64,000 bases of DNA from Afifellaceae bacterium (lineage in GTDB: Bacteria > Pseudomonadota > Alphaproteobacteria > Rhizobiales > Afifellaceae). The translations under genes were made by a program, and so were the position numbers. Each line of letters opens with the position of its first letter. The first letter of the stretch is position 1. Positions 1 to 64,000 of the stretch are shown piece by piece. The notes under the pieces were generated by a model. The model was not told the DNA's origin and searched no databases. It worked only from the letters and a program-made list of their open reading frames with translations. The stretch spans positions 124,001 to 188,000 of the forward strand of contig JANQRH010000013.1 of NCBI GenBank assembly GCA_028284625.1, in the 5' to 3' direction.

Positions 1-435
1 AGCGCCAAGGATCGAGAAGTCCCCATCGCGGTCGATCCGGGCTCCTACTCGTTTTTGCGCGACGTGGGTGCGAGCGCCTTTATCGAGTGGACCGCCGGCG
101 CGAAGTTCTGTTTTCCGAACGAGGAAGAGGCCGCCGTCCTCACCGGCATGGAGGCGCTGGAAGCGCAGCTCGATCTGTTGGCGCGGCATTACCGGATCGT
201 CGTTATCAAGCGCGGCGCCGCCGGAGCAGTTGCGCTTGACGCGGAGAGCGGTGATCGCGCAGAAGCCGTAGCGCTTGCCGCTGACGTGGTCGATACGACC
301 GGCGCCGGCGACGCCTTCGTCGCAGGCTTTCTCGCCGCTCACCTGGCGGGGGAGGGGTTGGAGGCGGCTGTAGACGCGGGCGTCGCCTATGGCGCGCGCG
401 CCGTCACACAGCTGGGCGGACGGCCCGGCCGTTAG
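1..435 (+). CDS. PfkB-family carbohydrate kinase, C-terminal part
   Basis: The reading frame is open from base 1, so only the C-terminal 144 residues are in the window. The motif DTTGAGDAFVAGF (starting near base 292) is the PfkB signature 2, carrying the catalytic Asp of the GAGD anion hole. The family phosphorylates sugars or nucleosides with ATP in the cytoplasm; the substrate cannot be told from this half. Neighbouring Gfo/Idh/MocA and HAD genes fit sugar or polyol catabolism. The last 32 bases overlap the convergent dehydrogenase gene tail to tail. Confidence 0.9.
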   Translation, partial: SAKDREVPIAVDPGSYSFLRDVGASAFIEWTAGAKFCFPNEEEAAVLTGMEALEAQLDLLARHYRIVVIKRGAAGAVALDAESGDRAEAVALAADVVDTTGAGDAFVAGFLAAHLAGEGLEAAVDAGVAYGARAVTQLGGRPGR

Positions 436-1438
436 CAGCCGATTCGTACGCCGCCTCGCACACAGCATAGGTCTTCAGATTGTCGCGGCCCGAGGTCGCC
501 GCTTCGCGCCCTTCCTGAATGCAGGCGAGCATGTGCGCACAGGTCTGGAAGACGCTCTCCTCCACCATATGCCAGGGCGGCTTGGCCCAGGCGAGCATCG
601 GAATGTCGAAGTCGCTGCCATTCATCTCATCGCCTTGCGTCAGCTCCATCCGGTAGCCCGGCTTGGTGACGAGCGCGCCGCGCGGCCCTTCGATCTCCAG
701 GAGCGTCTCGGGGAAGGGGTCAGGCAGCGTCTTCGACTCGTATGTGGCCTCGACAAGGGACACGGCGCCGGACGTATGGCGCAGCATCATCGTGGCCGTA
801 TCCTCCGCCTTGACCTTGGGATTGCGCCTTTGCGTTTCGCACGAGACATGCGCGACCTCGCCGAGCATGAACCGCGCGACATCCACGACGTGAACGCCGA
901 GGTCGAGAATGGCGAAGCGCTCCTCGTCGTAGAAATAGGGTTGGCCGGAATAGACATCGTAATGCGTGCGAAAGCTGATGCGCGCCCAGGACGGTTCTCC
1001 GATCGCATCGGACTCCAACAGCGCCTTCACGCGCCTGAGCGGCGCTTGAAAGCGGAAATTCTCATGGACGGCGAGAAAGAGCCCGGCCTCCTCGGCGGCC
1101 GCGACCATGGCGGCGCAATCGGCGAATGTCGGCGCAAAAGGCTTTTGCACGATGGCCGGCACGTTGTGGCGGAACGCCAGCTCCGCCAGCGCACGGTGCG
1201 TGTTCATCCGCGTCACGATATCGACCAGGCCGAGCGCCTGTTCGCGGAACATGGTCTCCGCGTCCGTGTAGACATGCGGCACGGCGAAAGCCTCCGCCGC
1301 CGCCTGTGCCTTGGCGGGATCGCTGTCGCACACCGCCACCAGGTCCGCCCCGTTCGGCGCCAGATCTCGCCAGGAATTGAGATGGTTGCCGGAGAAAAAA
1401 CCGCATCCGATGACACCAATCGAAATCCGCTCGGCCAT
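404..1438 (-). CDS. Gfo/Idh/MocA family NAD(P)-dependent oxidoreductase
   Basis: This 344-residue protein starts with a Rossmann fold (GVIGCGFFSGNH, residues 8-19) and has the QKPFAP form of the family EKP motif near residue 98, whose Lys is catalytic. The length is normal for the family. Members oxidise sugars, inositols or glycosides using NAD(P). The start ATG at 1438 lies directly before the Rossmann strand. It converges on the PfkB kinase with a 32-base overlap. Substrate unknown; a cyclitol or sugar is likely from the neighbours. Confidence 0.9.
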   Translation of the reverse strand: MAERISIGVIGCGFFSGNHLNSWRDLAPNGADLVAVCDSDPAKAQAAAEAFAVPHVYTDAETMFREQALGLVDIVTRMNTHRALAELAFRHNVPAIVQKPFAPTFADCAAMVAAAEEAGLFLAVHENFRFQAPLRRVKALLESDAIGEPSWARISFRTHYDVYSGQPYFYDEERFAILDLGVHVVDVARFMLGEVAHVSCETQRRNPKVKAEDTATMMLRHTSGAVSLVEATYESKTLPDPFPETLLEIEGPRGALVTKPGYRMELTQGDEMNGSDFDIPMLAWAKPPWHMVEESVFQTCAHMLACIQEGREAATSGRDNLKTYAVCEAAYESAANGRAVRPAV

Positions 1439-1572
1439 GCGTTTGCCCCTCGTGGTTCAGACTTGTCCTATCACAAGGGCCGGCGGCGTGGCGCGCTCCC
1501 GCGATCGCCGCTTTTCAGCACGGAGTTGCTGGTTTAAGTGGCGGTCGACGGCAATTGCCGAGGTGCCCGGAC

Positions 1573-2268
1573 ATGTCCCTCAAGCTCGTAGGCCTCGATG
1601 CCGACGACACGCTTTGGCACACCGAATCCGTCTTTCGTTTGACCCACGAGCGGTTCAACGAATTGCTGGCTCCGTTTGCCGATGCGGCCACGCTTGAAGC
1701 AAAGCTGGCAGAAACCGAGCGCCGCAACATCCAGATCTTCGGCTACGGCGCCAAGGGCTTCACGCTCTCCATGATGGAGACGGCGCTGGAGGTCAGCGAC
1801 AGAAACGTCAGCGCCGATGTGCTCGGAGAGATTCTCGCTGCGGGCCGGGAGATGATGACGCATCCGGTCGAGCCGCTGCCGGGCGTGCACGAGACGCTCA
1901 CCGCCCTTGCCGCCGACCATCGGCTGATCCTTATCACCAAGGGCGATCTCTTCCATCAGGAGAGCAAGCTGGCGGCCTCCGGCCTGGGCGCATTTTTCTC
2001 CGGCGTGGAGATCGTCAGCGAGAAGAGCGCGGACACCTACCGCGATGTGTTCAAGCGGCATGGCGAAAGCGCGGAAAGCGCCGTCATGGCGGGGAATTCC
2101 GTGCGCTCGGACATCCTGCCGGCCCTGGAAGCGGGATGCTACGCGGCGCTGATCCCCTATCCGCTGGTCTGGGAGAACGAGGCGGCCGATCCGCCGGACG
2201 ATCATCCGCGCTTCAGGGAGCTGGCGTCGCTCAGCGAGCTGCCGGCCTGGCTGGCGGAGATTATTTAA
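1573..2268 (+). CDS. HAD-family hydrolase
   Basis: The 231-residue protein opens with GLDADDTLWHTE, the HAD motif I with the nucleophile Asp and the +2 Asp. ITKGD near residue 120 gives motif II (Thr), and the K/GN..SD segment (MAGNSVRSDI) gives motifs III-IV. HAD enzymes of this size are mostly small-molecule phosphatases or 2-haloacid dehalogenase-like proteins; DADDTLW favours a phosphatase. ATG 1573 is preferred over an upstream in-frame TTG at 1555 because motif I follows directly. Probably a sugar-phosphate phosphatase, but this is inference. Confidence 0.88.
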   Translation: MSLKLVGLDADDTLWHTESVFRLTHERFNELLAPFADAATLEAKLAETERRNIQIFGYGAKGFTLSMMETALEVSDRNVSADVLGEILAAGREMMTHPVEPLPGVHETLTALAADHRLILITKGDLFHQESKLAASGLGAFFSGVEIVSEKSADTYRDVFKRHGESAESAVMAGNSVRSDILPALEAGCYAALIPYPLVWENEAADPPDDHPRFRELASLSELPAWLAEII

Positions 2269-2343
2269 GCGATTGAAACGGATGGCTTGCGCACGATAAA
2301 CATCATCATTAGATGTCGATAGTCGTGCCATCCGGAGACCGAT

Positions 2344-2541
2344 ATGCGCACCACCTTAGCGCTCGATGACGAACTCATCGCCAAGGCGAAGAGCCTTACC
2401 GGCGTGAAGGAGAAGTCCGCCTTGGTTCGCGAGGCGCTGAAAGCGCTGATCGAGCGCGAAAGCGCCCGGCGTCTCGCGCGGCTCGGCGGCAGCGAGCCGA
2501 AGCTGCGTGCTGCTCCAAGGCGGCGGTCTCCGGCAGCGTGA
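2344..2541 (+). CDS. vapB: VapB-family antitoxin
   Basis: A 65-residue protein with an N-terminal ribbon-helix-helix-like segment (MRTTLALDDELIAKAKSLTG) followed by a short basic, proline-rich tail, as in VapB antitoxins of the type found with PIN toxins. The stop codon overlaps the toxin start (GTGA at 2538-2541), implying translational coupling. In this family the antitoxin neutralises the toxin and, with it, represses the operon. A short inverted repeat, ACATC-N7-GATGT at 2300-2316, is a possible operator upstream. Confidence 0.85.
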   Translation: MRTTLALDDELIAKAKSLTGVKEKSALVREALKALIERESARRLARLGGSEPKLRAAPRRRSPAA

Positions 2542-2909
2542 TCCTCGTCGACACGTCCGTCTGGGTCGATCACCTCAGGCATAGCGACGAGAAGCTGGCG
2601 TCGCTCCTTCATGATGGTCGAGTGATGACTCACCCGTTTGTTGTCGGCGAGCTTGCCCTGGGCAACCTGCGCCGGCGCGGAGCCGTGCTCGGTGCGATGC
2701 AGGACTTGCCGGCCGCAAACGTGGCGAGCGACATGGAGGTGTTGGCGCTCATCGCCGCCGAGGCGCTTCACGGTCTGGGCATCGGCTATGTCGATGCGCA
2801 TTTACTTGCCGCGGTCCGGCTAACGCCGGATGCTCAGCTCTGGTCGCGCGACAAGCGGCTTGCGAAGGTCGCCAAGCATCTCTCTGTCGCCGCCGACATG
2901 ACGCGCTGA
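2538..2909 (+). CDS. vapC: VapC-family PIN-domain ribonuclease toxin
   Basis: This 123-residue single-domain protein begins MILVDTSVWVDHLR, the PIN strand carrying the first acidic metal ligand. Further acidic residues are at VVGELALG (Glu) and GYVDAHLLAA (Asp), and a C-terminal WSRDKRL holds the last conserved Asp. VapC toxins are Mg-dependent RNases that cut tRNA or rRNA. The GTG start at 2538 overlaps the antitoxin stop. The gene looks intact, so the pair is probably functional. Confidence 0.9.
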   Translation: MILVDTSVWVDHLRHSDEKLASLLHDGRVMTHPFVVGELALGNLRRRGAVLGAMQDLPAANVASDMEVLALIAAEALHGLGIGYVDAHLLAAVRLTPDAQLWSRDKRLAKVAKHLSVAADMTR

Positions 2910-2930
2910 GCGGCGTTCCAACGGCTCTTC

Positions 2931-3413
2931 TCAACGCGAAGCGAGAAACGCGTCGAGCCGGTCGTAGCTTTGCGACATGCCCTCTGTCATGCCGGTCTTC
3001 AGCGCATCGTCGCGGGCCTTTTGCGAGGAATAAAGGACCGTGGTCGTGACGGTCGTGACGCCGGCGTGCTCCTCAAACAATGTGGTCACGATCGTCTCTC
3101 CGCCGGTCCAATCCTCATCGAAAAGCTCCGTGTGGACGAGGCGTTCCGGCGGCAACACTTCGCGGTAGACGCCGCGCAGGACGATGTCGCCTTGTTCTGC
3201 GTGCCGCCAGGCATAGCGAAACGAGCCGCCCACCCTTAAGTCGATCTCGCATTCGGCCAGGCGCCATTCGTCGGGGCCGAAGAGCCATTGCATCACAAGC
3301 TCCGGCTTTGTGAACGCGTCGAACACCAGAGCCCGCGGCGCATCGAACGTGCGTGTCACGACGACCTCGTTGTCCGACGGCATCTCCACCTTGGTCTTGT
3401 CTGCCCCGGTCAT
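2931..3413 (-). CDS. SRPBCC (AHSA1-like) domain protein
   Basis: A 160-residue protein with the typical AHSA1/activator-of-Hsp90-like SRPBCC pattern: VVTRTFDAPRALVFDAFTKP, then QWLFGPDEW, and a C-terminal helix with MTEGMSQSYDRLDAFL. Such proteins bind small hydrophobic ligands or act as cyclase-like enzymes; the ligand is unknown. It lies 34 bases after the ArsR gene on the same strand, the very common ArsR-SRPBCC arrangement. The start ATG at 3413 is chosen because the upstream in-frame extension overlaps the ArsR gene and has no domain content. Confidence 0.88.
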   Translation of the reverse strand: MTGADKTKVEMPSDNEVVVTRTFDAPRALVFDAFTKPELVMQWLFGPDEWRLAECEIDLRVGGSFRYAWRHAEQGDIVLRGVYREVLPPERLVHTELFDEDWTGGETIVTTLFEEHAGVTTVTTTVLYSSQKARDDALKTGMTEGMSQSYDRLDAFLASR

Positions 3414-3447
3414 TTGGCGCCTCCCTGCGTGCGGTTTGTGCCCATCC

Positions 3448-3804
3448 TCATGATGTGCCGCCGCCGGCTTTCGCGTCCTCGGCCTTGAGATTTTCCAGGA
3501 GCGCATCGAGGCGCTCGTAGCGGCCCTCCCAAAGACGCCGATACGCCTCCAGCCAGGTCGTGGCGTCGTGAAGCGGCTTGGTCTCAAGCCGGCAGGGTCG
3601 GCGCTGCGCATCGCGCCGCCGCGAGATCAGCCCGGCGCGCTCCAGAACCTTCAAGTGCTTGGAGATGGCCGGCTGGCTCATGGCGAACGGCTTGGCGAGT
3701 TCCGTAACCGATGCCTCACCGCGCGTTAGCTGGTGCAGAATAGCGCGCCGCGTCGGGTCGGCAAGCGCTGCAAACGTGGCGTTAAGCGATTCGGCGGCTT
3801 TCAT
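3448..3804 (-). CDS. ArsR-family winged-helix transcriptional regulator
   Basis: This 118-residue protein has the full ArsR helix-turn-helix: LADPTRRAILHQLTRGEASV, then MSQPAISKHLKVLERAGLI (recognition helix about residues 43-60). It lacks the ELCVCDL metal motif of ArsR/SmtB sensors, so it is of the non-metal subgroup found with SRPBCC partners. It most likely represses its own operon; a perfect inverted repeat lies immediately upstream of its start (3808-3841). Confidence 0.92.
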   Translation of the reverse strand: MKAAESLNATFAALADPTRRAILHQLTRGEASVTELAKPFAMSQPAISKHLKVLERAGLISRRRDAQRRPCRLETKPLHDATTWLEAYRRLWEGRYERLDALLENLKAEDAKAGGGTS

Positions 3805-3807
3805 ATT

Positions 3808-3841
3808 TATAACCAGTCAGTTTCAAAACATGATGGTTATA
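3808..3841. promoter_or_regulatory. Candidate ArsR operator (inverted repeat)
   Basis: TATAACCA and TGGTTATA form a perfect 8-base inverted repeat separated by 18 bases, starting 4 bases upstream of the ArsR start codon. Its position and AT-rich arms in GC-rich DNA suggest the autoregulatory site of the ArsR-SRPBCC operon. Binding is inferred. Confidence 0.5.
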
Positions 3842-4020
3842 GAGGGCATGCGCGAGCGGATCAAGCCGGCGCGCCATGGCGGCCTCAGCCGCTGCATTGA
3901 CCAGGTCGCTTGCATCCGGGCCGCCGATGCGTGCATGGATGACGCGCGTCCGTCCGGGCGCGCTCCCCTTGCGGAACATTGCGGCGATCGCCGAAGCCAA
4001 GCCGCCCCCACACGATCGAC

Positions 4021-5070
4021 ATGAGCGACGCATCAAGCATCCCCCGCGCCCGCATCTTGCTCACCCATCCGCGTGTCGCGCGCGAGACCTGGTATGGCGA
4101 GCGCGCGCTTGCGGCGCTTCGCGAGGTCGGCGAGGTCGCGCTTAACCCGCATGAGCGCGTGATGACCTTGGCAGAGCTGACTGAGGCGGCCGCCGACTGC
4201 CCCGTCATCGTGGCCGACCGCGAGACGCCGGGCGAGGCCGAGCTGTTCCAAGGCCTGCCCGACCTCGTCGCCTATGTGCGTGGACAGGTCGATATCCGCA
4301 GCGTCGATGTGGCGGCGGCAAGCGCGGCCGGGATTCTCGTGACGCGCGCCAGCCGTGGCTTCATGGCGGCCGTCGCGGAATGGATCATCGGCGCGATGAT
4401 CGCAGCGGCGCGGCATACCTGCATGTATGTCGACGCCTATCGTCAAGGCGAGGAAGCCGGCCCGATCGTCGGCGGAGAGCTTCGCGGCGCAACGATCGGC
4501 GTGATCGGCTTCGGCGCGATCGCCGAGCATCTGTGCGCCATCACGCAGGCGTTCGGCATGAAGGTCATTGTGAGCGATCCCTACCGGTCGGCGCCCGCGC
4601 CTTATGAACAGGTTGATATGGCGACGCTCCTGACGCGCGCCGATTTCGTCGTGCCGCTGGCTGTTGCGACCGAGGAGACGGAGAACCTCATCGATGACAG
4701 AGCGTTCGCCCAGATGAAGCCCAGCGCCTGGCTTATCAACGCATCACGCGGCAATCTGATCGACGAGGTCGCGCTGGAGAGAGCGCTCGACGAGCGCCGC
4801 ATCGCCGGCGCCGCACTCGATGTCGGCCGCGCGCCCGACCAAAAGCCATCGCCGCATCTGGCGGCGCGGCCGGATGTCATCGCCACGCCCCACATCGCCG
4901 GATTGACGCCGCAAGCGATGGAGCACCAGGCGATGGAGACGGTGCGCCAAGTCGCAACGATTCTCACCGGCGAAGTGCCGGAGGGCGCAGTCAATCTTGA
5001 AGAGGCGACGCGCTTCGAAGCGTTCCGCCACGCGCCTCGCCCTGAATTGCTTGCCAAAAGGAGACCATGA
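4021..5070 (+). CDS. D-isomer-specific 2-hydroxyacid dehydrogenase family protein
   Basis: A 349-residue protein with the family layout: substrate domain, then the inserted Rossmann domain (GVIGFGAIAEHLC near residue 160), the Arg-containing INASRGNLIDE, and TPHIAGLT with the catalytic His near residue 298. The usual DVFEEEP segment carrying the catalytic Glu reads DVGRAPDQKP, so the acid partner is altered; this may shift substrate or activity. It is followed with no gap by the amidohydrolase gene, likely one operon with 5071-6953. ATG 4021 is chosen as the residues before it lack conservation-like content. Confidence 0.88.
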   Translation: MSDASSIPRARILLTHPRVARETWYGERALAALREVGEVALNPHERVMTLAELTEAAADCPVIVADRETPGEAELFQGLPDLVAYVRGQVDIRSVDVAAASAAGILVTRASRGFMAAVAEWIIGAMIAAARHTCMYVDAYRQGEEAGPIVGGELRGATIGVIGFGAIAEHLCAITQAFGMKVIVSDPYRSAPAPYEQVDMATLLTRADFVVPLAVATEETENLIDDRAFAQMKPSAWLINASRGNLIDEVALERALDERRIAGAALDVGRAPDQKPSPHLAARPDVIATPHIAGLTPQAMEHQAMETVRQVATILTGEVPEGAVNLEEATRFEAFRHAPRPELLAKRRP

Positions 5071-5922
5071 ATGCCCGGCGCTGAGGAGCCGCGGCCGCGC
5101 CTGAAGGCGCCGCCTGGAACCATCGATACCCACATGCACGTCTTTGAGGCGCGCTTCCCGCTTGCACCGACCGCCACGGTCACGCCGCCGGAAGCGCCGC
5201 TTTCCGACTATCAAGCTGTTTGCGCTCGGCTTGGCATCGAACGTTGCATTGTCGTGCAGCCCTCCGGCTACGGCACCGACAATACCTGCACGCTTGAAGC
5301 GATCGCCGCCTTCGGCCCTGGCGCACGCGGCATTGCCGTCGTGGATGAGACTGTGACCGACGATGAGCTCGGGCGCCTGCATCGCGCGGGCATTCGCGGC
5401 CTGCGCTTTCACATGCTGCCCGGCGGCGTGATCCCCTGGGAGAGCCTGCCGCGGCTTGCCGCGCGGATCGTGGAGCTCGGCTGGCATGCGCAGGTGCAGC
5501 TCGACGGCCGCGAGCTGCCGGAGCACGAGGCCATGCTGAACGACCTGCCCGGCACGCTCGTCATCGACCACACCGGCAAGTTTCTTGAACCGGTGACGCC
5601 CGATGATCCAGCGTTCCGGGTTCTTCTGGATCTGGTGGAGGAGGGGAGCACTTACGTAAAACTCTCCGCGCCTTATGAGACCTCTAAGGTCGGCCCGCCG
5701 CATTTCGACGATGTCGGGGCGCTCGCCAAGGTGCTGGCGGAAGAGGCGCCGGAGCGTATGCTGTGGGCAACGAACTGGCCGCATCTAGGCCAGTCGCCCG
5801 AGCGGGTCGGCGATGAGGCCGGTCTTCTGGATCTGCTCTTGGATTGGGCGCCGGACGAGACGACACGCCAGCGCATCCTCGTCGACAATCCGGCGCAGCT
5901 TTATGGTTTTCTGGACGGATGA
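5071..5922 (+). CDS. Amidohydrolase (metal-dependent TIM-barrel hydrolase)
   Basis: The 283-residue protein has the HxH motif DTHMHVF at residues 20-26, VIDHTGK (His) near residue 167 and NWPHLG near residue 230, the pattern of the amidohydrolase-2 family that includes 2-pyrone-4,6-dicarboxylate and sugar-lactone hydrolases. It begins immediately after the dehydrogenase stop, with AAAAGGAGA upstream as a ribosome-binding site, and overlaps the next gene (ATGATG). The likely role is hydrolysis of a lactone or cyclic acid in the same pathway; the substrate is inferred only. Confidence 0.88.
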   Translation: MPGAEEPRPRLKAPPGTIDTHMHVFEARFPLAPTATVTPPEAPLSDYQAVCARLGIERCIVVQPSGYGTDNTCTLEAIAAFGPGARGIAVVDETVTDDELGRLHRAGIRGLRFHMLPGGVIPWESLPRLAARIVELGWHAQVQLDGRELPEHEAMLNDLPGTLVIDHTGKFLEPVTPDDPAFRVLLDLVEEGSTYVKLSAPYETSKVGPPHFDDVGALAKVLAEEAPERMLWATNWPHLGQSPERVGDEAGLLDLLLDWAPDETTRQRILVDNPAQLYGFLDG

Positions 5923-6953
5923 TGGGCAAGGTGAAACGCGTGGCGCTGATCGGCCTCGGCATGGCGGTGAAGCCGCATGCGGAGAGCCTTATCGCGCTGA
6001 AGGATCAGGTGGAGGTCGTCCACGCCTTTAGTCCAACCGAGGCGCGGCGGCGGGCATTCGCGGAACGCTACGACTTCCCGCTCGCCGACAATCTCGACGC
6101 CGTGCTCGGCGACGATTCCGTCGATGCCGTCCTCATCATCACGCCGCCCAACACGCATCTGGAGCTTGTCGAGCGCGCCGTCGCCGCCGGGAAGCACGTG
6201 CTTCTGGAAAAGCCGCTGGAGATCAGCACGGAACGGTCAGAAGCGCTGGTCAAGGCGGCCCGCAATGCCGGGCGCAAGCTTGCGATCATGCTGCAGCATC
6301 GGTTCCGGCCGGCCGGCATGCGCCTGCGTGAGCTCATCGCCGCCGGCGAGATCGGCGCGATCGTCGGCGCATCGGCCGGGATACGGCTGTGGCGGCCGCA
6401 GAGCTATTACGACGTGGAGGGCCGTGGCACGCTGGCGCGCGACGGCGGCGGCGTGCTTCTGACGCAAGGCATTCACACGCTCGACCTTTTGATCAGCATC
6501 GCCGGAGAGGCGGCGGACGTCGCCGCCTATGCGACCACAACGCCCGTCCATCGCATGGAGACGGAGGACCTTGTGGCGGCGGCGGTGAAGTATCAGAGCG
6601 GCGCGCTCGGCACGATCGAGGCGACGACCTGCGCCTATCCGGGCTTTCCGGAGCGCATCGAGATCACCGGCGAAAAGGCAACCGCCACGGTGCTTGGCAC
6701 GGCGCTTCACATTGCGTGGCACGACGATCGCCACGAGGAGATCGATTCCGATGCGACGCCCGGCGGCACCGGCGCCGACCCGATGGCCATGCCGTCCGAC
6801 TACCATCGCGCACTCATTGCAGACTTCCTCCAGGCGGTCGACGTCGACCGCGAGCCGGCGGTCAACGGCGAGGAGGCGCTGAAGGTGCACAGGCTGATCG
6901 ACGCGCTCCTAGAGAGCGGCGTCACCGGGAAACCCACCGCCATCGCCAGATGA
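5919..6953 (+). CDS. Gfo/Idh/MocA family oxidoreductase
   Basis: A 344-residue protein with an N-terminal Rossmann motif (VALIGLGMAVKPH) and the family EKP motif (LLEKPLEIS) near residue 92; the C-terminal half is the alpha/beta substrate domain. Its start ATG at 5919 overlaps the amidohydrolase stop, indicating co-translation; a second ATG follows at 5922. It probably oxidises a sugar or sugar acid that the neighbouring dehydrogenase and amidohydrolase further convert. Confidence 0.9.
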   Translation: MMGKVKRVALIGLGMAVKPHAESLIALKDQVEVVHAFSPTEARRRAFAERYDFPLADNLDAVLGDDSVDAVLIITPPNTHLELVERAVAAGKHVLLEKPLEISTERSEALVKAARNAGRKLAIMLQHRFRPAGMRLRELIAAGEIGAIVGASAGIRLWRPQSYYDVEGRGTLARDGGGVLLTQGIHTLDLLISIAGEAADVAAYATTTPVHRMETEDLVAAAVKYQSGALGTIEATTCAYPGFPERIEITGEKATATVLGTALHIAWHDDRHEEIDSDATPGGTGADPMAMPSDYHRALIADFLQAVDVDREPAVNGEEALKVHRLIDALLESGVTGKPTAIAR

Positions 6954-6981
6954 CGGCCGCGCGCCTGCGGCGCCCGCATTG

Positions 6982-7647
6982 CTAAGCGCTGTCGTGCAAT
7001 CCGTAGCCTTCGTTCTTCATCGCGAGACGCACCGCCTCGATCTCAGAACCCGGCAGCACCGCTGGCCCACCGATCAGCAGCGCGTGATAGTACTGCTTGG
7101 CGATCGTCTCCAACTCCACCGCCAGCCACATCGCTTTGTCGAGATCGGCGCCGGCGGCGATCATGCCGTGATTGGCCAATAGGCACCCGTTGCGGCCTTC
7201 AATGGCGCGGAGCACGTTCTCCGACAGCGCCTTAGTTCCGAAGGTCGCATATTCCGCGCAGCGAATGTCGTTCCCGCCGAACGCGGCGATCATGTAGTGA
7301 CACGCCGGAATCGACCGCCGCGCAATCGACAGCACTGTGGCGAAGGTCGCGTGCGTATGCACGATCCCGTGCACATCCGGCCGTGTGCGCATGATGTCCA
7401 GGTGGAAGCGCCACTCCGTGGAGGGCGGCAGCTCGCCCTCCCAGGACCCATAATCCCGGTCGATCGGCAGCGACGCGATCATGGAGGGCTGCATGTCGTC
7501 ATAGGGAATTGCGGTGGGTGTGATCAGCATGCGGTCGCCGCAACGCGCCGAGATGTTGCCCGACGTGCCCTGATTCAGGCCGTGGGCGTTCATCCAGCGT
7601 GCCTTCTCGATGATGGCGAGCCGCAACGCGGTTTCTGCCTCACTCAA
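6982..7647 (-). CDS. Class II aldolase/adducin family protein
   Basis: This 221-residue protein matches the L-fuculose-phosphate/L-ribulose-phosphate aldolase family: NQGTSGNIS phosphate-binding segment (residues 23-31), VHTHATFATVL with the two zinc His near residues 98-100, and NHGMIAAG with the third zinc His near 160. The start is a TTG at 7647 with ACAGGAGAG just upstream. It would cleave a sugar-phosphate to a triose or glycolaldehyde product in the cytoplasm. It is convergent to the oxidoreductase operon and divergent from the MFS gene. Confidence 0.9.
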   Translation of the reverse strand: MSEAETALRLAIIEKARWMNAHGLNQGTSGNISARCGDRMLITPTAIPYDDMQPSMIASLPIDRDYGSWEGELPPSTEWRFHLDIMRTRPDVHGIVHTHATFATVLSIARRSIPACHYMIAAFGGNDIRCAEYATFGTKALSENVLRAIEGRNGCLLANHGMIAAGADLDKAMWLAVELETIAKQYYHALLIGGPAVLPGSEIEAVRLAMKNEGYGLHDSA

Positions 7648-7731
7648 TTCGCTCTCCTGTGACGATGGGGTTCTTGCGGGGGCGCCGCGATGCGCGCGAC
7701 ATTGCCCGCCGCGGCTGAGAGGTCAAGGCGG

Positions 7732-9021
7732 ATGAAGGAATGGCAGGTGAGACGCGGGCGTTGGTCGTGGGCGCTCTACGATTGGGCGAATTCGCCCTTC
7801 ACCACACTCGTGATCACCTTCGTCTTCCCGGCCTATTTCCAGCAGGCCATCGTCAAGGACGCCGTCCAGGGCCAGGCGCTGTGGGGCTACGCAGTTGCAG
7901 CGAGCGGGCTGACGATCGCCATTCTCGCCCCAATCCTCGGCGCGATCGCCGACGCACGCGGCGGCCGCAAACCGTGGATTTTCGTCTTCACCTGGATCTG
8001 CGTGCTCGGCTCCACGCTTCTATGGCTGGCGGAACCGTCGCCGGCGTGGATCACGTTCAGCCTGGTCTGCGTCGCTTTCTCCATCATCGGCTATGAGTTC
8101 GGCATCGTCTTCAACAACGCCATGCTGCCCGACATCGTGTCGGACGACCGGCTCGGACGCCTTTCCGGCACCGCCTGGGGACTGGGCTATGCCGGCGGAC
8201 TGGTGGCGCTCGCTCTTGCGCTGGTTGTCTTCATCTGGCCGGAGACGGCACCCTTCGGCCTAGACAAGGAGGCAGCGGAGCATGTCCGTGCAACCGGTCC
8301 GCTGGTCGCGCTATGGCTGGCGCTCTTCTCCGTGCCGCTGTTTCTTTTCACGCCCGATCGGCCGTCGCGCGGCGTGGCCATCGGTACCGCGGTGCGCACG
8401 GGTCTGCGCGATCTCCGCGCCACGTTGGCGACGCTGCCGAAGAACCGCACAATCGCCATCTATCTCATCGCGCACATGATCTACGCCGACGGGCTGATCA
8501 CGCTGTTTGCCTTCGGCGGTGTCTATGCCGCGGGTCAGTTCGGCCTCAGCCTGACGGAGGTCATCACCTTCGGCATCGTTCTCAACGTGGCGGCCGGGCT
8601 TGGCGCGCTGGTCTTTGGATGGCTGGATGACCGCATCGGCTCCAAGCGCGTCATCGTGCTGGCGTTGATCGGGCTGATCGCTGCTTCGCTTCTCGCCGTC
8701 GCTGCAACGACGCTCACCGGGCTTTGGGCCGCCGGCATTGCGCTCGGCATTTTCGTCGGGCCGGCACAGGCGGCGAGCCGCTCGCTGATGGCGCGGCTGA
8801 CGGAGCCGGAGCATCGCGCCGCCTATTTCGGCCTCTACGCGCTTTCCGGCAAGGCGACCGCTTTTCTCGGGCCAGCACTGGTCGCCACCGTCACGGCCGC
8901 CGCCGACAGCCAACGCGCCGGCATCGCCACGATCATCGCTTTCTTTGTTGTCGGGCTGGCGCTGATGGCGTTCGTGCCCGAGCCGAAACGGCACGACGCG
9001 ACGCCGAATCCTACGCCTTGA
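7732..9021 (+). CDS. MFS transporter, UMF1 (Atg22-like) family
   Basis: The protein has about 429 residues and many hydrophobic segments. The N-terminal WALYDWANSPF is characteristic of the UMF1/Atg22-like MFS branch, and DARGGRKP is the loop 2-3 MFS motif. Substrates of bacterial UMF1 proteins are poorly known; metabolite export or import of sugars is possible here. ATG 7732 is preferred to 7690 because the upstream residues are polar and unlike the family. Its last 11 bases overlap the convergent nucleotide-sugar dehydrogenase gene. Confidence 0.88.
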   Translation: MKEWQVRRGRWSWALYDWANSPFTTLVITFVFPAYFQQAIVKDAVQGQALWGYAVAASGLTIAILAPILGAIADARGGRKPWIFVFTWICVLGSTLLWLAEPSPAWITFSLVCVAFSIIGYEFGIVFNNAMLPDIVSDDRLGRLSGTAWGLGYAGGLVALALALVVFIWPETAPFGLDKEAAEHVRATGPLVALWLALFSVPLFLFTPDRPSRGVAIGTAVRTGLRDLRATLATLPKNRTIAIYLIAHMIYADGLITLFAFGGVYAAGQFGLSLTEVITFGIVLNVAAGLGALVFGWLDDRIGSKRVIVLALIGLIAASLLAVAATTLTGLWAAGIALGIFVGPAQAASRSLMARLTEPEHRAAYFGLYALSGKATAFLGPALVATVTAAADSQRAGIATIIAFFVVGLALMAFVPEPKRHDATPNPTP

Positions 9022-10357
9022 CGATCCGCTCGCGGTCGGTCGTCACGTCCTTGGTGGCGTTGCGCGTATCGACGACGAGCTTCGCCGCGCCGACCACCGC
9101 CGCCCAGTCGATGCCGTCATGGTCGGTCACGATGAGCACGACGTCGTAATCCGCGATCGAAGCCGGCTCCAACGGCACGGAGCGGCGTCCGGCGAGTGCG
9201 GCGTGCTGGCGCGACGGGCCGATCACCGGGATGAAAGGATCGTGATAGTCGATGGTGGCGCCGCGCGCTTCCAGCAGCTCCATGATCCTCAGCGCCGGGC
9301 TTTCGCGCATGTCGTCGACGTTTTTCTTGTAGGCGACGCCGACGATCAACACGCGCGCGCCCTTCAAGCTCTTGCCACTCTGTCGGTCGAGCGCCGCTGC
9401 GAGGCGATCCACGACGATCCGTGGCATCGCCGTGTTGATCTCGCCGGCAAGTTCCACGAACCGCACCGGCACATCGAAGGCGCGCGCCCGCCAGGCGAGG
9501 TAGAAGGGATCGATGGGAATGCAATGGCCGCCGAGCCCTGGGCCGGGATAAAACGGCATGAAGCCGAACGGCTTGGTGCGCGCCGCCTCAATCACCTCCC
9601 AGATGTCGATGCCCATCGCTTCATAGACGAGCTTCAATTCGTTCACGAGCGCGATGTTGACGGCGCGGAAGACGTTTTCGGTGATCTTCACCGCCTCCGC
9701 CGTCTCCGTTGAGGAGACCGGCACAACGCGCTCTACGAAGGGACTATAAAGCGCGGTCGCAGCCTCAAGCGCTTTCGGTCCGTCGCCGCCGATCACTTTG
9801 GGGATACGCGCGGCGGTGAAGTCGGAGCCGGGATCTTCGCGCTCCGGCGAGTAGGCGAGGAAGAGCGTCTCTTCCGAGACCAGACCGCCGGCCTCCAATA
9901 TCGGCTTCAGCACGTCACTTGTGGTGCCGGGATAGGTGGTGGACTCAAGCACGACGAGCTGACCTGCGCGCAGATGCGGCGCAAGCGATTCCGCTGTGGA
10001 GACGACAAAGCTCAGATCGGGCTCGCGATTGCGATTGAGCGGCGTCGGCACACAGATCAGGATCGCATCGGCCGCATTGAGGCGCGCGATATCAGCCGTC
10101 GCCTCAAAGCCATTCGCCAACGCCTCGCGCACGGCCTCTTCGCCGATATGTCCGATATACGAGCGGCCGTTATTCAGCGCCGCCGCCTTGGCCGGGTCGA
10201 TGTCGAAGCCGATCACCGCATTGCCGGACCTGCCGAGCGCCAGCGCCAGCGGCAGCCCGACATAGCCAAGGCCGATGACGCCGACATTTGCCTGACGCGC
10301 GCCGATCCGCTGCATCAGCGCGGCAAAAAAGGCCTCGTCCCTGGGGCCTTCCGACAT
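9011..10357 (-). CDS. Nucleotide-sugar (UDP-sugar) dehydrogenase
   Basis: A 448-residue protein with NAD-binding GVIGLGYVGLPLALALG at residues 23-39, the PGLGGHCIPIDP active-site segment with the catalytic Cys, and the C-terminal KGARVLIVGVAYKKNVDD nucleotide-binding domain. The layout matches the UDP-N-acetyl-glucosamine/UDP-glucose 6-dehydrogenases (WbpA/TviB/WecC group). It makes a uronic-acid sugar nucleotide by two NAD oxidations for surface polysaccharide. The next gene on the same strand encodes a Wza-like exporter, supporting that role. Confidence 0.9.
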   Translation of the reverse strand: MSEGPRDEAFFAALMQRIGARQANVGVIGLGYVGLPLALALGRSGNAVIGFDIDPAKAAALNNGRSYIGHIGEEAVREALANGFEATADIARLNAADAILICVPTPLNRNREPDLSFVVSTAESLAPHLRAGQLVVLESTTYPGTTSDVLKPILEAGGLVSEETLFLAYSPEREDPGSDFTAARIPKVIGGDGPKALEAATALYSPFVERVVPVSSTETAEAVKITENVFRAVNIALVNELKLVYEAMGIDIWEVIEAARTKPFGFMPFYPGPGLGGHCIPIDPFYLAWRARAFDVPVRFVELAGEINTAMPRIVVDRLAAALDRQSGKSLKGARVLIVGVAYKKNVDDMRESPALRIMELLEARGATIDYHDPFIPVIGPSRQHAALAGRRSVPLEPASIADYDVVLIVTDHDGIDWAAVVGAAKLVVDTRNATKDVTTDRERIVKA

Positions 10358-10469
10358 GACGCCTCCGGCGTTCGTTGGACGGTGAAAGTGAGGCCGGACT
10401 ACGCCCTAGAGGACCGTCGAGAGTCAATGCGCGCGCCAGGCAAAGGGGCAGCAGCGCGTCGGCGTATCC

Positions 10470-11627
10470 TCAGTCAGACAGCCTGTCTTCGATCGAGGTA
10501 ATAGTGGCGGCGGTGCCGAGGCTGCCAGACACGATCCCGAGCGCTTTCTGCAAGCTGATCGACGACGCATTGGACACGTAGAGGATGTCGTTGTCGCGCA
10601 TGAGGAAACGCTGCGCTGAAAAGAGGCCCACCGGGTCTTTGAAATCGAGCTTATAGACCACCGGAATACCAGCCGCTTCAGGCGCCGGAATCTGGTTGCC
10701 GCCGCCGACCTGCGCCGCGCGGATCAGCTGGTACATCTTCGGATCTTCGTAGCGGAACACGAACACGCTGCGCGGATCGGCCCGACGGTCAAGCAGGCCA
10801 CCGGCGCGCCCGACGGCTTGCGCCAAGGTCAGGCGGTCGGTCTGGAAGGGGTAGGTGGCGTTGCGCGCCGTCGCACCGAACGCCGTAAAGGTCTGCGGGT
10901 CGGTGAAGACATAGATCAGGTCGCTAGGCCGCACATAGATGTTCTGCCCAGGGTCGCGCACGATCCGCGCCAAGCTCACCGTGGCGCTCCTGCCGTTGCG
11001 CGTCAGGCGAACAAAGCTGTCGTAGTCGGGAGCGCGCGAGCCGCCCAGCGTGGCGATAATATCGAGCAACCGATCGCCCTTGAGCGACAGCGGCACGCGG
11101 GAGGGTTTTGCGACGTCGCCGGCGACCGTAACGAACGTCGACGCCGCACTGGCCACGGTGACGACGACCTGCGGTTCGATCGCTTTGTCCTTCAGCTCCG
11201 CTTCGATGGCTTCGCTGACCTGCTCGGGCGTGCGCCCGGCCACCGGCACGCGGCCGACATAGGGCATGGAGAGCGTGCCGTCGCGCGCCACCGGCTGCGG
11301 CGGAAGGCTGACGCTCTTCGATCCACTGATCGAATTGGGGTCGCCGGAGAAGAGGCCGCCGGCAGCAGCCTCGAATATCGTGACCACGATCTGGTCGCCG
11401 ACCCCGATGGTCAGGTTCGGCGAGCCCCCGCCCATTCCAAACGTCGCCGCGAGATTGTCGGCCGGCTGCGACGCCAGAATTTCAGAGATGGTCTGATTGA
11501 GCGCAATGACGGTGAATTGCGGTGCGGCGCTTTCATTCTCAGAGAGAATGGCCGAGCGGTTGGGGCCGGAGGACGGCAGGCAGCCCGCCAGCACCGGAAC
11601 CAACGCCAGTAAGACTAGAAAACGCAT
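10470..11627 (-). CDS. Polysaccharide export lipoprotein (Wza/OPX family)
   Basis: The 385-residue protein starts with a lipoprotein signal peptide ending LAGC (MRFLVLLALVPVLAGC), so it is anchored in the outer membrane through Cys. The middle has the polysaccharide export domain (GVGDQIVVTIFEA, then DGTLSMPYVGRVPVAG) followed by two SLBB-like repeats. Length is close to Wza. Family members form the outer-membrane channel for capsule or exopolysaccharide. ATG 11627 is chosen because it places the signal peptide at the N terminus. No tyrosine kinase, glycosyltransferase or polymerase is adjacent, so the locus is partial. Confidence 0.9.
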   Translation of the reverse strand: MRFLVLLALVPVLAGCLPSSGPNRSAILSENESAAPQFTVIALNQTISEILASQPADNLAATFGMGGGSPNLTIGVGDQIVVTIFEAAAGGLFSGDPNSISGSKSVSLPPQPVARDGTLSMPYVGRVPVAGRTPEQVSEAIEAELKDKAIEPQVVVTVASAASTFVTVAGDVAKPSRVPLSLKGDRLLDIIATLGGSRAPDYDSFVRLTRNGRSATVSLARIVRDPGQNIYVRPSDLIYVFTDPQTFTAFGATARNATYPFQTDRLTLAQAVGRAGGLLDRRADPRSVFVFRYEDPKMYQLIRAAQVGGGNQIPAPEAAGIPVVYKLDFKDPVGLFSAQRFLMRDNDILYVSNASSISLQKALGIVSGSLGTAATITSIEDRLSD

Positions 11628-11777
11628 ACGTCGAGCCACCGTCCTGCCAGCGTGACCTGATATCACCAACCTGCCGCGGCGGAAAGTGGACCCTACACGC
11701 CCCGGCCCCGAGACGCGCCCAAGGCGCGCTTTGTGCCTTTCCCGCAACACCGGAAATCCGGGGCGAAAATGTGGCGG

Positions 11778-12767
11778 CTACGCCGCCCTAGAGAGCAATG
11801 CAGTAAGCTCCTCGCGGCTCATCGGCGGTGTGGGAGCGACAGCGGAGAGCCCGAGCCGCTCAGCGTCCGGCGGACGCTGATAGAGCACGCCGAGCGCCGT
11901 TGGCTCGTCATCGCTGCCAAATCCCGCCAGCGCCATGGCGCGCGTCAGGTTCGTCTCGTCGTGAACGGCAAGCGATTCGACCGGATGGTCGGGTCCGACC
12001 GCCACGACACGGAACGCGCCCTCCGATTCGTCGAAGATGAGGCCCTTGTCCTTTTCCTTGCCGAACACCATCGGTTCGCCATGGACCAGGCGGATGCCGG
12101 CATCGGCCGCCGTCGCCTTCTCGCCGAGCGGGCCGAAGGCGCCATCAAAATAGATGATGCAGTTCTGCAGGATCTCCACCAGCGACGTGCCTTGATGCGC
12201 GTGCGCGCGTACCAGCATCCCCGGCAGGTGGTCCTGCATGGAATCGACACTGCGCGCCACGAACGAGGCGCCGGCGCCGAGCGCCAGCCGCGCCGCATTG
12301 ACCGGCTGCTCGACCGACCCGCCTGGCGTCGACGGCGAGCGTGTGCCGATCGGCGAGGTCGGCGAATACTGGCCCTTGGTCAGCCCGTAGATCTCGTTGT
12401 TGAGCAGGAGCAGATTGAGATCGACGTCGCGGCGGAACGTGTGGACGAGATGGTTGCCGCCGATGGACAGGAAGTCGCCATCGCCGCCGACGACCCATAC
12501 GTCGAGCTCCGGATTGGCGAGTTTCACGCCCGTCGCCACGGCTGGCGCGCGGCCGTGGATGGTGTGGAAGCCATAGCTCGCCACATAATAGGGAAAGCGC
12601 GCAGCGCACCCGATACCGGAGATGAAGACCACTTCGTCCGGCACGCGCCCGATCTCCGCAAGCGCGGAGCGCACGCCCTTCAAGATGGCATAGTCACCGC
12701 AGCCGGGGCACCAGCGCACCTCTTGGTCGGTGGTGAAATCCTTGGGCGAAAGCGGAATGGCGTTCAT
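11778..12767 (-). CDS. korB: 2-oxoacid:ferredoxin oxidoreductase, beta subunit
   Basis: A 329-residue protein with WCPGCGDYAIL (iron-sulfur/TPP-binding Cys pair), SGIGCAARFPYY, and GGDGDFLSIGGNH with the thiamine-diphosphate GDG motif, followed by NNEIYGLTKGQYSPT. This is the beta subunit of the 2-oxoglutarate:ferredoxin oxidoreductase (KorB) type, which decarboxylates a 2-oxoacid to acyl-CoA and reduces ferredoxin. It overlaps the alpha gene stop (ATGA, 12764-12767), so the two are translated together. 2-Oxoglutarate is the likely substrate; other 2-oxoacids cannot be excluded. Confidence 0.93.
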   Translation of the reverse strand: MNAIPLSPKDFTTDQEVRWCPGCGDYAILKGVRSALAEIGRVPDEVVFISGIGCAARFPYYVASYGFHTIHGRAPAVATGVKLANPELDVWVVGGDGDFLSIGGNHLVHTFRRDVDLNLLLLNNEIYGLTKGQYSPTSPIGTRSPSTPGGSVEQPVNAARLALGAGASFVARSVDSMQDHLPGMLVRAHAHQGTSLVEILQNCIIYFDGAFGPLGEKATAADAGIRLVHGEPMVFGKEKDKGLIFDESEGAFRVVAVGPDHPVESLAVHDETNLTRAMALAGFGSDDEPTALGVLYQRPPDAERLGLSAVAPTPPMSREELTALLSRAA

Positions 12768-14653
12768 CGGCTGTCATCCGGAAGGTAGGCGGCGAACCGC
12801 GTCTCCAGGTCGGAGACCATGAAGGGGCGGCCGTTGATCTGCGTGACGGCCTCCACCGGCAGCAGATAGGTCGACCGCAGGATATTGGTGAGCTGGCCGG
12901 TGTTCATCTCCGCGCAGACCACCGCCTTGAAGCGGCGCAGGATGGCTTCCAGCCCGGAGGGCAGTGGCCAAAGCTGCCGCAGATGCAGATGCGTGACCTT
13001 GTGCCCGGCGTCGCTCAGATTGCGCCGCGCCTGCAGGATCGATCCGTAGGTCGAGCCCCAGCCGATGACCAGAAGGTCGCCCTCGTCGGGGCCCTCTTGC
13101 ATCGTGGCGTGTTCCGCGCGGTCGGCAATGCGGGCGATCTTCTCCGCCCTGAGCCGCACCATATGCTCATGATTGTCCGGATCGTAGGAGATATTGCCGG
13201 TGACGGAATCCTTCTCCAATCCGCCGACGCGATGGGCAAGGCCTGGTGTGCCGGGCGCGATCCATTTACGCGCCAGCGTCTCCTTGTCCCGAGAATAGGC
13301 CGTGACTTCATCGTCGGAAGCATCGTCAGCGCGCGGCTTGAGATCGGGCAGCGCCTCCGGATGGGGGACGGGCCAGTCGCTGACCGCATTTGCTAGAAAA
13401 GCGTCCGACAAGACGATCACTGGCGTGGTTGCTTCAATCGCGATGCGTGCCGCATCGAGCATGATGGCGAAGCAGTCAGCCGGCGTTGCCGGCGCCAGCA
13501 CCGCCAAAGGTGCTTCGCCGTGGCGACCGAAGATCGCCATCTCCAGATCGCTTTGCTCCGGCTTGGTCGGCATGCCGGTCGACGGACCGGCGCGCTGCAC
13601 ATCGATGACGATGAGCGGCAGCTCCGCGGTGACCGCCAGGCCCAGCGCCTCTGTCTTCAGCGCCAGGCCCGGCCCGGAGCTTGCCGAGACGCCGAGCTGT
13701 CCGGCATAGGAGGCGCCGATCGCGGCACAGATCGCGGCGATCTCGTCCTCAGCTTGGTACGTGCGCACGCCCGATTTGATCTTGGCGAGCGCATGCAGCA
13801 TCGCCGAGGCCGGGGTGATGGGATAGGAGCAATAGAACACGCTCTTCCCGCTGAGCGCGCCGGCGGCCGCCACACCCATCGCCATGGCGTCGGTGCCCGA
13901 CGTCATACGCGCCAAGCCGGTGCGCTTCGGCGCGCGGGTGATCTCAACCACCTCCGGCAGCGCCAACTCCATGGTCTCGCCATAGGCGTAGCCGGCCTTT
14001 AGTGCTGCTGCGTTCGCTCCCGCAAGTGCCTCATTCGCCTTGAAGCGCTCCGCGACCCAGGCGAGCGTCTGATCCGGCAACTGGCCGCAGAGCCAGAGCG
14101 TCAGGCCAAGCGCCCAGAAATTCTTGGCGCGCCCGCCGTCCTTGCGGCCGAGACCGAACTCAGCAACCGCTTCAAGCGTGCGCTTCGTGATCTCCGCGGT
14201 GATGATGCGATAGGGGGCTTGCTCGCTGTGATCTACCGGATCGCCCGCGAGGCCCGCTTTCTGATAGGCACGCTCGTTGAAGGCGCCTTCATCGATGAGC
14301 ACGGTTCCCCCGCGCTTCAGGAATTCGATGTTGGTGGCGAAGGCGGCCGGGTTGAAGGCCACAAGCATGTCGGCCTCGTCGCCGGGTGTGAGCACTTCGC
14401 CGGAGCCGAACTGCACCTGATAGGCCGAGACGCCGAATGTCGTGCCGGTCGGCGCGCGGATCTCCGCCGGAAATTCCGGCAGCGTCATCAGGTCGGCGCC
14501 CTTGGCCGCGGCGGCGACGGCGAACTGCCCGCCAAGCAGCTGAACGCCGTCGCCGGAATCGCCGGCGAACCGGACGACCTGGCTGCGTGCCGCGGTCTCC
14601 GCAGCGGACTGGGACTGAACCGACGGTCGTTCGGCGGTCTCACCAAGGCTCAT
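12764..14653 (-). CDS. korA: 2-oxoacid:ferredoxin oxidoreductase, fused gamma-alpha subunit
   Basis: The 629-residue protein begins with the gamma domain (FAGDSGDGVQLLGGQ, residues 29-43), then the alpha pyrimidine-binding domain from about residue 245 (GTDAMAMGVAAAG, YPITPASAMLHAL) and SASSGPGLALKTEALG. This fused gamma-alpha form is typical of the two-subunit KorAB enzymes found in aerobes and some microaerophiles. Together with the downstream beta subunit it forms the complete enzyme. Its position next to citrate synthase suggests use in the TCA cycle. Confidence 0.93.
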   Translation of the reverse strand: MSLGETAERPSVQSQSAAETAARSQVVRFAGDSGDGVQLLGGQFAVAAAAKGADLMTLPEFPAEIRAPTGTTFGVSAYQVQFGSGEVLTPGDEADMLVAFNPAAFATNIEFLKRGGTVLIDEGAFNERAYQKAGLAGDPVDHSEQAPYRIITAEITKRTLEAVAEFGLGRKDGGRAKNFWALGLTLWLCGQLPDQTLAWVAERFKANEALAGANAAALKAGYAYGETMELALPEVVEITRAPKRTGLARMTSGTDAMAMGVAAAGALSGKSVFYCSYPITPASAMLHALAKIKSGVRTYQAEDEIAAICAAIGASYAGQLGVSASSGPGLALKTEALGLAVTAELPLIVIDVQRAGPSTGMPTKPEQSDLEMAIFGRHGEAPLAVLAPATPADCFAIMLDAARIAIEATTPVIVLSDAFLANAVSDWPVPHPEALPDLKPRADDASDDEVTAYSRDKETLARKWIAPGTPGLAHRVGGLEKDSVTGNISYDPDNHEHMVRLRAEKIARIADRAEHATMQEGPDEGDLLVIGWGSTYGSILQARRNLSDAGHKVTHLHLRQLWPLPSGLEAILRRFKAVVCAEMNTGQLTNILRSTYLLPVEAVTQINGRPFMVSDLETRFAAYLPDDSR

Positions 14654-15135
14654 GAGGTACGCTCAGCCCCCGGACTTTCGTTGAATCTATGCATGGAAGG
14701 TCAGCAATGCGCCCGATCCGGGCCACCGGGCCGATATCACGCCACGCGAATGTTTGACCAGATGGCTGTATCCTGCCTTTTTATCAAGCCTCAGCGCAAG
14801 CATGCGGCATTCTCACCATTAGCGCCGGTTTGACATATCGTTTCGCGCGTCCCGCGGCCGGCTGGCCGATCATGCTCCACTCAAGGCGGCGGCTGGCCTC
14901 CACCTCGGCATGGGCCTACAATAGACCCCTCTAGCGGCCGATGTTGCGGCGCAATATCTTTTTCGCAGGACGTGGTAAGATCACCTTTCGGTTTTCCTTC
15001 TCGGTGGACGGCTCCGGGAAGGAAAAGGGGGTTAGAAAACAATACGTTCAGCAGTGCGGCTCTCGCTCGCGTTGAAGTGGCTGAGAGGGGCCTTCCGCAC
15101 TGCATGAGGGGTTTGGGCACGATTTCGAGGTGAAC
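14654..15135. other. Intergenic region between korA and gltA
   Basis: This 482-base stretch separates the divergent korA and gltA genes and should hold both promoters. I find no convincing open reading frame in it. The only structured element I can support is the inverted repeat at 15051-15103 in the gltA leader. A TACAAT hexamer near 14917 could be a minus-10 box towards gltA but lacks a good partner. Confidence 0.5.
15051..15103 (+). promoter_or_regulatory. Inverted repeat in the gltA 5' leader
   Basis: GCAGTGCGG (15051-15059) pairs perfectly with CCGCACTGC (15095-15103), with further pairing of CTCTC to GAGAG inside, giving a long stem ending 32 bases before the citrate synthase start. 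It could be an attenuator, a protein-binding site or an RNA structure controlling gltA; the function is inferred. Confidence 0.4.
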
Positions 15136-16407
15136 ATGGAAAACCGCAAGGCGACACTCACGATCGGCAATGAGAACTGGGACTTCGATATCCACGACGG
15201 CACGGTCGGGCCATCGGTCATCGACATTGGATCGCTTTACCAAAAGACCGGCCGCTTCACCTACGACCCCGGCTTTACATCCACTGGCTCCTGCTCGTCC
15301 TCCATTACCTACATCGATGGCGATGAAGGCGTGCTGCTCTACCGCGGCTATCCGATCGATCAGCTCGCCGAAAACAAGGACTTCCTCGAAGTAGCGTATC
15401 TGCTTCTTTACGGCGAGTTGCCGACCCCGGACGAGAAGCTGGATTTCGACTATCGCGTGACGCATCACACGATGGTTCACGAACAAATGTCGCGGTTCTT
15501 CACCGGCTTCCGCCGCGACGCGCATCCCATGGCCATCATGTGCGGCATCATCGGTGCGATGTCGGCCTTCTATCATGACTCCACCGACATCCGTGATCCG
15601 TATCAGCGGATGGTGGCCTCCATCCGCCTGATCGCCAAGACGCCGACGATCGCCGCCATGGCGTTCAAATATTCCACCGGCCAGCCCTTCGTTTATCCCA
15701 AGAACGCTTTGGATTACGCCGCCAACTTCATGCACATGTGCTTCGCGGTGCCGTGCGAGGAATATCAGGTCAATCCGATCCTCTCACGCGCCATGGACCG
15801 CATCTTCATTCTCCACGCCGACCACGAGCAGAACGCCTCCACGTCGACGGTCCGTCTCGCCGGCTCGTCGGGCGCCAATCCGTTCGCCTGCATTGCCGCC
15901 GGCATCGCCAGCCTTTGGGGGCCCGCCCATGGCGGCGCCAACGAAGCAGCCCTCGACACGTTTGCGGAAATCGGAACGGTCGACCGCGTGCCGGAATACA
16001 TAGAGAAGGCTAAGGACAAGGACGACACGTTCCGCCTCTCCGGCTTCGGCCATCGCGTTTACAAAAGCTACGATCCGCGCGCCAAGGTGATGCAGCAGAC
16101 CTGCCACGAGGTGCTCGACGAACTCGGCATCAAGGACCCGCTTCTCAAGGTCGCCATGGAGCTGGAGCGCATCGCCTTGACCGATGAGTATTTCGTCGAG
16201 CGCAAGCTCTATCCCAATGTCGATTTCTATTCCGGCATAACGCTGCGCGCCCTTGGCTTCCCCAACAACATGCTGACGGTTCTCTTTGCCGTTGCGCGAA
16301 CGGTCGGCTGGGTCGCGCAATGGAAGGAGATGATTGAGGACGAGCAACGCATCGGCCGTCCCCGCCAGCTCTATACCGGCGAGACGTTGCGGCATCTGAC
16401 GACGTGA
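15136..16407 (+). CDS. gltA: Citrate synthase, type II
   Basis: A 423-residue protein with the size and pattern of hexameric Gram-negative citrate synthases. It contains [15 protein letters not shown] (catalytic His), [10 protein letters not shown] with the second His, and [14 protein letters not shown]; the catalytic Asp lies in the VDFYSG segment near residue 360. It condenses acetyl-CoA and oxaloacetate to citrate. ATG 15136 with AGGTGAAC upstream is preferred over GTG 15130. It is divergent from korAB and 48 bases before a thiolase gene. Confidence 0.97.
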
Positions 16408-16455
16408 TCCCGACTGGCGCACGCACCTGATCCGCGTCGCCAAGAGGTACTGCCC

Positions 16456-17661
16456 ATGACGGACGTGTTTGTCTGTGATCCGGTGCGCACGCCGATCGGC
16501 CGCTACGCCGGGGCATTGTCGAGCGTGCGCGCCGACGATCTTGCCGCTGTGTCGATCCGCGCGTTAGTCGAACACAATTCGTCGATCCGCGAAGGCGTCG
16601 ACGAGGTGTTTCTCGGCTGCGCCAATCAGGCCGGCGAGGACAATCGCAACGTCGCGCGCATGGCGCTGCTTCTGGCTGGACTTTCGGAGACCACGCCGGG
16701 CAGCACCATCAACCGGCTCTGCGCTTCGGGTCTCGATGCGGTCGGCGCCGCGGCGCGTGCGATACGCGCTGGCGACATGGATTTGGCTGTCGCCGGCGGC
16801 GTGGAATCGATGTCGCGCGCGCCGCTGGTGATGGGCAAGGCGGAGCAGGCTTTTCAACGCAGCGCCGCGATCCACGACACGACCATCGGTTGGCGCTTCG
16901 TCAATCCGCTGATTGAGGCGCAATACGGCGTGGAATCCATGCCGGAGACCGGCGAGAACGTCGCGGAGGAATTCCAGGTCAGCCGCGCCGACCAGGATGG
17001 GTTTGCGCTCCGCTCTCAAGAGCGCGCCGAAGCCGCGCGCCGCGAAGGCCGGCTCGCCGAGGAGATCGTCGCCGTCGAGGCGCCGGCTGGCCGGGCGGGC
17101 ACGACGCGCGTCGACATCGACGAGCATCCGCGCCCCGATACGAACGAGGAGGCGCTCGCCAAGCTCAAGCCGATCGTCCGGGCTGGCGGCACCGTCACCG
17201 CCGGCAATGCATCGGGCGTGAATGACGGCGCCGCGGCGATGATCGTCGCGTCGGCCGCGTCCGTGGAAAGACATGGGCTTAAGCCGCTTGCGCGCATCCT
17301 TGGCATGGCGTCGGCCGGCGTGCCGCCGCGCATCATGGGGATCGGCCCGGTGCCGGCGGTGACCAAACTGAACGAGCGACTCGGCCTCAAAACTACCGAT
17401 TACGACGTCGTTGAGCTGAACGAAGCCTTTGCCAGCCAGGCGCTGGCCTGTCTGCGCCAGCTCGGCCTCGACGACGACGCTGCTCATGTGAATCCCAATG
17501 GCGGCGCCATTGCGCTGGGTCATCCGCTCGGCATGTCAGGCGCGCGTATCGCCGGCGCCGCTGTGCGAGACCTACACCGGCGTGAGGGCCGCTATGCGCT
17601 CGCCACCATGTGCGTCGGCGTGGGGCAGGGCGTGGCGATGGCGTTTGAGCGCGTGACGTAG
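16456..17661 (+). CDS. pcaF: 3-oxoadipyl-CoA / acetyl-CoA C-acyltransferase (thiolase)
   Basis: The 401-residue protein has all three thiolase signatures: [11 protein letters not shown] with the nucleophilic Cys near residue 90, [17 protein letters not shown] with the catalytic His, and [13 protein letters not shown] with the second Cys. The segment [20 protein letters not shown] is typical of the 3-oxoadipyl-CoA thiolase branch (PcaF/PaaJ), which releases acetyl-CoA and succinyl-CoA. No other beta-ketoadipate gene is adjacent, so the symbol is by similarity and another 3-oxoacyl-CoA substrate is possible. Confidence 0.85.
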
Positions 17662-17685
17662 GGCCTCTCTGAGACCGCTGCCGCC

Positions 17686-18018
17686 TCATTCCGTTCTTAA
17701 CAGCAGGACCACCCCGGCCGGATCGGACGTCCAGTGTCCATTGACGCCATCGAGCGGCTCAAGCTCGTCGCGTTTCGGGCTGCCGAGCTTCGCCAAGGAT
17801 TGGGCTGGGTCGTCCGTGATCAACTCAAGCCATACGTCCACCTGGCTCTGCCTTTCGATGCGGTCGATCCATAAGGTCATGTCGCCGAATGCAAAGCAGA
17901 CGCTGTTGGCAAGTTCCCTTGTGACCTCAAGTCCGACGCGGTCGCGGTAATACGCGACGGTGTCGTCCCACCGATGAAGCGGGACTTTGATCGCGATGTT
18001 TTTCCCCGGCCGGATCAT
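17686..18018 (-). CDS. VOC (glyoxalase/bleomycin-resistance fold) protein, last gene of the RiPP operon
   Basis: This 110-residue protein has a single VOC-like beta-alpha-beta module: NIAIKVPLHRWDDTVAYYRD, then GLEVTRELANSVCFAFGDM, WLELITDDPAQSLAKL, and a C-terminal SDPAGVVLLLR strand. The start ATG at 18018 overlaps the TfuA-like stop (ATGA), so it is translationally coupled to the peptide-modifying genes. VOC proteins are metal enzymes or ligand-binding resistance proteins. Here it could tailor the modified peptide, bind a metal with it, or give immunity; none is proven. No other gene between it and the convergent thiolase. Confidence 0.82.
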   Translation of the reverse strand: MIRPGKNIAIKVPLHRWDDTVAYYRDRVGLEVTRELANSVCFAFGDMTLWIDRIERQSQVDVWLELITDDPAQSLAKLGSPKRDELEPLDGVNGHWTSDPAGVVLLLRTE

Positions 18019-18788
18019 GAGCGAACCTCTATCGGCGCGGCGTTCGCGCCCGTATCCCGCCCGGCGAGCTTCTCCGCCCGCCGCAGCGTCAGGAGCCATG
18101 TCGCCGTGGGCTCCACGCGCCAATCCGGCGGCGGGCGCCGCTCCGGCTCCAGATAGTCCATATAGGCGAGCAACGCCAAAGCGTCCTGGCGCTTCACGTC
18201 AAGCCGGCAGCTCTTGATCAGTGCCTTCAACCGTTCGCCGCGCGAGCCCTTGTCGAACCCGGCATGTGCGAGGATCGCTGGATAGGTGCGTTCCTTGAAG
18301 AACAGCGCGCGTGCGCTTCTATCCAGGTGCGCCGCCTCATCTGCACTGATCGCGCCAAGCTTGGCGAAGTGCTGGATCGTCGCCTCGACATTGACCAGCG
18401 CCTCCGTCAGCGGCGCATGGTCGAGCTCCTCCGGCGCGTGAAGCTGTGCCACGGCCGCATCGTCCACAAGCTCGCCGGAATGGTAACGCTCAAACACCGC
18501 CCCGATTCCGATCATGCCGAAGGCGGCGCATTCCGCAGCGCGCAGCGCACCCATGCTCGCCGCGCCATAGATCGCAACGCCCTGTTCGATCGCAAAGAGG
18601 ATTTCCTTGTGCCAGACGGCGGCGACATCTTCGTAGCGGCCGTCGATCAGCCCGATGGCCGTGGCGCCCTCCACGACCGCACGCGCAATGTCACCTTGGC
18701 CGGCAGGTGCGCAACAACGAAGCGCTTCGGAATGCTTGGCCGCCCAGTTCGTGCCGTGGAGGCTCGGGCCCGCGAAGAGAACCTTCAT
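18015..18788 (-). CDS. TfuA-like protein, YcaO partner
   Basis: A 257-residue protein beginning MKVLFAGPSLHG and continuing with ARAVVEGATAIGLIDGRYEDVAAVWHKEILFA and VAIYGAASMGALRAAE, the hallmark pattern of the TfuA-like core domain. In methanogens and in thioamide-type RiPP pathways TfuA acts with YcaO, apparently handling sulfur delivery for backbone thioamidation. The start at 18788 overlaps the ycaO stop (ATGA, 18785-18788) and its stop overlaps the VOC start. This fixes it as the partner of the adjacent YcaO. The C-terminal part has no recognisable domain. Confidence 0.92.
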   Translation of the reverse strand: MKVLFAGPSLHGTNWAAKHSEALRCCAPAGQGDIARAVVEGATAIGLIDGRYEDVAAVWHKEILFAIEQGVAIYGAASMGALRAAECAAFGMIGIGAVFERYHSGELVDDAAVAQLHAPEELDHAPLTEALVNVEATIQHFAKLGAISADEAAHLDRSARALFFKERTYPAILAHAGFDKGSRGERLKALIKSCRLDVKRQDALALLAYMDYLEPERRPPPDWRVEPTATWLLTLRRAEKLAGRDTGANAAPIEVRS

Positions 18789-20053
18789 TGCGCATCCATG
18801 ATGGCTTTGAGCGCCCGCCGACCATAGCGCTGGCGGCGGTCGCCGGGCGGACTTTCCAGCCCCGGAATGAGCGCCCGCGCAGCCGCAAAGCCGCCGTGTT
18901 CTTCTCCCGCATCCAGTGTCACAATCACCGCCGATCCGATCCCCGCATCGACAAGGCGCTGGAGGATGAACCGCAGATTGTCGGCCGGATCCGGCACGTC
19001 GGCGAGGTCGGTGGAGGGCCGCGCATGCGGCGTCGCACTGAGATAGGCCGTCAGGTCGGCCTTGAGCTCCGTTCCGTAGAGATTCGGATCGAAATCGTCG
19101 CGCGCCCCGGTGATACTGGTGACGCGGCTCTGCGCCGCTTCGGTGATGGCGCGAATGGCGGCGCGCGCCGGCGACGGGTGGGCGCCCATGCCGCTGGAGA
19201 GGTCGAAGTGCTTCCACAAATCCTCGCGGCCTTTAGGTGTGGGCGCGATGGTAGAGAAGTAGACCGGCACCCCGATGTCGCTGGTGATGTCAAAGAGCCG
19301 GAGTTGGAAACCCGCCGCGTCGATCTGCTCGGCGAGATCGGTGACCGCGTCGTCCTCAAGCGTCGCCGGGTCGACGCAGCGATCGTGCACCTCTTGATCG
19401 GAACGGAAGTTCCAGAGCGCGCTTGCGTCGCGTTCGATGCGCTCCAGCAGCCCATGCACGACCGCCTCTAAAAGCACATTGCCCGACGCCAGCCCGTCGC
19501 TCGTCTGCCAGTATCGGCTCGGCGTCTCGCCCTTGCCGGCCGGATCGAGGGTGATCATGTCGGCAGGCACCCACGCCGCCGCATGCTGAAGAAGGTCGAA
19601 GCCCTCCACCCAGGCGACGCTCTCCGTCTCCGAAAGCGGCTGCTCGCCGCGCTTCAGCATGTTGTTGAACGGCATGATGCGCTGGCCGTCGGCGGCGAGC
19701 GCCTGCATGGAGCCGGTGCGCACCGGGATGGCACAGGCCTCGGCGGTCGCCAGCTCCGCCGCTTCCATCAATGCGGAAGCTTGCGCGGCCGGCTCGTCGA
19801 GGCCCTTGCCCTGGCTGACGGCAAGCGTCTTGGAATTGGGCCGGACCGCCATCCACACAGGGATGCCGATCCGGTCCAGTCCCGTCACATCGGCCAGCCG
19901 GGTGATCCCGAACCGGCCGAACATCGACCGCACGCGGTCGACGGTTTCGTCTGAGCGGCGCAGCCGATCGGAGTGATCCTCGGCTGCGCCGCGCGTCTTC
20001 AACAGCGCGATCTCCGCGTCAAGGAAGTCGGGAAGTCGCGCTGCATCCATCAC
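18785..20053 (-). CDS. YcaO-domain protein (TfuA-associated, probable peptide thioamidation)
   Basis: A 422-residue single-domain YcaO. Recognisable parts are ASALMEAAELATAEACAIPV and LLERIERDASALW (the ATP/Mg-binding Glu-rich helices) and HPSPARAAIRAITEAAQSR, which also carries family-conserved acidic residues. It has no C-terminal PxPxP tail, which is present in most azoline-forming YcaOs, and no fused E1-like or leader-binding partner is nearby. With TfuA next door, ATP-dependent backbone amide activation for thioamidation is most likely. The start is GTG 20053 or ATG 20050, 6-9 bases after the precursor stop, with GAGG upstream. The presumed substrate is the repeat precursor directly upstream. 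Confidence 0.9.
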   Translation of the reverse strand: MMDAARLPDFLDAEIALLKTRGAAEDHSDRLRRSDETVDRVRSMFGRFGITRLADVTGLDRIGIPVWMAVRPNSKTLAVSQGKGLDEPAAQASALMEAAELATAEACAIPVRTGSMQALAADGQRIMPFNNMLKRGEQPLSETESVAWVEGFDLLQHAAAWVPADMITLDPAGKGETPSRYWQTSDGLASGNVLLEAVVHGLLERIERDASALWNFRSDQEVHDRCVDPATLEDDAVTDLAEQIDAAGFQLRLFDITSDIGVPVYFSTIAPTPKGREDLWKHFDLSSGMGAHPSPARAAIRAITEAAQSRVTSITGARDDFDPNLYGTELKADLTAYLSATPHARPSTDLADVPDPADNLRFILQRLVDAGIGSAVIVTLDAGEEHGGFAAARALIPGLESPPGDRRQRYGRRALKAIMDAQ

Positions 20054-20059
20054 TGCGCC

Positions 20060-20773
20060 TCAGCGGCTCGGGAAGTAGTGATGCGAAGCGGCATCCGAAC
20101 GCCCTTCCGCTTCCTGAACGACTTCGACGCCACGGTTCTTCGGGAAGTAGTGATGCGGGGCCGCATCGGAACGGCTTTCTGTCGCTCCCGCGATCTCAAT
20201 GCGCTCCGCTTTACCGCCCCTGTTGGGGAAGTAGTGATGCGAAGCGGCATCCGAACGCCCCTCCGCCTCCTGAACGACTTCGACGCCACGGTTCGGGAAG
20301 TAGTGATGCGACGCCGCGTCGGAGCGGGCCTTTGCCTCACCAGCAACTTCGATCGTCTCCGCCTTGCCACCCCTGTTGGGGAAGTAGTGGTGCGAAGCGG
20401 CGTCGGAACGCCCCTCCGCTTCCTGAACGACCTCGACGCCGCGGTTCGGGAAGTAGTGATGCGAGGCCGCATCGGAACGGCTTTCTGCCGCCCCCGCGAT
20501 CTCGATGCGCTCCGCCTTGCCACCTCTGTTGGGGAAGTAGTGATGCGAAGCGGCGTCGGAACGGCCCTCTGCTTCCTGAACGACATCGACGCCACGGTTC
20601 GGGAAGTAGTGATGCGAGGCCGCATCAGGCCGCGCTCTGGTAACCGCCTCGAGGTCGGCATCCTGGAAATCGTGCCCGTCAGTAGCATCGGCTCGCTCAA
20701 CCGTGCCGGCCTCTAGGTCAGCGATCCACATTGAATCGTCTTTGGCAAGGCGGAATAGAACGATATACGTCAT
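20060..20773 (-). CDS. Repetitive RiPP precursor peptide with eight HHYFP cores
   Basis: The 237-residue product has a leader (residues 1-47, MTYIVLFRLAKDDSMW at the N terminus, then acidic) followed by eight repeats. Each holds (R)SDAASHHYFPNRG. HHYFP starts at residues 54, 77, 105, 128, 156, 179, 207 and 231. Two spacer types alternate: a 23-residue unit with VEVVQEAEG and a 28-residue unit with GKAERIEIAG. Copy 7 is altered (AAPHHYFPKNRG) and copy 8 ends HHYFPSR at the stop. The start ATG has AAAAGGAGAAAG upstream, a strong ribosome-binding site. The next gene is YcaO, then TfuA, so the repeats are the likely modified cores. Flanking Arg residues could be cleavage sites (inference). I know of no described family with this core. 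Confidence 0.92.
   Translation of the reverse strand: MTYIVLFRLAKDDSMWIADLEAGTVERADATDGHDFQDADLEAVTRARPDAASHHYFPNRGVDVVQEAEGRSDAASHHYFPNRGGKAERIEIAGAAESRSDAASHHYFPNRGVEVVQEAEGRSDAASHHYFPNRGGKAETIEVAGEAKARSDAASHHYFPNRGVEVVQEAEGRSDAASHHYFPNRGGKAERIEIAGATESRSDAAPHHYFPKNRGVEVVQEAEGRSDAASHHYFPSR
20063..20632 (-). repeat. Eight-unit tandem coding repeat with alternating 69- and 84-base periods
   Basis: On the plus strand the conserved block GAAGTAGTGATGCG (one copy has GGTG) begins at 20072, 20144, 20228, 20297, 20381, 20450, 20534 and 20603. The spacings are 72, 84, 69, 84, 69, 84 and 69 bases. The 72 reflects a three-base insertion in copy 7. The array therefore grew as a 153-base two-unit block. 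The reading frame is kept throughout, so selection is on the protein. Confidence 0.95.
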
Positions 20774-20828
20774 AGCTTTCTCCTTTTCTGGTCGACAAAA
20801 ATTTGGCGCAAAACGCCGCCATCACGCG

Positions 20829-20846
20829 CAGGCTCAGTCGAGCCTG
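20829..20846. promoter_or_regulatory. Inverted repeat between regulator end and precursor start
   Basis: CAGGCTC-AGTC-GAGCCTG is a perfect 7-base inverted repeat lying 56 bases upstream of the precursor start codon and 186 bases downstream of the regulator stop. It could be a terminator hairpin of the regulator transcript (no U-tract seen on that strand) or an operator for the precursor operon. The rest of 20774-21031 holds no supported gene. Confidence 0.35.
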
Positions 20847-21031
20847 GAGTGAACTTCAGTTCGTTTTCGAGGGTGTGCCGGCTATTGCCGGCCGGGCCCC
20901 AACCGCCCGTTGCTATGCTTGCGCTGCTCTACCGTGTTGGCGTGCAGAGCGACGCCAGCAGACGCTCAGCGTGTCGGAGGGGCAGAATGAGTTTTTCTCA
21001 TGATCACCTCACTTCGTGTTGTCCGCCCGGT

Positions 21032-23020
21032 TCATTCGAAGCCCGCTTCTCGAAGCCCTTGCTCATAGTGCTTCGCGTAGTGGGGGTCTTGAATCGGCAC
21101 GATCGAGAGCCAGTTTGATATGCTGAAGCCCGGGTGGATATCCTTGGTCTTCTCCACGTAGAAGCGCGCTGTTTGCGCGTCGCCCAGCATCGCGTGGGAT
21201 GCGGCCATGAGCCGATAGGCCGCGCTTTGGTCACGCATGTGACCCATGCATTCAATCGCATCGCTGTAGCGCTGCAGGTGGTAATTGGTGCCTGCTGCGG
21301 CCCACCAATATTGGTCCGGGCAAAGGGGATTCAGCTCGATTGCTTTGGTTATCTTTTGAAGTGCCGCTTGGAAGTCGCAAGTATGAGAGAACGCATCCGC
21401 CAAATCGTGCAGAAGGTCGGCGAATTGTGGACTGCGATCTTCAGCGTGGCCGAGGGCCGCGACGCTCTCGTCGAAGCGTCCGGCGTAAAGTCTGCACACG
21501 CCGAGCTCGCGATAGCCGCGGGCATCGTCCGGATCGATCTCCTGTGACAACAGCGCCAGCCGCTCCGCTTCCCCAAGAAGCTCACTGTCGCCGCGCGCCA
21601 TCAAAAGCCATTCCAGCAAATATGTTCTCGCCAGGGCGCTGAGCGCGGGCACGAAGCTTGAGCAAGCGCCGACCGCCGCCTTGAAGTGGCGCCTTGCGCG
21701 GCGAACGCTGGGCAGGTCCAGCGCCCGCAGATGCTTCTGGCCGGCCAGATAGAGATGGTAGGCCGTCGGATCGGGCAGAGTCTCGTAGCGCGCCAGTTCG
21801 GCGCGTTCGATCCGCTCGATCAGCGTCACGATGATCCGAACAGAGAGCTCGTTGTATTGGTGGGCGATCGTGTCCTGATCGAGCAGGTAGTTGTCCACCC
21901 AAAGAATCTCGCGTGTCGCAGCATCCAGCAAACTCACCCTAAGCGTCGGGTTGCTGCCGCGGATCTTGAGCCGCGTCTCCACGGCATAGGAAATTCGGAA
22001 CTTGCCGAGCAGTGCGTGCTTTCCGCTTCGGCTCAATCGCGCCGCCGTATAGGGCGCCACAACCGAAAGCGCCTTGGATCGGCAAAGCCCGATTGTCACA
22101 TCTTCAATCAGGGCATCCGCTAGTTGATGCGCAAAGTCCTGCCCGCCGAGCGGCGGGGGCGGCAGTACCGAGACCCGCGGTGTCTGCGCGCGATCAAGAA
22201 GCGGCAACAGTGAGTCATCGGGCTCAGGCGCAGTCGGATCCTGCTCACCCTCATCCAGCCCCGCATACGCAGGGGCGGCTACCGCCTTTGGCGCCGCTTT
22301 TGGCAACAGGGTCTGATAAAGCCCTCGCGTCGCCTCATCGGGCTGAACGTTCAGTTCATCGCCGAGGCTGGCCTTGAGGTGTTCGTACACGTCCCGGACA
22401 CGCGCCGGTTCGCCGTCTTCGGCATGAAGGCGCATCAGCGTTCGATGTGCGATCTCGTTGTAAGGGTCGACCTCGCGCAGCCGCCGCGCGGCAACCTTGA
22501 TCTTCACGCGGTCGGCCTTGCTGTCCAACGGCTCCAGCCGATTGGCCACCGTCGCCACGAAGGCGTCACGGAGAATGGTTCGCTGCTGCTGCAGCCAGGA
22601 TTGGAAGTCCGAACCCTCCCAATCGATGCCCTCCAAAAGGTCTCCGCAATAAAGATCGCAGAGCGTCTCAAGGTCGGCTGAATCCCGATCCGTCACGACC
22701 TTCTGGAACGCGATCAGATCGATAAAGGCGGAGGCGCTAACAAGCTCTACATGGTTTCGGCCGTTGCGGATGAGTTCAAAGCCATCTTCCTCTTGGCGCG
22801 TCGTCACACGCGACAGGAACTTGCGCAGATTGGCCGCGGCTGCCTTGGATTCGGAGTTTTCCCAGAGGAGCTGGCGCAGCGTGCCGCGGCGTGCCGGGCC
22901 GGCGCGCTCCGTTAGGACGAGATAGGCTAGCAGGGCAAATGTTTTGGCCGGCACGGCGATCGGGCGTTGCCGATCATCGAGCAATCGCGGCTGGCCAAAA
23001 AGCATAAGCCTGCACTTCAT
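21032..23020 (-). CDS. SARP/BTAD-type transcriptional regulator with TPR domain
   Basis: A 662-residue protein. Residues 1-95 are a winged-helix DNA-binding domain of the SARP/OmpR type (LMLFGQPRLLDD, FALLAYLVLTERAGPARRGTL, then LRKFLSRV). Residues about 100-245 are a bacterial transcriptional activation (BTAD) domain ending in RVRDVYEHLKASLGDEL. After a Pro-rich linker comes a TolB-N/adenylate-cyclase-associated-like domain (about 285-400), then TPR-like helices (about 420-640). Such proteins activate secondary-metabolite or stress operons. It lies upstream of the precursor operon on the same strand and divergent from the subtilase, so it is the likely local activator. Confidence 0.85.
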   Translation of the reverse strand: MKCRLMLFGQPRLLDDRQRPIAVPAKTFALLAYLVLTERAGPARRGTLRQLLWENSESKAAAANLRKFLSRVTTRQEEDGFELIRNGRNHVELVSASAFIDLIAFQKVVTDRDSADLETLCDLYCGDLLEGIDWEGSDFQSWLQQQRTILRDAFVATVANRLEPLDSKADRVKIKVAARRLREVDPYNEIAHRTLMRLHAEDGEPARVRDVYEHLKASLGDELNVQPDEATRGLYQTLLPKAAPKAVAAPAYAGLDEGEQDPTAPEPDDSLLPLLDRAQTPRVSVLPPPPLGGQDFAHQLADALIEDVTIGLCRSKALSVVAPYTAARLSRSGKHALLGKFRISYAVETRLKIRGSNPTLRVSLLDAATREILWVDNYLLDQDTIAHQYNELSVRIIVTLIERIERAELARYETLPDPTAYHLYLAGQKHLRALDLPSVRRARRHFKAAVGACSSFVPALSALARTYLLEWLLMARGDSELLGEAERLALLSQEIDPDDARGYRELGVCRLYAGRFDESVAALGHAEDRSPQFADLLHDLADAFSHTCDFQAALQKITKAIELNPLCPDQYWWAAAGTNYHLQRYSDAIECMGHMRDQSAAYRLMAASHAMLGDAQTARFYVEKTKDIHPGFSISNWLSIVPIQDPHYAKHYEQGLREAGFE

Positions 23021-23278
23021 CGATACAGCCTTAGGTTGCTCTCTCTGTTTAGTCGGCAGAAAACCTCAAGTAGAATCTCCCGCTGATAGGGACAATTCCC
23101 CAAACGTTCCCGCCAACTTTGACGATAGTATTTGGTTAACGGCGTGTAAATTCATGCGCCGGCGTACCGGAATCCGCTTGTCACGTTTGCGCCACGCTTT
23201 CTCGTCTGCCACGCCTGCCACGCTCTTGCCACGCGCCCCGTTGTTCAATCTTGAAAGATAGCAACGGCGATCAGTTCA

Positions 23279-24700
23279 ATGGAACGATACTACACCATCC
23301 TCACCGACAGGGGAGGCCGGTTCCCGGCGCGGCATCTTCTCGGGCGATCGGAGTTTGAGCAGCCTCTCGAGATGGCCTCCAGGCTCATGGCGGACCCGCC
23401 GCAGCCAGCCATCCATCGCGAGCGCTTGACGGCGCCGGAGCTTCAAGAATTGGAGCAGGAGCCTGATTTCGTCGCCGCGGCGGAGATCATGAGGACCAGG
23501 CTTCTGGCCCCAGTGGTGGAAGAGGTTGCGCAAGAGGTTGGCCCGCCGGTGACCAAACGGGTGACCAGGCGTCAGCGTCGGCAGTCCTGGGGAATCGGCG
23601 CGGTGGAGGCCGACAAGTCAAAGTTCACGGGTGCGGGGGTCACCGTGGCGCTCCTCGACACCGGAATTGACGCCTCGCACGCGGCTTTTGACGGGGTCGA
23701 ACTGGTGGAGCGGGACTTTACCGGCTTCGGGAACGGCGACCTCGACGGTCACGGCACGCATTGTGCTGGCGTTCTGTTTGGGCGCAACGTGGAGGGGGTA
23801 CGCATCGGTGTGGCGCCGGGAATCCGCAACGCTCTCATTGGAAAGATCGTTGGGCCGGAGGGCGGCGACACCGACATGATGGTTCGCGGCGTCTGCTGGG
23901 CACATGAAGGCGGCGCGCGCGTTATATCGATGTCGGCCGGCTTCGATTTCGACGCCACGTTGAACGAACGGCTCGCGCAAGGGTGGCCGTCAGGCCTTGC
24001 GACTTCCGCGACGCTGGAAGCCTATCGCAGCAATCTGAAGCTGCTGGATCGCTTGCTGCAGATGCTCCGCCTGCAAGAGCCCTCAACCGGCGGTGCGATT
24101 ATCGTTGCAGCGGCCGGCAACGACAGCAGCCGCGATGGGGCCAGCGAGTTCGTCACAAGCGCCTGCCCGCCGGCCTCGTCAGACAAGGTCATCTCTGTGG
24201 GCTCAATTGATCCCGATTCGTCCGGAACGGGCTACCGCGTGTCTAGCTTCTCAAACAGCAGCGTGGAGATCGTTGCGCCAGGACGCAACATCGTCTCGGC
24301 TGGCGTCGGAGGCGGGCTCAAGACCATGAGCGGCACCAGCGTGGCCGCGCCGCATGTGGCCGGCGTAGCAGCGCTCTGGTGGCAGGCGGTCCGGCAATCG
24401 GAGCTGCCCGCCAACGCCACTTTGGTGCGCGGCAAGCTGTTTGCGGGCGCGCGCAGCGTCGGTTTCGCTCCAGCCGTCCACCCGGCCGAGCGCGGCGCCG
24501 GGCGAATCGTGGCGCCGCAGGACGGATTGGCGGTTTCCACCCGCCGCGCGGCCTCGCCGGCTGAATGGCATGACCAGCTCTGTCCGGAACAGCCGGAAAT
24601 CGGCGCAAAACTGGCCGCTGGCGCGGTTGTGGAGCCGATTGCCGTCGGCGCCGGAGCCGCGAATTCCGGCCTGTCACGCAGCCGGCGGAGCCTCAGCTAG
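23279..24700 (+). CDS. Subtilisin-like (S8) serine protease
   Basis: The 473-residue protein has the complete catalytic triad: ALLDTGIDASH (Asp127), DGHGTHCAG (His158) and MSGTSVAAPHVAG (Ser354), plus the oxyanion Asn in VAAAGND (Asn281). Residues 1-105 form a prodomain-like or substrate-binding region rich in Glu and Arg. There is no hydrophobic signal peptide at the chosen ATG, suggesting a cytosolic enzyme. It is divergent from the SARP-like regulator by 258 bases. Subtilases mature several RiPPs (for example cyanobactins), so it may cut the repeat precursor; this is inference from context. Confidence 0.88.
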   Translation: MERYYTILTDRGGRFPARHLLGRSEFEQPLEMASRLMADPPQPAIHRERLTAPELQELEQEPDFVAAAEIMRTRLLAPVVEEVAQEVGPPVTKRVTRRQRRQSWGIGAVEADKSKFTGAGVTVALLDTGIDASHAAFDGVELVERDFTGFGNGDLDGHGTHCAGVLFGRNVEGVRIGVAPGIRNALIGKIVGPEGGDTDMMVRGVCWAHEGGARVISMSAGFDFDATLNERLAQGWPSGLATSATLEAYRSNLKLLDRLLQMLRLQEPSTGGAIIVAAAGNDSSRDGASEFVTSACPPASSDKVISVGSIDPDSSGTGYRVSSFSNSSVEIVAPGRNIVSAGVGGGLKTMSGTSVAAPHVAGVAALWWQAVRQSELPANATLVRGKLFAGARSVGFAPAVHPAERGAGRIVAPQDGLAVSTRRAASPAEWHDQLCPEQPEIGAKLAAGAVVEPIAVGAGAANSGLSRSRRSLS

Positions 24701-24738
24701 GGGGTGTGTCACGCTTCAGCCACGCCGGGGCAGATTGA

Positions 24739-25017
24739 ATGATGGCACTGGTCACCGAAAAACAGGGGATCCGGGCCATGAGTTTGAGTGAGACCAGCAA
24801 TCTGGGCGACTCAAAGCGTCTCGACGAGGTGAGGGCGAAGATTTTCTACCTGGCGAGCGACGTGGAGTCGGCCAGTGAACCCGCCGCGATCATGCTCCGC
24901 GCGGTGGCGGAATCCATTGTCGATGGCGCCGACCGCGCCGATCGGCTGAACGGCAGTGCCGCGCTCAACGGCGTCGTATCCTCGCTCCGCTACGCCGGTG
25001 CGAACGGTATGCGTTAG
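24739..25017 (+). CDS. Small protein of unknown function, downstream of the subtilase
   Basis: The 92-residue product is not recognised. It is mainly helical in character (LDEVRAKIFYLASDVESAS, AAIMLRAVAESIVDGADRAD) and has no transmembrane segment or signal peptide. It follows the S8 protease by 38 bases on the same strand, so it may share its transcript. Possible starts are the tandem ATG at 24739/24742 or ATG 24778 (79 residues). It could be a protease partner, an immunity protein or unrelated. Confidence 0.6.
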   Translation: MMALVTEKQGIRAMSLSETSNLGDSKRLDEVRAKIFYLASDVESASEPAAIMLRAVAESIVDGADRADRLNGSAALNGVVSSLRYAGANGMR

Positions 25018-25101
25018 CGCTCAATAGGTCCGAGCCGCCACGCTTCCCGGCGGCCCGGGCGCATGCGGCGCGTCGATACTCATGGGCGTGGAAGTCACGC
25101 G

Positions 25102-26043
25102 TCAGGGAAGTCGGCCGAGCCGCTCCGTTAAGAGGGCGTAGAATCCCTCATCGTCCACCGAGCGGACGAAATGGACGTTGTGCGGCCGATCCGTCACTCG
25201 CCAGTAATCGACGACCGTCATTCCGTTCGTGTACTTGCCTTCCAGTTCTACCGACACGTTGACGGCGCGCCCGCTAAACAGGTCCGACTGCAACACATAG
25301 GCGATGACGCATGGGTCGTGCAGCGGTCCGCCCGCCGATCCGTATTTCTCAACGTCGAATTTCTCAGAGAACGACAGCATGGCGGCGACGGCCGAGCCGC
25401 AGGCATTGCCCAGCGCGCGAATGCGAGCGAGCCGCTCCGGCGTGGTCAATACCCGATGCGTGACGTCGAGCGACAGCAACGTAACGGGAATGTCGCTGCG
25501 CAAGACGATATCGGCCGCCTCCGGATCGACGAAGACGTTGAACTCCGCGGCCGGCGTGATGTTTCCGACCTCGAAATAGGCGCCGCCCATGACGACCAAT
25601 TCCTTGATCCGCGAGGCGATATCGGGCGCCTTGTTCAATGCCGCGGCAACGTTGGTCAGCGGCCCGAGCGTGCACAGCGTAATGGTGCCCGGATCGTTGG
25701 CGCGCAGGCTTTCGACGAGAAAGTCCACGCCGTGGGTGTCTTGAACCGCGATCTGCGGCTCCGGCAGGTCCGGCCCATCAAGCCCCGTCGGTCCATGCAC
25801 GTGCTCCGCTGTCACCAGTTCGCGCTGACCGAGCGGGCGATCGCCTCCCGCATAGAGCGGAATATCGGCGCGGCCGGCGAGCTCCAGCACTTTCGCAGCG
25901 TTTGTCGTCGTCTTCGCCAAGTCGACATTTCCCGCCACGGTGACGACGGCGATCACCTCCAGTTCGTCCGACGCAAGCGCCAGAAGCAAGGCGACCGCGT
26001 CGTCCTGGCCGGGGTCGGTGTCGATGATGATCTTTTGGGGCAT
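25102..26043 (-). CDS. Inosine/uridine-preferring nucleoside hydrolase
   Basis: The 313-residue protein begins KIIIDTDPGQDDAVALLLAL, the Ca-binding DxDxxxDD motif of nucleoside hydrolases, and has LHDPCVIAYVL near residue 235 with the conserved active-site His, and the NITPAAEFNVFVDPEAA segment. It hydrolyses the N-glycosidic bond of ribonucleosides, giving ribose and base. ATG 26043 is preferred over GTG 26103 because family members start right before this motif. It converges on the small protein gene and stands alone. Confidence 0.93.
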   Translation of the reverse strand: MPQKIIIDTDPGQDDAVALLLALASDELEVIAVVTVAGNVDLAKTTTNAAKVLELAGRADIPLYAGGDRPLGQRELVTAEHVHGPTGLDGPDLPEPQIAVQDTHGVDFLVESLRANDPGTITLCTLGPLTNVAAALNKAPDIASRIKELVVMGGAYFEVGNITPAAEFNVFVDPEAADIVLRSDIPVTLLSLDVTHRVLTTPERLARIRALGNACGSAVAAMLSFSEKFDVEKYGSAGGPLHDPCVIAYVLQSDLFSGRAVNVSVELEGKYTNGMTVVDYWRVTDRPHNVHFVRSVDDEGFYALLTERLGRLP

Positions 26044-26240
26044 GGTCGTCGGCGCTGCTTTGTTGAGGGCAGGCTCCGATAGCACGGCCGTTCGCGCCGG
26101 CACAGGGGTGCATCCACGCCGTCAGCAAGCGGCGAACGGCTGGTACGGATTGATTCAGGCCAATGCTCTGGATTAAGCCCTAGGCACAATACGCGACGCC
26201 TCAAGACGGCAGGCGCTGCGCGCAGGCAGGAAACGCAATC

Positions 26241-26624
26241 ATGTCTTCATTCCCGAGGGGGTTTCACCAGATACGGATGGAGCTGGCGCGCGAGCCCGGC
26301 CACCCCGGAGGCAGCAACGCCACTGGATACGACCTGCTCGCGCCGCTTGACGAGGAGGCGCGGCTGTCGCCGGATGAATGGCGCCAGCACAAGGATCTGT
26401 GCCGGGTTCATCGGTTTCGCGAAGGCGAGGACGACATGATTGGCAAGCTGGCGCGCAAGCCCGGCGGGACGTGGTTCTTCGACTATGACGAAGACACCGA
26501 AGACGACGACGAACTGGCGCATCGCCTTGGCGAGGAACGGTTCGTGATCGGCGAGTATGTTTCCGTGCGCGACGAGAACGGAGACATGCATACCTACCGC
26601 GTCGTCTCCGTGCGCGAGGTGTGA
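26241..26624 (+). CDS. Conserved hypothetical protein
   Basis: A 127-residue soluble, acidic protein with no known domain. The N-terminal FPRGFHQIRMELAREPGHP and C-terminal GEYVSVRDENGDMHTYRVV segments look like a family of uncharacterised proteins I associate with Hyphomicrobiales. The middle carries a Trp-Phe-containing IGKLARKPGGTWFFDYD and an acidic run. No signal peptide or membrane segment. It is convergent with the acyl-CoA synthetase gene, 5 bases apart. Function unknown. Confidence 0.8.
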   Translation: MSSFPRGFHQIRMELAREPGHPGGSNATGYDLLAPLDEEARLSPDEWRQHKDLCRVHRFREGEDDMIGKLARKPGGTWFFDYDEDTEDDDELAHRLGEERFVIGEYVSVRDENGDMHTYRVVSVREV

Positions 26625-26629
26625 CACCG

Positions 26630-28258
26630 CTATAGCTCGGCTCGCGCCCGTTCCCTCAGCACGCGGCGAATGACCTTGCCGGTCGTCGTTAGGGGGAGCG
26701 CATCAAGAAATGCCACCTCGCGCGGATATTCGTGCGCCGCAAGACGCGTGCGCACATGGTCGCGCAGCGCCTCCGCCAGCGCGTCGCTCGGCTCGGCATC
26801 CGGCTTCAGCACGACATAGGCCTTTACGATCTCGGTGCGCTCCGCGTCGGGTTTGCCGACAACGCCGGCGGCCTGCACCGCCGGATGACCAAGCAGGCAA
26901 TCCTCGACCTCGCCCGGCCCGATGCGATAGCCGGCGGAGGTGATGATGTCGTCGTCGCGCCCGACGAATTGCAGCCAGCCATCGGCACTTCTACGGCCAA
27001 GATCGCCGGTAACGAGCCAGTCGCCGACGAATTTTTGTGCCGTCGCCGCTTCGTTGTTCCAGTAGCGCAGAAAGCCCACCGGGTCCGGCCAGCGCACGGC
27101 GACCGATCCGAGCGTGCCCTCCGGCGTGACGGTCCCGTCGGCGTCGATGATCTCCACATCATGGCCGGGTACCGCGCGGCCCATCCAGCCCGGACGCGCA
27201 TCCATGAGCGTCGCACAGGACGAGACAATCATGTTGCATTCCGTCTGGCCGTAGAATTCGTTGATCGGGACGCCGAAGACGCGGCGTCCCCAGTCGAGAA
27301 GCTTCGCGCCGAGCGTCTCGCCACCGCTAGCGACGCTGCGCATATCAAGCTGCCACCGCGCCTCCGCATCGGGCACCGCCTTCATCACTTTCAGAGCGCT
27401 CGGCGGCAGGAAGGCGTTGCGCACGCCATGGCGCTCAATCAGGTCGAATGCCGCCTCGCCGGTGAATTTCTTGAAGCGGTGCGTCACCACCGTGACACCG
27501 TGATGGAGCGCCGGCAGGAGCACGTCGATCAACCCGCCGATCCATGCCCAATCGGCCGGCGTCCATATCTTGTCGCCGGCGCGCGGGAAGAAGCCGTGGC
27601 TCATCTCAACGCCCGGCAGATGGCCGAGCAGCACGCGATGCGCATGCAGCGCGCCTTTGGGCTGACCGGTCGTGCCCGACGTGTAGATGATCAGCGCCGG
27701 ATCGTCGGCGTGCGTGGCCACTGGCGCGAACGCTTCGGATTGCGCCGCAAGCGCCGGCTGAAGATCGATCGCCTCGCCATGCGCGCCGTCGGTGCAGATG
27801 ATCGTCTGCAAGTCCGGCAACGTGGAGCGAATGTCTTTGAGCTTCGCTACGCCCTCCGCATCGGTCACCACCGCGCACGTGCCGGAATCCGCCAAGCGAT
27901 ATTGCAGGGCTTCCGTTCCGAACAATGTGAAGAGCGGCACGGCGATTGCGCCGAGCTTGTAGATTGCGATGTGGCCGATTGCTGTGTGGAGCGATTGCGG
28001 AAGGAGGACCGCCACGCGGTCGCCGCGTTCAACGCCATTGGCGCGGAGCAGATTGGCGAGACGGTTCGACAGGCCCTTTAGGTCGGCGAAGCTGTAGCGC
28101 GACACCACGCCGGACGGCAGGACCCATTCAAGCGCGACGCGGCCCGGCTCCGCGTCGGCCCATTTATCCGAGACGTCGACGCCGATATTGTAGCGCTCCG
28201 GGATATCCCAGCGGAAATGCTTCTGCACTTCGTCGTAGGTTGCGCCGTCCGGGAGCAA
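26630..28258 (-). CDS. AMP-forming acyl-CoA synthetase
   Basis: The 542-residue protein has the adenylate-forming signature IIYTSGTTGQPKGALHAHR (residues about 190-208), the NEFYGQTECNM segment, GDLGRRSADGW hinge region, and C-terminal PLTTTGKVIRRVLRE with the catalytic Lys. It activates a carboxylic acid to acyl-CoA; the length and ALHAHR form resemble the acetyl/medium-chain group of acyl-CoA synthetases. The start is a TTG at 28258 just after an in-frame stop, with TGAGGG as ribosome-binding site. Substrate undetermined. Confidence 0.9.
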   Translation of the reverse strand: MLPDGATYDEVQKHFRWDIPERYNIGVDVSDKWADAEPGRVALEWVLPSGVVSRYSFADLKGLSNRLANLLRANGVERGDRVAVLLPQSLHTAIGHIAIYKLGAIAVPLFTLFGTEALQYRLADSGTCAVVTDAEGVAKLKDIRSTLPDLQTIICTDGAHGEAIDLQPALAAQSEAFAPVATHADDPALIIYTSGTTGQPKGALHAHRVLLGHLPGVEMSHGFFPRAGDKIWTPADWAWIGGLIDVLLPALHHGVTVVTHRFKKFTGEAAFDLIERHGVRNAFLPPSALKVMKAVPDAEARWQLDMRSVASGGETLGAKLLDWGRRVFGVPINEFYGQTECNMIVSSCATLMDARPGWMGRAVPGHDVEIIDADGTVTPEGTLGSVAVRWPDPVGFLRYWNNEAATAQKFVGDWLVTGDLGRRSADGWLQFVGRDDDIITSAGYRIGPGEVEDCLLGHPAVQAAGVVGKPDAERTEIVKAYVVLKPDAEPSDALAEALRDHVRTRLAAHEYPREVAFLDALPLTTTGKVIRRVLRERARAEL

Positions 28259-28453
28259 GGGCAGCCCTCAGAGCCTGTTTAAAGAAGTCAACTACATGGC
28301 GCGCGGCCGAATTATCAGACGCTCGCGCGCGCCAGAATGGTCGGTCCTGGCTCTGAAATCAAAGAACAAGAGCCCGGAACCCGGCCTTCTACCGGCAGGC
28401 AATCGTCTGATTGGCCACCGACACGGCGCGCGGCCAGCATTCCCAAACGGGCT

Positions 28454-29200
28454 CTAGATGCAGCGGCCGCCATCGACCTCCATGGCGACGCCGGTGATCA
28501 TGCTCGCCTCATCGGAGCACAAAAACGCGGCGGCGTTGCCGAGGTCTTCAGGCGTGGAGAAGCGGCCAAGCGGAATGGTCGCGAGGAACTTCGCGCGGAC
28601 CTCCGGCGTGTCCTCGCCCATGAAGGTCGTTAGAAGCGGCGTCTCACCGGCGACCGGGCTAAGTGCGTTGACGCGAATGCCGTCACCCGCGAGCTCCACG
28701 GCCATCGACCGCGTCGCCGTGATCACCCAGCCCTTAGAGGCGTTGTACCAGGTGAGCCGCGGGCGCGGACTGACGCCGGCGGTCGACGCCATGTTGAGAA
28801 TGACCCCGCCGCCCGCCGCCTTCATGCGCGGCACGATGTGTCGCGCCGCGAGATAGATCGACTTGGCGTTGACGGCGAAGAGGCGGTCGAAATCCTCTTC
28901 CGCCAGCGCTTCCATCGGCTGCGGCAGATGCCCGATGCCGGCATTGTTGACCAGGATATCGATGCCACCGAAGGCAACGGCCGCGTGGTCGATCATGGCT
29001 TCGGTGCTGGCGGATTCCGACACGTCCACCTGCACAGCAGCGGCGTTTGGCCCAAGGTTCTCCGCCAGCGCCTGGGCGCCGTCGTGATTGATGTCGGCGA
29101 CCAGAACATGAGCGCCCTCGGCGACGAACTTTTTGGCGATACCGGCGCCAAAACCCGACGCGCCGCCGGTCACGATCGCCTTCTTCCCTTCAAGCCGCAT
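28454..29200 (-). CDS. SDR family oxidoreductase
   Basis: A 248-residue classical short-chain dehydrogenase: AIVTGGASGFGAGIAKKF (cofactor site), NNAGIGHLP, catalytic Ser near NMASTAGVS and YNASKGW with the Tyr-xxx-Lys pair. Asp in VADINHDG after the second strand suggests NAD(H). It is upstream of the acyl-CoA synthetase and downstream of the aldehyde dehydrogenase on one strand, so the three may act on an alcohol to aldehyde to acid to acyl-CoA sequence (inference). Confidence 0.92.
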   Translation of the reverse strand: MRLEGKKAIVTGGASGFGAGIAKKFVAEGAHVLVADINHDGAQALAENLGPNAAAVQVDVSESASTEAMIDHAAVAFGGIDILVNNAGIGHLPQPMEALAEEDFDRLFAVNAKSIYLAARHIVPRMKAAGGGVILNMASTAGVSPRPRLTWYNASKGWVITATRSMAVELAGDGIRVNALSPVAGETPLLTTFMGEDTPEVRAKFLATIPLGRFSTPEDLGNAAAFLCSDEASMITGVAMEVDGGRCI

Positions 29201-29230
29201 GCTACGCCCTCCCGATAACCAGAGCCTTCT

Positions 29231-29323
29231 CTATTCAGATTGAAATCGGAATGGAGGCTCTTGTCTCTTCGTTGAGCATGATCTTGTCCGAAAACCGGTT
29301 CCCACTTTTCGGGATCATGCTCT
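29231..29323. repeat. Palindromic intergenic repeat, copy A
   Basis: GAGCATGATC (29274-29283) and GATCATGCTC (29313-29322) bracket an inner CCGAAAACCGGTTCCCAC followed by TTTTCGG, forming a long stem. The flank from 29231 to 29273 is also shared with copy C (49819-49915) in reverse orientation. It touches the stop codon of the aldehyde dehydrogenase. Such elements are common in Hyphomicrobiales genomes; it may also act as a transcription terminator here. Confidence 0.85.
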
Positions 29324-30770
29324 ACCCGTGGTGCGCTGCAACGGTCTTCAAGACAGAGAAGCCGTAGAGCGCCTCAAATCCTTTTTCCCGCCCGTGGCCG
29401 GACTTGCCTATGCCGCCGAAGGGCAGTTCCACGCCGCCGCCCGCGCCGTAATTGTTGATGAACACCTGGCCGGCGCGGATCGCCTTGGCCATGCGGAACT
29501 GGCGCGCGCCGTCATTGGTCCATACGCCCGCGACCAGCCCGTACGGCGTTCCGTTAGCGATGGACACGGCCTCCGCCTCGTCGTCGAATGGGATGACAAC
29601 CTGCACCGGCCCAAAGACCTCCTCCTGCGCAAGGGCGTGATCGGCATCCACGTCGGCGATCAACGCAGGCCTGATGTAGTGTCCGCCGCTCGGTGCGTCA
29701 TCGACAATTGCGCCTTCCGCAACGATGCGCGGCCGGTTGGCGCGCCCCATGGCGAGATAGGAGTCCACGCGCGCCTTCTGTCGTTCCGAGATCAGTGGCC
29801 CGACATCGAGATCGCTGAGCGCCGGACCGACGCGGAGCGCCCGATAGGCGTCCGACAGGCGCTCCAGCAATTGGTCATGGATACGCGTCTCAACGACGAT
29901 CCGCGAGGCGGCGGAGCATGTCTGGCCGGCGTTCTGGATGCCGGCTTTGACGAGAAAGGGCAGGGCAGCGTCGAGGTCGGCATCGGCGAACACGACTTGC
30001 GGCGACTTTCCGCCAAGCTCCAGCGTCACCGGCACGACATTGCCGCCGGCCGCAGCCTGGACCGCGCCGCCGACCTCCACGGAGCCGGTGAACGAGATGT
30101 GGTCGACGCCCGGATGCGCGGCAAGCGCGGCGCCGGCCTCTTCGCCCAGCCCCGGCACGACATTGAGCGCGCCGGCCGGCAATCCGGCTTCCTCCGCGAT
30201 GCGAGCGAAGGCCAGGGCAGTCAGAGACGCGTCCTCCGCCGGCTTCAGCACCGCGGCGTTGCCCATGGCGAGTGCGGCGCCGACGCTCCGTCCGATGATC
30301 TGCATCGGATAGTTCCACGGGATGATGTGACCGGTCACGCCATGCGGCTCGCGCAGCGTGAAGACGGTGTAGCCCTCAAGGTAGGGGATGGTGGCGCCGT
30401 GAATCTTGTCGACCGCGCCGGCATAGAACTCCATGTAGCGCGCCAGAGCTACCGCATCGGCGCGCGCCTGCGTGAGCGGCTTGCCGACGTCGCGCGCCTC
30501 AAGCTCCGCCAGCATGTCGAGCCGCTCTGTCACCAGTGCACCGATGCGCGCCAATAGACGGCCGCGATCGACCGCGGTCGCCCGCCCCCACGCGCCGGAA
30601 AGCGTCGCTCGTGCAGCCGCAACGGCGCGGTCGATGTCGTCGGCGCCGCCGCGCGCGATGGCGCCGAAATGGCGGCCTGTCGAGGGGTCCTCCACCGGCA
30701 GCATCTCACCACTGCCGGGCGTCACCCAGTCGCCGCCGATCAGAACTGTCTCGCTGTCGAAGGGGATCAT
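29322..30770 (-). CDS. Aldehyde dehydrogenase family protein
   Basis: The 482-residue protein contains LELGGKSPQVVFADADLD with the general-base Glu near residue 252, GQTCSAASRIVVE with the nucleophilic Cys near residue 286, and IPWNYPMQI cofactor contact (Asn). Length is standard. It oxidises an aldehyde to an acid with NAD(P). Its start ATG at 30770 overlaps the ABC ATPase stop (ATGA at 30767-30770), so it is co-translated with the peptide-type transporter and shares its substrate pathway. Confidence 0.93.
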   Translation of the reverse strand: MIPFDSETVLIGGDWVTPGSGEMLPVEDPSTGRHFGAIARGGADDIDRAVAAARATLSGAWGRATAVDRGRLLARIGALVTERLDMLAELEARDVGKPLTQARADAVALARYMEFYAGAVDKIHGATIPYLEGYTVFTLREPHGVTGHIIPWNYPMQIIGRSVGAALAMGNAAVLKPAEDASLTALAFARIAEEAGLPAGALNVVPGLGEEAGAALAAHPGVDHISFTGSVEVGGAVQAAAGGNVVPVTLELGGKSPQVVFADADLDAALPFLVKAGIQNAGQTCSAASRIVVETRIHDQLLERLSDAYRALRVGPALSDLDVGPLISERQKARVDSYLAMGRANRPRIVAEGAIVDDAPSGGHYIRPALIADVDADHALAQEEVFGPVQVVIPFDDEAEAVSIANGTPYGLVAGVWTNDGARQFRMAKAIRAGQVFINNYGAGGGVELPFGGIGKSGHGREKGFEALYGFSVLKTVAAHHG

Positions 30771-32401
30771 TGCGCCTCCAGCCCCGCCTGGCGGGCGGCG
30801 AGCGCGCGTTCAAGATTAGGCGTCGCCGCCAGCAAGGACTGCGTATAGGGATGCGCCGGATTGGCAAAGACCTCTTCCGTCTCGCCCTGCTCAACGATCC
30901 GACCGTCCTGCATGATGACGACGCGGTCGGTGATGGCGCGCACCACGGTCAGATCGTGCGAGATGAAGAGATAGGAGACGTTGAGGCGGTCGCTGAGATC
31001 GGCGAGAAGGTCGAGGATCTGCGCGCGGATCGAGACGTCGAGCGCCGACACCGCTTCGTCGAGCACAATCAGCGACGGCTGCGTGATGAGCGCCCGCGCG
31101 ATCGCCAGGCGCTGCCGCTGTCCGCCTGAGAATTCGTGCGGATATTTGTCGGCGTCGGAAGCCTGCATGCCAACGGCGACAAGCGCGTCCTCCACGCGCC
31201 GTCGGCGTTCGATGGCGCTGAGTTTCCCTTCGTCAAGATGAAAGGGCTCCGCCACCAGCCGCGCCACCGTGTGGCGCGGATTGAAGCTGCCATAGGGGTC
31301 CTGGAACACGGCCTGGATGTGCCGGCGTAGCGCCTGGCGCTCGGGTCCGCGGCTCGCCAGAAGGTCGGCGCCGTCCAGGGTCACAGTGCCGGCTTTCGGC
31401 GGATCGAGCGCCAGGACCACGCGAGCCAAGGTCGACTTGCCGCTGCCGGATTCGCCGACCAGTCCGACATTCTCGCCGCGGCGAATGGTGAAGCCCACAT
31501 CGTCGACTGCGCGGAAGCTGGCGGCGCGGCGGAAGAGCTGCCGCGGCCCGTCGCGATATTCCTGCACGACGCCCTTCGTATCGAGGATGGGAGCGTCATG
31601 ACCCTCGCTCGCCTGCAGCCTTCTCTGCCGGCGCGAAACATAGGTGGAGGCGGCGCGCAGCATGCGCGAATAGGGGTGCTGCATGGCGCGGAAGAGTTCG
31701 ACCGTCTCGCCGCTTTCCACCACCGCGCCGTCCTTCATGATGGCGATGCGGTCGGCCATCTCCGCAACGATCGCCAGATCATGGCTGATAAGGATGAGGC
31801 TTGAGCCGTCCTCCGCCACCAGCCGCTTCAGGAGATCGAGGATGCGCGCCTGGGTCGTCACATCGAGCGCCGTGGTTGGCTCGTCGGCGATCACCAGTCT
31901 CGGCTTCAGCACGATCGCCATGGCGATGACGACGCGCTGCCGCTGTCCGCCTGAGAGTTCGTGCGGATAGCGGGAGAGCGGAAAGCGCGTGGCCGGGAGC
32001 CCGACGCGGTTGAGCGTCTCGCGCGCCACCTCGTCCGCTTCGCGCGGCGTCACGTTGCCGTGCACGCGCACGGCCTCCGCCACTTGATCGCCGATCGTCT
32101 TCAGCGGATTGAGCGCGCTCATCGGCTCCTGGAAGACCATGCCCATGACGCGCCCGCGTCGCTCGCACATCTCAGCTTCGCTCAGCGCCGAAAGGTCTTC
32201 GCCGGCCAATGTGATGCGTCCGCCGACCGTACTGCCATGCGGCAGAAGCCGCATGATAGAGAGCGCCGTCAGCGACTTGCCGGAGCCGGATTCGCCGACA
32301 ATGCCGAGTGCCTCGCCCTGGCCGAGCGTGAGCGAGACGTTCTTGAGGATCGGCGTTCTGCCGATCGTGAGATTGAGCTTGTCGACGTTGAGCAGGCTCA
32401 T
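30767..32401 (-). CDS. ABC transporter ATP-binding protein, fused DppD-DppF type
   Basis: A 544-residue protein holding two ATPase domains. The first has Walker A GESGSGKSL (about residue 37), signature LSGGQRQR and Walker B VIADEPTTALD. The second has GESGSGKSTLARV (about residue 320), FSGGQRQRLAI and IVLDEAVSALD (Ala replaces the usual Pro-Thr in the second). Fused oligopeptide-type ATPases of this kind drive uptake of peptides or glutathione-like substrates. The start overlaps the permease stop (ATGA at 32398-32401). Confidence 0.93.
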   Translation of the reverse strand: MSLLNVDKLNLTIGRTPILKNVSLTLGQGEALGIVGESGSGKSLTALSIMRLLPHGSTVGGRITLAGEDLSALSEAEMCERRGRVMGMVFQEPMSALNPLKTIGDQVAEAVRVHGNVTPREADEVARETLNRVGLPATRFPLSRYPHELSGGQRQRVVIAMAIVLKPRLVIADEPTTALDVTTQARILDLLKRLVAEDGSSLILISHDLAIVAEMADRIAIMKDGAVVESGETVELFRAMQHPYSRMLRAASTYVSRRQRRLQASEGHDAPILDTKGVVQEYRDGPRQLFRRAASFRAVDDVGFTIRRGENVGLVGESGSGKSTLARVVLALDPPKAGTVTLDGADLLASRGPERQALRRHIQAVFQDPYGSFNPRHTVARLVAEPFHLDEGKLSAIERRRRVEDALVAVGMQASDADKYPHEFSGGQRQRLAIARALITQPSLIVLDEAVSALDVSIRAQILDLLADLSDRLNVSYLFISHDLTVVRAITDRVVIMQDGRIVEQGETEEVFANPAHPYTQSLLAATPNLERALAARQAGLEAQ

Positions 32402-33279
32402 TGCGCCGACCGCTCCCGCCGAAGCCGCGGGTCGAGCATGTCGCGAAGTCCGTCGCCGAGGAGATTGAGGCCAAGCACTGTGACGACAATGGCCAGTCCC
32501 GGAAAGATCGCCACATGCGGCGCGAACGCAAACATGGTTTGCGACTCCGAAAGCATGCGGCCCCAGCTCGACATGGGCGGCTGCGTGCCGAGGCCGACAT
32601 AGGAGAGGGCGGCCTCCGCCAGGATGCCGAGCGAGAACTGGATCGTCGCCTGCACGACGAGGATGTTCAGCACATTGGGAAGGATGTGCTCGATGGAGAT
32701 GAGGGCGGAACCCTTGCCGGCGACACGCGCCGCAAGCACGTATTCGCGCGTCCACAAGGAGAGCGCCGCTCCGCGCGTCACACGCGCAAAGACGGGGATG
32801 TTGAAAATGCCGATGGCGATGATGGCGTTGATCGCGCCCGGTCCGAGAAGCGCGGTGATCATGATGGCGAGAAGCAGCGCCGGAAACGCGAAGACCAGAT
32901 CGTTGACCCGCATGATGAAGTCGTCGAGCCAGCCGCGTCGCGCCGCCGCGAAGAGGCCGAGCGGCACGCCGATTCCAACGCCGATCCCCACCGCCACCAG
33001 CGCGACGAGGATGGAGTTGCGCGCGCCGACCATGATCATGGACAGCACGTCGCGGCCATAGATATCCGTGCCGAACCAATGCGCGCCGGCCGGCGGCTTG
33101 AGCCTCTCCGCGATGGGCAGCGGCGTCGGATTCGGGTCGTGCGGCGTCCACACCAGGGAGAGGAGCGCAATCGCGATGACGCCGAGCGTGATCGCCGCGC
33201 CGATGATGAGGCTGAGATGGTGCGCGCGCCAGCGGCCGTGTTCTTGCCGTGGCAGGTCGGTGAGCGGCTCCGTGCTCAT
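32398..33279 (-). CDS. ABC transporter permease, DppC type
   Basis: This 293-residue integral membrane protein has about six hydrophobic segments and the EAA-loop AARVAGKGSALISIEHILPN near residue 185. The N-terminal WFGTDIYGRDVLS segment is typical of the DppC/OppC family. It pairs with the DppB-type permease encoded just upstream, with which it overlaps by 4 bases (33276-33279). Confidence 0.93.
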   Translation of the reverse strand: MSTEPLTDLPRQEHGRWRAHHLSLIIGAAITLGVIAIALLSLVWTPHDPNPTPLPIAERLKPPAGAHWFGTDIYGRDVLSMIMVGARNSILVALVAVGIGVGIGVPLGLFAAARRGWLDDFIMRVNDLVFAFPALLLAIMITALLGPGAINAIIAIGIFNIPVFARVTRGAALSLWTREYVLAARVAGKGSALISIEHILPNVLNILVVQATIQFSLGILAEAALSYVGLGTQPPMSSWGRMLSESQTMFAFAPHVAIFPGLAIVVTVLGLNLLGDGLRDMLDPRLRRERSAQ

Positions 33280-34226
33280 GGCGCCCGCCGTCGAAGTCGC
33301 GGGTCGATCGCCGCATAGGCAAGATCGACCGTGAAATTGACGATGACGACGGCGGCGACGAGCAGGAGCACGACGCTTTTCACGACAATCAAGTCGCGCT
33401 GCGCGATCGCCTGAAAGATCAGCCGGCCGAGTCCCGGCAGGAAGAAGACGTTCTCAATGATGATCGCGCCGGCGAGCAGGAACGAGAATTGCAGGCCGAT
33501 GATGGTCATCACCGGGATCAGCGCATTGCGCACCGCGTGGTGGCGGATCGCCTGCCCGGAGCTCAAGCCCTTGGCGCGCGCCGTGCGGATAAAATCCTCA
33601 TGCAGCGTATCGAGCAGCGCCGAGCGCATGACGCGCGCCAGGATGGAGGCTTGCGGCAGCGCTAGCGCCACCGCCGGCAGGACCAGGGACTTCATGCCGA
33701 CCAGGATCCCGGCATCCCAGCCGGGAAAGCCGCCCGCTGAGAACCAGCGCAGCCCGACGGAGAAGGCGAGCACAAGAAGCATCGCGAACCAGAAGTTCGG
33801 GATCGCGATGCCGAGCTGCGTGGCCCCCATGATCACGGCGTCGACGATGGAGTTGCGCTTCGCCGCGGCGATGATGCCGACCGGGAAGGCGATGATGATG
33901 GCGAGCGCCAATGCCATCAGCGCCAGAGGCACACTGACCCACAGCCGGTCGGCAATCAGCTCACGGACCGGGACGCGATAGGTGTAGCTCAGCCCGAAAT
34001 CGCCGACGAAGAAGCCGCCGACCCAGTTCAAGTAGCGCTGCAGCACCGGCTCATTAAGGCCAAGCTGCTCGCGCAATGCCGCCACCGCTGCCGGATCGGC
34101 GTTCAGCCCAAGCATGTAGGCAGCCGGGTCACCCGGCAGAACCTCCATCACGACGAAGATGACAATGCTCGCGGCGAGCAGCGTGGCGGAAAGCGAGACG
34201 AAACGTTGGGCGACGAACGATCCCAT
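33276..34226 (-). CDS. ABC transporter permease, DppB type
   Basis: A 316-residue protein with an N-terminal membrane helix (FVSLSATLLAASIVIFVVME), the conserved LPGDPA motif and LNEPVLQRYLNW, features of DppB/OppB permeases, and an EAA loop FIRTARAKGLSSGQAIRHH. It forms the membrane channel with the DppC-type subunit. It follows the substrate-binding protein gene by 67 bases on the same strand. Confidence 0.93.
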   Translation of the reverse strand: MGSFVAQRFVSLSATLLAASIVIFVVMEVLPGDPAAYMLGLNADPAAVAALREQLGLNEPVLQRYLNWVGGFFVGDFGLSYTYRVPVRELIADRLWVSVPLALMALALAIIIAFPVGIIAAAKRNSIVDAVIMGATQLGIAIPNFWFAMLLVLAFSVGLRWFSAGGFPGWDAGILVGMKSLVLPAVALALPQASILARVMRSALLDTLHEDFIRTARAKGLSSGQAIRHHAVRNALIPVMTIIGLQFSFLLAGAIIIENVFFLPGLGRLIFQAIAQRDLIVVKSVVLLLVAAVVIVNFTVDLAYAAIDPRLRRRAP

Positions 34227-34293
34227 CAGACGTGGTCAGCGGGGAGGGCGCTCAGAAAGGCCCGGCCGACAGGCGCGGCCGGGCCCCGTCGCG

Positions 34294-35805
34294 TCAGTCC
34301 TCCCAATAGGCGCCCGTGAGGTCGTTGGCCTGCACCGGCGAGTTGGCCCAAAGACCCTTCAGCTTGGCGTTCCACACGCCGGCCTTGGCAAGCTCGAAGA
34401 GAAACACGTTGACCGCGTCGTCGGCGATCTGTCGTTGCGCGTCCTGGAAGAGCTCCGTGCGCCGCGCCGGATCGGTCGTGTTGTTGAGCTCCTCCATGAT
34501 CGCTTTGAAGGCGTCGGAGTGATAGTCGAAATAATAATCGTCGCGGGCGTAGATGCCGATATCCATCGGCTCGGTGTGCGAGACGATCGTGAGATCGTAG
34601 TCCTTGCCCTTGAACGGCTCCGCGATCCATTGCGCCCATTCCAGATTTGCGATCTCGGCGGTGACACCGACCGCAGCGAGCTGCTGCGCGATGATTTCGC
34701 CGCCGCGGCGCGCATAAGATGGCGGCGGCAGTTTCAGGGACACCGTCAGCCCGTCGCCGTGGCCGGCCTCTGCGAGCAGCGCCTTGGCCTTCTCCGGATC
34801 GTAGGAGTACTGGCCCGTCAGATCGACATAGGCCGGGTGATGCGGCGCGAAATGCGTTCCGATCGGCGTGCCGTAGCCGAACATAGCGCCGTCGATTACC
34901 GCCTGCCGGTCGACGGCGTGCGCAAGCGCCTGCCGCACCTTGATGTCATCGAACGGCGCGCGGCCATTGTTGATCGCCAGGATGGTCTCGCCTTCCGTGG
35001 AGCCTATGACCACGGCAAAGCGCGCGTCGGCCTCAAACTGCGACAGCGTCTCCGGCGCCGGGAAGTTCGGGTAGGCGTCAAGGTCCTCCGCCATCATCGC
35101 GGCGAACGCGGCCGTGGGATCGGAGATGAACTTGAACGTCGCTTTCTCAAGCTGAGCGGGCTCACCCCAATAGTCCGGGTTCCTGCCAAGTTCGACATGG
35201 TCGCCCTTGACCCAGTTGACGAATTTGAACGGCCCGGTGCCGATCGGGTTGGTGGCATTGTCGGCGGCACTTTCGGACGCGACGATCACCGCATCGCCCC
35301 ATCCCATGTTGAAGAGGAAGTTGCCGGCCGGCGAACTGAGCGTCACCTTCACCGTCAGCGGGTCGACGACGTCGACGGAGGCGATCGCCGCGAACAGCGC
35401 CTTCTGTGCGTTGGTGGAATCCTCTGCGCGAGCACGGTCGAGCGAGAACTTCACATCCTCCGCGTCGAACGCCGTGCCGTCATGATATGTCACGCCCTCC
35501 CGCAGACTGAACGTGTAGACGAGCCCGTCGTCGGAGATGTCCCAAGAGGCGGCAAGCGCCGGCAGCACGCTTCCGTCCGGCCCGATGCGTGTCAGGCCCT
35601 CGAAGACATTGGCGTAGACCACCTCGTCGATGGCCGCAGCCGCGCCTCCGGTCGGGTCGAGATTGGGCGGCTCAAGCGGCATGCCGATCGTCACGTCGGT
35701 CTTGGCCGCCAGCGCGGCATGCGGGGCAAGGCCCGTCAGAAGAGCGACAGCAAGTGCCGCAGAGCCCAATGATCTGCCCAATGATCTGCCCAACGCTTTT
35801 CTCAT
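34294..35805 (-). CDS. ABC transporter substrate-binding protein (family 5, peptide type)
   Basis: The 503-residue protein starts with a Sec signal peptide (about residues 1-33, ending AALAAKTD) and has the SBP-5 pattern: MPLEPPNLDPTGGAA, EGLTRIGPDGSVLPALAASWD, FSLREGVTYHDGTAFDAEDV and later RQALAHAVDRQAVID. It binds an oligopeptide, nickel complex or similar ligand in the periplasm for the DppBC importer. The M20 hydrolase upstream suggests the ligand is an N-acylated or peptidic compound. Confidence 0.93.
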   Translation of the reverse strand: MRKALGRSLGRSLGSAALAVALLTGLAPHAALAAKTDVTIGMPLEPPNLDPTGGAAAAIDEVVYANVFEGLTRIGPDGSVLPALAASWDISDDGLVYTFSLREGVTYHDGTAFDAEDVKFSLDRARAEDSTNAQKALFAAIASVDVVDPLTVKVTLSSPAGNFLFNMGWGDAVIVASESAADNATNPIGTGPFKFVNWVKGDHVELGRNPDYWGEPAQLEKATFKFISDPTAAFAAMMAEDLDAYPNFPAPETLSQFEADARFAVVIGSTEGETILAINNGRAPFDDIKVRQALAHAVDRQAVIDGAMFGYGTPIGTHFAPHHPAYVDLTGQYSYDPEKAKALLAEAGHGDGLTVSLKLPPPSYARRGGEIIAQQLAAVGVTAEIANLEWAQWIAEPFKGKDYDLTIVSHTEPMDIGIYARDDYYFDYHSDAFKAIMEELNNTTDPARRTELFQDAQRQIADDAVNVFLFELAKAGVWNAKLKGLWANSPVQANDLTGAYWED

Positions 35806-35838
35806 GACCGTCTCCCTTCGTTCCTGCCGGATCGGCCC

Positions 35839-37110
35839 TCACATGCTCCCGAAGAGCAGATGATGGGTGGCCAGACACATGATCTTAGCGGAATCCACCA
35901 TGTCGTCGATGACCACATATTCGTCCGGCTGATGCGCCAAGTCGAGGATGCCGGGGCCGTAGGCGATGCAATCCTGGATGCGGCCGATGCGATCGATGTG
36001 CTTCTGGTCGTAAGTGCCGGGCGAGACCACATAATCCGGCGCGCGGCCGAGCACGGTCTCTACTGCTGAGGCGACGGAGCGCACAACCGGCGCGTTGCGC
36101 TCCGTCATGGTCGGCAGCACGTCCCACAGATCGCGCAGTTCATAGCGAAATTGCGGGCGCGCCGCCGCCAGCCGGTCTAGCAGGCCGCGCACCTCATCCT
36201 TCACGGCCGCCAGATCCTCCTCAATCAGGAAGCGTCGGTCGATCACGATGCGGCAGGAATCGGCAACACAGGCGGCGGGAAAGCCGGAATGGCCTTCAGC
36301 CAGCCCGCCATGTACGGAATTGACGTTCATCGTGGAGTGCCGCGCGCCGTCCGGCACGACCGGCATATCGGTGCGACGGCCGGCAAGCGCGGGATAAAGC
36401 TCCGCTTCAAAAGCGCTGAGCACCGCGCCCATATGGCGGATGGCACTGTCGCCGAGGAACGGCATGGAGCCATGCGCGATCCGGCCCTTGGTCTCAATCT
36501 CCGCCCACCATGCGCCGCGATGGCCGAGGCAGATGCGGTCCTTGTTGAGCGGTTCGGGGATGATGACGTGGTCGACGCGCGGCTTGGCGAGGATGCCTTT
36601 CTCGGCGAGGTGGGCAACGCCGCCATAGCCGCCGGATTCCTCATCCGCCGTGCCGGAAACTTCAATCGCGCCGTCATGCTCCGGGAAGAGGTCGATGAAC
36701 GCCTCAATGGCGATAATGGCCGCGGCGATCCCGCCCTTCATGTCGCAGGCGCCGCGCCCGAAGACCTTGCCGTCCACCACCTCTGCGGCGAACGGATCGA
36801 CGCTCCAGCCCGCGCCGGTCTCCACGACATCGATGTGCCCGTTGAAATGCACACAGGCGCCCGCGCCGCGACCCTCGCGCCGCGCCACCACGTTCCAGCG
36901 CGGGTTTCGGTCGCTGTCGCCGGGCGCGCCCTCCGCGCGCACGAACGTCGCTTCAAAGCCGCGCGGCTGAAGGCGCCTGGCAATCAGCTCGCAGCATTCG
37001 CGGTAGCCTTCGCCCGGCGGATTGATCGTGGGCATGCGCACCAGGTCGCGCGTCAGCGCCACCAGCTCGTCGCGGCGGCTGTCGATGGCACGGCCGATGG
37101 CGTCCAGCAC
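35839..37110 (-). CDS. M20 peptidase, ArgE/DapE deacylase family
   Basis: The enzyme has about 423 residues: FNGHIDVVETG with the first zinc His, GRGACDMKGG (bridging Asp), TADEESGG (catalytic and metal Glu), then IPEPLNKD and a C-terminal His. This is the ArgE/DapE/ACY1 family, which removes acyl groups from amino acids. The start is uncertain: GTG 37110 begins the conserved part, but a strong AAAGGAGG site (37166-37173) leads to GTG 37156, which is in another frame. It stands 33 bases before the peptide-type ABC operon and probably hydrolyses the imported substrate. Confidence 0.88.
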   Translation of the reverse strand: MLDAIGRAIDSRRDELVALTRDLVRMPTINPPGEGYRECCELIARRLQPRGFEATFVRAEGAPGDSDRNPRWNVVARREGRGAGACVHFNGHIDVVETGAGWSVDPFAAEVVDGKVFGRGACDMKGGIAAAIIAIEAFIDLFPEHDGAIEVSGTADEESGGYGGVAHLAEKGILAKPRVDHVIIPEPLNKDRICLGHRGAWWAEIETKGRIAHGSMPFLGDSAIRHMGAVLSAFEAELYPALAGRRTDMPVVPDGARHSTMNVNSVHGGLAEGHSGFPAACVADSCRIVIDRRFLIEEDLAAVKDEVRGLLDRLAAARPQFRYELRDLWDVLPTMTERNAPVVRSVASAVETVLGRAPDYVVSPGTYDQKHIDRIGRIQDCIAYGPGILDLAHQPDEYVVIDDMVDSAKIMCLATHHLLFGSM

Positions 37111-37235
37111 GAAGGGTTTCCCACGAAAAGGAGATGCAAGGCGCTTGGCCTTGCACCCGGATCGACCTCCTTTGTAGTCGCTCGCAGCGTCAATCGGCAA
37201 CGCCGCGAGACGCATTGAAATGTCGCGCGTCGGCG

Positions 37236-37640
37236 TCAGGCCAGAGCGACCGTCGGCCGCCGCTTCAGGCCGACGAATTGCAGCTCTGCAAATCCCGCCA
37301 CGACGATTGCCTGGATGATCACAAAGGCCATGCCGAGCGTTGTCGGTGCGAGCCAGCCGGTGAACAGGACTGCGATGCTCGCGACAGCCCATCCGGCATT
37401 GGCGATGAGGATCGCCCAGACCAGCGGCACCTGCGCTTCGCGCCGGCTGGCGGCAAACGCGACGGTCGCGCTGAAGGGAACGAAGAGCAGCCCGCAGACA
37501 AACAAAAGCGCCTGCGGCAGGCCGAGCAGGCCCGATAGCGCGCCCGCTCCGACAATCAGGATCAAGGCGGAGAGGCCGCTCACGGCCGCGTCCGTGTAAA
37601 GCGCGCCGCGCAAGAGCGGGCTGGTGGGGATGGTGTGCAT
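37236..37640 (-). CDS. Small integral membrane protein, regulated by adjacent XRE factor
   Basis: A 134-residue protein with four hydrophobic helices (SGLSALILIVGAGALSGLLG, QALLFVCGLLFVPFSATVAF, VWAILIANAGWAVASIAVLF, LGMAFVIIQAIVVAGFAEL). Function unknown; related small membrane proteins are often encoded next to MmyB-like regulators. It is divergent from such a gene with a perfect palindrome between them, so it is probably the regulated target. Confidence 0.85.
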   Translation of the reverse strand: MHTIPTSPLLRGALYTDAAVSGLSALILIVGAGALSGLLGLPQALLFVCGLLFVPFSATVAFAASRREAQVPLVWAILIANAGWAVASIAVLFTGWLAPTTLGMAFVIIQAIVVAGFAELQFVGLKRRPTVALA

Positions 37641-37704
37641 GATTGGTCTCCAAGAGTGCGGTCAAGATGAGCCCGCATCCTTGGCGCGCTGCCGCATCAA
37701 GTCG

Positions 37705-37721
37705 ATTACCTCAGAGGTAAT
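37705..37721. promoter_or_regulatory. Candidate operator for the XRE/MmyB-like regulator
   Basis: ATTACCTC-A-GAGGTAAT is a perfect 17-base palindrome, 35 bases upstream of the regulator start (37756) and 65 bases upstream of the membrane protein start. Being AT-rich at its ends and centred in the divergent promoter region, it is the obvious dual operator. Binding is inferred. Confidence 0.65.
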
Positions 37722-37755
37722 GGAGATGATCGCGCCGCTACTTTATTGAGGCATC

Positions 37756-38550
37756 ATGTCCGCGGTCGAGCCGGTCGGCAATCTCTTACGGGAATGGCGC
37801 AAGCGTCGGCGCCTGAGCCAGCTTGATCTGGCGCTGGATGCCGACATCTCGCCGCGCCATCTGAGCTTCGTGGAGACAGGGCGCGCGCAGCCCTCGCGTG
37901 ACGTCGTGCTCAGCCTCGCCGACCGTCTGGACGTGCCGCTCCGGGAGCGCAACATCCTTCTGACGGCCGCCGGCTACGCACCTGTTTATGCGGAGCGCAA
38001 AATCGAAGATCCGGCGCTGTCGTCCGCTCGCGCCGCCGTGGATCTGGTGCTGAAGGGTCACGAGCCGTATCCGGCAATCGCCGTGAACCGGCACTGGGAA
38101 TTGGTGGCGGCCAACAACGCCATCGCGCCGCTGATGGCCGGCGCGGACCCGACGTTGCTTGAGCCGCCGATCAATGTGCTGCGTCTCAGTCTTCATCCGC
38201 AGGGCATTGCGCCACGTATCGCCAACCTGGCGGAATGGCGAACGCATATTCTGAGCCGCCTCCGCCAACAGGTTGAGCTGACGGCCGATCCGGTTCTGCT
38301 GGCCTTGCTGGAGGAACTGACCGCGCTGCCGGCGCCGGCAAGCCCCGGACCCCTGCCGCCCATGCAGGATTATGGCGGCGTTGCGATCCCACTGCGCTTC
38401 GTGACCGACGCCGGAATCCTCTCCTTCATCGGCACGACGACGATCTTTGGAACGCCGATCGACGTGACGTTGTCGGAACTGGCGGTGGAGTCGTTCTTCC
38501 CAGCCGACGCGGAAACAGCGGCTGCGCTCAGAGCGATGGCTGGGCAATAA
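37756..38550 (+). CDS. XRE-family regulator with MmyB-like ligand domain
   Basis: The 264-residue protein has an N-terminal helix-turn-helix (LLREWRKRRRLSQLDLALDADISPRHLSFVETGRAQPS, residues 9-46 in pieces) and a C-terminal MmyB-like domain with PYPAIAVNRHWELVAANNAI and LRLSLHPQGIAPRIANLAEW, related to PAS-fold ligand-binding domains that can bind fatty acids. It likely controls its own gene and the divergent membrane protein gene through the 37705-37721 palindrome. Confidence 0.92.
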   Translation: MSAVEPVGNLLREWRKRRRLSQLDLALDADISPRHLSFVETGRAQPSRDVVLSLADRLDVPLRERNILLTAAGYAPVYAERKIEDPALSSARAAVDLVLKGHEPYPAIAVNRHWELVAANNAIAPLMAGADPTLLEPPINVLRLSLHPQGIAPRIANLAEWRTHILSRLRQQVELTADPVLLALLEELTALPAPASPGPLPPMQDYGGVAIPLRFVTDAGILSFIGTTTIFGTPIDVTLSELAVESFFPADAETAAALRAMAGQ

Positions 38551-38571
38551 TACTGAAAGCGCGGGTGTGCT

Positions 38572-38949
38572 TCATACCTGCCGGCGAACCGCCTCGGCGA
38601 TCTCCGCGACCGCCCGCTTCAGCTCGGCGACATCGGCCTCTAGTTTGTCCATCCGTTCCGGGAGCCCCGGATCGTCGGCTTCGCTTTTCGCGGCAGCGTC
38701 TTCAAACTCAACGCCGATGTCGCGACTGCTCCGGCGCTTAATGACTGCGTGATGCGTTTGATGCTTCTTCTCGATGTACAGGTCGAACTGATCGGGCAGA
38801 GCGATGTCGCCGCCCAGCTCCAGTCGTGCACCGGTTTCTGAAATATCACGGAGCAGGCACGGGACCCGCATCAATCCGTCATTGTAACGGATTTCCGCTT
38901 TCAGTACGGTTTTGGTCCGCGGGGACGAACGATGTTCCACCGCCTGCAC
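38572..38949 (-). CDS. PilZ-domain protein
   Basis: A 125-residue protein with the c-di-GMP-binding pattern of PilZ: RSSPR (residues 7-11, RxxxR) and DISETGARL (DxSxxG) near residue 36. The C-terminal third is a charged helix (MDKLEADVAELKRAVAEIAEAV), likely a coiled coil for dimerisation. It presumably responds to c-di-GMP; its output partner is not visible. It is convergent with the XRE gene. Confidence 0.9.
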   Translation of the reverse strand: MQAVEHRSSPRTKTVLKAEIRYNDGLMRVPCLLRDISETGARLELGGDIALPDQFDLYIEKKHQTHHAVIKRRSSRDIGVEFEDAAAKSEADDPGLPERMDKLEADVAELKRAVAEIAEAVRRQV

Positions 38950-38977
38950 TCCATTTGACGCCCTGCGCCTGTGAGAC

Positions 38978-39051
38978 TGGAGCGGGGAGCTGGAATCGAA
39001 CCAACGCCTCCAAGGTGGAACCTCGACGCTCTGCCGTTGAGCTATCCCCGC
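38978..39051 (-). tRNA. tRNA-Gly (anticodon UCC)
   Basis: Read on the minus strand, the sequence folds as a cloverleaf: acceptor GCGGGGA with TCCCCGC, D arm GCTC/GAGC, anticodon loop GTTCCAC with anticodon TCC, T arm GTTGG-TTCGATT-CCAGC, discriminator T and an encoded CCA at 38978-38980. The U discriminator and C35-C36 are the glycine identity elements. The anticodon stem contains two weaker G-U pairs. Confidence 0.93.
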
Positions 39052-39229
39052 AACTTACTTCAAGATTTAAGACATCTCTTTGCATCTCCGAGGGACGCTA
39101 GCAGGTGACGGTTAAGGATCAGTGCTTGCTTGAGGTTCCGCCGTTCGCATTGGTGTACAGAGTGGCGCAGTTGCCAGCTTCAGGCAGCCGCGATAGAGAA
39201 TTTGTTATGGTTTCCAAGAAAAAAACCTC

Positions 39230-40537
39230 ATGAGCGCCCTTCTAAAGGACCGCGCCACTGGCGAAGCCGCGCACGATTCCACCGTCGAGGCGCTGATGCA
39301 TCGCATCGGCGAAGATGCGCGCGCCGCCGCGTCGACGCTTGCCACCGCACCGACCGCAGCGAAGAACAAAGCACTGCGCGCCGCCGCCGCCGCGCTGCGG
39401 GGTGGTGAGACGGAAATCCTCGCCGCCAACCGGGATGATGTTGCAGCGATGCAGACGGCCGGAACGTCGGCCGCTTTGATCGATCGCGGTACGCTTGATC
39501 CAGCGCGGCTGGAAGGCGTGGCACAGTCGCTAGAGGCGATCGCCGATCTCGACGACCCGGTTGGTTCCGTGATCGCTGAATGGGATCAGCCGAACGGGCT
39601 TCATGTTGAGCGCGTGCGCACGCCGCTCGGCGTCATCGGCATCATCTTCGAAAGCCGGCCCAATGTGACCGCCGATGCTGGCGCGCTCTGCCTCAAGGCC
39701 GGCAATGCGGTGATCCTGCGCGGCGGCTCGGATGCGCATAGGACATCGACCGCCATCCACGCATGTCTTGTCGCCGGCCTGAAGGCCGCCGGATTACCTG
39801 AGCACGCCATCCAGCTCGTGCCGACCACCGACCGTGCGGCGGTGGGCGCCATGCTCGCCGGCTTGGACGGCGCTATCGACGTGATTGTTCCGCGCGGCGG
39901 CAAGGGGCTGATTGAGCGCGTCCAGCGCGAGGCGCGCGTGCCGGTCTTCGCGCATCTGGAAGGCGTGTGCCACGTCTATGTGCATGCGCCGGCCGACCTG
40001 GAGATGGCCAGGCAGATTGCCGTCAATGCCAAGATGCGCCGCACCTCCATCTGCGGCGCCGCCGAGACTTTGCTGGTCGACAAGGCGCTTGCGGAGACGC
40101 ACCTTCGTCCGATCGCCGACGCTTTGATGGCCGCCGGCTGCACCATTCGCGGCGACGAGGCGACGCGCGCTGCCGTGCCTGCGGCAGAGCCGGCCAGCGA
40201 AGACGATTGGTATGCCGAATATCTCGATGCCACGATTGCCGTGCGCGTCGTCGATGGGCTCGACGCCGCGATCCGTCATGTCGCGACCTACGGCTCGCAT
40301 CACACCGAAGCCATCGTCACCGACGACAAGGCGGCCGCCGAGCGCTTCATGGCGGAACTCGACTCCGCCATTCTACTCCACAACGCATCGACCCAGTTCG
40401 CCGATGGTGGCGAGTTCGGTATGGGCGCGGAGATCGGCATCGCCACCGGCAAGCTGCATGCGCGCGGTCCCGTCGGCGTGGAGCAGCTCACCAGCTTCAA
40501 ATACCGCGTGCGCGGCACCGGCCAGACGCGCCCTTGA
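39230..40537 (+). CDS. proA: Glutamate-5-semialdehyde dehydrogenase (gamma-glutamyl phosphate reductase)
   Basis: The 435-residue protein has ProA features: [36 protein letters not shown], and [15 protein letters not shown] with the catalytic Cys, plus the C-terminal [21 protein letters not shown]. It reduces gamma-glutamyl phosphate to the semialdehyde in proline synthesis using NADPH. It overlaps nadD downstream (TTGA at 40534-40537). The proB and obgE genes often found upstream in relatives are absent; a tRNA and the PilZ gene are there instead. Confidence 0.97.
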
Positions 40538-41166
40538 GTTCTTCTGGCCCGAGGCCGAGCCGTATCTTTGCCGGCCTGCCGCCGCATGGCGATGGACAGG
40601 CCATCGGCCTGATGGGCGGCTCGTTCGATCCACCACATGAGGGGCACAGAGAGATCAGCGTCCGCGCGCTCATGCGCCTTCGCCTCGATTGCTTCTGGTG
40701 GATGGTCACGCCCGGCAATCCGCTCAAGGACAACGCCGCGCTGCCGCCGCTCGAGGACCGCATGCGCCGCGCCGCCTCCATCGCCGCGCACCCGCGGATC
40801 GTGATCTCTGGCGCCGAACAGGTTTTTGCCACGCGCCATACGGCCGCGCTCGTAACGCGCCTGCGGCGGCGACGGCCCTCCGTCCGGTACGTTTGGATCA
40901 TGGGGAGCGACAACCTTGCCGAGTTTCACCTTTGGGAGAGCTGGCGCAAGATCGCCCAAAGCCTGCCGATCGCCGTGATAAGCCGCCCCGGCGCGCTCGC
41001 CGCACCGCTTTCCGCGCGCGCGGCTCAGGCGCTCCGCGACGCGCGGGTGGACGAAAATGACGCCCCGACCCTGGCCCGCCGCCGCCCGCCGGCCTGGGCC
41101 TATATCGGCACGCCGCGGTCGCACGCCTCTTCGACGGCGCTCCGGCAAGCGCAAGGAACGTCTTGA
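40534..41166 (+). CDS. nadD: Nicotinate-nucleotide adenylyltransferase
   Basis: The protein of 210 residues has the nucleotidyltransferase motif [14 protein letters not shown] (residues about 27-40) and the C-terminal ASSTALR version of the ISSTxIR motif, as well as the middle [16 protein letters not shown] typical of NadD. It makes nicotinate adenine dinucleotide in NAD synthesis. The likely start is TTG 40534 overlapping the proA stop; there is no ATG before the HxGH motif except the internal Met of LMGG. Confidence 0.93.
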
Positions 41167-41278
41167 AACCTTCAAGGGCAGGACCTTATCTTAGGGTGTG
41201 CGATGTGCACCCGTGATTCGCCTGAAGAAAGGGGATCAAACACTGTCTGAGACGACCCGCAGCGAAGAAGGACCGTCC

Positions 41279-41665
41279 TTGAGTACTCCTTCTGCGGCCT
41301 CCCTGTTAGCTGCCAATGCGTCCGGGGAAGCTTTGAAAGCCGTCCTCAACAGCTTGGATGATGCCAAGGCAGAGGACATTGTCACCATCGACATCCAGAG
41401 CAAATCCGCGCTCGGAGACCACATGATCGTGGCCACCGGACGGTCGCACCGTCATGTCGGGGCGATTGCCGATCGCCTTGTCTCCGACCTGAAGCAGGCG
41501 GGACATGGCCCTGTGCGGGTGGAGGGACTGCCGCATTGCGACTGGGTACTGATCGACGCCGGCGACCTGATCGTCCATGTTTTCCGCCCGGAAGTGCGCG
41601 AGTTCTACAACATTGAGAAGATGTGGGCGGCGGAGCCCTATTCGGAGCGGCGCGCCCACGCCTGA
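41279..41665 (+). CDS. rsfS: Ribosome silencing factor RsfS
   Basis: A protein of about 128 residues of the RsfS/Iojap family: LDDAKAEDIVTIDIQSKSAL, HMIVATGRSHRHVGAIAD, and the C-terminal WVLIDAGDLIVHVFRPEVREFYNIEKMW. It binds ribosomal protein uL14 and blocks subunit joining when nutrients are scarce. Start TTG 41279 has GAAGAAGGA upstream; upstream GTG codons at 41198 and 41213 in the same frame are alternatives that would add up to 27 residues. Confidence 0.92.
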   Translation: MSTPSAASLLAANASGEALKAVLNSLDDAKAEDIVTIDIQSKSALGDHMIVATGRSHRHVGAIADRLVSDLKQAGHGPVRVEGLPHCDWVLIDAGDLIVHVFRPEVREFYNIEKMWAAEPYSERRAHA

Positions 41666-41671
41666 CGGCGG

Positions 41672-42154
41672 ATGGACATCACTCTCCTTGCGGTGGGCCG
41701 GCTGAAGGCCGGTCCGGAGCGCGAGCTTTGCGACCGCTACCTTGAGCGCGCGCGCAAAAGCGGAAGCCGAATGGGCTTCCGGGCCTTCTCGGTGAGCGAG
41801 ATCGCCGAATCGCGCGCCGCTCGCGGTGACGACAGAATCGCGGACGAGGCGGAACGGCTCACGGGCTTAGCCGGCAAAGGTGGGAAGATCATCTGCCTCG
41901 ATGCCGGCGGCGAACTCCTGACAAGTGAGATGCTTGCGCGGACGCTTTCGCGTAATGCCGAAGCCGGAGAGCCACGCGTGACCTTTTTCGTCGGCGGCCC
42001 TGACGGACTGGGTGAGGGGATCTTGGCAAATGCCGACCTCGTCCTGTCCTTCGGCCGCGTGACCTGGCCGCATCAGATCGTACGTGTGCTCTTGGCGGAG
42101 CAACTTTACCGTGCCATGACCATCCTTTCCGGCCACCCCTATCATCGGGCATAA
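41672..42154 (+). CDS. rlmH: 23S rRNA (pseudouridine-1915-N3)-methyltransferase RlmH
   Basis: The 160-residue protein is a SPOUT-class methyltransferase: N-terminal MDITLLAVGRLKAGPERELC, the SAM-knot sequences CLDAGGELLTSEMLA and VTFFVGGPDGLGEG, and the C-terminal LSFGRVTWPHQIVRVLLAEQLYRA with the conserved HxxxR..LxEQxYRA. It methylates pseudouridine 1915 in helix 69. It follows rsfS by 6 bases, the usual order. Confidence 0.97.
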   Translation: MDITLLAVGRLKAGPERELCDRYLERARKSGSRMGFRAFSVSEIAESRAARGDDRIADEAERLTGLAGKGGKIICLDAGGELLTSEMLARTLSRNAEAGEPRVTFFVGGPDGLGEGILANADLVLSFGRVTWPHQIVRVLLAEQLYRAMTILSGHPYHRA

Positions 42155-42184
42155 TGTTAAGCCTTTGTTGGGCATAAGGACTGG

Positions 42185-43519
42185 ATGGCGATTCGGCGAA
42201 AAAGCGTAATCGTCGGTCTCCTCCTTGCATCGCTGGCGATTCCCCTTGGTGCTGCGCCGGAAGCAGCGGCCCAGGCTGAGCAGGCGCAGGAGGATGCTGA
42301 GGCACGCAAGCAGGCGCGCGAGGCGGAATTGGATGCAATCCGCCGGTCAATCGACCTGTCGGCGCGTCGGCAGGAGGCGCTGCGCGACGAGATCGACGGG
42401 CTGGAGAAGGATCGCGCCTCGCTGAGCGCCGATCTTGTCGCCACGGGCAACCGGCTGCGCACGACGGAAGAGGAGATCGCCACAATTGAGGCGCGCCTCG
42501 ACGAACTGCACGGCAACGAGGACGCCGTTCGCCGCTCTCTGCTCAATCGCCGCGACGTCATGGCCGAGGTACTGATGGCGCTCCAGCGTATGGGCCGCAC
42601 GCCGCCCCCGGCGATTCTTTCGCGGCCCGAAGACGCACTGGACGCAATCCGCGGCTCCATCCTGGCCGGCGCAGTGCTCCCCGACATTCGCATTGAGGCG
42701 GAGTCGCTTGCCGCCGACCTTAAGGAACTGACGCAACTGACCGCCAGCATCGCGACGGAACGCGATGCGTTGCGCATCCGCTATCTGGAGCTTGGCGAGG
42801 AGCAGGCGCGCATCGACCTTCTGGTGGAAGCCAGGCAGGCACAGGGTGAGCAGACGCAAGCCGCGCTGAAGGCGGAGCAGGACAAGGCCGCGTCACTGGC
42901 CGATCAGGCCGAAGGCCTGCAATCGCTCATCCAGAAGCTGGAGACGGAAGTGACCGCCGCCGCCCGAGCGGCGGAGGAGGCGCGTCAAGCCGCGCTGGTC
43001 ACGGAGCGCGCCGACCGCAACGAGGCCGCGCGCCGACTGGCCGACACCAGCCGCATCGCGCCCGCCATCAATTTCGTCGACGCCAAAGGGCTTCTGCGAT
43101 GGCCGGTGACCGGCGAGCGCATTCTCGGCTACGGCGAATCCGACGGCCTGGGCGGCGAGTCTCAGGGGCTTTCGATCGCAACCCGTGCGGGAACCTCCGT
43201 GCTCGCGCCGGCCGATGGGTGGGTGGTCTATGCCGGGCCGTTCCGCTCCTACGGACAAGTGATCATTCTCAATGCCGGCGACGGCTATCATGTCGTGCTG
43301 GCCGGCATGGAGCGGCTCAATGCCGGACTGGGCGAGTTTGTGCTAAGTGGAGAGCCGATTGCAGCGATGGGCGAGACCAAGCTGGCCAGCGTCGGCGATA
43401 TGGAACACACTTCTGCCCAGGCGATTCTCTATGTAGAATTCCGCAAGGACGGAACGGCAATCGATTCAACGCCCTGGTGGGCGCCGATGGATAGTGAGGT
43501 TAAAGGCGATGATGCGTAG
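42185..43519 (+). CDS. EnvC-like murein hydrolase activator with degenerate LytM domain
   Basis: A 444-residue periplasmic protein with a signal peptide (residues 1-30, ending AAAQA), a long coiled coil (about 31-275) and a C-terminal LytM/M23 domain (about 295-435, LRWPVTGERILGYGES). The active-site residues are missing: the HRGxD position reads SQGLSI and the HxH position is YVEFR, so it should be non-catalytic, like E. coli EnvC, and activate amidases in cell separation. Its last 11 bases overlap ctpA. Confidence 0.92.
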   Translation: MAIRRKSVIVGLLLASLAIPLGAAPEAAAQAEQAQEDAEARKQAREAELDAIRRSIDLSARRQEALRDEIDGLEKDRASLSADLVATGNRLRTTEEEIATIEARLDELHGNEDAVRRSLLNRRDVMAEVLMALQRMGRTPPPAILSRPEDALDAIRGSILAGAVLPDIRIEAESLAADLKELTQLTASIATERDALRIRYLELGEEQARIDLLVEARQAQGEQTQAALKAEQDKAASLADQAEGLQSLIQKLETEVTAAARAAEEARQAALVTERADRNEAARRLADTSRIAPAINFVDAKGLLRWPVTGERILGYGESDGLGGESQGLSIATRAGTSVLAPADGWVVYAGPFRSYGQVIILNAGDGYHVVLAGMERLNAGLGEFVLSGEPIAAMGETKLASVGDMEHTSAQAILYVEFRKDGTAIDSTPWWAPMDSEVKGDDA

Positions 43520-44903
43520 GTTCGCGCTATTGGCCACCGGAGCCCTTCTGGGCGCGCTGGCCGCCGGCAGCGCCGCACAATATGGCGGCATCGGTGGCGC
43601 CACCGCTGCGGCGACCGACACCTACCGGCAGCTCAACCTGTTTGGCGACGTATTTGAGCGCATCCGCGCCGACTACGTCGAGGAGCCGGTTGACGAGAAT
43701 TTGATCGAATCGGCCATCAACGGCATGCTGACCGGGCTCGATCCGCATTCCAGCTACCTCAACGCCAAAGACTATCAGGACATGCAGGTCCAGACCCGCG
43801 GCGAGTTCTTCGGGCTCGGCATTGAGGTCACGATGGAGAACGAGCTCATCAAGGTGATCTCGCCCATCGACGACACGCCGGCCGACAAGGCGGGCATCCT
43901 GTCCGGCGACCTGATCTCCTATCTCGACGACGAACCCGTCCGCGGTCTGTCACTGCGCGAGGCGGTGGAGAAGATGCGCGGGCCCGCGAATTCCTCCATC
44001 ACGCTGACTGTGATCCGCGAAGGCGAGGATGAGCCCCTGAAGATCACCGTGGTGCGCGACGTCATCCGCGTCCAGTCGGTGCGGCATCGCGTGGAGGACG
44101 ATATCGGCTATCTGCGCATCTCCTCCTTCAGCGAGCAGACCATGGAGGGATTGGAGAAGGCGATCGACAAGATCGAAGCGGCGGTTCCGGAAGACGATCT
44201 GAAGGGCTTCGTGCTCGACCTGCGCGGCAATCCCGGCGGTCTATTGGATCAGGCGGTGCTTGTCTCCGACGCCTTCCTGCAGCGCGGTGAGATTGTTTCC
44301 ACGCGCGGCCGCCACGCCAACGAGGTTCAACGCTTCAGCGCCCGCGGCGGCGACCTGGTCGAAGGCGCTCCGATTATCGTGCTGATCAATGGCGGCTCCG
44401 CGTCAGCGTCTGAGATCGTCGCCGGCGCCCTGCAGGATCATCGCCGTGCCACGCTGGTCGGCACACGCTCCTTCGGCAAAGGCTCGGTGCAGACCATCAT
44501 TCCGATTGGACGCAGCGGCGCCATCCGGCTCACCACGGCGCGCTATTACACGCCGTCGGGACGCTCCATCCAGGCCAAGGGCATCGACCCCGATATTGAG
44601 GTTCTGCCAAAGCTGCCGGAAGACCTGCAGGACTACGCGACCGTGAGCGAGGCGGAACTGCGTGGCCACCTTCTCGGCGAGGGTGAAGAAGCGCCGGCGG
44701 AGGAGCCTGTAGTCGGCGCCGCTGAAGAGGAAGGCGAGCCGGCAAGCGAAGAAAACGCCGAACCACCGAGCGGCGCGCTCGCTGCGTACGTGCCCGACGA
44801 TCCTGAGCTCGATGCGCAGCTGAACTACGCCTATGACCTTTTGCGCGGTGTTCAGGTGAACGCACGGTTCCCCGCAACTCCCGAGCAGGGTATACCTAAC
44901 TGA
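43509..44903 (+). CDS. ctpA: S41-family carboxy-terminal processing protease
   Basis: The 464-residue protein has a signal-like N terminus (RRFALLATGALLGALAAGSAA), a PDZ domain (about residues 85-165, GIEVTMENELIKVISPIDDT) and the tail-specific protease domain with the catalytic Ser in NGGSASASEIVAG and Lys in GTRSFGKGSVQT. A C-terminal acidic, Pro-rich tail precedes the end. It degrades or processes periplasmic proteins; EnvC-like and CtpA genes are a conserved pair. Start ATG 43509 overlaps the EnvC gene. Confidence 0.95.
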   Translation: MMRRFALLATGALLGALAAGSAAQYGGIGGATAAATDTYRQLNLFGDVFERIRADYVEEPVDENLIESAINGMLTGLDPHSSYLNAKDYQDMQVQTRGEFFGLGIEVTMENELIKVISPIDDTPADKAGILSGDLISYLDDEPVRGLSLREAVEKMRGPANSSITLTVIREGEDEPLKITVVRDVIRVQSVRHRVEDDIGYLRISSFSEQTMEGLEKAIDKIEAAVPEDDLKGFVLDLRGNPGGLLDQAVLVSDAFLQRGEIVSTRGRHANEVQRFSARGGDLVEGAPIIVLINGGSASASEIVAGALQDHRRATLVGTRSFGKGSVQTIIPIGRSGAIRLTTARYYTPSGRSIQAKGIDPDIEVLPKLPEDLQDYATVSEAELRGHLLGEGEEAPAEEPVVGAAEEEGEPASEENAEPPSGALAAYVPDDPELDAQLNYAYDLLRGVQVNARFPATPEQGIPN

Positions 44904-44967
44904 CGAATCACCGGCGCGGCTCAAGGCCGCGCCGCATCCGTCCGGTCGGTATCCTCCTCGGGGTTCG

Positions 44968-46053
44968 ATGGCGCTGAACGACCTCAACCAGCCCCTGCAC
45001 AAGAAGGCGCGCGAGCGTGCTGCGCGTCGTCGGCGCGCCATTGTTGCGCCTGCACTGATCGGCGCAGCTTTAGTCGTGGCGGTGGTCGCCGCATTCTGGA
45101 TCGCGGTGGTCGACGATCCGGAGGGCGGCCGCGCCGTGGCGGTGGCGTCGATTGAAGACGCCGTCCCAGAAGCGACCGGCAGCCTGGCGACTGAGGAAGG
45201 CGCCCCGCGCGCCCAGCCGGACGACGCTGCCACCGAACTTGCCGCGCTTCCAGCCATTCCGCCTGCCGTGGGCGCCGACCCGAGCTTGATGGAGCGAACC
45301 GGAACAGGGCCGCTGCCGCGCATTTCCCCGGACGGGCGCCGCCCGCGCGAGGTCTATGCGCGCCGCTCCGCCACCGTGCCGGAAGGTGTGCCGCGCGTTG
45401 TCATCGTGGTCGGTGGTCTGGGGCTCAGCCAAACGGCAACGCAGATCGCGATGGATACCTTGCCTGACGACATCACGCTGGCCTTCGCGCCCTACGGGTC
45501 AAGCCTGCAGCGCTGGGTCAGCAAGGCGCGGCAGGACTACCGCGAGGTGCTCCTGCAGATTCCGATGGAGCCCAACAATTATCCGCAAGAGAACCCGGGC
45601 GAGCATACGCTGATTGCCGCCGCTGGCGGCGCCAACCGCCAGAGCCTGCATTGGGTGCTGTCCCGCATGGCCGGGTATGCGGGAGTGATGAACCATATGG
45701 GCGCGCGGTTCACCGCAGAGGAGGAGGCTCTACTGCCGTTCCTCGGTGAGATTGGGGAGCGCGGCTTGTTCTTCCTGGACGATGGATCGTCGCCGCGAAG
45801 CCAGGCAGCGGCGGTCGGCGAAGCCCTGCGCGTCCCGGTGCTGACGGCCGACCGGACGCTCGACCGCAGCCGCGTTCAGTCCGACATCGAAGGCGAGTTG
45901 GCGGCGCTGGAGGTGATTGCGCGAACCCGCGGGCTGGCCGTGGGCGTGGCCTCCGCGTTCCCCACATCGGTGGAGACGATCGCGCGCTGGGCACGCGAAG
46001 CAGAGAGCCGTGGCATCTTCGTCGTGCCGGCGAGTGCTGCCCTCGATCCCTGA
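44968..46053 (+). CDS. Divergent polysaccharide deacetylase family protein
   Basis: A 361-residue protein with an N-terminal membrane helix (about residues 27-47), a low-complexity Ala/Pro/Glu linker, then the divergent polysaccharide deacetylase domain from about residue 145 ([33 protein letters not shown], and [14 protein letters not shown]). It acts in the periplasm on an unknown glycan or cell-wall polymer. It follows ctpA, as in many alphaproteobacteria, and precedes rppH. Confidence 0.9.
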
Positions 46054-46054
46054 A

Positions 46055-46097
46055 GCACGATACGAAAAGCGGGCACCGGTCTTCGGACAAATCGTGC
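46055..46097. repeat. Palindromic intergenic repeat, copy B (diverged)
   Basis: GCACGAT (46055-46061) pairs with ATCGTGC (46091-46097) around CGAAAAGCGGGCACCGGTCT, a diverged version of the core of copies A and C. It lies between the deacetylase stop and the rppH start and may affect read-through. Confidence 0.7.
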
Positions 46098-46118
46098 GTC
46101 AAGGAAAAGACAGATCAC

Positions 46119-46646
46119 ATGGCCAAAGCCGATAGCCTCTATCGGCCCTGCGTCGGAATCGCGGTCTTCAACAGCCAGGGCCTGGTCTTTGTCGGCCGCC
46201 GACGCTTCAACGTAGAGGTCGCCGATGAAACGCATGCCTGGCAGATGCCGCAAGGCGGCATCGATTCTGGTGAAACGCCGCTTCAGGCGGCGCACCGTGA
46301 GCTTTACGAGGAAACCAATATTCGTTCCGTCGCGCTGTTGGGCGAGAACGAGGATTGGCTGGCATACGACATCCCCAAGCCGCTTGCCGGCTTTGCGTGG
46401 AAGGGCCGGTATCGCGGCCAAAAGCAGAAATGGATAGCCTTCCGCTTCTTAGGCGAAGATTCTGAGATCGACGTGGAACGCCCGGGCGGCGGTGCGCACA
46501 AGCCGGAGTTCGAGGCGTGGCGGTGGGAGCGCCTGGACCGCGTGGCGGACTTGATCGTGCCCTTCAAGCGTGAGGTCTATGGCGAAGTCGCCACAGCGTT
46601 TTCGCGCTTTGCGGTCCCGGCAGAGGCGGGCGCTGCCAAGCGCTGA
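46119..46646 (+). CDS. rppH: RNA pyrophosphohydrolase RppH
   Basis: The 175-residue protein begins [18 protein letters not shown] and carries the Nudix box [20 protein letters not shown] at residues about 46-65. The WQMPQGGI lead-in is the RppH type. It removes pyrophosphate from the 5' end of triphosphorylated RNA, starting mRNA decay. The start has AAGGAAAAG upstream. Confidence 0.97.
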
Positions 46647-46651
46647 TCGTC

Positions 46652-47458
46652 TCAGTCGTTCAAGCCGGGGAAGTGCGGCGCCAAGAGGTCACGCATCTTT
46701 TCCCCGACCTGGCAATCGACCTTCTCGCCGCCGGAAATCGGCACGATGCGCCCCGCCGGCCGAGCGCTTACCTCCAGGATAAGCTTGCGCCGAATGGCGG
46801 TCGCGAACTCGCCGACGTCGCTGACCGGGAGCATGAACGACCCCGGCCCGCCGATCACACACTCCGCGTAGTAATTGTCCATCGCCGGAAAGATGGGCGA
46901 GGGGCGGATCAGGATGGGCAGGCCGTTGACGACAATCCCCTGCCGCACGACCGCGTCGCGCGCGAAATCGACCCGCGGGCCGGAATTGTTCGGCCCGTCG
47001 CCCGAGATGTCGATCGCCCGGCGGCTGCCGTCAAAGCCGTTATCCTCAAAAAGCGACGCGCCGAATGCCAGCGCGCCGGCAATCGACGTGCCGCGCGAAC
47101 TGGTGATGGGCTGAGCGTCGAGTTCCTGCGTAAAAGCTGACGCGGCCTCCGCGCCGTCGATCAGCCGCCAGGGCACGATGACCTTTTGAAGCCGGCCGCT
47201 CGACCACTCGACATAGGTGACGGCGATCCGCTGGTGATAGCCGGAAAGCACCGCCCGCACGAAATCCGGATGGCGGATGGCACGCTCATAGCCGGAGCGC
47301 TGCAGGTTGAACTCGCCGCGATCCATTGAGGCGGAGACGTCGACCGCGATGACCAGCTCAAGGTCGACCGCGATTTCTTGATGCTGCGCGGCGGCGCTGA
47401 TTGCTGAGAAACCCACCAGCGCTATCGCCATCACGGCTTGGCTCATACGATGCTTCAC
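46652..47458 (-). CDS. DUF1194 von Willebrand factor A-like protein
   Basis: A 268-residue secreted protein with a signal peptide (MAIALVGFSAISAAAQ) and a von Willebrand A-type fold: LELVIAVDVSASMDRGE contains the MIDAS DxSxS, with IDISGDGPNNSG as the second metal-binding loop. DUF1194 proteins are abundant in alphaproteobacteria and have no known function. It converges on rppH and is encoded before an M48 protease on the same strand. Confidence 0.9.
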   Translation of the reverse strand: MKHRMSQAVMAIALVGFSAISAAAQHQEIAVDLELVIAVDVSASMDRGEFNLQRSGYERAIRHPDFVRAVLSGYHQRIAVTYVEWSSGRLQKVIVPWRLIDGAEAASAFTQELDAQPITSSRGTSIAGALAFGASLFEDNGFDGSRRAIDISGDGPNNSGPRVDFARDAVVRQGIVVNGLPILIRPSPIFPAMDNYYAECVIGGPGSFMLPVSDVGEFATAIRRKLILEVSARPAGRIVPISGGEKVDCQVGEKMRDLLAPHFPGLND

Positions 47459-47509
47459 CGCACGATCCTCGCCGTGTTTGGAAGGCGGTGCAAGCCGCCG
47501 GCTTGGGCG

Positions 47510-48949
47510 TCAGTCGATGACCACCTTGACGAGCTGCCCGGCCGACAGGGATGCGCCGGGCTCAAGCCCATTGAGGAGCCGGAAGAGCTGCAGCTTGCGC
47601 TCAGTGCCCTGCATCCGCACGGCCAGATCGCCGACGGTCTCGCCGTCGCGCACCGCGATCACGTCTATCCTCAGCGGCCGCAGGCGCGCCACTTCCGTCG
47701 GCGCCATGCGACGGAACGAGGCGAGCGTGAAATCCAGCGCGGCCTGAATGGCGGCGCCATTGCTCCGGTCGGCGTAGATGACCCGATACATGCTGCCGCC
47801 AACGCGCACGACGCCGATGCGGAAGACCCAGTCGCCGGCTTCCGCCTCGGCCGTCGCAACCGGCAGGCCGTCGAGCTCCCGCGTCCTGATGGAGCCGGGC
47901 ACGAGCCCGTTGATCCAGCCGGAGGCGAGGTAGGTCGCCGGCTCCGTGCCGGTGTCGACGGTCACGCCGTCAAAACGCATGGCGGTATCCTGGCCAGCGG
48001 CGGCGAGCACGGCTTCCTTGGTGTTCTCCAGTCGGAATTGTGGCGGCACCTGGAAGCTGATCGCCAGGCGCGGATGCAGGAACTCACGGCCGCGCACGAA
48101 GCCCTCCGAGGGATCGTCGCCGAAGACCATGCCGTCGAGCGCCCTGAGATAGCGGCCGTCCGACCGCTCGCCGACGCCGGGCGCACCGAACTGTCGGGCC
48201 ACGACCAACGCGAGGTCGCGCCGCTCCTTGGCGGCCGGGTGGGACGCGAGAAAGCTCGCCGCGTCGTCGCGGTTGCCCACCGCGGAGCGGAACGCCGCGT
48301 AGGCCTCCAGCTTGTCGAGGAAGCGCGACGCGGCAAAGGGGTCGAACCCGGCGCGGCCGGCAATGGTGATGCCGATCTTATCAGCCTCAATCTCCTGGTT
48401 GCGCGAGAACGTCGCCAGCGTCAGCCGCGAGCCGGCGCGCGCGGACTGACTCTCCCGCGGGTCGCTCAGAACTTCCGCGGCAACGCGCTCCACAATGTCG
48501 GCCTGCTGCACGACCTTGGAGCGTTCGATGGCGTGGTTGAGCAGCACATGCGCGATCTCGTGCGAGATCACCGCCGCCAATTCCGAGGGATCGTCCGTGA
48601 GGGCGATCAGGCCGCGTGTCACGTAGAGATAGCCGCCGGGAAGCGCGAAGGCGTTGGCGACCGGCGAGTTGAGGATGGTGATCTTGTAGCGGCGGGAGGG
48701 GTCGTCTGAAGCCGCGACAAGGCGGGCCACGACCCGTGCCACCGCCGCCTCCACATCGCGATCGGAATAGATGCCGCCATATTCCGCCACGACCCGTGGG
48801 TCTTCGCGCGCACCGATCGCCTCCTCCGCCGCGCTCGGCGTGCGCGGCGCAACGACAGCCACGGGGTCGACGCGCGGTGCGGACGGCCCCATGAGCTGAC
48901 ACCCGGCAAGGAGCGTGCCGGCCAGGAGAACAGCAACGTTGCGGTGCAT
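47510..48949 (-). CDS. M48-family metalloprotease lipoprotein
   Basis: The 479-residue protein starts with a lipobox (VAVLLAGTLLAGCQLM), then the M48 domain with ISHEIAHVL (HExxH, zinc ligands and catalytic Glu) near residue 130 and the third ligand in RNQEIEADKIG. The C-terminal end (IAVRDGETVGDLAVRMQG) is LysM-like, suggesting peptidoglycan contact. Related to the BepA/YfgC quality-control proteases of the outer membrane. ATG 48949 is selected because it begins the signal peptide. Confidence 0.92.
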   Translation of the reverse strand: MHRNVAVLLAGTLLAGCQLMGPSAPRVDPVAVVAPRTPSAAEEAIGAREDPRVVAEYGGIYSDRDVEAAVARVVARLVAASDDPSRRYKITILNSPVANAFALPGGYLYVTRGLIALTDDPSELAAVISHEIAHVLLNHAIERSKVVQQADIVERVAAEVLSDPRESQSARAGSRLTLATFSRNQEIEADKIGITIAGRAGFDPFAASRFLDKLEAYAAFRSAVGNRDDAASFLASHPAAKERRDLALVVARQFGAPGVGERSDGRYLRALDGMVFGDDPSEGFVRGREFLHPRLAISFQVPPQFRLENTKEAVLAAAGQDTAMRFDGVTVDTGTEPATYLASGWINGLVPGSIRTRELDGLPVATAEAEAGDWVFRIGVVRVGGSMYRVIYADRSNGAAIQAALDFTLASFRRMAPTEVARLRPLRIDVIAVRDGETVGDLAVRMQGTERKLQLFRLLNGLEPGASLSAGQLVKVVID

Positions 48950-48981
48950 GGGGCTCCCATTGCGCCGCTTCGGCGGCAAAA

Positions 48982-49794
48982 TCAAGGCGTGGCCTCCCGT
49001 TCCGCCTCGTCCGCGCCCAGGACTTCAAGCTGCATCACCGAGCGGACCGCAATCATCGGCCCGGACTTCTCCTCAACATAACCCCGCACTCTGACTTTTT
49101 GACCGGCGAGAGCAGCAAGCGCCGCCTCACCCCCAAAATGGCGATCGCGATCGGCGCGCGCAATCTCCACTGTAACGTCCCGCGACCAAGTCGTCCCAAA
49201 GTTGAGATAGGTGCGCGTGGTGCGATTCCCGACCGACAGGATTGTGCTTTCAAAGATCGCGAAGCTCCCGACTGAGTCGCCGAGTTCCTCTGGCGTGGCC
49301 GCCGGAAGCCGCGTCTGTGCCCAATATCCCTTAGCGGCCTCGCGCGCCTTCTCCTCAGCCGCCAGGATGTGTGCGAAGCAGGGGATCGGGTCGCCGCCGG
49401 CAAAGGCGATTGCCAGGCCCGCTTCGGCAAGCCGCTCCTGTAGCAGCACGCCCCCAAAGGCAATCAACGCCGGCAGCCGTCCGTAGCGGTCGGCTTTGTC
49501 GGTGATCAGTCGGACGGCGAGGCCGCCGTTCATCACAAGCCGCTCGACGCGCTGCCGCAGCGCAGCCTCAGCCTCCGTGAGGTTCGGCCGCAGCAGATCG
49601 AAGGGCTCAACCCCGGTGAGCCGCAATGTCCGCCCATCGGATAGCGTGATTGAACGCGCATCCGGCACTTCGGCGGCAATCGCCTCCGTCGCACCTTCCA
49701 GGCACGCCTCGGCGGCGAGCGTGGGGCCACCGGCCACCGCCAGGAACAGCGCGGCAATCGTTCGTAGTCGACGGCTCGGGCCCGATCTGCTCAC
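48982..49794 (-). CDS. Staphylococcal nuclease-like (thermonuclease) family protein
   Basis: A 270-residue exported protein (hydrophobic segment TIAALFLAVAGGPTLAAEA) with a nuclease-like OB fold: TLSDGRTLRLTGVEPFDLLRP and ADRYGRLPALI, the latter carrying the conserved D-R-Y-G-R. The expected first Arg of the nuclease active site (RLxGIDxPE) is RLTGVEPFD, so an acidic ligand may be missing and catalysis is uncertain. The start is a GTG at 49794. It lies 32 bases upstream of the M48 gene on the same strand. Confidence 0.82.
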   Translation of the reverse strand: MSRSGPSRRLRTIAALFLAVAGGPTLAAEACLEGATEAIAAEVPDARSITLSDGRTLRLTGVEPFDLLRPNLTEAEAALRQRVERLVMNGGLAVRLITDKADRYGRLPALIAFGGVLLQERLAEAGLAIAFAGGDPIPCFAHILAAEEKAREAAKGYWAQTRLPAATPEELGDSVGSFAIFESTILSVGNRTTRTYLNFGTTWSRDVTVEIARADRDRHFGGEAALAALAGQKVRVRGYVEEKSGPMIAVRSVMQLEVLGADEAEREATP

Positions 49795-49818
49795 GTTCAG
49801 CCCCCAGGCTGTGGGCTA

Positions 49819-49915
49819 GGGCATGATCCCGAAAAGTGGGAACCGGTTTTCGGTTAAGATCATGCTCCAGCAAAGACAAAGAACCTCCATTCCGATTCAA
49901 TCAGAATGGACTAGG
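49819..49915. repeat. Palindromic intergenic repeat, copy C
   Basis: It matches copy A (29231-29323) in reverse orientation: GCATGATCCCGAAAAGTGGG, then AACCGGTTTTCGG and GATCATGCTCC, with the shared flank CTCCATTCCGATT. It lies between the nuclease-like gene start and the SnoaL-like gene end. Confidence 0.85.
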
Positions 49916-50918
49916 CTCTAACCTCCATCTTTGCCGCACGCTCAAGCAGGTCAATTCCCATCTGGCGGAAGAGGTCGAGATAATCGAGCGCCACCCAGTT
50001 TTCCATGATCTTGCCGTCGGCGCAGCGATAGAAATCCATGACCCGCAGCGTCAGATTCTTGCCGGTGGCCGCAACACCTAGATAATCGCCCCTATGCGTC
50101 ATGGTCATCGACGGCCAGCCGCCGAAAGCGGCATAGTCGCCGTCGCCGATATGGCAGAAATGGTTGCCGCCCTTACGGTCCGGGAACGCCCGCAGGAACG
50201 GCACGCGGTGGTCCTTCTCAAAGCCCTCCCAGCGATAATTGGCCCCGATGCCGGCCGGCCCGTACCACAGCATGTCGTCGTGCCAGTAGCCGCCTTCGCC
50301 CGTCTGCCGTTTCGATTGGAATGTCTGCGGATCGTATTCGTGGAGGTGGCCGATCATGCCCTCAACGACGTCGAGCGAAGCAGCACCGCGCTCGCGATTG
50401 CCGGGCAGCACGCCGTCATGCGTCGCCGGGCCAGGAAACAGCATCTCCGTGCCGAGCATGCGTGGCAGCGGAAAACGGACGACCTGACGCAGCAGGTCCA
50501 GGAAGTCGATGATGAGCTTCGCCTCGGCGATGCGCCCGTCCTCGATTCTGTAAAACTCCGCGGAGCGAAGAAAGACTAGGCGATTGTTCGGCGCGATGCC
50601 GACCAGCGGCGCGGCGAAGTTGCCGACATAATGTGCCACCGACGCGACCCATTCGCCGCCGGAGGCGAAGTGATCCGTGCCGCCAATAAAGATCTCATCG
50701 CGTCGGCGGATGTGCCGAAGCGCCTGCCGGAGTGGGTCGATCAACCCGTCGCGCACGGCGCCGCGGCCGGTGAGGCGGTCGATGGGATGCGCAACGTCCC
50801 ACACCGTGTCCGGCGTGAGACCGTCCTCCATGACCGCGCCGATTCTCTCGTCGGGTGCGCTGATGAGCCGGTTCAGGAAGCTGTGGGTTGAGGCGCGATA
50901 ATCTGTGGTTTCGGTCAT
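49911..50918 (-). CDS. NTF2/SnoaL-like double-domain protein, LacI regulon
   Basis: The 335-residue protein contains two NTF2/SnoaL-like halves; the second has WHDDMLWYGPAGIGANYRWE and FHRAFPDR-like text (FLRAFPDRKGGNHF), then LRVMDFYRCADGKIMENWVALD, the typical SnoaL C-terminal strand pair. It shares these motifs with the protein at 57595-58644, so the two are homologs. NTF2-fold proteins are isomerases, dehydratases or cyclases on small cyclic compounds. It is divergent from the ABC operon with two operator copies between. Confidence 0.88.
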   Translation of the reverse strand: MTETTDYRASTHSFLNRLISAPDERIGAVMEDGLTPDTVWDVAHPIDRLTGRGAVRDGLIDPLRQALRHIRRRDEIFIGGTDHFASGGEWVASVAHYVGNFAAPLVGIAPNNRLVFLRSAEFYRIEDGRIAEAKLIIDFLDLLRQVVRFPLPRMLGTEMLFPGPATHDGVLPGNRERGAASLDVVEGMIGHLHEYDPQTFQSKRQTGEGGYWHDDMLWYGPAGIGANYRWEGFEKDHRVPFLRAFPDRKGGNHFCHIGDGDYAAFGGWPSMTMTHRGDYLGVAATGKNLTLRVMDFYRCADGKIMENWVALDYLDLFRQMGIDLLERAAKMEVRA

Positions 50919-50929
50919 TGTGCGGATTT

Positions 50930-50945
50930 TTGCATACGCTTGCAA
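50930..50945. promoter_or_regulatory. LacI-type operator O1
   Basis: TTGCATACGCTTGCAA, 16 bases, near-palindromic, 12 bases upstream of the SnoaL-like gene start (50918). It is the reverse complement of O2 and matches the perfect palindrome at 55717-55732 except for one base on one half. Binding by the LacI protein at 59409-60440 is inferred. Confidence 0.75.
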
Positions 50946-50984
50946 AAAATGCTTGCCAAATTGCCGCAGGCGCGTCTAGAGTTT

Positions 50985-51000
50985 TTGCAAGCGTATGCAA
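50985..51000. promoter_or_regulatory. LacI-type operator O2
   Basis: TTGCAAGCGTATGCAA lies 36 bases upstream of the ABC ATPase start. It is the exact reverse complement of O1, with centres 55 bases apart, a spacing that could allow looping or independent control of the divergent genes. Confidence 0.75.
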
Positions 51001-51036
51001 AAAACGCTGGGTCCGACCTGTCCGGGAGAGGGACCG

Positions 51037-52092
51037 ATGGCCGAAATACAGCTTCGCAATGTGTCGAAGAGGTGGGGAGCCTTCGTCGGGGTCGACAATT
51101 TCGACCTGTCAATCGCCGATCGCGAGTTCCTGGTGCTTCTCGGCCCTTCCGGCTGCGGCAAGACGACGACGATGCGCATGATCGCTGGCCTGGAGGAGGC
51201 AAGCGATGGCGAGATCGTCATTGGCGACCGCGTCGTCAACGATCTTGAGCCGAAGGATCGCGACGTGGCCATGGTCTTCCAGTCCTACGGCCTTTATCCC
51301 AACATGAACGTCTACGAGAACATCCGCTTTCCGCTGAAGGTGCGGAAGGTGGATCGCTCCACGCATGACGAGCGCGTGCGCCGCGCCGCCGAAATGGTGG
51401 AGCTGACCGACTTTCTGCACCGCAAGCCGGCGGAACTGTCGGGCGGCCAGCGCCAGCGCGTTGCATTGGCCCGCGCAATCGTGCGCGAGCCGACCGTGTT
51501 CTTGATGGACGAGCCGCTGTCCAATCTGGACGCCAAGCTTCGTGTTTCGACCCGCGCGCAGATCAAGAACTTGCAGCATGAATTGAAGGTCACGACGATC
51601 TACGTGACCCACGACCAGATTGAAGCGATGACACTCGCCGACCGCGTCGTCGTGATGGATCGCGGCGTCGTTCAGCAGGTCGGCTCACCCACTGAAATCT
51701 ACGACCGCCCCGCCAATACGTTCGTTGCCGGATTCATCGGCTCGCCCGCCATGAACTTGATGGACGGTGTGCTGGAGCGCGGCACGTTCGTCGGCAAGAA
51801 CGTCAACATCACCGGACTTGCCGGCCCCGACGGCCCGGTCAAGCTGGGCTTCCGCGCCGAAGACGCCGTCGTCTCCGACACCGGAAGCAGTGCCATCACC
51901 GCACCGATCTACACGCTGGAACTCCTCGGCGACGCCAACATGATCACCGTGCGCGCCGGCGGCGCCATGGTCTCTGTGAAGGCCGCCAAGGATTACCACG
52001 CGGAGATCGGCGACGTGGTGTCGATCGATGTGCCGCGCGCCATTTGCCATTTGTTTGACAGCCAGTCCGGCCGTCGGATCGAGGCTTTCTGA
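51037..52092 (+). CDS. ABC transporter ATP-binding protein, UgpC/MsmK type
   Basis: A 351-residue sugar-type ATPase: Walker A GPSGCGKTTTMRM near residue 37, QSYGLYPNMNVYENI, signature LSGGQRQRVALARA, Walker B VFLMDEPLSNLDAKLRV, and a C-terminal TOBE/MalK-type regulatory domain (NITGLAGPDGPVKLGFRAED). It energises import of a carbohydrate or polyol. Start ATG 51037 has GGAGAGGG upstream. It heads the operon 51037-55662 behind operator O2. Confidence 0.93.
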   Translation: MAEIQLRNVSKRWGAFVGVDNFDLSIADREFLVLLGPSGCGKTTTMRMIAGLEEASDGEIVIGDRVVNDLEPKDRDVAMVFQSYGLYPNMNVYENIRFPLKVRKVDRSTHDERVRRAAEMVELTDFLHRKPAELSGGQRQRVALARAIVREPTVFLMDEPLSNLDAKLRVSTRAQIKNLQHELKVTTIYVTHDQIEAMTLADRVVVMDRGVVQQVGSPTEIYDRPANTFVAGFIGSPAMNLMDGVLERGTFVGKNVNITGLAGPDGPVKLGFRAEDAVVSDTGSSAITAPIYTLELLGDANMITVRAGGAMVSVKAAKDYHAEIGDVVSIDVPRAICHLFDSQSGRRIEAF

Positions 52093-52200
52093 ATGCGTGC
52101 CGGATCAACCGGATCACTGCGTCGCGCCGAACTCAGCGCGACCAACATGGCGGCCGTGGCTCGTCGCTCGCCGCTCCGACCAAAAGGGAGACCGTTTAAA

Positions 52201-53421
52201 ATGCCCTTGAAAACCCTTGCGCTTGCCGGCGCCTTCTCGCTGCTTGCAACAGGCGCCTACGCGGGATGCGCTTATCAAAACGAGACACCGCTCAAATCGT
52301 TGACCGCGGGCTTTGAGGCCTGGAAGGCGGTCACCGACGCGATGATTGAGTGCGGTAACTTCGAGCCCGAGCTCGACCAGGAATTCCGCACCAAGCAGCC
52401 GGCCGCCTTTGCCGCGACGCCATCGCTTTATCAGATCGGCGGCGTATCCAACGGCACCATCACACCGCTTATCAACGAAGGCACCATCCGCGCGCTCGAT
52501 GATCTGGTGGAGAAGCACGGCCAGCAGCTCCGGTCTAACCAGCTCATCAGGGTCAACGGCGACGTCATGGCCGTGGCCATGATGGTGAACACCCAGCACC
52601 TGCAATACCGCGAGGACATCCTCAACGATCTCGGCATTGCCGTGCCGACGACGTGGGACGAGGTGCTCGCGGCAGCGGAGAAGATCCAAGCGGCCGACGT
52701 GGTCGATTATCCGATCGGCGCGACCATGAAGGCCGGTTGGAACATCGCGCAGGACTTCGTCAACATGTATCTCGGGTTTGGCGGGCAGTTCGTGAACGAC
52801 GACAACACGCCGGCGGTGAACTCCGAAGCAGGCGTCAAGGCGCTTGAGATGATGGAGAGGCTCACCGCCTACATGGACCCGGAATATCTGACGTCCGATT
52901 CCACCTACGTTCAGCAGCAATTCCAGCAGGGCAAGATCGCCATCTCCAACCTGTGGGCGTCGCGCGCCGCCGCCATGGACGATCCGAATGAAAGCCAGGT
53001 CGTCGGTAAGGTTGCGTCCGCCGCAGCACCCACGGCCATGGAGGGCGGTCCGCCGGCGACCACGCTGTGGTGGGACGGCGTCGTGATTGCCGCCAATATC
53101 AGTGACGAAGAAGCAGACGCGGCATTCCGCCTGGCCATGGAGGGCCTCGACACCGAGATGGTGACGGCTGCCAACGACGAAGCCATCTGGCTTGTCGAAG
53201 GCTATCAGCCGGGACGGCTTGCGGAGGGCGCAATCGCCACCGCAACCGCAAGCCCGTCGCCGGCCGCCTATCCCTCGACCACGCAGATGGGCCTGATGCA
53301 CACTGCGCTGGGCAACAACCTTCCCGATTTCTTCACCGGAACGAAGTCGGCCGAAGAGACGCTTGCCGCCGTGGAAGATGAGTATCTGACCGCCGCCAGG
53401 GAGGCCGGGCTGGTCCAGTAG
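52201..53421 (+). CDS. Extracellular solute-binding protein (family 1, sugar type)
   Basis: The 406-residue protein starts with a Sec signal peptide (MPLKTLALAGAFSLLATGAYA) and continues as a SBP-1 protein with conserved FEPELDQEFRTKQPAAFAATPSLYQIG and IAVPTTWDEVLAAAEKIQAAD. It would bind the unknown substrate in the periplasm. ATG 52201 has AAAGGGAGACC upstream, and earlier in-frame codons encode no signal peptide. It sits between ATPase and permease genes, 61 bases before the first permease. Confidence 0.93.
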   Translation: MPLKTLALAGAFSLLATGAYAGCAYQNETPLKSLTAGFEAWKAVTDAMIECGNFEPELDQEFRTKQPAAFAATPSLYQIGGVSNGTITPLINEGTIRALDDLVEKHGQQLRSNQLIRVNGDVMAVAMMVNTQHLQYREDILNDLGIAVPTTWDEVLAAAEKIQAADVVDYPIGATMKAGWNIAQDFVNMYLGFGGQFVNDDNTPAVNSEAGVKALEMMERLTAYMDPEYLTSDSTYVQQQFQQGKIAISNLWASRAAAMDDPNESQVVGKVASAAAPTAMEGGPPATTLWWDGVVIAANISDEEADAAFRLAMEGLDTEMVTAANDEAIWLVEGYQPGRLAEGAIATATASPSPAAYPSTTQMGLMHTALGNNLPDFFTGTKSAEETLAAVEDEYLTAAREAGLVQ

Positions 53422-53482
53422 CAACGCCGCGGAAGGCGCCGCCGGCGCCCTCCGCGAAAGCACACTAACAAGGAGGGGAGGG

Positions 53483-54508
53483 ATGCGCTTCAAGACCTTC
53501 GCGGCCTTTGTCGCGCCCTCGCTCTTCCTGATGGTGCTGTTCATTGCCGCACCGCTCATCTCGGTGTTGTGGCAGAGTTTTTACCTGACCCAGCAGGTCT
53601 TTGAATCCGTCGAGGTCGAGACCTGCACGCCGGGCTTCGTGGAGCAGAATTGCGTCACGGAGATCAAAAGCCGCCCGGTGATCGGCGACGACGGCAAGGT
53701 CGTCACTGAGACGTCCTTTGTCGGACTGGAATCCTACCGCAACCTGCTGCAGCCGGCTCAGACGGTGGCCGCGCTGGCTCAGGGCTCGCTGGCGGAGCTT
53801 CTGAAGATCGACTTCTGGAAGGCGCTGCGCTTCACGCTGACCTTCACGCTGATCACGCTGCCCCTCGTGATCCTTGTGGGACTTTGCATTGCTCTTGCCG
53901 TCAACAATGCCGTGCGCTCCATACGCGGCCCTGTGATCTTCATCTCGCTTCTGCCGTTCATCATCACACCGGTCATCGGCGCGCTGTCGATCCGCTGGCT
54001 GTTTGTCGGCGACGGTATCCTGACCGCGGCGCTTGAATGGTACACCGGCCGCGACATCGCCATGTTCGCGCAGGGCTGGACCATCGAAATCCTGATGCTC
54101 TTCTACCGTGTGTGGCATGTCGCGCCGTTCACCTTCGTGATCTTCTATGCCGGCCTGCAGACGGTGAACCAGGACACGCTGGAGAGCGCCATCATCGACG
54201 GCGCCTCGCGCTTTGAGCGCCTGCGCTTCGTCGTCATCCCGCATCTGATGCCGCTGATCGTGTTCGTTGCGCTGATCCATCTGATGGATGCCTATCGGGT
54301 CTTTGAGGAAGTCGTCGGCTTCCGCTCCGAGGCGCATGTGATCAGCCTGCAATATCTGACCTTCGATCTGCTCACGCCCGACGACAGCGGCAATCGCTCC
54401 ATCAGCCGCGCCTCCGCCAATTCCATGCTGACGATGATCGGGATCGTGTTCCTGCTGATCCCGCTTCTGATGCGCACCTGGCGCGACCATCGAGGGAAGG
54501 CGCGATGA
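53483..54508 (+). CDS. ABC transporter permease, sugar type (UgpA-like)
   Basis: A 341-residue membrane protein with about six to seven hydrophobic helices, beginning FVAPSLFLMVLFIAAPLISVL. A periplasmic insertion of about 60 residues with two Cys lies between the first two helices (VETCTPGFVEQNC). The EAA loop ESAIIDGASRFERLRFVVIP is present near residue 235. It pairs with the next permease, overlapping it by 4 bases (54505-54508). Confidence 0.92.
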   Translation: MRFKTFAAFVAPSLFLMVLFIAAPLISVLWQSFYLTQQVFESVEVETCTPGFVEQNCVTEIKSRPVIGDDGKVVTETSFVGLESYRNLLQPAQTVAALAQGSLAELLKIDFWKALRFTLTFTLITLPLVILVGLCIALAVNNAVRSIRGPVIFISLLPFIITPVIGALSIRWLFVGDGILTAALEWYTGRDIAMFAQGWTIEILMLFYRVWHVAPFTFVIFYAGLQTVNQDTLESAIIDGASRFERLRFVVIPHLMPLIVFVALIHLMDAYRVFEEVVGFRSEAHVISLQYLTFDLLTPDDSGNRSISRASANSMLTMIGIVFLLIPLLMRTWRDHRGKAR

Positions 54509-55662
54509 GTACGCCGCGGGCGCTTCGCCAAAGCCCGGCCCTGCGCCTTTCCTCCGCGAGCTTCCTCGTCCTGTGGTGCGTGATGGCGGCGTTTCCGATC
54601 TTCTGGATCGCGGTGATGAGCTTCAAGGTGCCGATCGACGCCTTTGCCTCCAATCCGTTTGACGTGATTTTCGGGCCGACCACCCGCGCCGCCGGCAAGG
54701 GCCTGTCGCTGTTCGACATCGTGGCCGGTGCAGCGCTTCTCGCGTTGACCTGGTACGTGGCCACGCGACATGTCGCGCGACTTGCTAGCGCGCTCGCGAT
54801 CGGTGGCAGCCAGCCGCTCGGCTGGGTTCTGGCGGCGGCGATCTTCATCGCCGGAACGCTCGCCGTGTTCGGCTTCGTGGCGCCGGCAATTCTGGGCCCG
54901 ATCGACTCGCTACTCGGCCCGCTTGGCCGGCCGATCATCGGCCTCACCATGGAGCATTACCAGGCCGTCTGGTTCGATAATCAGTTCTACCGCAACTTCT
55001 TCAATTCGCTGATCGTCACCGCCGGCGTGGTCACCATTTCGCTCAGCGTTGGCACGCTCGCCGGATACGCTTTGGCGCGCTCCGGGTCGTCGCTGGCCTT
55101 CTGGCTCCTTATCATCGCATTGGTCTTCCGCGCACTGCCGCACTCTGTGCTGGTGACCGGCTATCTGCCGCCCTTCATCAACTCCGCGGAGATCCTGCGT
55201 CCGATCTTCGGCGACGCAGCGCCGACGCTCTACGGCAAGCCGTGGGCGGTGATCATGGTGCTGGTGTCGATCAACCAGCCCTTCACGATTTGGATGCTGC
55301 GGTCGTTCTTCATGAACATCCCCGCCGAACTGGATGAGGCTGCCCGCGTCGACGGCTGCTCGCACTTCGAGGCGTTCCGCCGCGTGATCATGCCGGTCAT
55401 GTGGCCGGGCGTAATCACCACGGGGCTCTTCTCGTTCCTGCTCGCCTATAACGATTATCTCGTCACCGCACTGCTCCTCGATGCGCAGAACCAGACCATG
55501 GTTCCCGCCATCACCGGCTACTTCAACCGTGAAACCACGACCACCGACCAGGTGGAGGCGGTCGCCGCAGCCGTCTCCATCACCGCGCCACTCTTCGTCC
55601 TCGTGATGGTGTTCCAGCGCCAGATTGTGAGCGGGTTGACGGCCGGCGCCGTGAAGGGTTGA
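54505..55662 (+). CDS. ABC transporter permease, sugar type (UgpE-like)
   Basis: A 385-residue integral membrane protein with an EAA loop ELDEAARVDGCSHFEAFRRVIMP near residue 275. It is longer than usual: an extra hydrophobic pair (VAGAALLALTWYVATRHVA and GWVLAAAIFIAGTLAVFGF) sits near residues 70-130, before the standard permease core. It completes the importer. Its end is 79 bases upstream of the next gene, in which the O3 operator lies. Confidence 0.92.
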   Translation: MSTPRALRQSPALRLSSASFLVLWCVMAAFPIFWIAVMSFKVPIDAFASNPFDVIFGPTTRAAGKGLSLFDIVAGAALLALTWYVATRHVARLASALAIGGSQPLGWVLAAAIFIAGTLAVFGFVAPAILGPIDSLLGPLGRPIIGLTMEHYQAVWFDNQFYRNFFNSLIVTAGVVTISLSVGTLAGYALARSGSSLAFWLLIIALVFRALPHSVLVTGYLPPFINSAEILRPIFGDAAPTLYGKPWAVIMVLVSINQPFTIWMLRSFFMNIPAELDEAARVDGCSHFEAFRRVIMPVMWPGVITTGLFSFLLAYNDYLVTALLLDAQNQTMVPAITGYFNRETTTTDQVEAVAAAVSITAPLFVLVMVFQRQIVSGLTAGAVKG

Positions 55663-55716
55663 GCCGATGAGGAGCGCGAAGTCCTTGACCGACCGGCAAT
55701 GGGCGTCCTAATGGTG

Positions 55717-55732
55717 TTGCATACGTATGCAA
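55717..55732. promoter_or_regulatory. LacI-type operator O3, perfect palindrome
   Basis: TTGCATACGTATGCAA is a perfect 16-base palindrome, 9 bases before the ATG of the SnoaL-like gene at 55742. It matches O1 and O2, pointing to an internal promoter for the enzyme genes at 55742-60440 and possibly further, controlled by the same LacI protein. Confidence 0.85.
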
Positions 55733-55741
55733 GACAAACCC

Positions 55742-56272
55742 ATGCAAGGAACGCGGCCTGAACAGGCGACGCTGACACGCGGCGCAGACCTCTCCAAGAC
55801 CGCAGCGACGCAGCGCGTCATTGAGGCAATGGTGGACGGGCTGAACGATCATCGCATTGACGATATCGGGACGTTCTTCGCCGATGACGTCCGCTGGATG
55901 GGCAATTACGGCTGCGGGACCAAGCACGGCCTGAAGGCGTTTCAGGACAATTGGCAGCGGCCGTTCCAGGCGGCGTTCTCCGACAAAGTGTGCATCGACG
56001 AGGCGCGCCTGTTCATGGGCGAATGGGCCGCCGCCTTCGGCCGCCAGGAGGCCACGCATTCCGGCCCGTTTCTCGGCGTTGAGGCGACCGGCAAGCGGGT
56101 CGTCATCCGCTACATGGATTTCTGGAAAGTCGTCGACGGCAAGATCGTCGACAATTGGGTGATGGTCGATTTCCCGGACGTTCTCGCGCAGCTGGGCGTC
56201 GACGTGTTCCAGGGTGAGGGCTGGGAAGCCTTCGACCGCGGCGAGAAAGAGCCGCCGAGACCGACGAGCTGA
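55742..56272 (+). CDS. NTF2/SnoaL-like protein, LacI regulon
   Basis: A 176-residue protein, one NTF2-like domain: [41 protein letters not shown], then [20 protein letters not shown]. This is the SnoaL-like pattern of small ligand-processing isomerases. An earlier ATG at 55727 is inside operator O3 and is rejected. It is the first gene after that operator and is followed by the HisD-like gene 11 bases on. Confidence 0.88.
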
Positions 56273-56283
56273 GGAACCAGAAG

Positions 56284-57591
56284 ATGGCGCAGTACCTTAA
56301 ACGCGGTAAGCCGGCGGATGAGCGCGCTGAGGACGACGAGAAGGTCCGCAAAACGGTCGAGGCGATTCTCAACGACATCGAAACGCGCGGCGACGCCGCG
56401 GTTCGCGAGCTCTCAGAGAAGTTCGACAAGTTCGCGCCGCAATCCTTTCGCCTCACGTCGTCGGAAATTGAGGCAGCGATCAACAAGGTCTCCGCCCGCG
56501 ACATGGCCGACATCCGCTTTGCGCAGGATCAGATCCGTCGTTTTGCAGAGGAGCAGAAGGCAGCACTTCGTGACATCGAAGTGGAGACCCGCCCCGGTGT
56601 GATCCTTGGCCACCGCAACATCCCCGTGCAGTCGGTCGGCTGCTACGTGCCCGGCGGCAAGTTCCCGATGGTGGCGTCGGCGCATATGTCCGTGCTGACC
56701 GCATCGGTCGCCGGCGTGCCGCGCATCGTCTCGGCCGCTCCGCCCGTTCAGGGCGAGCCGCATCCCGCCATCGTCGCTGCCATGCATCTCGGCGGCGCGC
56801 ATGAAATCTATGTGCTCGGGGGTGTCCAGGCCATCGGCGCCATGGCGCTTGGGACCGAAACGATCGCGCCGGTCGACATGCTCGTCGGCCCCGGCAATGC
56901 GTTTGTGGCGGAAGCCAAGCGCCAGCTTTTCGGGCGGGTCGGCATCGATCTCTTCGCCGGCCCGACGGAGACGATGGTGATTGCCGACGAGACCGTCGAT
57001 TCTGAAATGTGCGCCACCGATCTGCTCGGTCAGGCGGAGCACGGTTACAACTCGCCCGCTGTTCTGGTGACGAATTCCCGCAAGCTCGCCGAAGAGACGA
57101 TGGTCGAAATCGACCGCCTTCTGAAGATTCTGCCGACGGCGGAGACGGCAGCAATCTCCTGGCGGGACTACGGCGAGATCGTCGTCTGCGACGATTACGA
57201 CGAGATGCTTGCGATCGCCAACGACGTTGCGTCGGAGCACGTTCAGGTGATGACCGACCGCGATGATTGGTTCTTGGAGAACATGACGTCCTACGGCGCA
57301 TTGTTCCTTGGTCCGCGCACCAATGTCGCCAACGGCGACAAGGTGATCGGCACCAACCATACGCTGCCGACCAAGAAGGCGGGTCGCTATACGGGTGGGC
57401 TATGGGTCGGAAAGTTTCTGAAGACCCATTCCTATCAAAAGGTCACGACCGACGCCGCGGCGACCGAGATCGGCGAATATTGCTCGCGGCTCTGCATGCT
57501 TGAGGGCTTTGTCGGCCACGCCGAGCAAGCCAATCTCCGCGTGCGCCGTTATGGCGGCAAGAACGTGCCCTACGGCGCCGCCGCGGAGTGA
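56284..57591 (+). CDS. Histidinol dehydrogenase paralog (HpsN-like alcohol dehydrogenase)
   Basis: A 435-residue HisD-family protein. [49 protein letters not shown] and the metal-site [13 protein letters not shown] are all present. However, [20 protein letters not shown] in place of the HisD GPNHVLPT and the lack of a histidine operon context place it with the HpsN-like paralogs that oxidise sulfopropanediol to sulfolactate. It should oxidise a primary alcohol twice with NAD to a carboxylate; the substrate here is unknown. Confidence 0.85.
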
Positions 57592-57594
57592 ACT

Positions 57595-58644
57595 GTGGAT
57601 CGTCACACGCAGCATAAAGCGCTTGTCGCGCCGCTGCGGGCGGCCATGTACGATTTCTCCGAAGCCACGGTGCGGGCGGCGCTGGCGGCGCTCTTGGCGC
57701 CCGATGCCGTGGTCCGTCTTGCCGATCCGCTTGGCGAGATAGCCGGGCCGGACGCTTTCTACGACACCGCCTACGAGCCGCTTCTCAAAGCCCTCCCGGA
57801 CTTGGAGCGCCGCGACACGATCGTCATGGCCGGCCCGACGCCGGAAGGCACGGATTGGGTGGGATGCGGCGGCTATTACACAGGCACCTTCATGGCGCCG
57901 TGGCTGGATATCCCGCCGACCAAGCATCAGGTGGCCATGCGTTACCATGAGTTCTTTCGCTTCGAGAACGAGCGCGTCGTTGAGGTGCAGGCGCTTTGGG
58001 ACATCCCCGAGATGCTGATCCAGGCCGACGCATGGCCTTTGGCGCCGAGCCTCGGCCGCGAATGGCATGTCCCCGGACCCGCCACGCAGGATGGCCTTGT
58101 GCCTGGTCCCTACGACGAGGCGGCCGGCGCGGAGACCTGCCAGCACATCATCGACATGCTCACCGCGCTGAAGCGCCACCCGTCGGAGGGCGGCCCCGAA
58201 GTGATGGAGATGGATCGCTACTGGCACCCCAGGATGAACTGGTACGGCCCGTCGGGGATTGGCACGGCGCGCGGCATCGCCGGCTTTCGCGACTGGCACC
58301 AGATTCCATTCCTCAACGCCATGCCCGATCGCGGGCAATATGTCGATCAGATCACGTATCACTTCTTCGGCGACAGGAACTACGCGGGCGTCACCGGTTG
58401 GCCCAACATGATCCAGACGCTCAGCCAGGATGGGTGGATGGGCATTGCCCCGACTGGCCAAATGATTGAGATGCGCAGCCTCGACTTCTGGCGCGTCGAG
58501 GACGGATTGATCCGTGAGAACTGGGTGCTGCTCGACCTGATCCACGCCTACGACCAGCTCGGCGTGAACGTCTTCGCCCGCTTGCGCGAGTTCAACAAGG
58601 CGCGCGCCGGCTTCTGTCCCGAAACCGGGAGCGCCTTGGCATGA
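57595..58644 (+). CDS. NTF2/SnoaL-like double-domain protein, LacI regulon
   Basis: The 349-residue protein holds two SnoaL-like domains. The second half has YWHPRMNWYGPSGIGTARGI and FLNAMPDRGQYVDQI, close to the protein at 49911-50918, followed by EMRSLDFWRVEDGLIRENWVLLDL. The first half has GCGGYYTGTFMAPWLDIPPT. The start is GTG 57595, three bases after the HisD-like stop. The stop overlaps the SDR start (ATGA). Confidence 0.86.
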   Translation: MDRHTQHKALVAPLRAAMYDFSEATVRAALAALLAPDAVVRLADPLGEIAGPDAFYDTAYEPLLKALPDLERRDTIVMAGPTPEGTDWVGCGGYYTGTFMAPWLDIPPTKHQVAMRYHEFFRFENERVVEVQALWDIPEMLIQADAWPLAPSLGREWHVPGPATQDGLVPGPYDEAAGAETCQHIIDMLTALKRHPSEGGPEVMEMDRYWHPRMNWYGPSGIGTARGIAGFRDWHQIPFLNAMPDRGQYVDQITYHFFGDRNYAGVTGWPNMIQTLSQDGWMGIAPTGQMIEMRSLDFWRVEDGLIRENWVLLDLIHAYDQLGVNVFARLREFNKARAGFCPETGSALA

Positions 58645-59408
58645 CGACGCTGCCCCGCACCCCGTCCTTTCGCCTTGACGGCAAGCGCGCGCTGGTCGCC
58701 GGCGCGTCGTCGGGGATTGGGCTTGGGTGCGCCGCGGCCCTGGCGGAGGCCGGCGCGCATGTCGTCGCCGCGGCGCGCCGTGCCGATGAACTCGGCGCGT
58801 TGGTCGAAGCGATCCAAGCCGCCGGCGGCTCGGCCGAGGCCTTGCTGCTCGACGTGTCCGACATTGCCGGTATGCGGACGGCCGTTGCCGCACACGGCCC
58901 CTTCGATGTGCTCGTCAACAGCGCCGGAACAGCGCGCCACACGCCGGCGCTTGAGACGACGTCGGAGGATTTCGACATCGCGATGGCGGTCAATCTGCGC
59001 GGCGCCTACTTTCTGATGCAGGCCGTTGCCATGGGCTTGATCGCTGCCGGAAAGCCCGGTTCGCTGATCACCGTCTCCTCGCAGATGGGCCATGTCGGTG
59101 GCGTCGATCGCGCCGTCTATTGCGCGTCCAAGCACGCCGTTGAGGGCTTCACCAAATCCATGGCGATTGAGTGGGGGCCGCTCGGCATTCGCGTCAACAC
59201 GATCTGCCCGACCTTCATCCGCACGCCGCTCACGGAGGTCACGTTCAACAAGCCGGATCGCGTGCGCTGGATTGAGGAGAAGATCAAACTCGGCCGGGTC
59301 GGGGAGGTAGAGGACATCATGGGCGCGGTCGTCTATCTGGCGTCCGATGCGTCCGCGCTCGTCACCGGAACTGCACTTCTCGTCGACGGCGGATGGACGG
59401 CGGAATAG
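58641..59408 (+). CDS. SDR family oxidoreductase, LacI regulon
   Basis: A 255-residue classical SDR: ALVAGASSGIGLGCAAALAE, NSAGTARHTP, catalytic Ser in ITVSSQMGHVG and YCASKHAVEGF (Tyr-xxx-Lys). It should oxidise a hydroxyl of the pathway intermediate with NAD(P). It overlaps the previous gene by 4 bases, and the LacI gene starts directly after its stop. Confidence 0.92.
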   Translation: MTTLPRTPSFRLDGKRALVAGASSGIGLGCAAALAEAGAHVVAAARRADELGALVEAIQAAGGSAEALLLDVSDIAGMRTAVAAHGPFDVLVNSAGTARHTPALETTSEDFDIAMAVNLRGAYFLMQAVAMGLIAAGKPGSLITVSSQMGHVGGVDRAVYCASKHAVEGFTKSMAIEWGPLGIRVNTICPTFIRTPLTEVTFNKPDRVRWIEEKIKLGRVGEVEDIMGAVVYLASDASALVTGTALLVDGGWTAE

Positions 59409-60440
59409 ATGAGCGCTGAGAAGGCCAACTCGCTGGATGTCGCACGCCGCGCCGGGGTCAGCCAATCCGCCGTGTCGCGCGTCTTTACGCCCGGAGCCTC
59501 GGTCTCCAAGAAGATGTCGGAGCGGGTCCTGAAGGCCGCCGCGGAGCTCGGATATCGGCCGAACGTGCTCGCTCGCTCGCTGATCACCGGGCGCAGCCGC
59601 ATCATCGGGCTGGTGGTCGCCTATCTGGACAACCAGTTTTATCCCGACGCATTGGAGAAGCTCTCCAACGCGCTGCAGAAGCGCGGCTATCACATCCTGG
59701 TCTTCATGGCCTCCAATGAGCGCGAAGGCGTCGACCAGGTCATGCAGGAGCTCCTCGACTACCAAGTCGACGGGATCATCACCGCATCGGTGGCGATCTC
59801 CTACGACCTGACGACGCGCTGTAAAGCCGCGGGCATTCCTGTCGTGCTCTTCAACCGTGACCAGGACGGCGTGAAGCTGAGCGCCGTCACCTCGGACAAC
59901 TATGCCGGCGCCAAGAAGATTGCGGACTTTCTGGTGCGCGGCGGGCACAAGCGGATCGCCCACATCGCCGGCTGGGCCGGCTCGTCGACCGGCCGCGACC
60001 GCGAGGCTGGATTCCGGGCCGGACTGAAGCAGGCCGGCCATAAGCTTCATGCCTGCGTCGACGGCATGTATAGCCGCGAGGTTGCCGCCGCGGCGGTGCA
60101 TCACATGTTCAAGAAACGCTGGAAGCCCGACGCGATCTTCGTCGGCAACGATCACATGGCGTTCGGCGTCATGGATGCGCTGCGCTACGAGCTTGGGCTG
60201 AGCGTGCCGGGAGATGTGTCCATCGTCGGCTATGACGATGTGCCGCTGGCCGGGTGGCCCAGCTACGACCTGACCACGCTCCGCCAGCCGTCGAACCGCA
60301 TGGTGGAGGCGACGGTCGACACGCTGCTCGGCCAGATCGAAGGCACGGCCGGGAAGCATAAAAAAATCAGAATCGACGGGCCGCTCATCGTGCGCAGTAC
60401 CGCCCGTATACCGGATGGATGGATCGATGAAGGGCTTTGA
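59409..60440 (+). CDS. LacI-family transcriptional regulator
   Basis: A 343-residue protein: N-terminal LacI helix-turn-helix (SLDVARRAGVSQSAVSRVFT, residues 8-27) with hinge YRPNVLARSL, then a periplasmic-binding-like ligand domain (IIGLVVAYLDNQFYPDALEKL, HKRIAHIAGWAGSSTG, DAIFVGNDHMAFGVMDAL). The ligand is probably the ABC substrate or a pathway product. The sites at 50930-50945, 50985-51000 and 55717-55732 are its likely operators. Its end overlaps the next gene by 14 bases. Confidence 0.93.
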   Translation: MSAEKANSLDVARRAGVSQSAVSRVFTPGASVSKKMSERVLKAAAELGYRPNVLARSLITGRSRIIGLVVAYLDNQFYPDALEKLSNALQKRGYHILVFMASNEREGVDQVMQELLDYQVDGIITASVAISYDLTTRCKAAGIPVVLFNRDQDGVKLSAVTSDNYAGAKKIADFLVRGGHKRIAHIAGWAGSSTGRDREAGFRAGLKQAGHKLHACVDGMYSREVAAAAVHHMFKKRWKPDAIFVGNDHMAFGVMDALRYELGLSVPGDVSIVGYDDVPLAGWPSYDLTTLRQPSNRMVEATVDTLLGQIEGTAGKHKKIRIDGPLIVRSTARIPDGWIDEGL

Positions 60441-61395
60441 TCCGCGCTGGAAGGATCTTCCCGATTTCATAATCGGGATCACCAAAGAGATTTGGGAAGA
60501 TCGCGGCCTCGCCACGCTTCGCCAATATTACGCGCCCGACATCGTCGTGCGCTCGCCCGGCTCCGTCGTTGTCGGCAATGAGGGCGTCATCGCCGCCACG
60601 TCCGCCACGCTGGCGGAGTTTCCCGATCGTAAGCTCTTCGGCGAAGACGTCATCTGGTGCGGCACGCCGGAGGAGGGGATGCTTTCCTCGCACCGCATTC
60701 TCTCCACCGCGACGCATTCAGGCGATGGCGTCTACGGCAAGGCCACCGGTCAGAGCCTTGCCTACAGAATCATCGCCGATTGCCATGCCATCAACAATTG
60801 CATCGACGACGAATGGCTGATCCGCGACCAAGGCGCGATCGTTCGCCAGCTCGGCTGGGAGCCGGCCGCCTTTGCTCGAGACCTGATTGCGCGCGAAGGC
60901 GGACCCGACGCTTGCGTCAGACCGTTCACGCCCGCCATCGATCGGCCGGGGCCCTACACTGGAACCGGCAACGACAATGAATGGGGCGAGCGCTACGCCG
61001 CGACGCTGACCCGCATCATGCAGGCGGACCTCGCCGTCATCCCGGCCGAATACGACCGCGCCTGCGAGCTCAGCTATCCCGGCGGCGCGTCGGGCCGCTC
61101 GCATGAAGACGCCGATCGCTTCTGGGTGGCGCTGCGCTCCGCGTTTCCATCCGCCGCCTTCAAGATCGAGCACCGGATAGGCCGCGATGATCCGCTGATG
61201 CCGCCGCGCGCTGCGATCCGGTGGAGCCTTTCCGGCAAGCACGATGGCTGGGGCGCCTTCGGCCAACCCACCGGAGTCAATGTTCATGTGATGGGCGCGG
61301 CCCACGCCGAGTTCGGTCCGTGGGGCCTGCGCCGCGAATACGTACTCTACGACGAAACCGCCATCTGGAAGCAGATCCTGCTGCAGACCGGCTGA
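60427..61395 (+). CDS. NTF2/SnoaL-like double-domain protein, third of its type
   Basis: A 322-residue protein with two SnoaL-like halves: YYAPDIVVRSPGSVVVGNEGV and IIADCHAINNCIDDEWLIRDQ in the first, IRWSLSGKHDGWGAFGQPTG and VHVMGAAHAEFGPWGLRREY in the second. It is related to, but more diverged than, the two other double-domain proteins. ATG 60427 lies within the LacI gene end; an alternative start is 60415. Function unknown, probably on the same substrate. Confidence 0.82.
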   Translation: MKGFDPRWKDLPDFIIGITKEIWEDRGLATLRQYYAPDIVVRSPGSVVVGNEGVIAATSATLAEFPDRKLFGEDVIWCGTPEEGMLSSHRILSTATHSGDGVYGKATGQSLAYRIIADCHAINNCIDDEWLIRDQGAIVRQLGWEPAAFARDLIAREGGPDACVRPFTPAIDRPGPYTGTGNDNEWGERYAATLTRIMQADLAVIPAEYDRACELSYPGGASGRSHEDADRFWVALRSAFPSAAFKIEHRIGRDDPLMPPRAAIRWSLSGKHDGWGAFGQPTGVNVHVMGAAHAEFGPWGLRREYVLYDETAIWKQILLQTG

Positions 61396-61461
61396 ACCCC
61401 AAAAGGCTGTTCGTGCGCCATCGGGCAGCGCGCGCCGCGAAAACGAGTATTGGAGGATGAC

Positions 61462-62424
61462 GTGACACCCCAGGAGATGGAACAGCGCATTGTCCGCTAC
61501 GGCGAGCTGATGCCTTGCCGCACAGCGTTCATCGATGCGCATACGCCGGGCTCCGACCAGAAGGAGAACTTCACCATCATCGGCGGCGGCGTCTCGGAGG
61601 CCGCCGATCAGCACGTGCACATCCGCGAGACACCCGGCTTCAACATCGGCGCTGCCGGTCAGCCGCCCAAATGCCGTAACTCGCTTCACAGCCACCGCAC
61701 GGCGGAAGTGTTCTTCGTGCTCAAGGGCCGATGGCGTTTCTTCTGGGGCCGCTGGGGCACGGCCGGCGAGGTGGTGCTTGAAGAAGGCGACATTTTCAAC
61801 ATCCCCACCGGCATCTTCCGCGGCTTTGAGAATATCGGCACCGACTACGGAATGATCGTATCGATCCTTGGCGGCGACGATGCCGGCGGCGGCGTCATTT
61901 GGGCGCCGCAGGTGATTGAGGACGCCAAAGACCACGGCCTTGTCCTGGCTGAGAGCGGTCGCCTCTACGACACCAAGAAGGGCGAGCGCCTGCCGGATGG
62001 CGCGAAGCCGATGCCACTCCTCACCGATGATGAGTTGAAGGCCTTCCCCGAAACGCCGGTGGCCGACGTCGTGCCGGACTTCATCGGCCGCTACTGGGAC
62101 ATGGTGGCGCTCGCTGCCAACGGGCCGGCCAAGGTGATCGGCGCCGACGCCTTGATCCGCGACCGCCCCGGCTTTGAGGTCGAGCTCCTGGTACGCGGCT
62201 CCGTCCCAGAGACCGATTATGTCAGCGACCGGCATGAGGTGCTGGTCGGCATGCGCGGCCATTGGAAGCTCAGCTGGGATGGCGGCGAGACCGTGCTTGC
62301 GCCAGGCGACACTTGCGCGTTCCCGCCGAAGCTGGCCCGTGCGCTGGCGCCGGCCATGACAGGTGAAGCAAGCCTCTACCGCATTCGCGACACCGACGAT
62401 CCCGCCGGCCCGACACGGCACTAG
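61462..62424 (+). CDS. Bicupin protein
   Basis: The 320-residue protein has two cupin domains. The first contains NSLHSHRTAEVFFVLKGRWRF and GDIFNIPTGIFRGFEN (His and Glu metal ligands). The second contains DRHEVLVGMRGHWKLSWDGG and PGDTCAFPPKLARAL, with fewer ligands. Bicupins are often dioxygenases, isomerases or sugar-binding enzymes. Start GTG 61462 with GGAGGATGAC upstream. It is in line with the LacI regulon and 17 bases before a MetE-C-like gene. Confidence 0.87.
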   Translation: MTPQEMEQRIVRYGELMPCRTAFIDAHTPGSDQKENFTIIGGGVSEAADQHVHIRETPGFNIGAAGQPPKCRNSLHSHRTAEVFFVLKGRWRFFWGRWGTAGEVVLEEGDIFNIPTGIFRGFENIGTDYGMIVSILGGDDAGGGVIWAPQVIEDAKDHGLVLAESGRLYDTKKGERLPDGAKPMPLLTDDELKAFPETPVADVVPDFIGRYWDMVALAANGPAKVIGADALIRDRPGFEVELLVRGSVPETDYVSDRHEVLVGMRGHWKLSWDGGETVLAPGDTCAFPPKLARALAPAMTGEASLYRIRDTDDPAGPTRH

Positions 62425-62441
62425 CGAAAGGCGCAATCTGA

Positions 62442-63581
62442 ATGGCGACCATCCGCACGACCCATGTCGGCTCGCTGCCGCGCAGTCAGCCGGTCGTCGA
62501 CTTCCTGTTCGCCCGCGAGCGCGGCGAGGCATATGATCACGCCGCTTTCGACGCTTGTATGAAGGATGCGGTGAACGATTGCGTCGCCCGACAGAAAGCG
62601 GCCGGCATCGACATCGTCTCCGATGGCGAGACTTCGAAGATCTCCTATGCGACCTATGTGAAGGACCGCTACACCGGCTTCAGCGGCGACAGCCCGCGCA
62701 ATGCGCCCGCCGATCTGAAGCGCTTTCCGAGCTTCCTGGAGCGGCTCGCGAAATCCGGCGGCACGCCGCAATATGCCCGGCCCAGATGCACCGGTGAGGT
62801 CCGCAGCAAGGACCAGGACGAACTTAAGAAGGACATCGCCAATCTGAAAGCCGCGATGGCTGCGCATGGCGTTCAGCACGGCTTCATGAACGCCGCCTCG
62901 CCCGGGGTCATCTCGCTGTTTCTGCCCAATGACCATTACGCAACGCGCGACGCCTATCTCGCCGCGCTCGCCGATGTCATGAAGGCGGAATACGAAGCGA
63001 TCGTCGCTGCCGACCTTGACGTGCAGCTCGATTGCCCGGACCTGGCGCTCTCCCGGCACATGCTGTTCGCCGACCTCTCCGACAAAGAGTTCGTCTCAAT
63101 CGCCGAAGGCCACGTCGACGCGCTGAATCATGCGTTGAGCGATGTCCCCGCCGAGCGCGTGCGCGTGCACATCTGCTGGGGTAATTACGAAGGCCCTCAC
63201 GTCTGCGACATCGGCATGGAGAAGCTCTTCGCCACGCTTATGAGGACCAGGTCGCGCTATGTGTTGTTTGAGACGGCGAACCCCCGCCACGGCCATGAAT
63301 GGACGGTGTTTCGCGATCGGCGAAATGCGATCCCCGACGACAAGGTTCTCGTGCCCGGCGTGGTCGATACGACAACCAATTTCGTCGAGCACCCCGCGCT
63401 CGTTGCGGAGCGCATCGCGCGCTTCGTCGACATTGTCGGTGCGGAGCGCGTGATTGCCGGCTCCGATTGCGGCTTCGGCACCTTCGCCGGCTTCGGCGCC
63501 GTCGACCCGGAGATCGCCTACGCCAAGCTTGAAGCCCTTGCCGAAGGCGCGGCGATGGCGTCAAACGGTGCGCGCCGCTAG
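62442..63581 (+). CDS. MetE C-terminal-like (cobalamin-independent methionine synthase II) protein
   Basis: A 379-residue protein of the MetE C-terminal domain family: TTHVGSLPRSQPVVDFL, DIVSDGETSKISY, VRVHICWGNYEGPH (zinc His-x-Cys) and IAGSDCGFGTF (third zinc Cys). Members include epoxyalkane:coenzyme M transferase-like enzymes and are often catabolic, not methionine-forming. It is the second gene of the bicupin pair. A thiol-transfer or C-C/C-S bond-cleaving role on the pathway compound is possible. Confidence 0.88.
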   Translation: MATIRTTHVGSLPRSQPVVDFLFARERGEAYDHAAFDACMKDAVNDCVARQKAAGIDIVSDGETSKISYATYVKDRYTGFSGDSPRNAPADLKRFPSFLERLAKSGGTPQYARPRCTGEVRSKDQDELKKDIANLKAAMAAHGVQHGFMNAASPGVISLFLPNDHYATRDAYLAALADVMKAEYEAIVAADLDVQLDCPDLALSRHMLFADLSDKEFVSIAEGHVDALNHALSDVPAERVRVHICWGNYEGPHVCDIGMEKLFATLMRTRSRYVLFETANPRHGHEWTVFRDRRNAIPDDKVLVPGVVDTTTNFVEHPALVAERIARFVDIVGAERVIAGSDCGFGTFAGFGAVDPEIAYAKLEALAEGAAMASNGARR

Positions 63582-63590
63582 CTCATAAGC

Positions 63591-64000
63591 ATGCGCGAGA
63601 ACCTCGTTCTCTTGCCCGGGATGATGTGCGATGCGCGGCTCTTTGCGCCGCAGGTCACGCATTTCGAAAGGCGCTACGCCGTGCATGTGCCGCGCCTTGT
63701 CGGCGCTGACACGATCGCGGGCCTGGCACGGCAGGTGCTCGACGAGATCACCGCGGAACGCTTCGTTGTGGCAGGCCTTTCCATGGGCGGCATTGTCGCG
63801 ATGGAGATGCTGGCGCAGGCGCCGGAACGCATCGACAAGGCCGTTCTGCTCGACACCAACCATCTGGCCGACGCGCCTGAACGGCGCGCCATGCGCAGGC
63901 GCCAGATTGCCGATGTTCAGGCCGGTCACCTGCGTCAGGTCATCGTGGAGGAGATGAAGCCACTTTATCTGGCAGAGGCGAACCGTTCCGATACGGCACT
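63591..64000 (+). CDS. Alpha/beta hydrolase, N-terminal part
   Basis: The gene starts at ATG 63591 and runs off the window end; 136 residues are visible. VLLPGMMCDARLFAPQV gives the oxyanion region, and VAGLSMGGIVAMEML is the nucleophile elbow G-x-S-x-G near residue 61. It is 9 bases after the MetE-C-like stop, so it is likely part of the same operon and may hydrolyse an ester or thioester intermediate. Confidence 0.88.
   Translation, partial: MRENLVLLPGMMCDARLFAPQVTHFERRYAVHVPRLVGADTIAGLARQVLDEITAERFVVAGLSMGGIVAMEMLAQAPERIDKAVLLDTNHLADAPERRAMRRRQIADVQAGHLRQVIVEEMKPLYLAEANRSDTA

What the first reader, a model, noticed from the sequence alone, without database searches (positions are those of the whole stretch)
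17686..20773. Probable new thioamide-type RiPP locus: eight-core repetitive precursor with YcaO, TfuA-like and VOC genes
Seen in sequence: a 237-residue protein with eight in-frame DAASHHYFPNRG-type repeats, then YcaO, TfuA-like and VOC genes on the same strand, the last three linked by ATGA overlaps. Established: YcaO plus TfuA install backbone thioamides in McrA and in thioamide RiPPs, and some RiPP precursors, such as thiovarsolins, carry repeated cores. Inference: each HHYFP core is modified by this YcaO/TfuA pair. The His-His-Tyr-Phe core suggests metal binding or a novel modified peptide. The core does not match any family I know.
Basis: partly seen in the sequence, partly recalled or inferred. 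Interest (0 to 1): 0.95.

Follow-up and report, generated by a model that had tools for sequence, protein, structure and literature searches.

The report
Repeat peptide co-exchanged with its regulator
Next to two enzymes predicted to swap backbone oxygen for sulfur, this bacterium encodes a peptide with eight near-identical repeats; the peptide gene and the presumed sensing end of the neighbouring regulator form one sharply diverged block and appear to have been exchanged together, so the peptide is likely a modified signal that this regulator reads.

Summary
In detail: a 237-aa protein with eight DAA(S/P)HHYFP repeats, then YcaO, TfuA and a VOC-like gene on the minus strand. It belongs to a larger family. 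A leader (VVLG..G..GLWLVDLE.GTV), a GVDLAVA element and a variable core occur in 32 of 397 genomes of the order; in 28 the match lies directly upstream of a YcaO, two are cut by contig ends, two sit apart from YcaO.

Against the sister species, 15.6 kb align at 90% identity except one block (about 22090-20046, 67%). It covers most of the regulator's C-terminal half plus the precursor and stops at the precursor/YcaO junction, with synonymous change up to saturation. Phyllobacterium shows a second such event.

Best reading: a YcaO-TfuA RiPP cassette, predicted to be thioamidated, whose peptide is matched to the sensor end of its own regulator. VOC and the His-His pair are not conserved. Thioamidation, processing, export and sensing are untested. 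RRNPP-like peptide signalling in a Gram-negative is not excluded.

The parts
20060..20773 (-). precursor: leader plus eight repeated cores (237 aa)
   Evidence: homologues
20675..20773 (-). conserved leader (residues 1-33)
   Evidence: alignments; 81% identical to the sister species while the whole precursor is 55%
20063..20626 (-). repeat region, four copies of a two-core unit
18785..20053 (-). YcaO, likely backbone thioamidation enzyme
   Evidence: PF02624 E 1.3e-63; closest solved chain 6pe3 MJ1094, profile E 2.9e-59
18015..18788 (-). TfuA, likely sulfur-donating partner of YcaO
   Evidence: PF07812 E 6.6e-42; PDB 6xp8 E 7.9e-27
17686..18018 (-). small VOC-like gene, found only in the same-genus locus among those searched
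   Evidence: no Pfam/NCBIfam hit; tblastn match in 1 of 22 loci
21032..23020 (-). BTAD/TPR regulator; residues 1-240 presumed output half, about 241-662 presumed sensor half with TPRs
   Evidence: PF03704 E 6.9e-12 (residues 115-239) and TPR_2 E 6.2e-09; upstream of 45 of 46 precursor loci
20046..22090 (.). diverged block: regulator from about residue 310 to its end, intergenic region, precursor (the identity profile starts to fall near 22300, residue 240)
   Evidence: 33% mismatch inside vs 10% outside, LR 297.0 vs 44.8 maximum of 500 block permutations; profile; dS
23279..24700 (+). S8 subtilase beside the cassette in both genomes of the genus; possible core-releasing protease (weak inference)
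   Evidence: PF00082 E 9.3e-36; in 2 of 11 family genomes, the window's own included

Best explanation
The window holds a gene cassette of a BTAD/TPR regulator, a leader peptide with eight repeated cores, YcaO and TfuA; YcaO and TfuA are predicted to put thioamides into the cores, and the C-terminal half of the regulator likely recognises the resulting peptide, which would make the peptide its own pathway's signal. Shown by sequence: gene order, family-wide linkage, the repeat array under constraint, and one block of divergence that takes in most of the regulator's C-terminal half and the precursor and stops at YcaO. Inferred: the conserved leader and the GVDLAVA element guide YcaO-TfuA; R-S-D-A-A-S-H is the constant part of each unit and the following residues the specificity part; a host protease (perhaps the adjacent S8 subtilase in this genus) frees the units; and the peptide, inside the cell or after export and re-uptake, switches the regulator. 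The multi-core array would raise dose, since repeat expansion recurs in lineages with different core sequences.
For: (1) Linkage: 32 of 397 genomes of the order have the leader family at E<=0.01; all 32 are among the 62 with a YcaO at E<=1e-20 (hypergeometric 3e-30, relatedness ignored); in 28 of 32 the match ends 8-433 bp before the YcaO match on the same strand, 2 are at contig ends, 2 apart. Of 46 distinct precursor loci (one, L103, a marginal leader hit, E 0.041), 46 have a TfuA match beginning 0-57 bp behind the YcaO match and 45 the regulator upstream on the same strand; the 46th is a short contig with a regulator tail. (2) The two homologues away from YcaO still follow the regulator. 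(3) Block: window vs sister species, dS 0.30-0.42 in YcaO, TfuA, VOC, S8, thiolase, citrate synthase, korA, korB, IUNH and orf92, but 2.2 in the precursor and 0.47 to saturated in 60-residue windows of regulator residues 241-660, against 0.16-0.66 in residues 1-240; block 22090-20046, LR 297.0 vs null maximum 44.8. (4) Second event: L006, L008, L010 vs L015, block from about 6.1 to 7.15 kb = regulator residues about 433-674 + first precursor, ending before the second precursor; LR 213-218 vs null maxima 46-52. L015 and L018 share that stretch at 99-100% per 100 bp, while flanking windows range from 50 to 99%. (5) Over 17 Phyllobacterium loci, regulator C-half distance tracks precursor A (partial Mantel r 0.65) and B (0.63), P 0.0002, with YcaO, TfuA and N-half held; the N-half with the C-half held gives -0.45 and -0.42. 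(6) In 37 pairs with precursor identity under 0.65, C-half dS over the mean of N-half and YcaO dS has median 1.79; in 21 pairs with conserved precursor 1.07 (58 of the 80 pairs, saturated values capped at 3). (7) The C-half carries TPRs, a fold that binds peptides in other regulators (established knowledge).
Against: No thioamide, processing, export or binding was measured. Precursor and regulator are neighbours, so a random recombination tract can cover both. Only two independent block events are clear; L009 vs L013 is not significant (LR 30.7, null maximum 39.0). The same-type control L006 vs L010 also edged over its null (LR 17.3 vs 14.5, a conserved stretch at 7751-8226), so the permutation null is lenient. 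For L015 vs L018 the two-rate test picked a wider block (5333-9316), so the exact stretch rests on the profile. With only YcaO and TfuA held, the N-half also correlates weakly with the precursors (r 0.19 and 0.20, P 0.04 and 0.03). In genus g102 the precursor is nearly invariant (identity 0.83-1.00) and the C-half ratio stays at 0.78-1.25 except in one near-identical pair (1.78), so diversification is not general. The pairs are not independent and its cuts were set after seeing the data. No transporter was noticed inside the cassette (by eye, no dedicated search). Sinorhizobium meliloti Ak57 has regulator, precursor and YcaO but no TfuA behind YcaO, and two genomes separate precursor and YcaO.
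Confidence: 0.5

Rival explanations
1. An ordinary YcaO-TfuA natural-product cluster (for example a narrow-spectrum antibiotic) whose BTAD/TPR regulator is only a pathway activator; the precursor diversifies under arms-race selection and the adjacent regulator end hitchhikes on recombination tracts.
For: A YcaO-TfuA cluster makes a thioamidated natural product in Streptomyces (PMC6511847, passages); two plasmid records name the regulator 'peptide antibiotic resistance protein' and one names TfuA 'antibiotic resistance protein', labels without a test; core sequences vary between species.
Against: Both tracts end at or just behind the 3' end of the first precursor and extend only to the regulator side, sparing YcaO and, in Phyllobacterium, the second precursor. 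The precursor stays with the regulator where YcaO is not adjacent. No exporter or immunity gene was noticed in the cassette (by eye).
Confidence: 0.35
2. The repeat protein is modified by YcaO-TfuA but in another way (azoline or amidine), or works uncleaved as a modified repeat protein, for example a metal-binding or storage protein.
Against: No Cys in the precursor; TfuA behind YcaO in 46 of 46 precursor loci and nearest solved YcaO MJ1094, recalled as a thioamidation enzyme; the second His is not conserved and many relatives carry a single core.
Confidence: 0.1
3. The precursor is not a substrate of the adjacent enzymes; it is an unmodified peptide ligand of the regulator and YcaO-TfuA serve another target.
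For: Two genomes keep regulator and precursor together away from YcaO-TfuA; S. meliloti Ak57 lacks TfuA next to YcaO.
Against: In 28 of 32 genomes the precursor match lies directly upstream of YcaO, and all 32 hold a YcaO match at E<=1e-20.
Confidence: 0.05

Closest known systems
Thiovarsolin clusters (varA/varY/varT; Streptomyces varsoviensis; PMC6511847, passages)
   Same: Repetitive precursor next to YcaO and TfuA; precursor, YcaO and TfuA alone give a thioamidated product; no specific protease in the cluster
   Different: Core here is RSDAASHxxxP, not APR/GPR; a BTAD/TPR regulator is a near-constant partner; different phylum; no product known
TfuA-related proteobacterial clusters catalogued by genome mining (PMC8120280, passages)
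   Same: YcaO-TfuA pairs; over 500 in Rhizobium, so single-core relatives are probably in its tables
   Different: The passages seen do not describe this leader family, these repeats, the regulator linkage or block exchange; supplements could not be read
McrA thioamidation YcaO/TfuA (role recalled; MJ1094, PDB 6pe3; TfuA-domain protein 6xp8)
   Same: Closest solved relatives by sequence
   Different: Target there is one glycine of a protein (PMC5589413, abstract start in listing), here a repeat peptide
RRNPP peptide quorum sensing, and Rgg/SHP-controlled RaS-RiPPs (PMC10075063 and PMC8092268, abstract and outline)
   Same: Receptor encoded next to its propeptide; RiPP genes under a peptide-sensing regulator
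   Different: Firmicutes; pheromone without YcaO-TfuA; here a BTAD output domain and a Gram-negative; no sequence match to RRNPP receptors found
Polymorphic pheromone/receptor loci (pneumococcal pherotypes, search listing; comQXP and agr recalled)
   Same: Precursor and receptor sensing part vary together while neighbouring genes are conserved (recalled)
   Different: Interspecies comparison here; signalling not shown

Membership tests
YcaO-TfuA (thioamidated) RiPP clusters | adjacent ycaO and tfuA | tested here: met
YcaO-TfuA (thioamidated) RiPP clusters | precursor with conserved leader and variable core next to the enzymes | tested here: met
YcaO-TfuA (thioamidated) RiPP clusters | thioamide in the product | not testable with these tools
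   needs mass spectrometry
Thiovarsolin family | repeated core in the precursor | tested here: met
Thiovarsolin family | APR or GPR core | tested here: not met
   no APR or GPR in the 237 residues (read by eye); core definition
Thiovarsolin family | VarO heme-oxygenase-like gene | not tested
   no dedicated search; none noticed among neighbouring ORFs
RRNPP quorum-sensing systems | TPR-containing regulator next to a small propeptide gene | tested here: met
RRNPP quorum-sensing systems | receptor homologous to Rap/NprR/PlcR/PrgX/Rgg | tested here: not met
   phmmer: 51 PDB matches at E<=0.1 are engineered TPRs, OGT, PEX5 and other proteins, none named as an RRNPP receptor; sequence level only
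RRNPP quorum-sensing systems | propeptide exported and re-imported as a short peptide | not testable with these tools
   no signal-peptide tool; none recognised by eye
Polymorphic signal/receptor loci | block of divergence covering precursor and receptor sensing part, with conserved flanks | tested here: met
   two independent events
Polymorphic signal/receptor loci | specific activation of receptor by cognate peptide | not testable with these tools
   needs reporter assays

The most novel reading that the evidence does not exclude
A peptide pheromone system in Gram-negative Alphaproteobacteria: a multi-copy, YcaO-TfuA-thioamidated peptide read by a cytosolic BTAD/TPR receptor, with species-specific signal/receptor types exchanged as one DNA block. 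It would be the RRNPP logic built from unrelated parts, with a sulfur-modified signal.
Probability: 0.25. Interest if true: 0.93.

Novelty: new variant of a known kind. Interest (0 to 1): 0.75.

Why it matters
Genome mining has listed over a thousand proteobacterial YcaO-TfuA clusters, while the known YcaO-TfuA products came from Actinobacteria (PMC8120280, passages). This work gives one Hyphomicrobiales group a defined precursor (leader, GVDLAVA element, core unit) and a near-constant regulator partner, so substrate and product become testable. If the regulator reads the peptide, it would add modified-peptide signalling with exchangeable specificity to plant-associated and other Alphaproteobacteria, and thioamides would gain a regulatory role.

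Tried and rejected
Metal-binding via His-His: rejected as the family feature, since the second His varies. VOC as a core tailoring gene: not conserved in the loci searched. S8 subtilase as a general protease: only in the window's genus, 2 of 11 family genomes. A single origin of the multi-core state: the YcaO tree needs 6 changes between multi and single core (quick tree with several long branches). Homology of the leader to the long peptides of four distant loci (L109, L110, L112, L113) in the same slot between regulator and YcaO: not significant, probability 1.6%; a 47-52 aa peptide of second Rhizobiaceae cassettes showed no similarity to the leader. The leader family outside the order: 385 genomes searched across the class (some of the same order); the only match besides the window's own was marginal, E 0.0087. 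Literature for this family: searches listed nothing that describes it by title, abstract start or the passages I opened, in open-access PMC; a TfuA+SARP hit was an unrelated use of the acronym. Supplements and subscription papers were not readable, so 'not in print' is limited to these searches. Both protein searches scored only the 7997 and 7999 candidates sharing most words, so more relatives may exist.
Full report
WHAT IS THERE. The minus strand of window 23020-17686 reads: BTAD/TPR regulator (21032-23020), precursor (20060-20773), YcaO (18785-20053), TfuA (18015-18788), VOC-like gene (17686-18018). A subtilase (23279-24700) is divergent from the regulator. The precursor has a conserved leader of about 33 residues and eight cores in an alternating 23/28-residue spacing. 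Core copies differ almost only at third codon positions (7, 0, 72 differences at positions 1, 2, 3), so the amino-acid sequence is held while the DNA has drifted.

RELATIVES. Two protein searches found 16 homologues (sequences). In these plus the window and its sister species (18 proteins), 58 units fit the search pattern R[SAPTG].[APVS][APSNV][SANG][HL]; it misses the window's DAAPHH copy, and R and the allowed letters are set by the pattern. Among the 38 distinct 12-mers, position 4 is A in 36, position 6 S in 36, position 7 H in 33, and the next residue is H in only 10. A YcaO-based scan of named genomes gave 21 loci: one Afifellaceae MAG, 17 Phyllobacterium or 'Rhizobiales' genomes, one Pleomorphomonas, two Bradyrhizobium. 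Phyllobacterium loci carry two precursor genes, A with a single core and B with one to about eight units of the RSDPSDRAFSFDG or RSNPSERAHSAGPV kind. A leader HMM found 89 ORFs at E<=1 in the loci held (several loci overlap). In the 82-row locus table every precursor hit lies upstream of YcaO on its strand. The window's order is not named by the tools; the sister MAG is Afifellaceae, order Hyphomicrobiales.

LINKAGE. In 397 genomes of the order, 62 have a YcaO match at E<=1e-20 and 32 a leader match at E<=0.01, all 32 inside the 62. On coordinates, in 28 of 32 the leader match ends 8-433 bp before the YcaO match; two (G069, G295) are at contig ends; two (G033, G395) sit behind a regulator with no YcaO near, while the same genomes hold YcaO-TfuA elsewhere, in G395 behind a 212-aa ORF that reads like a shortened regulator (by eye). 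Of 82 rows, 46 distinct loci plus one duplicate carry the leader; 35 do not, two of them cut by contig ends. Of the 46, one (L103) is a marginal leader hit (E 0.041). 45 have the regulator upstream at E<1e-15; the 46th (L022) is a short contig with a regulator tail. Several loci without the leader keep regulator-YcaO-TfuA with other small ORFs between. Across the class, 385 genomes gave no convincing further case. The same cassette occurs on Rhizobium and Sinorhizobium plasmids: the YcaO of L074 matches 116 plasmid records at E<=1e-60, and the three regions opened have a 70-72 aa leader peptide between regulator and YcaO. One of them, S. meliloti Ak57, has no TfuA behind YcaO.

THE BLOCK. The sister species' locus (L005) is collinear with the window over 15.6 kb at 90% DNA identity, except one block. 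A two-rate scan puts it at 22090-20046 (33% vs 10% mismatch; LR 297.0, maximum of 500 block permutations 44.8); the identity profile starts to fall near 22300. The right edge is the junction of precursor stop (20060) and YcaO start (20053); the left edge lies in the regulator behind the BTAD domain (residue 240 by profile, 310 by scan). dS is 0.30-0.42 for ten surrounding genes, 2.2 for the precursor, and from 0.47 to saturation in 60-residue windows of regulator residues 241-660, against 0.16-0.66 in residues 1-240. High dS points to different ancestry of the block, not only to selection. In Phyllobacterium the same picture appears once more: L006, L008 and L010 differ from L015 in one block (about 6.1-7.15 kb; LR 212.6-218.3, null maxima 46.4-51.5) that covers the regulator's last about 240 residues and precursor A but not precursor B or YcaO. 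L015 and L018 are 99-100% identical per 100 bp over that stretch, with flanking windows from 50 to 99%, so an L018-like donor is the simplest source. For L015 vs L018 the scan itself chose a wider block (5333-9316); L009 vs L013 is not significant; and the same-type control L006 vs L010 slightly exceeded its null (17.3 vs 14.5), so the null is lenient. These are two independent events, not more.

TEST OF MATCHING. Across 17 Phyllobacterium loci, C-half distances track both precursors after YcaO, TfuA and N-half are held (r 0.65 and 0.63, P 0.0002). The N-half gives 0.19 and 0.20 (P 0.04, 0.03) with YcaO and TfuA held, and turns negative when the C-half is held too. Among 58 close pairs (of 80), 33 of 37 with divergent precursors (identity under 0.65) have a raised C-half dS ratio (>1.3) against 3 of 21 with conserved precursors. 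Pairs share sequences and the cuts were chosen afterwards, so this is indicative only. Genus g102 is the counter-case: its precursor is almost invariant and its C-half unremarkable in all but one near-identical pair.

HOW IT WOULD WORK. TfuA is described as a hydrolase that, with a thiocarboxylated carrier, supplies sulfide equivalents to YcaO substrates (PMC13063428, passages). By homology YcaO-TfuA would thioamidate the cores; the conserved leader and GVDLAVA element, repeated before each unit in several relatives, are the likely recognition parts (inference). The regulator's TPR half is the likely reader of the peptide, because the two are replaced together while enzymes and DNA-binding half stay. 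Whether the peptide leaves the cell is open; no exporter was noticed in the cassette (by eye). The repeat array has grown in several lineages (6 label changes on the YcaO tree).

WHAT IS KNOWN. Thiovarsolins are the nearest precedent for repeats with YcaO-TfuA; global mining has counted the pairs. RRNPP and Rgg/SHP systems are the nearest precedent for the logic, but the regulator shows no sequence kinship to those receptors, so this is filed as working like them, not as a member.

VERDICT. Observation confirmed; chemistry plausible and untested; the new element is the pairing of precursor and regulator sensor end.

Noticed in passing
L162 (own genome C12:219000-238000), 6703-13645: A second YcaO-TfuA locus: YcaO, a 461-aa TfuA, a gene with a HEXXH-like motif, a 183-aa protein ending in repeated SGANLG-type hexapeptides, then a protein that reads by eye like a class III cyclase-TolB-TPR fusion whose C-half is 31% identical to the window regulator's.
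   Followed up: partly
window 30767-35805: Genes that read by eye like an oligopeptide-type ABC importer (ATPases, permeases, binding protein) about 8-13 kb from the regulator; no evidence that they belong to the cassette.
   Followed up: no
L165 (CP090106, S. meliloti Ak57 plasmid) 1900-5170: Regulator, 71-aa leader peptide and YcaO with no TfuA behind; S. meliloti 1021 pSymB showed only a 4% partial match to this region in a megablast search.
   Followed up: partly
L086, L088, L090, L091, between regulator and YcaO: Second Rhizobiaceae cassettes carry an unrelated 47-52 aa peptide ending HALKFR or HALRFR.
   Followed up: partly
L110:8302-8976, L113:4596-5231 (minus): Long peptides with AGVQSQ or SQQAQQGVAVPE repeats between the same kind of regulator and a distant YcaO; similarity to the leader family not significant.
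   Followed up: partly
L166:1458-1883, L167:1456-1890 and L166:6017-6265, L167:5983-6234: Two Rhizobium-type cassettes are preceded by a helix-turn-helix gene and followed by an about 80-aa ORF.
   Followed up: no
L006:13214-14137, L011:13324-14220, L017:13181-14083, L021:13219-14169: Phyllobacterium-type genomes share a 300-aa protein rich in GQGQ/GNGN repeats downstream of the cassette, followed in L006 and L021 by a roughly 675-aa ORF.
   Followed up: no
L097, ORF ending about 400 bp before YcaO: A small ORF with repeated TQVCGKISPKAV units upstream of a distant YcaO.
   Followed up: no
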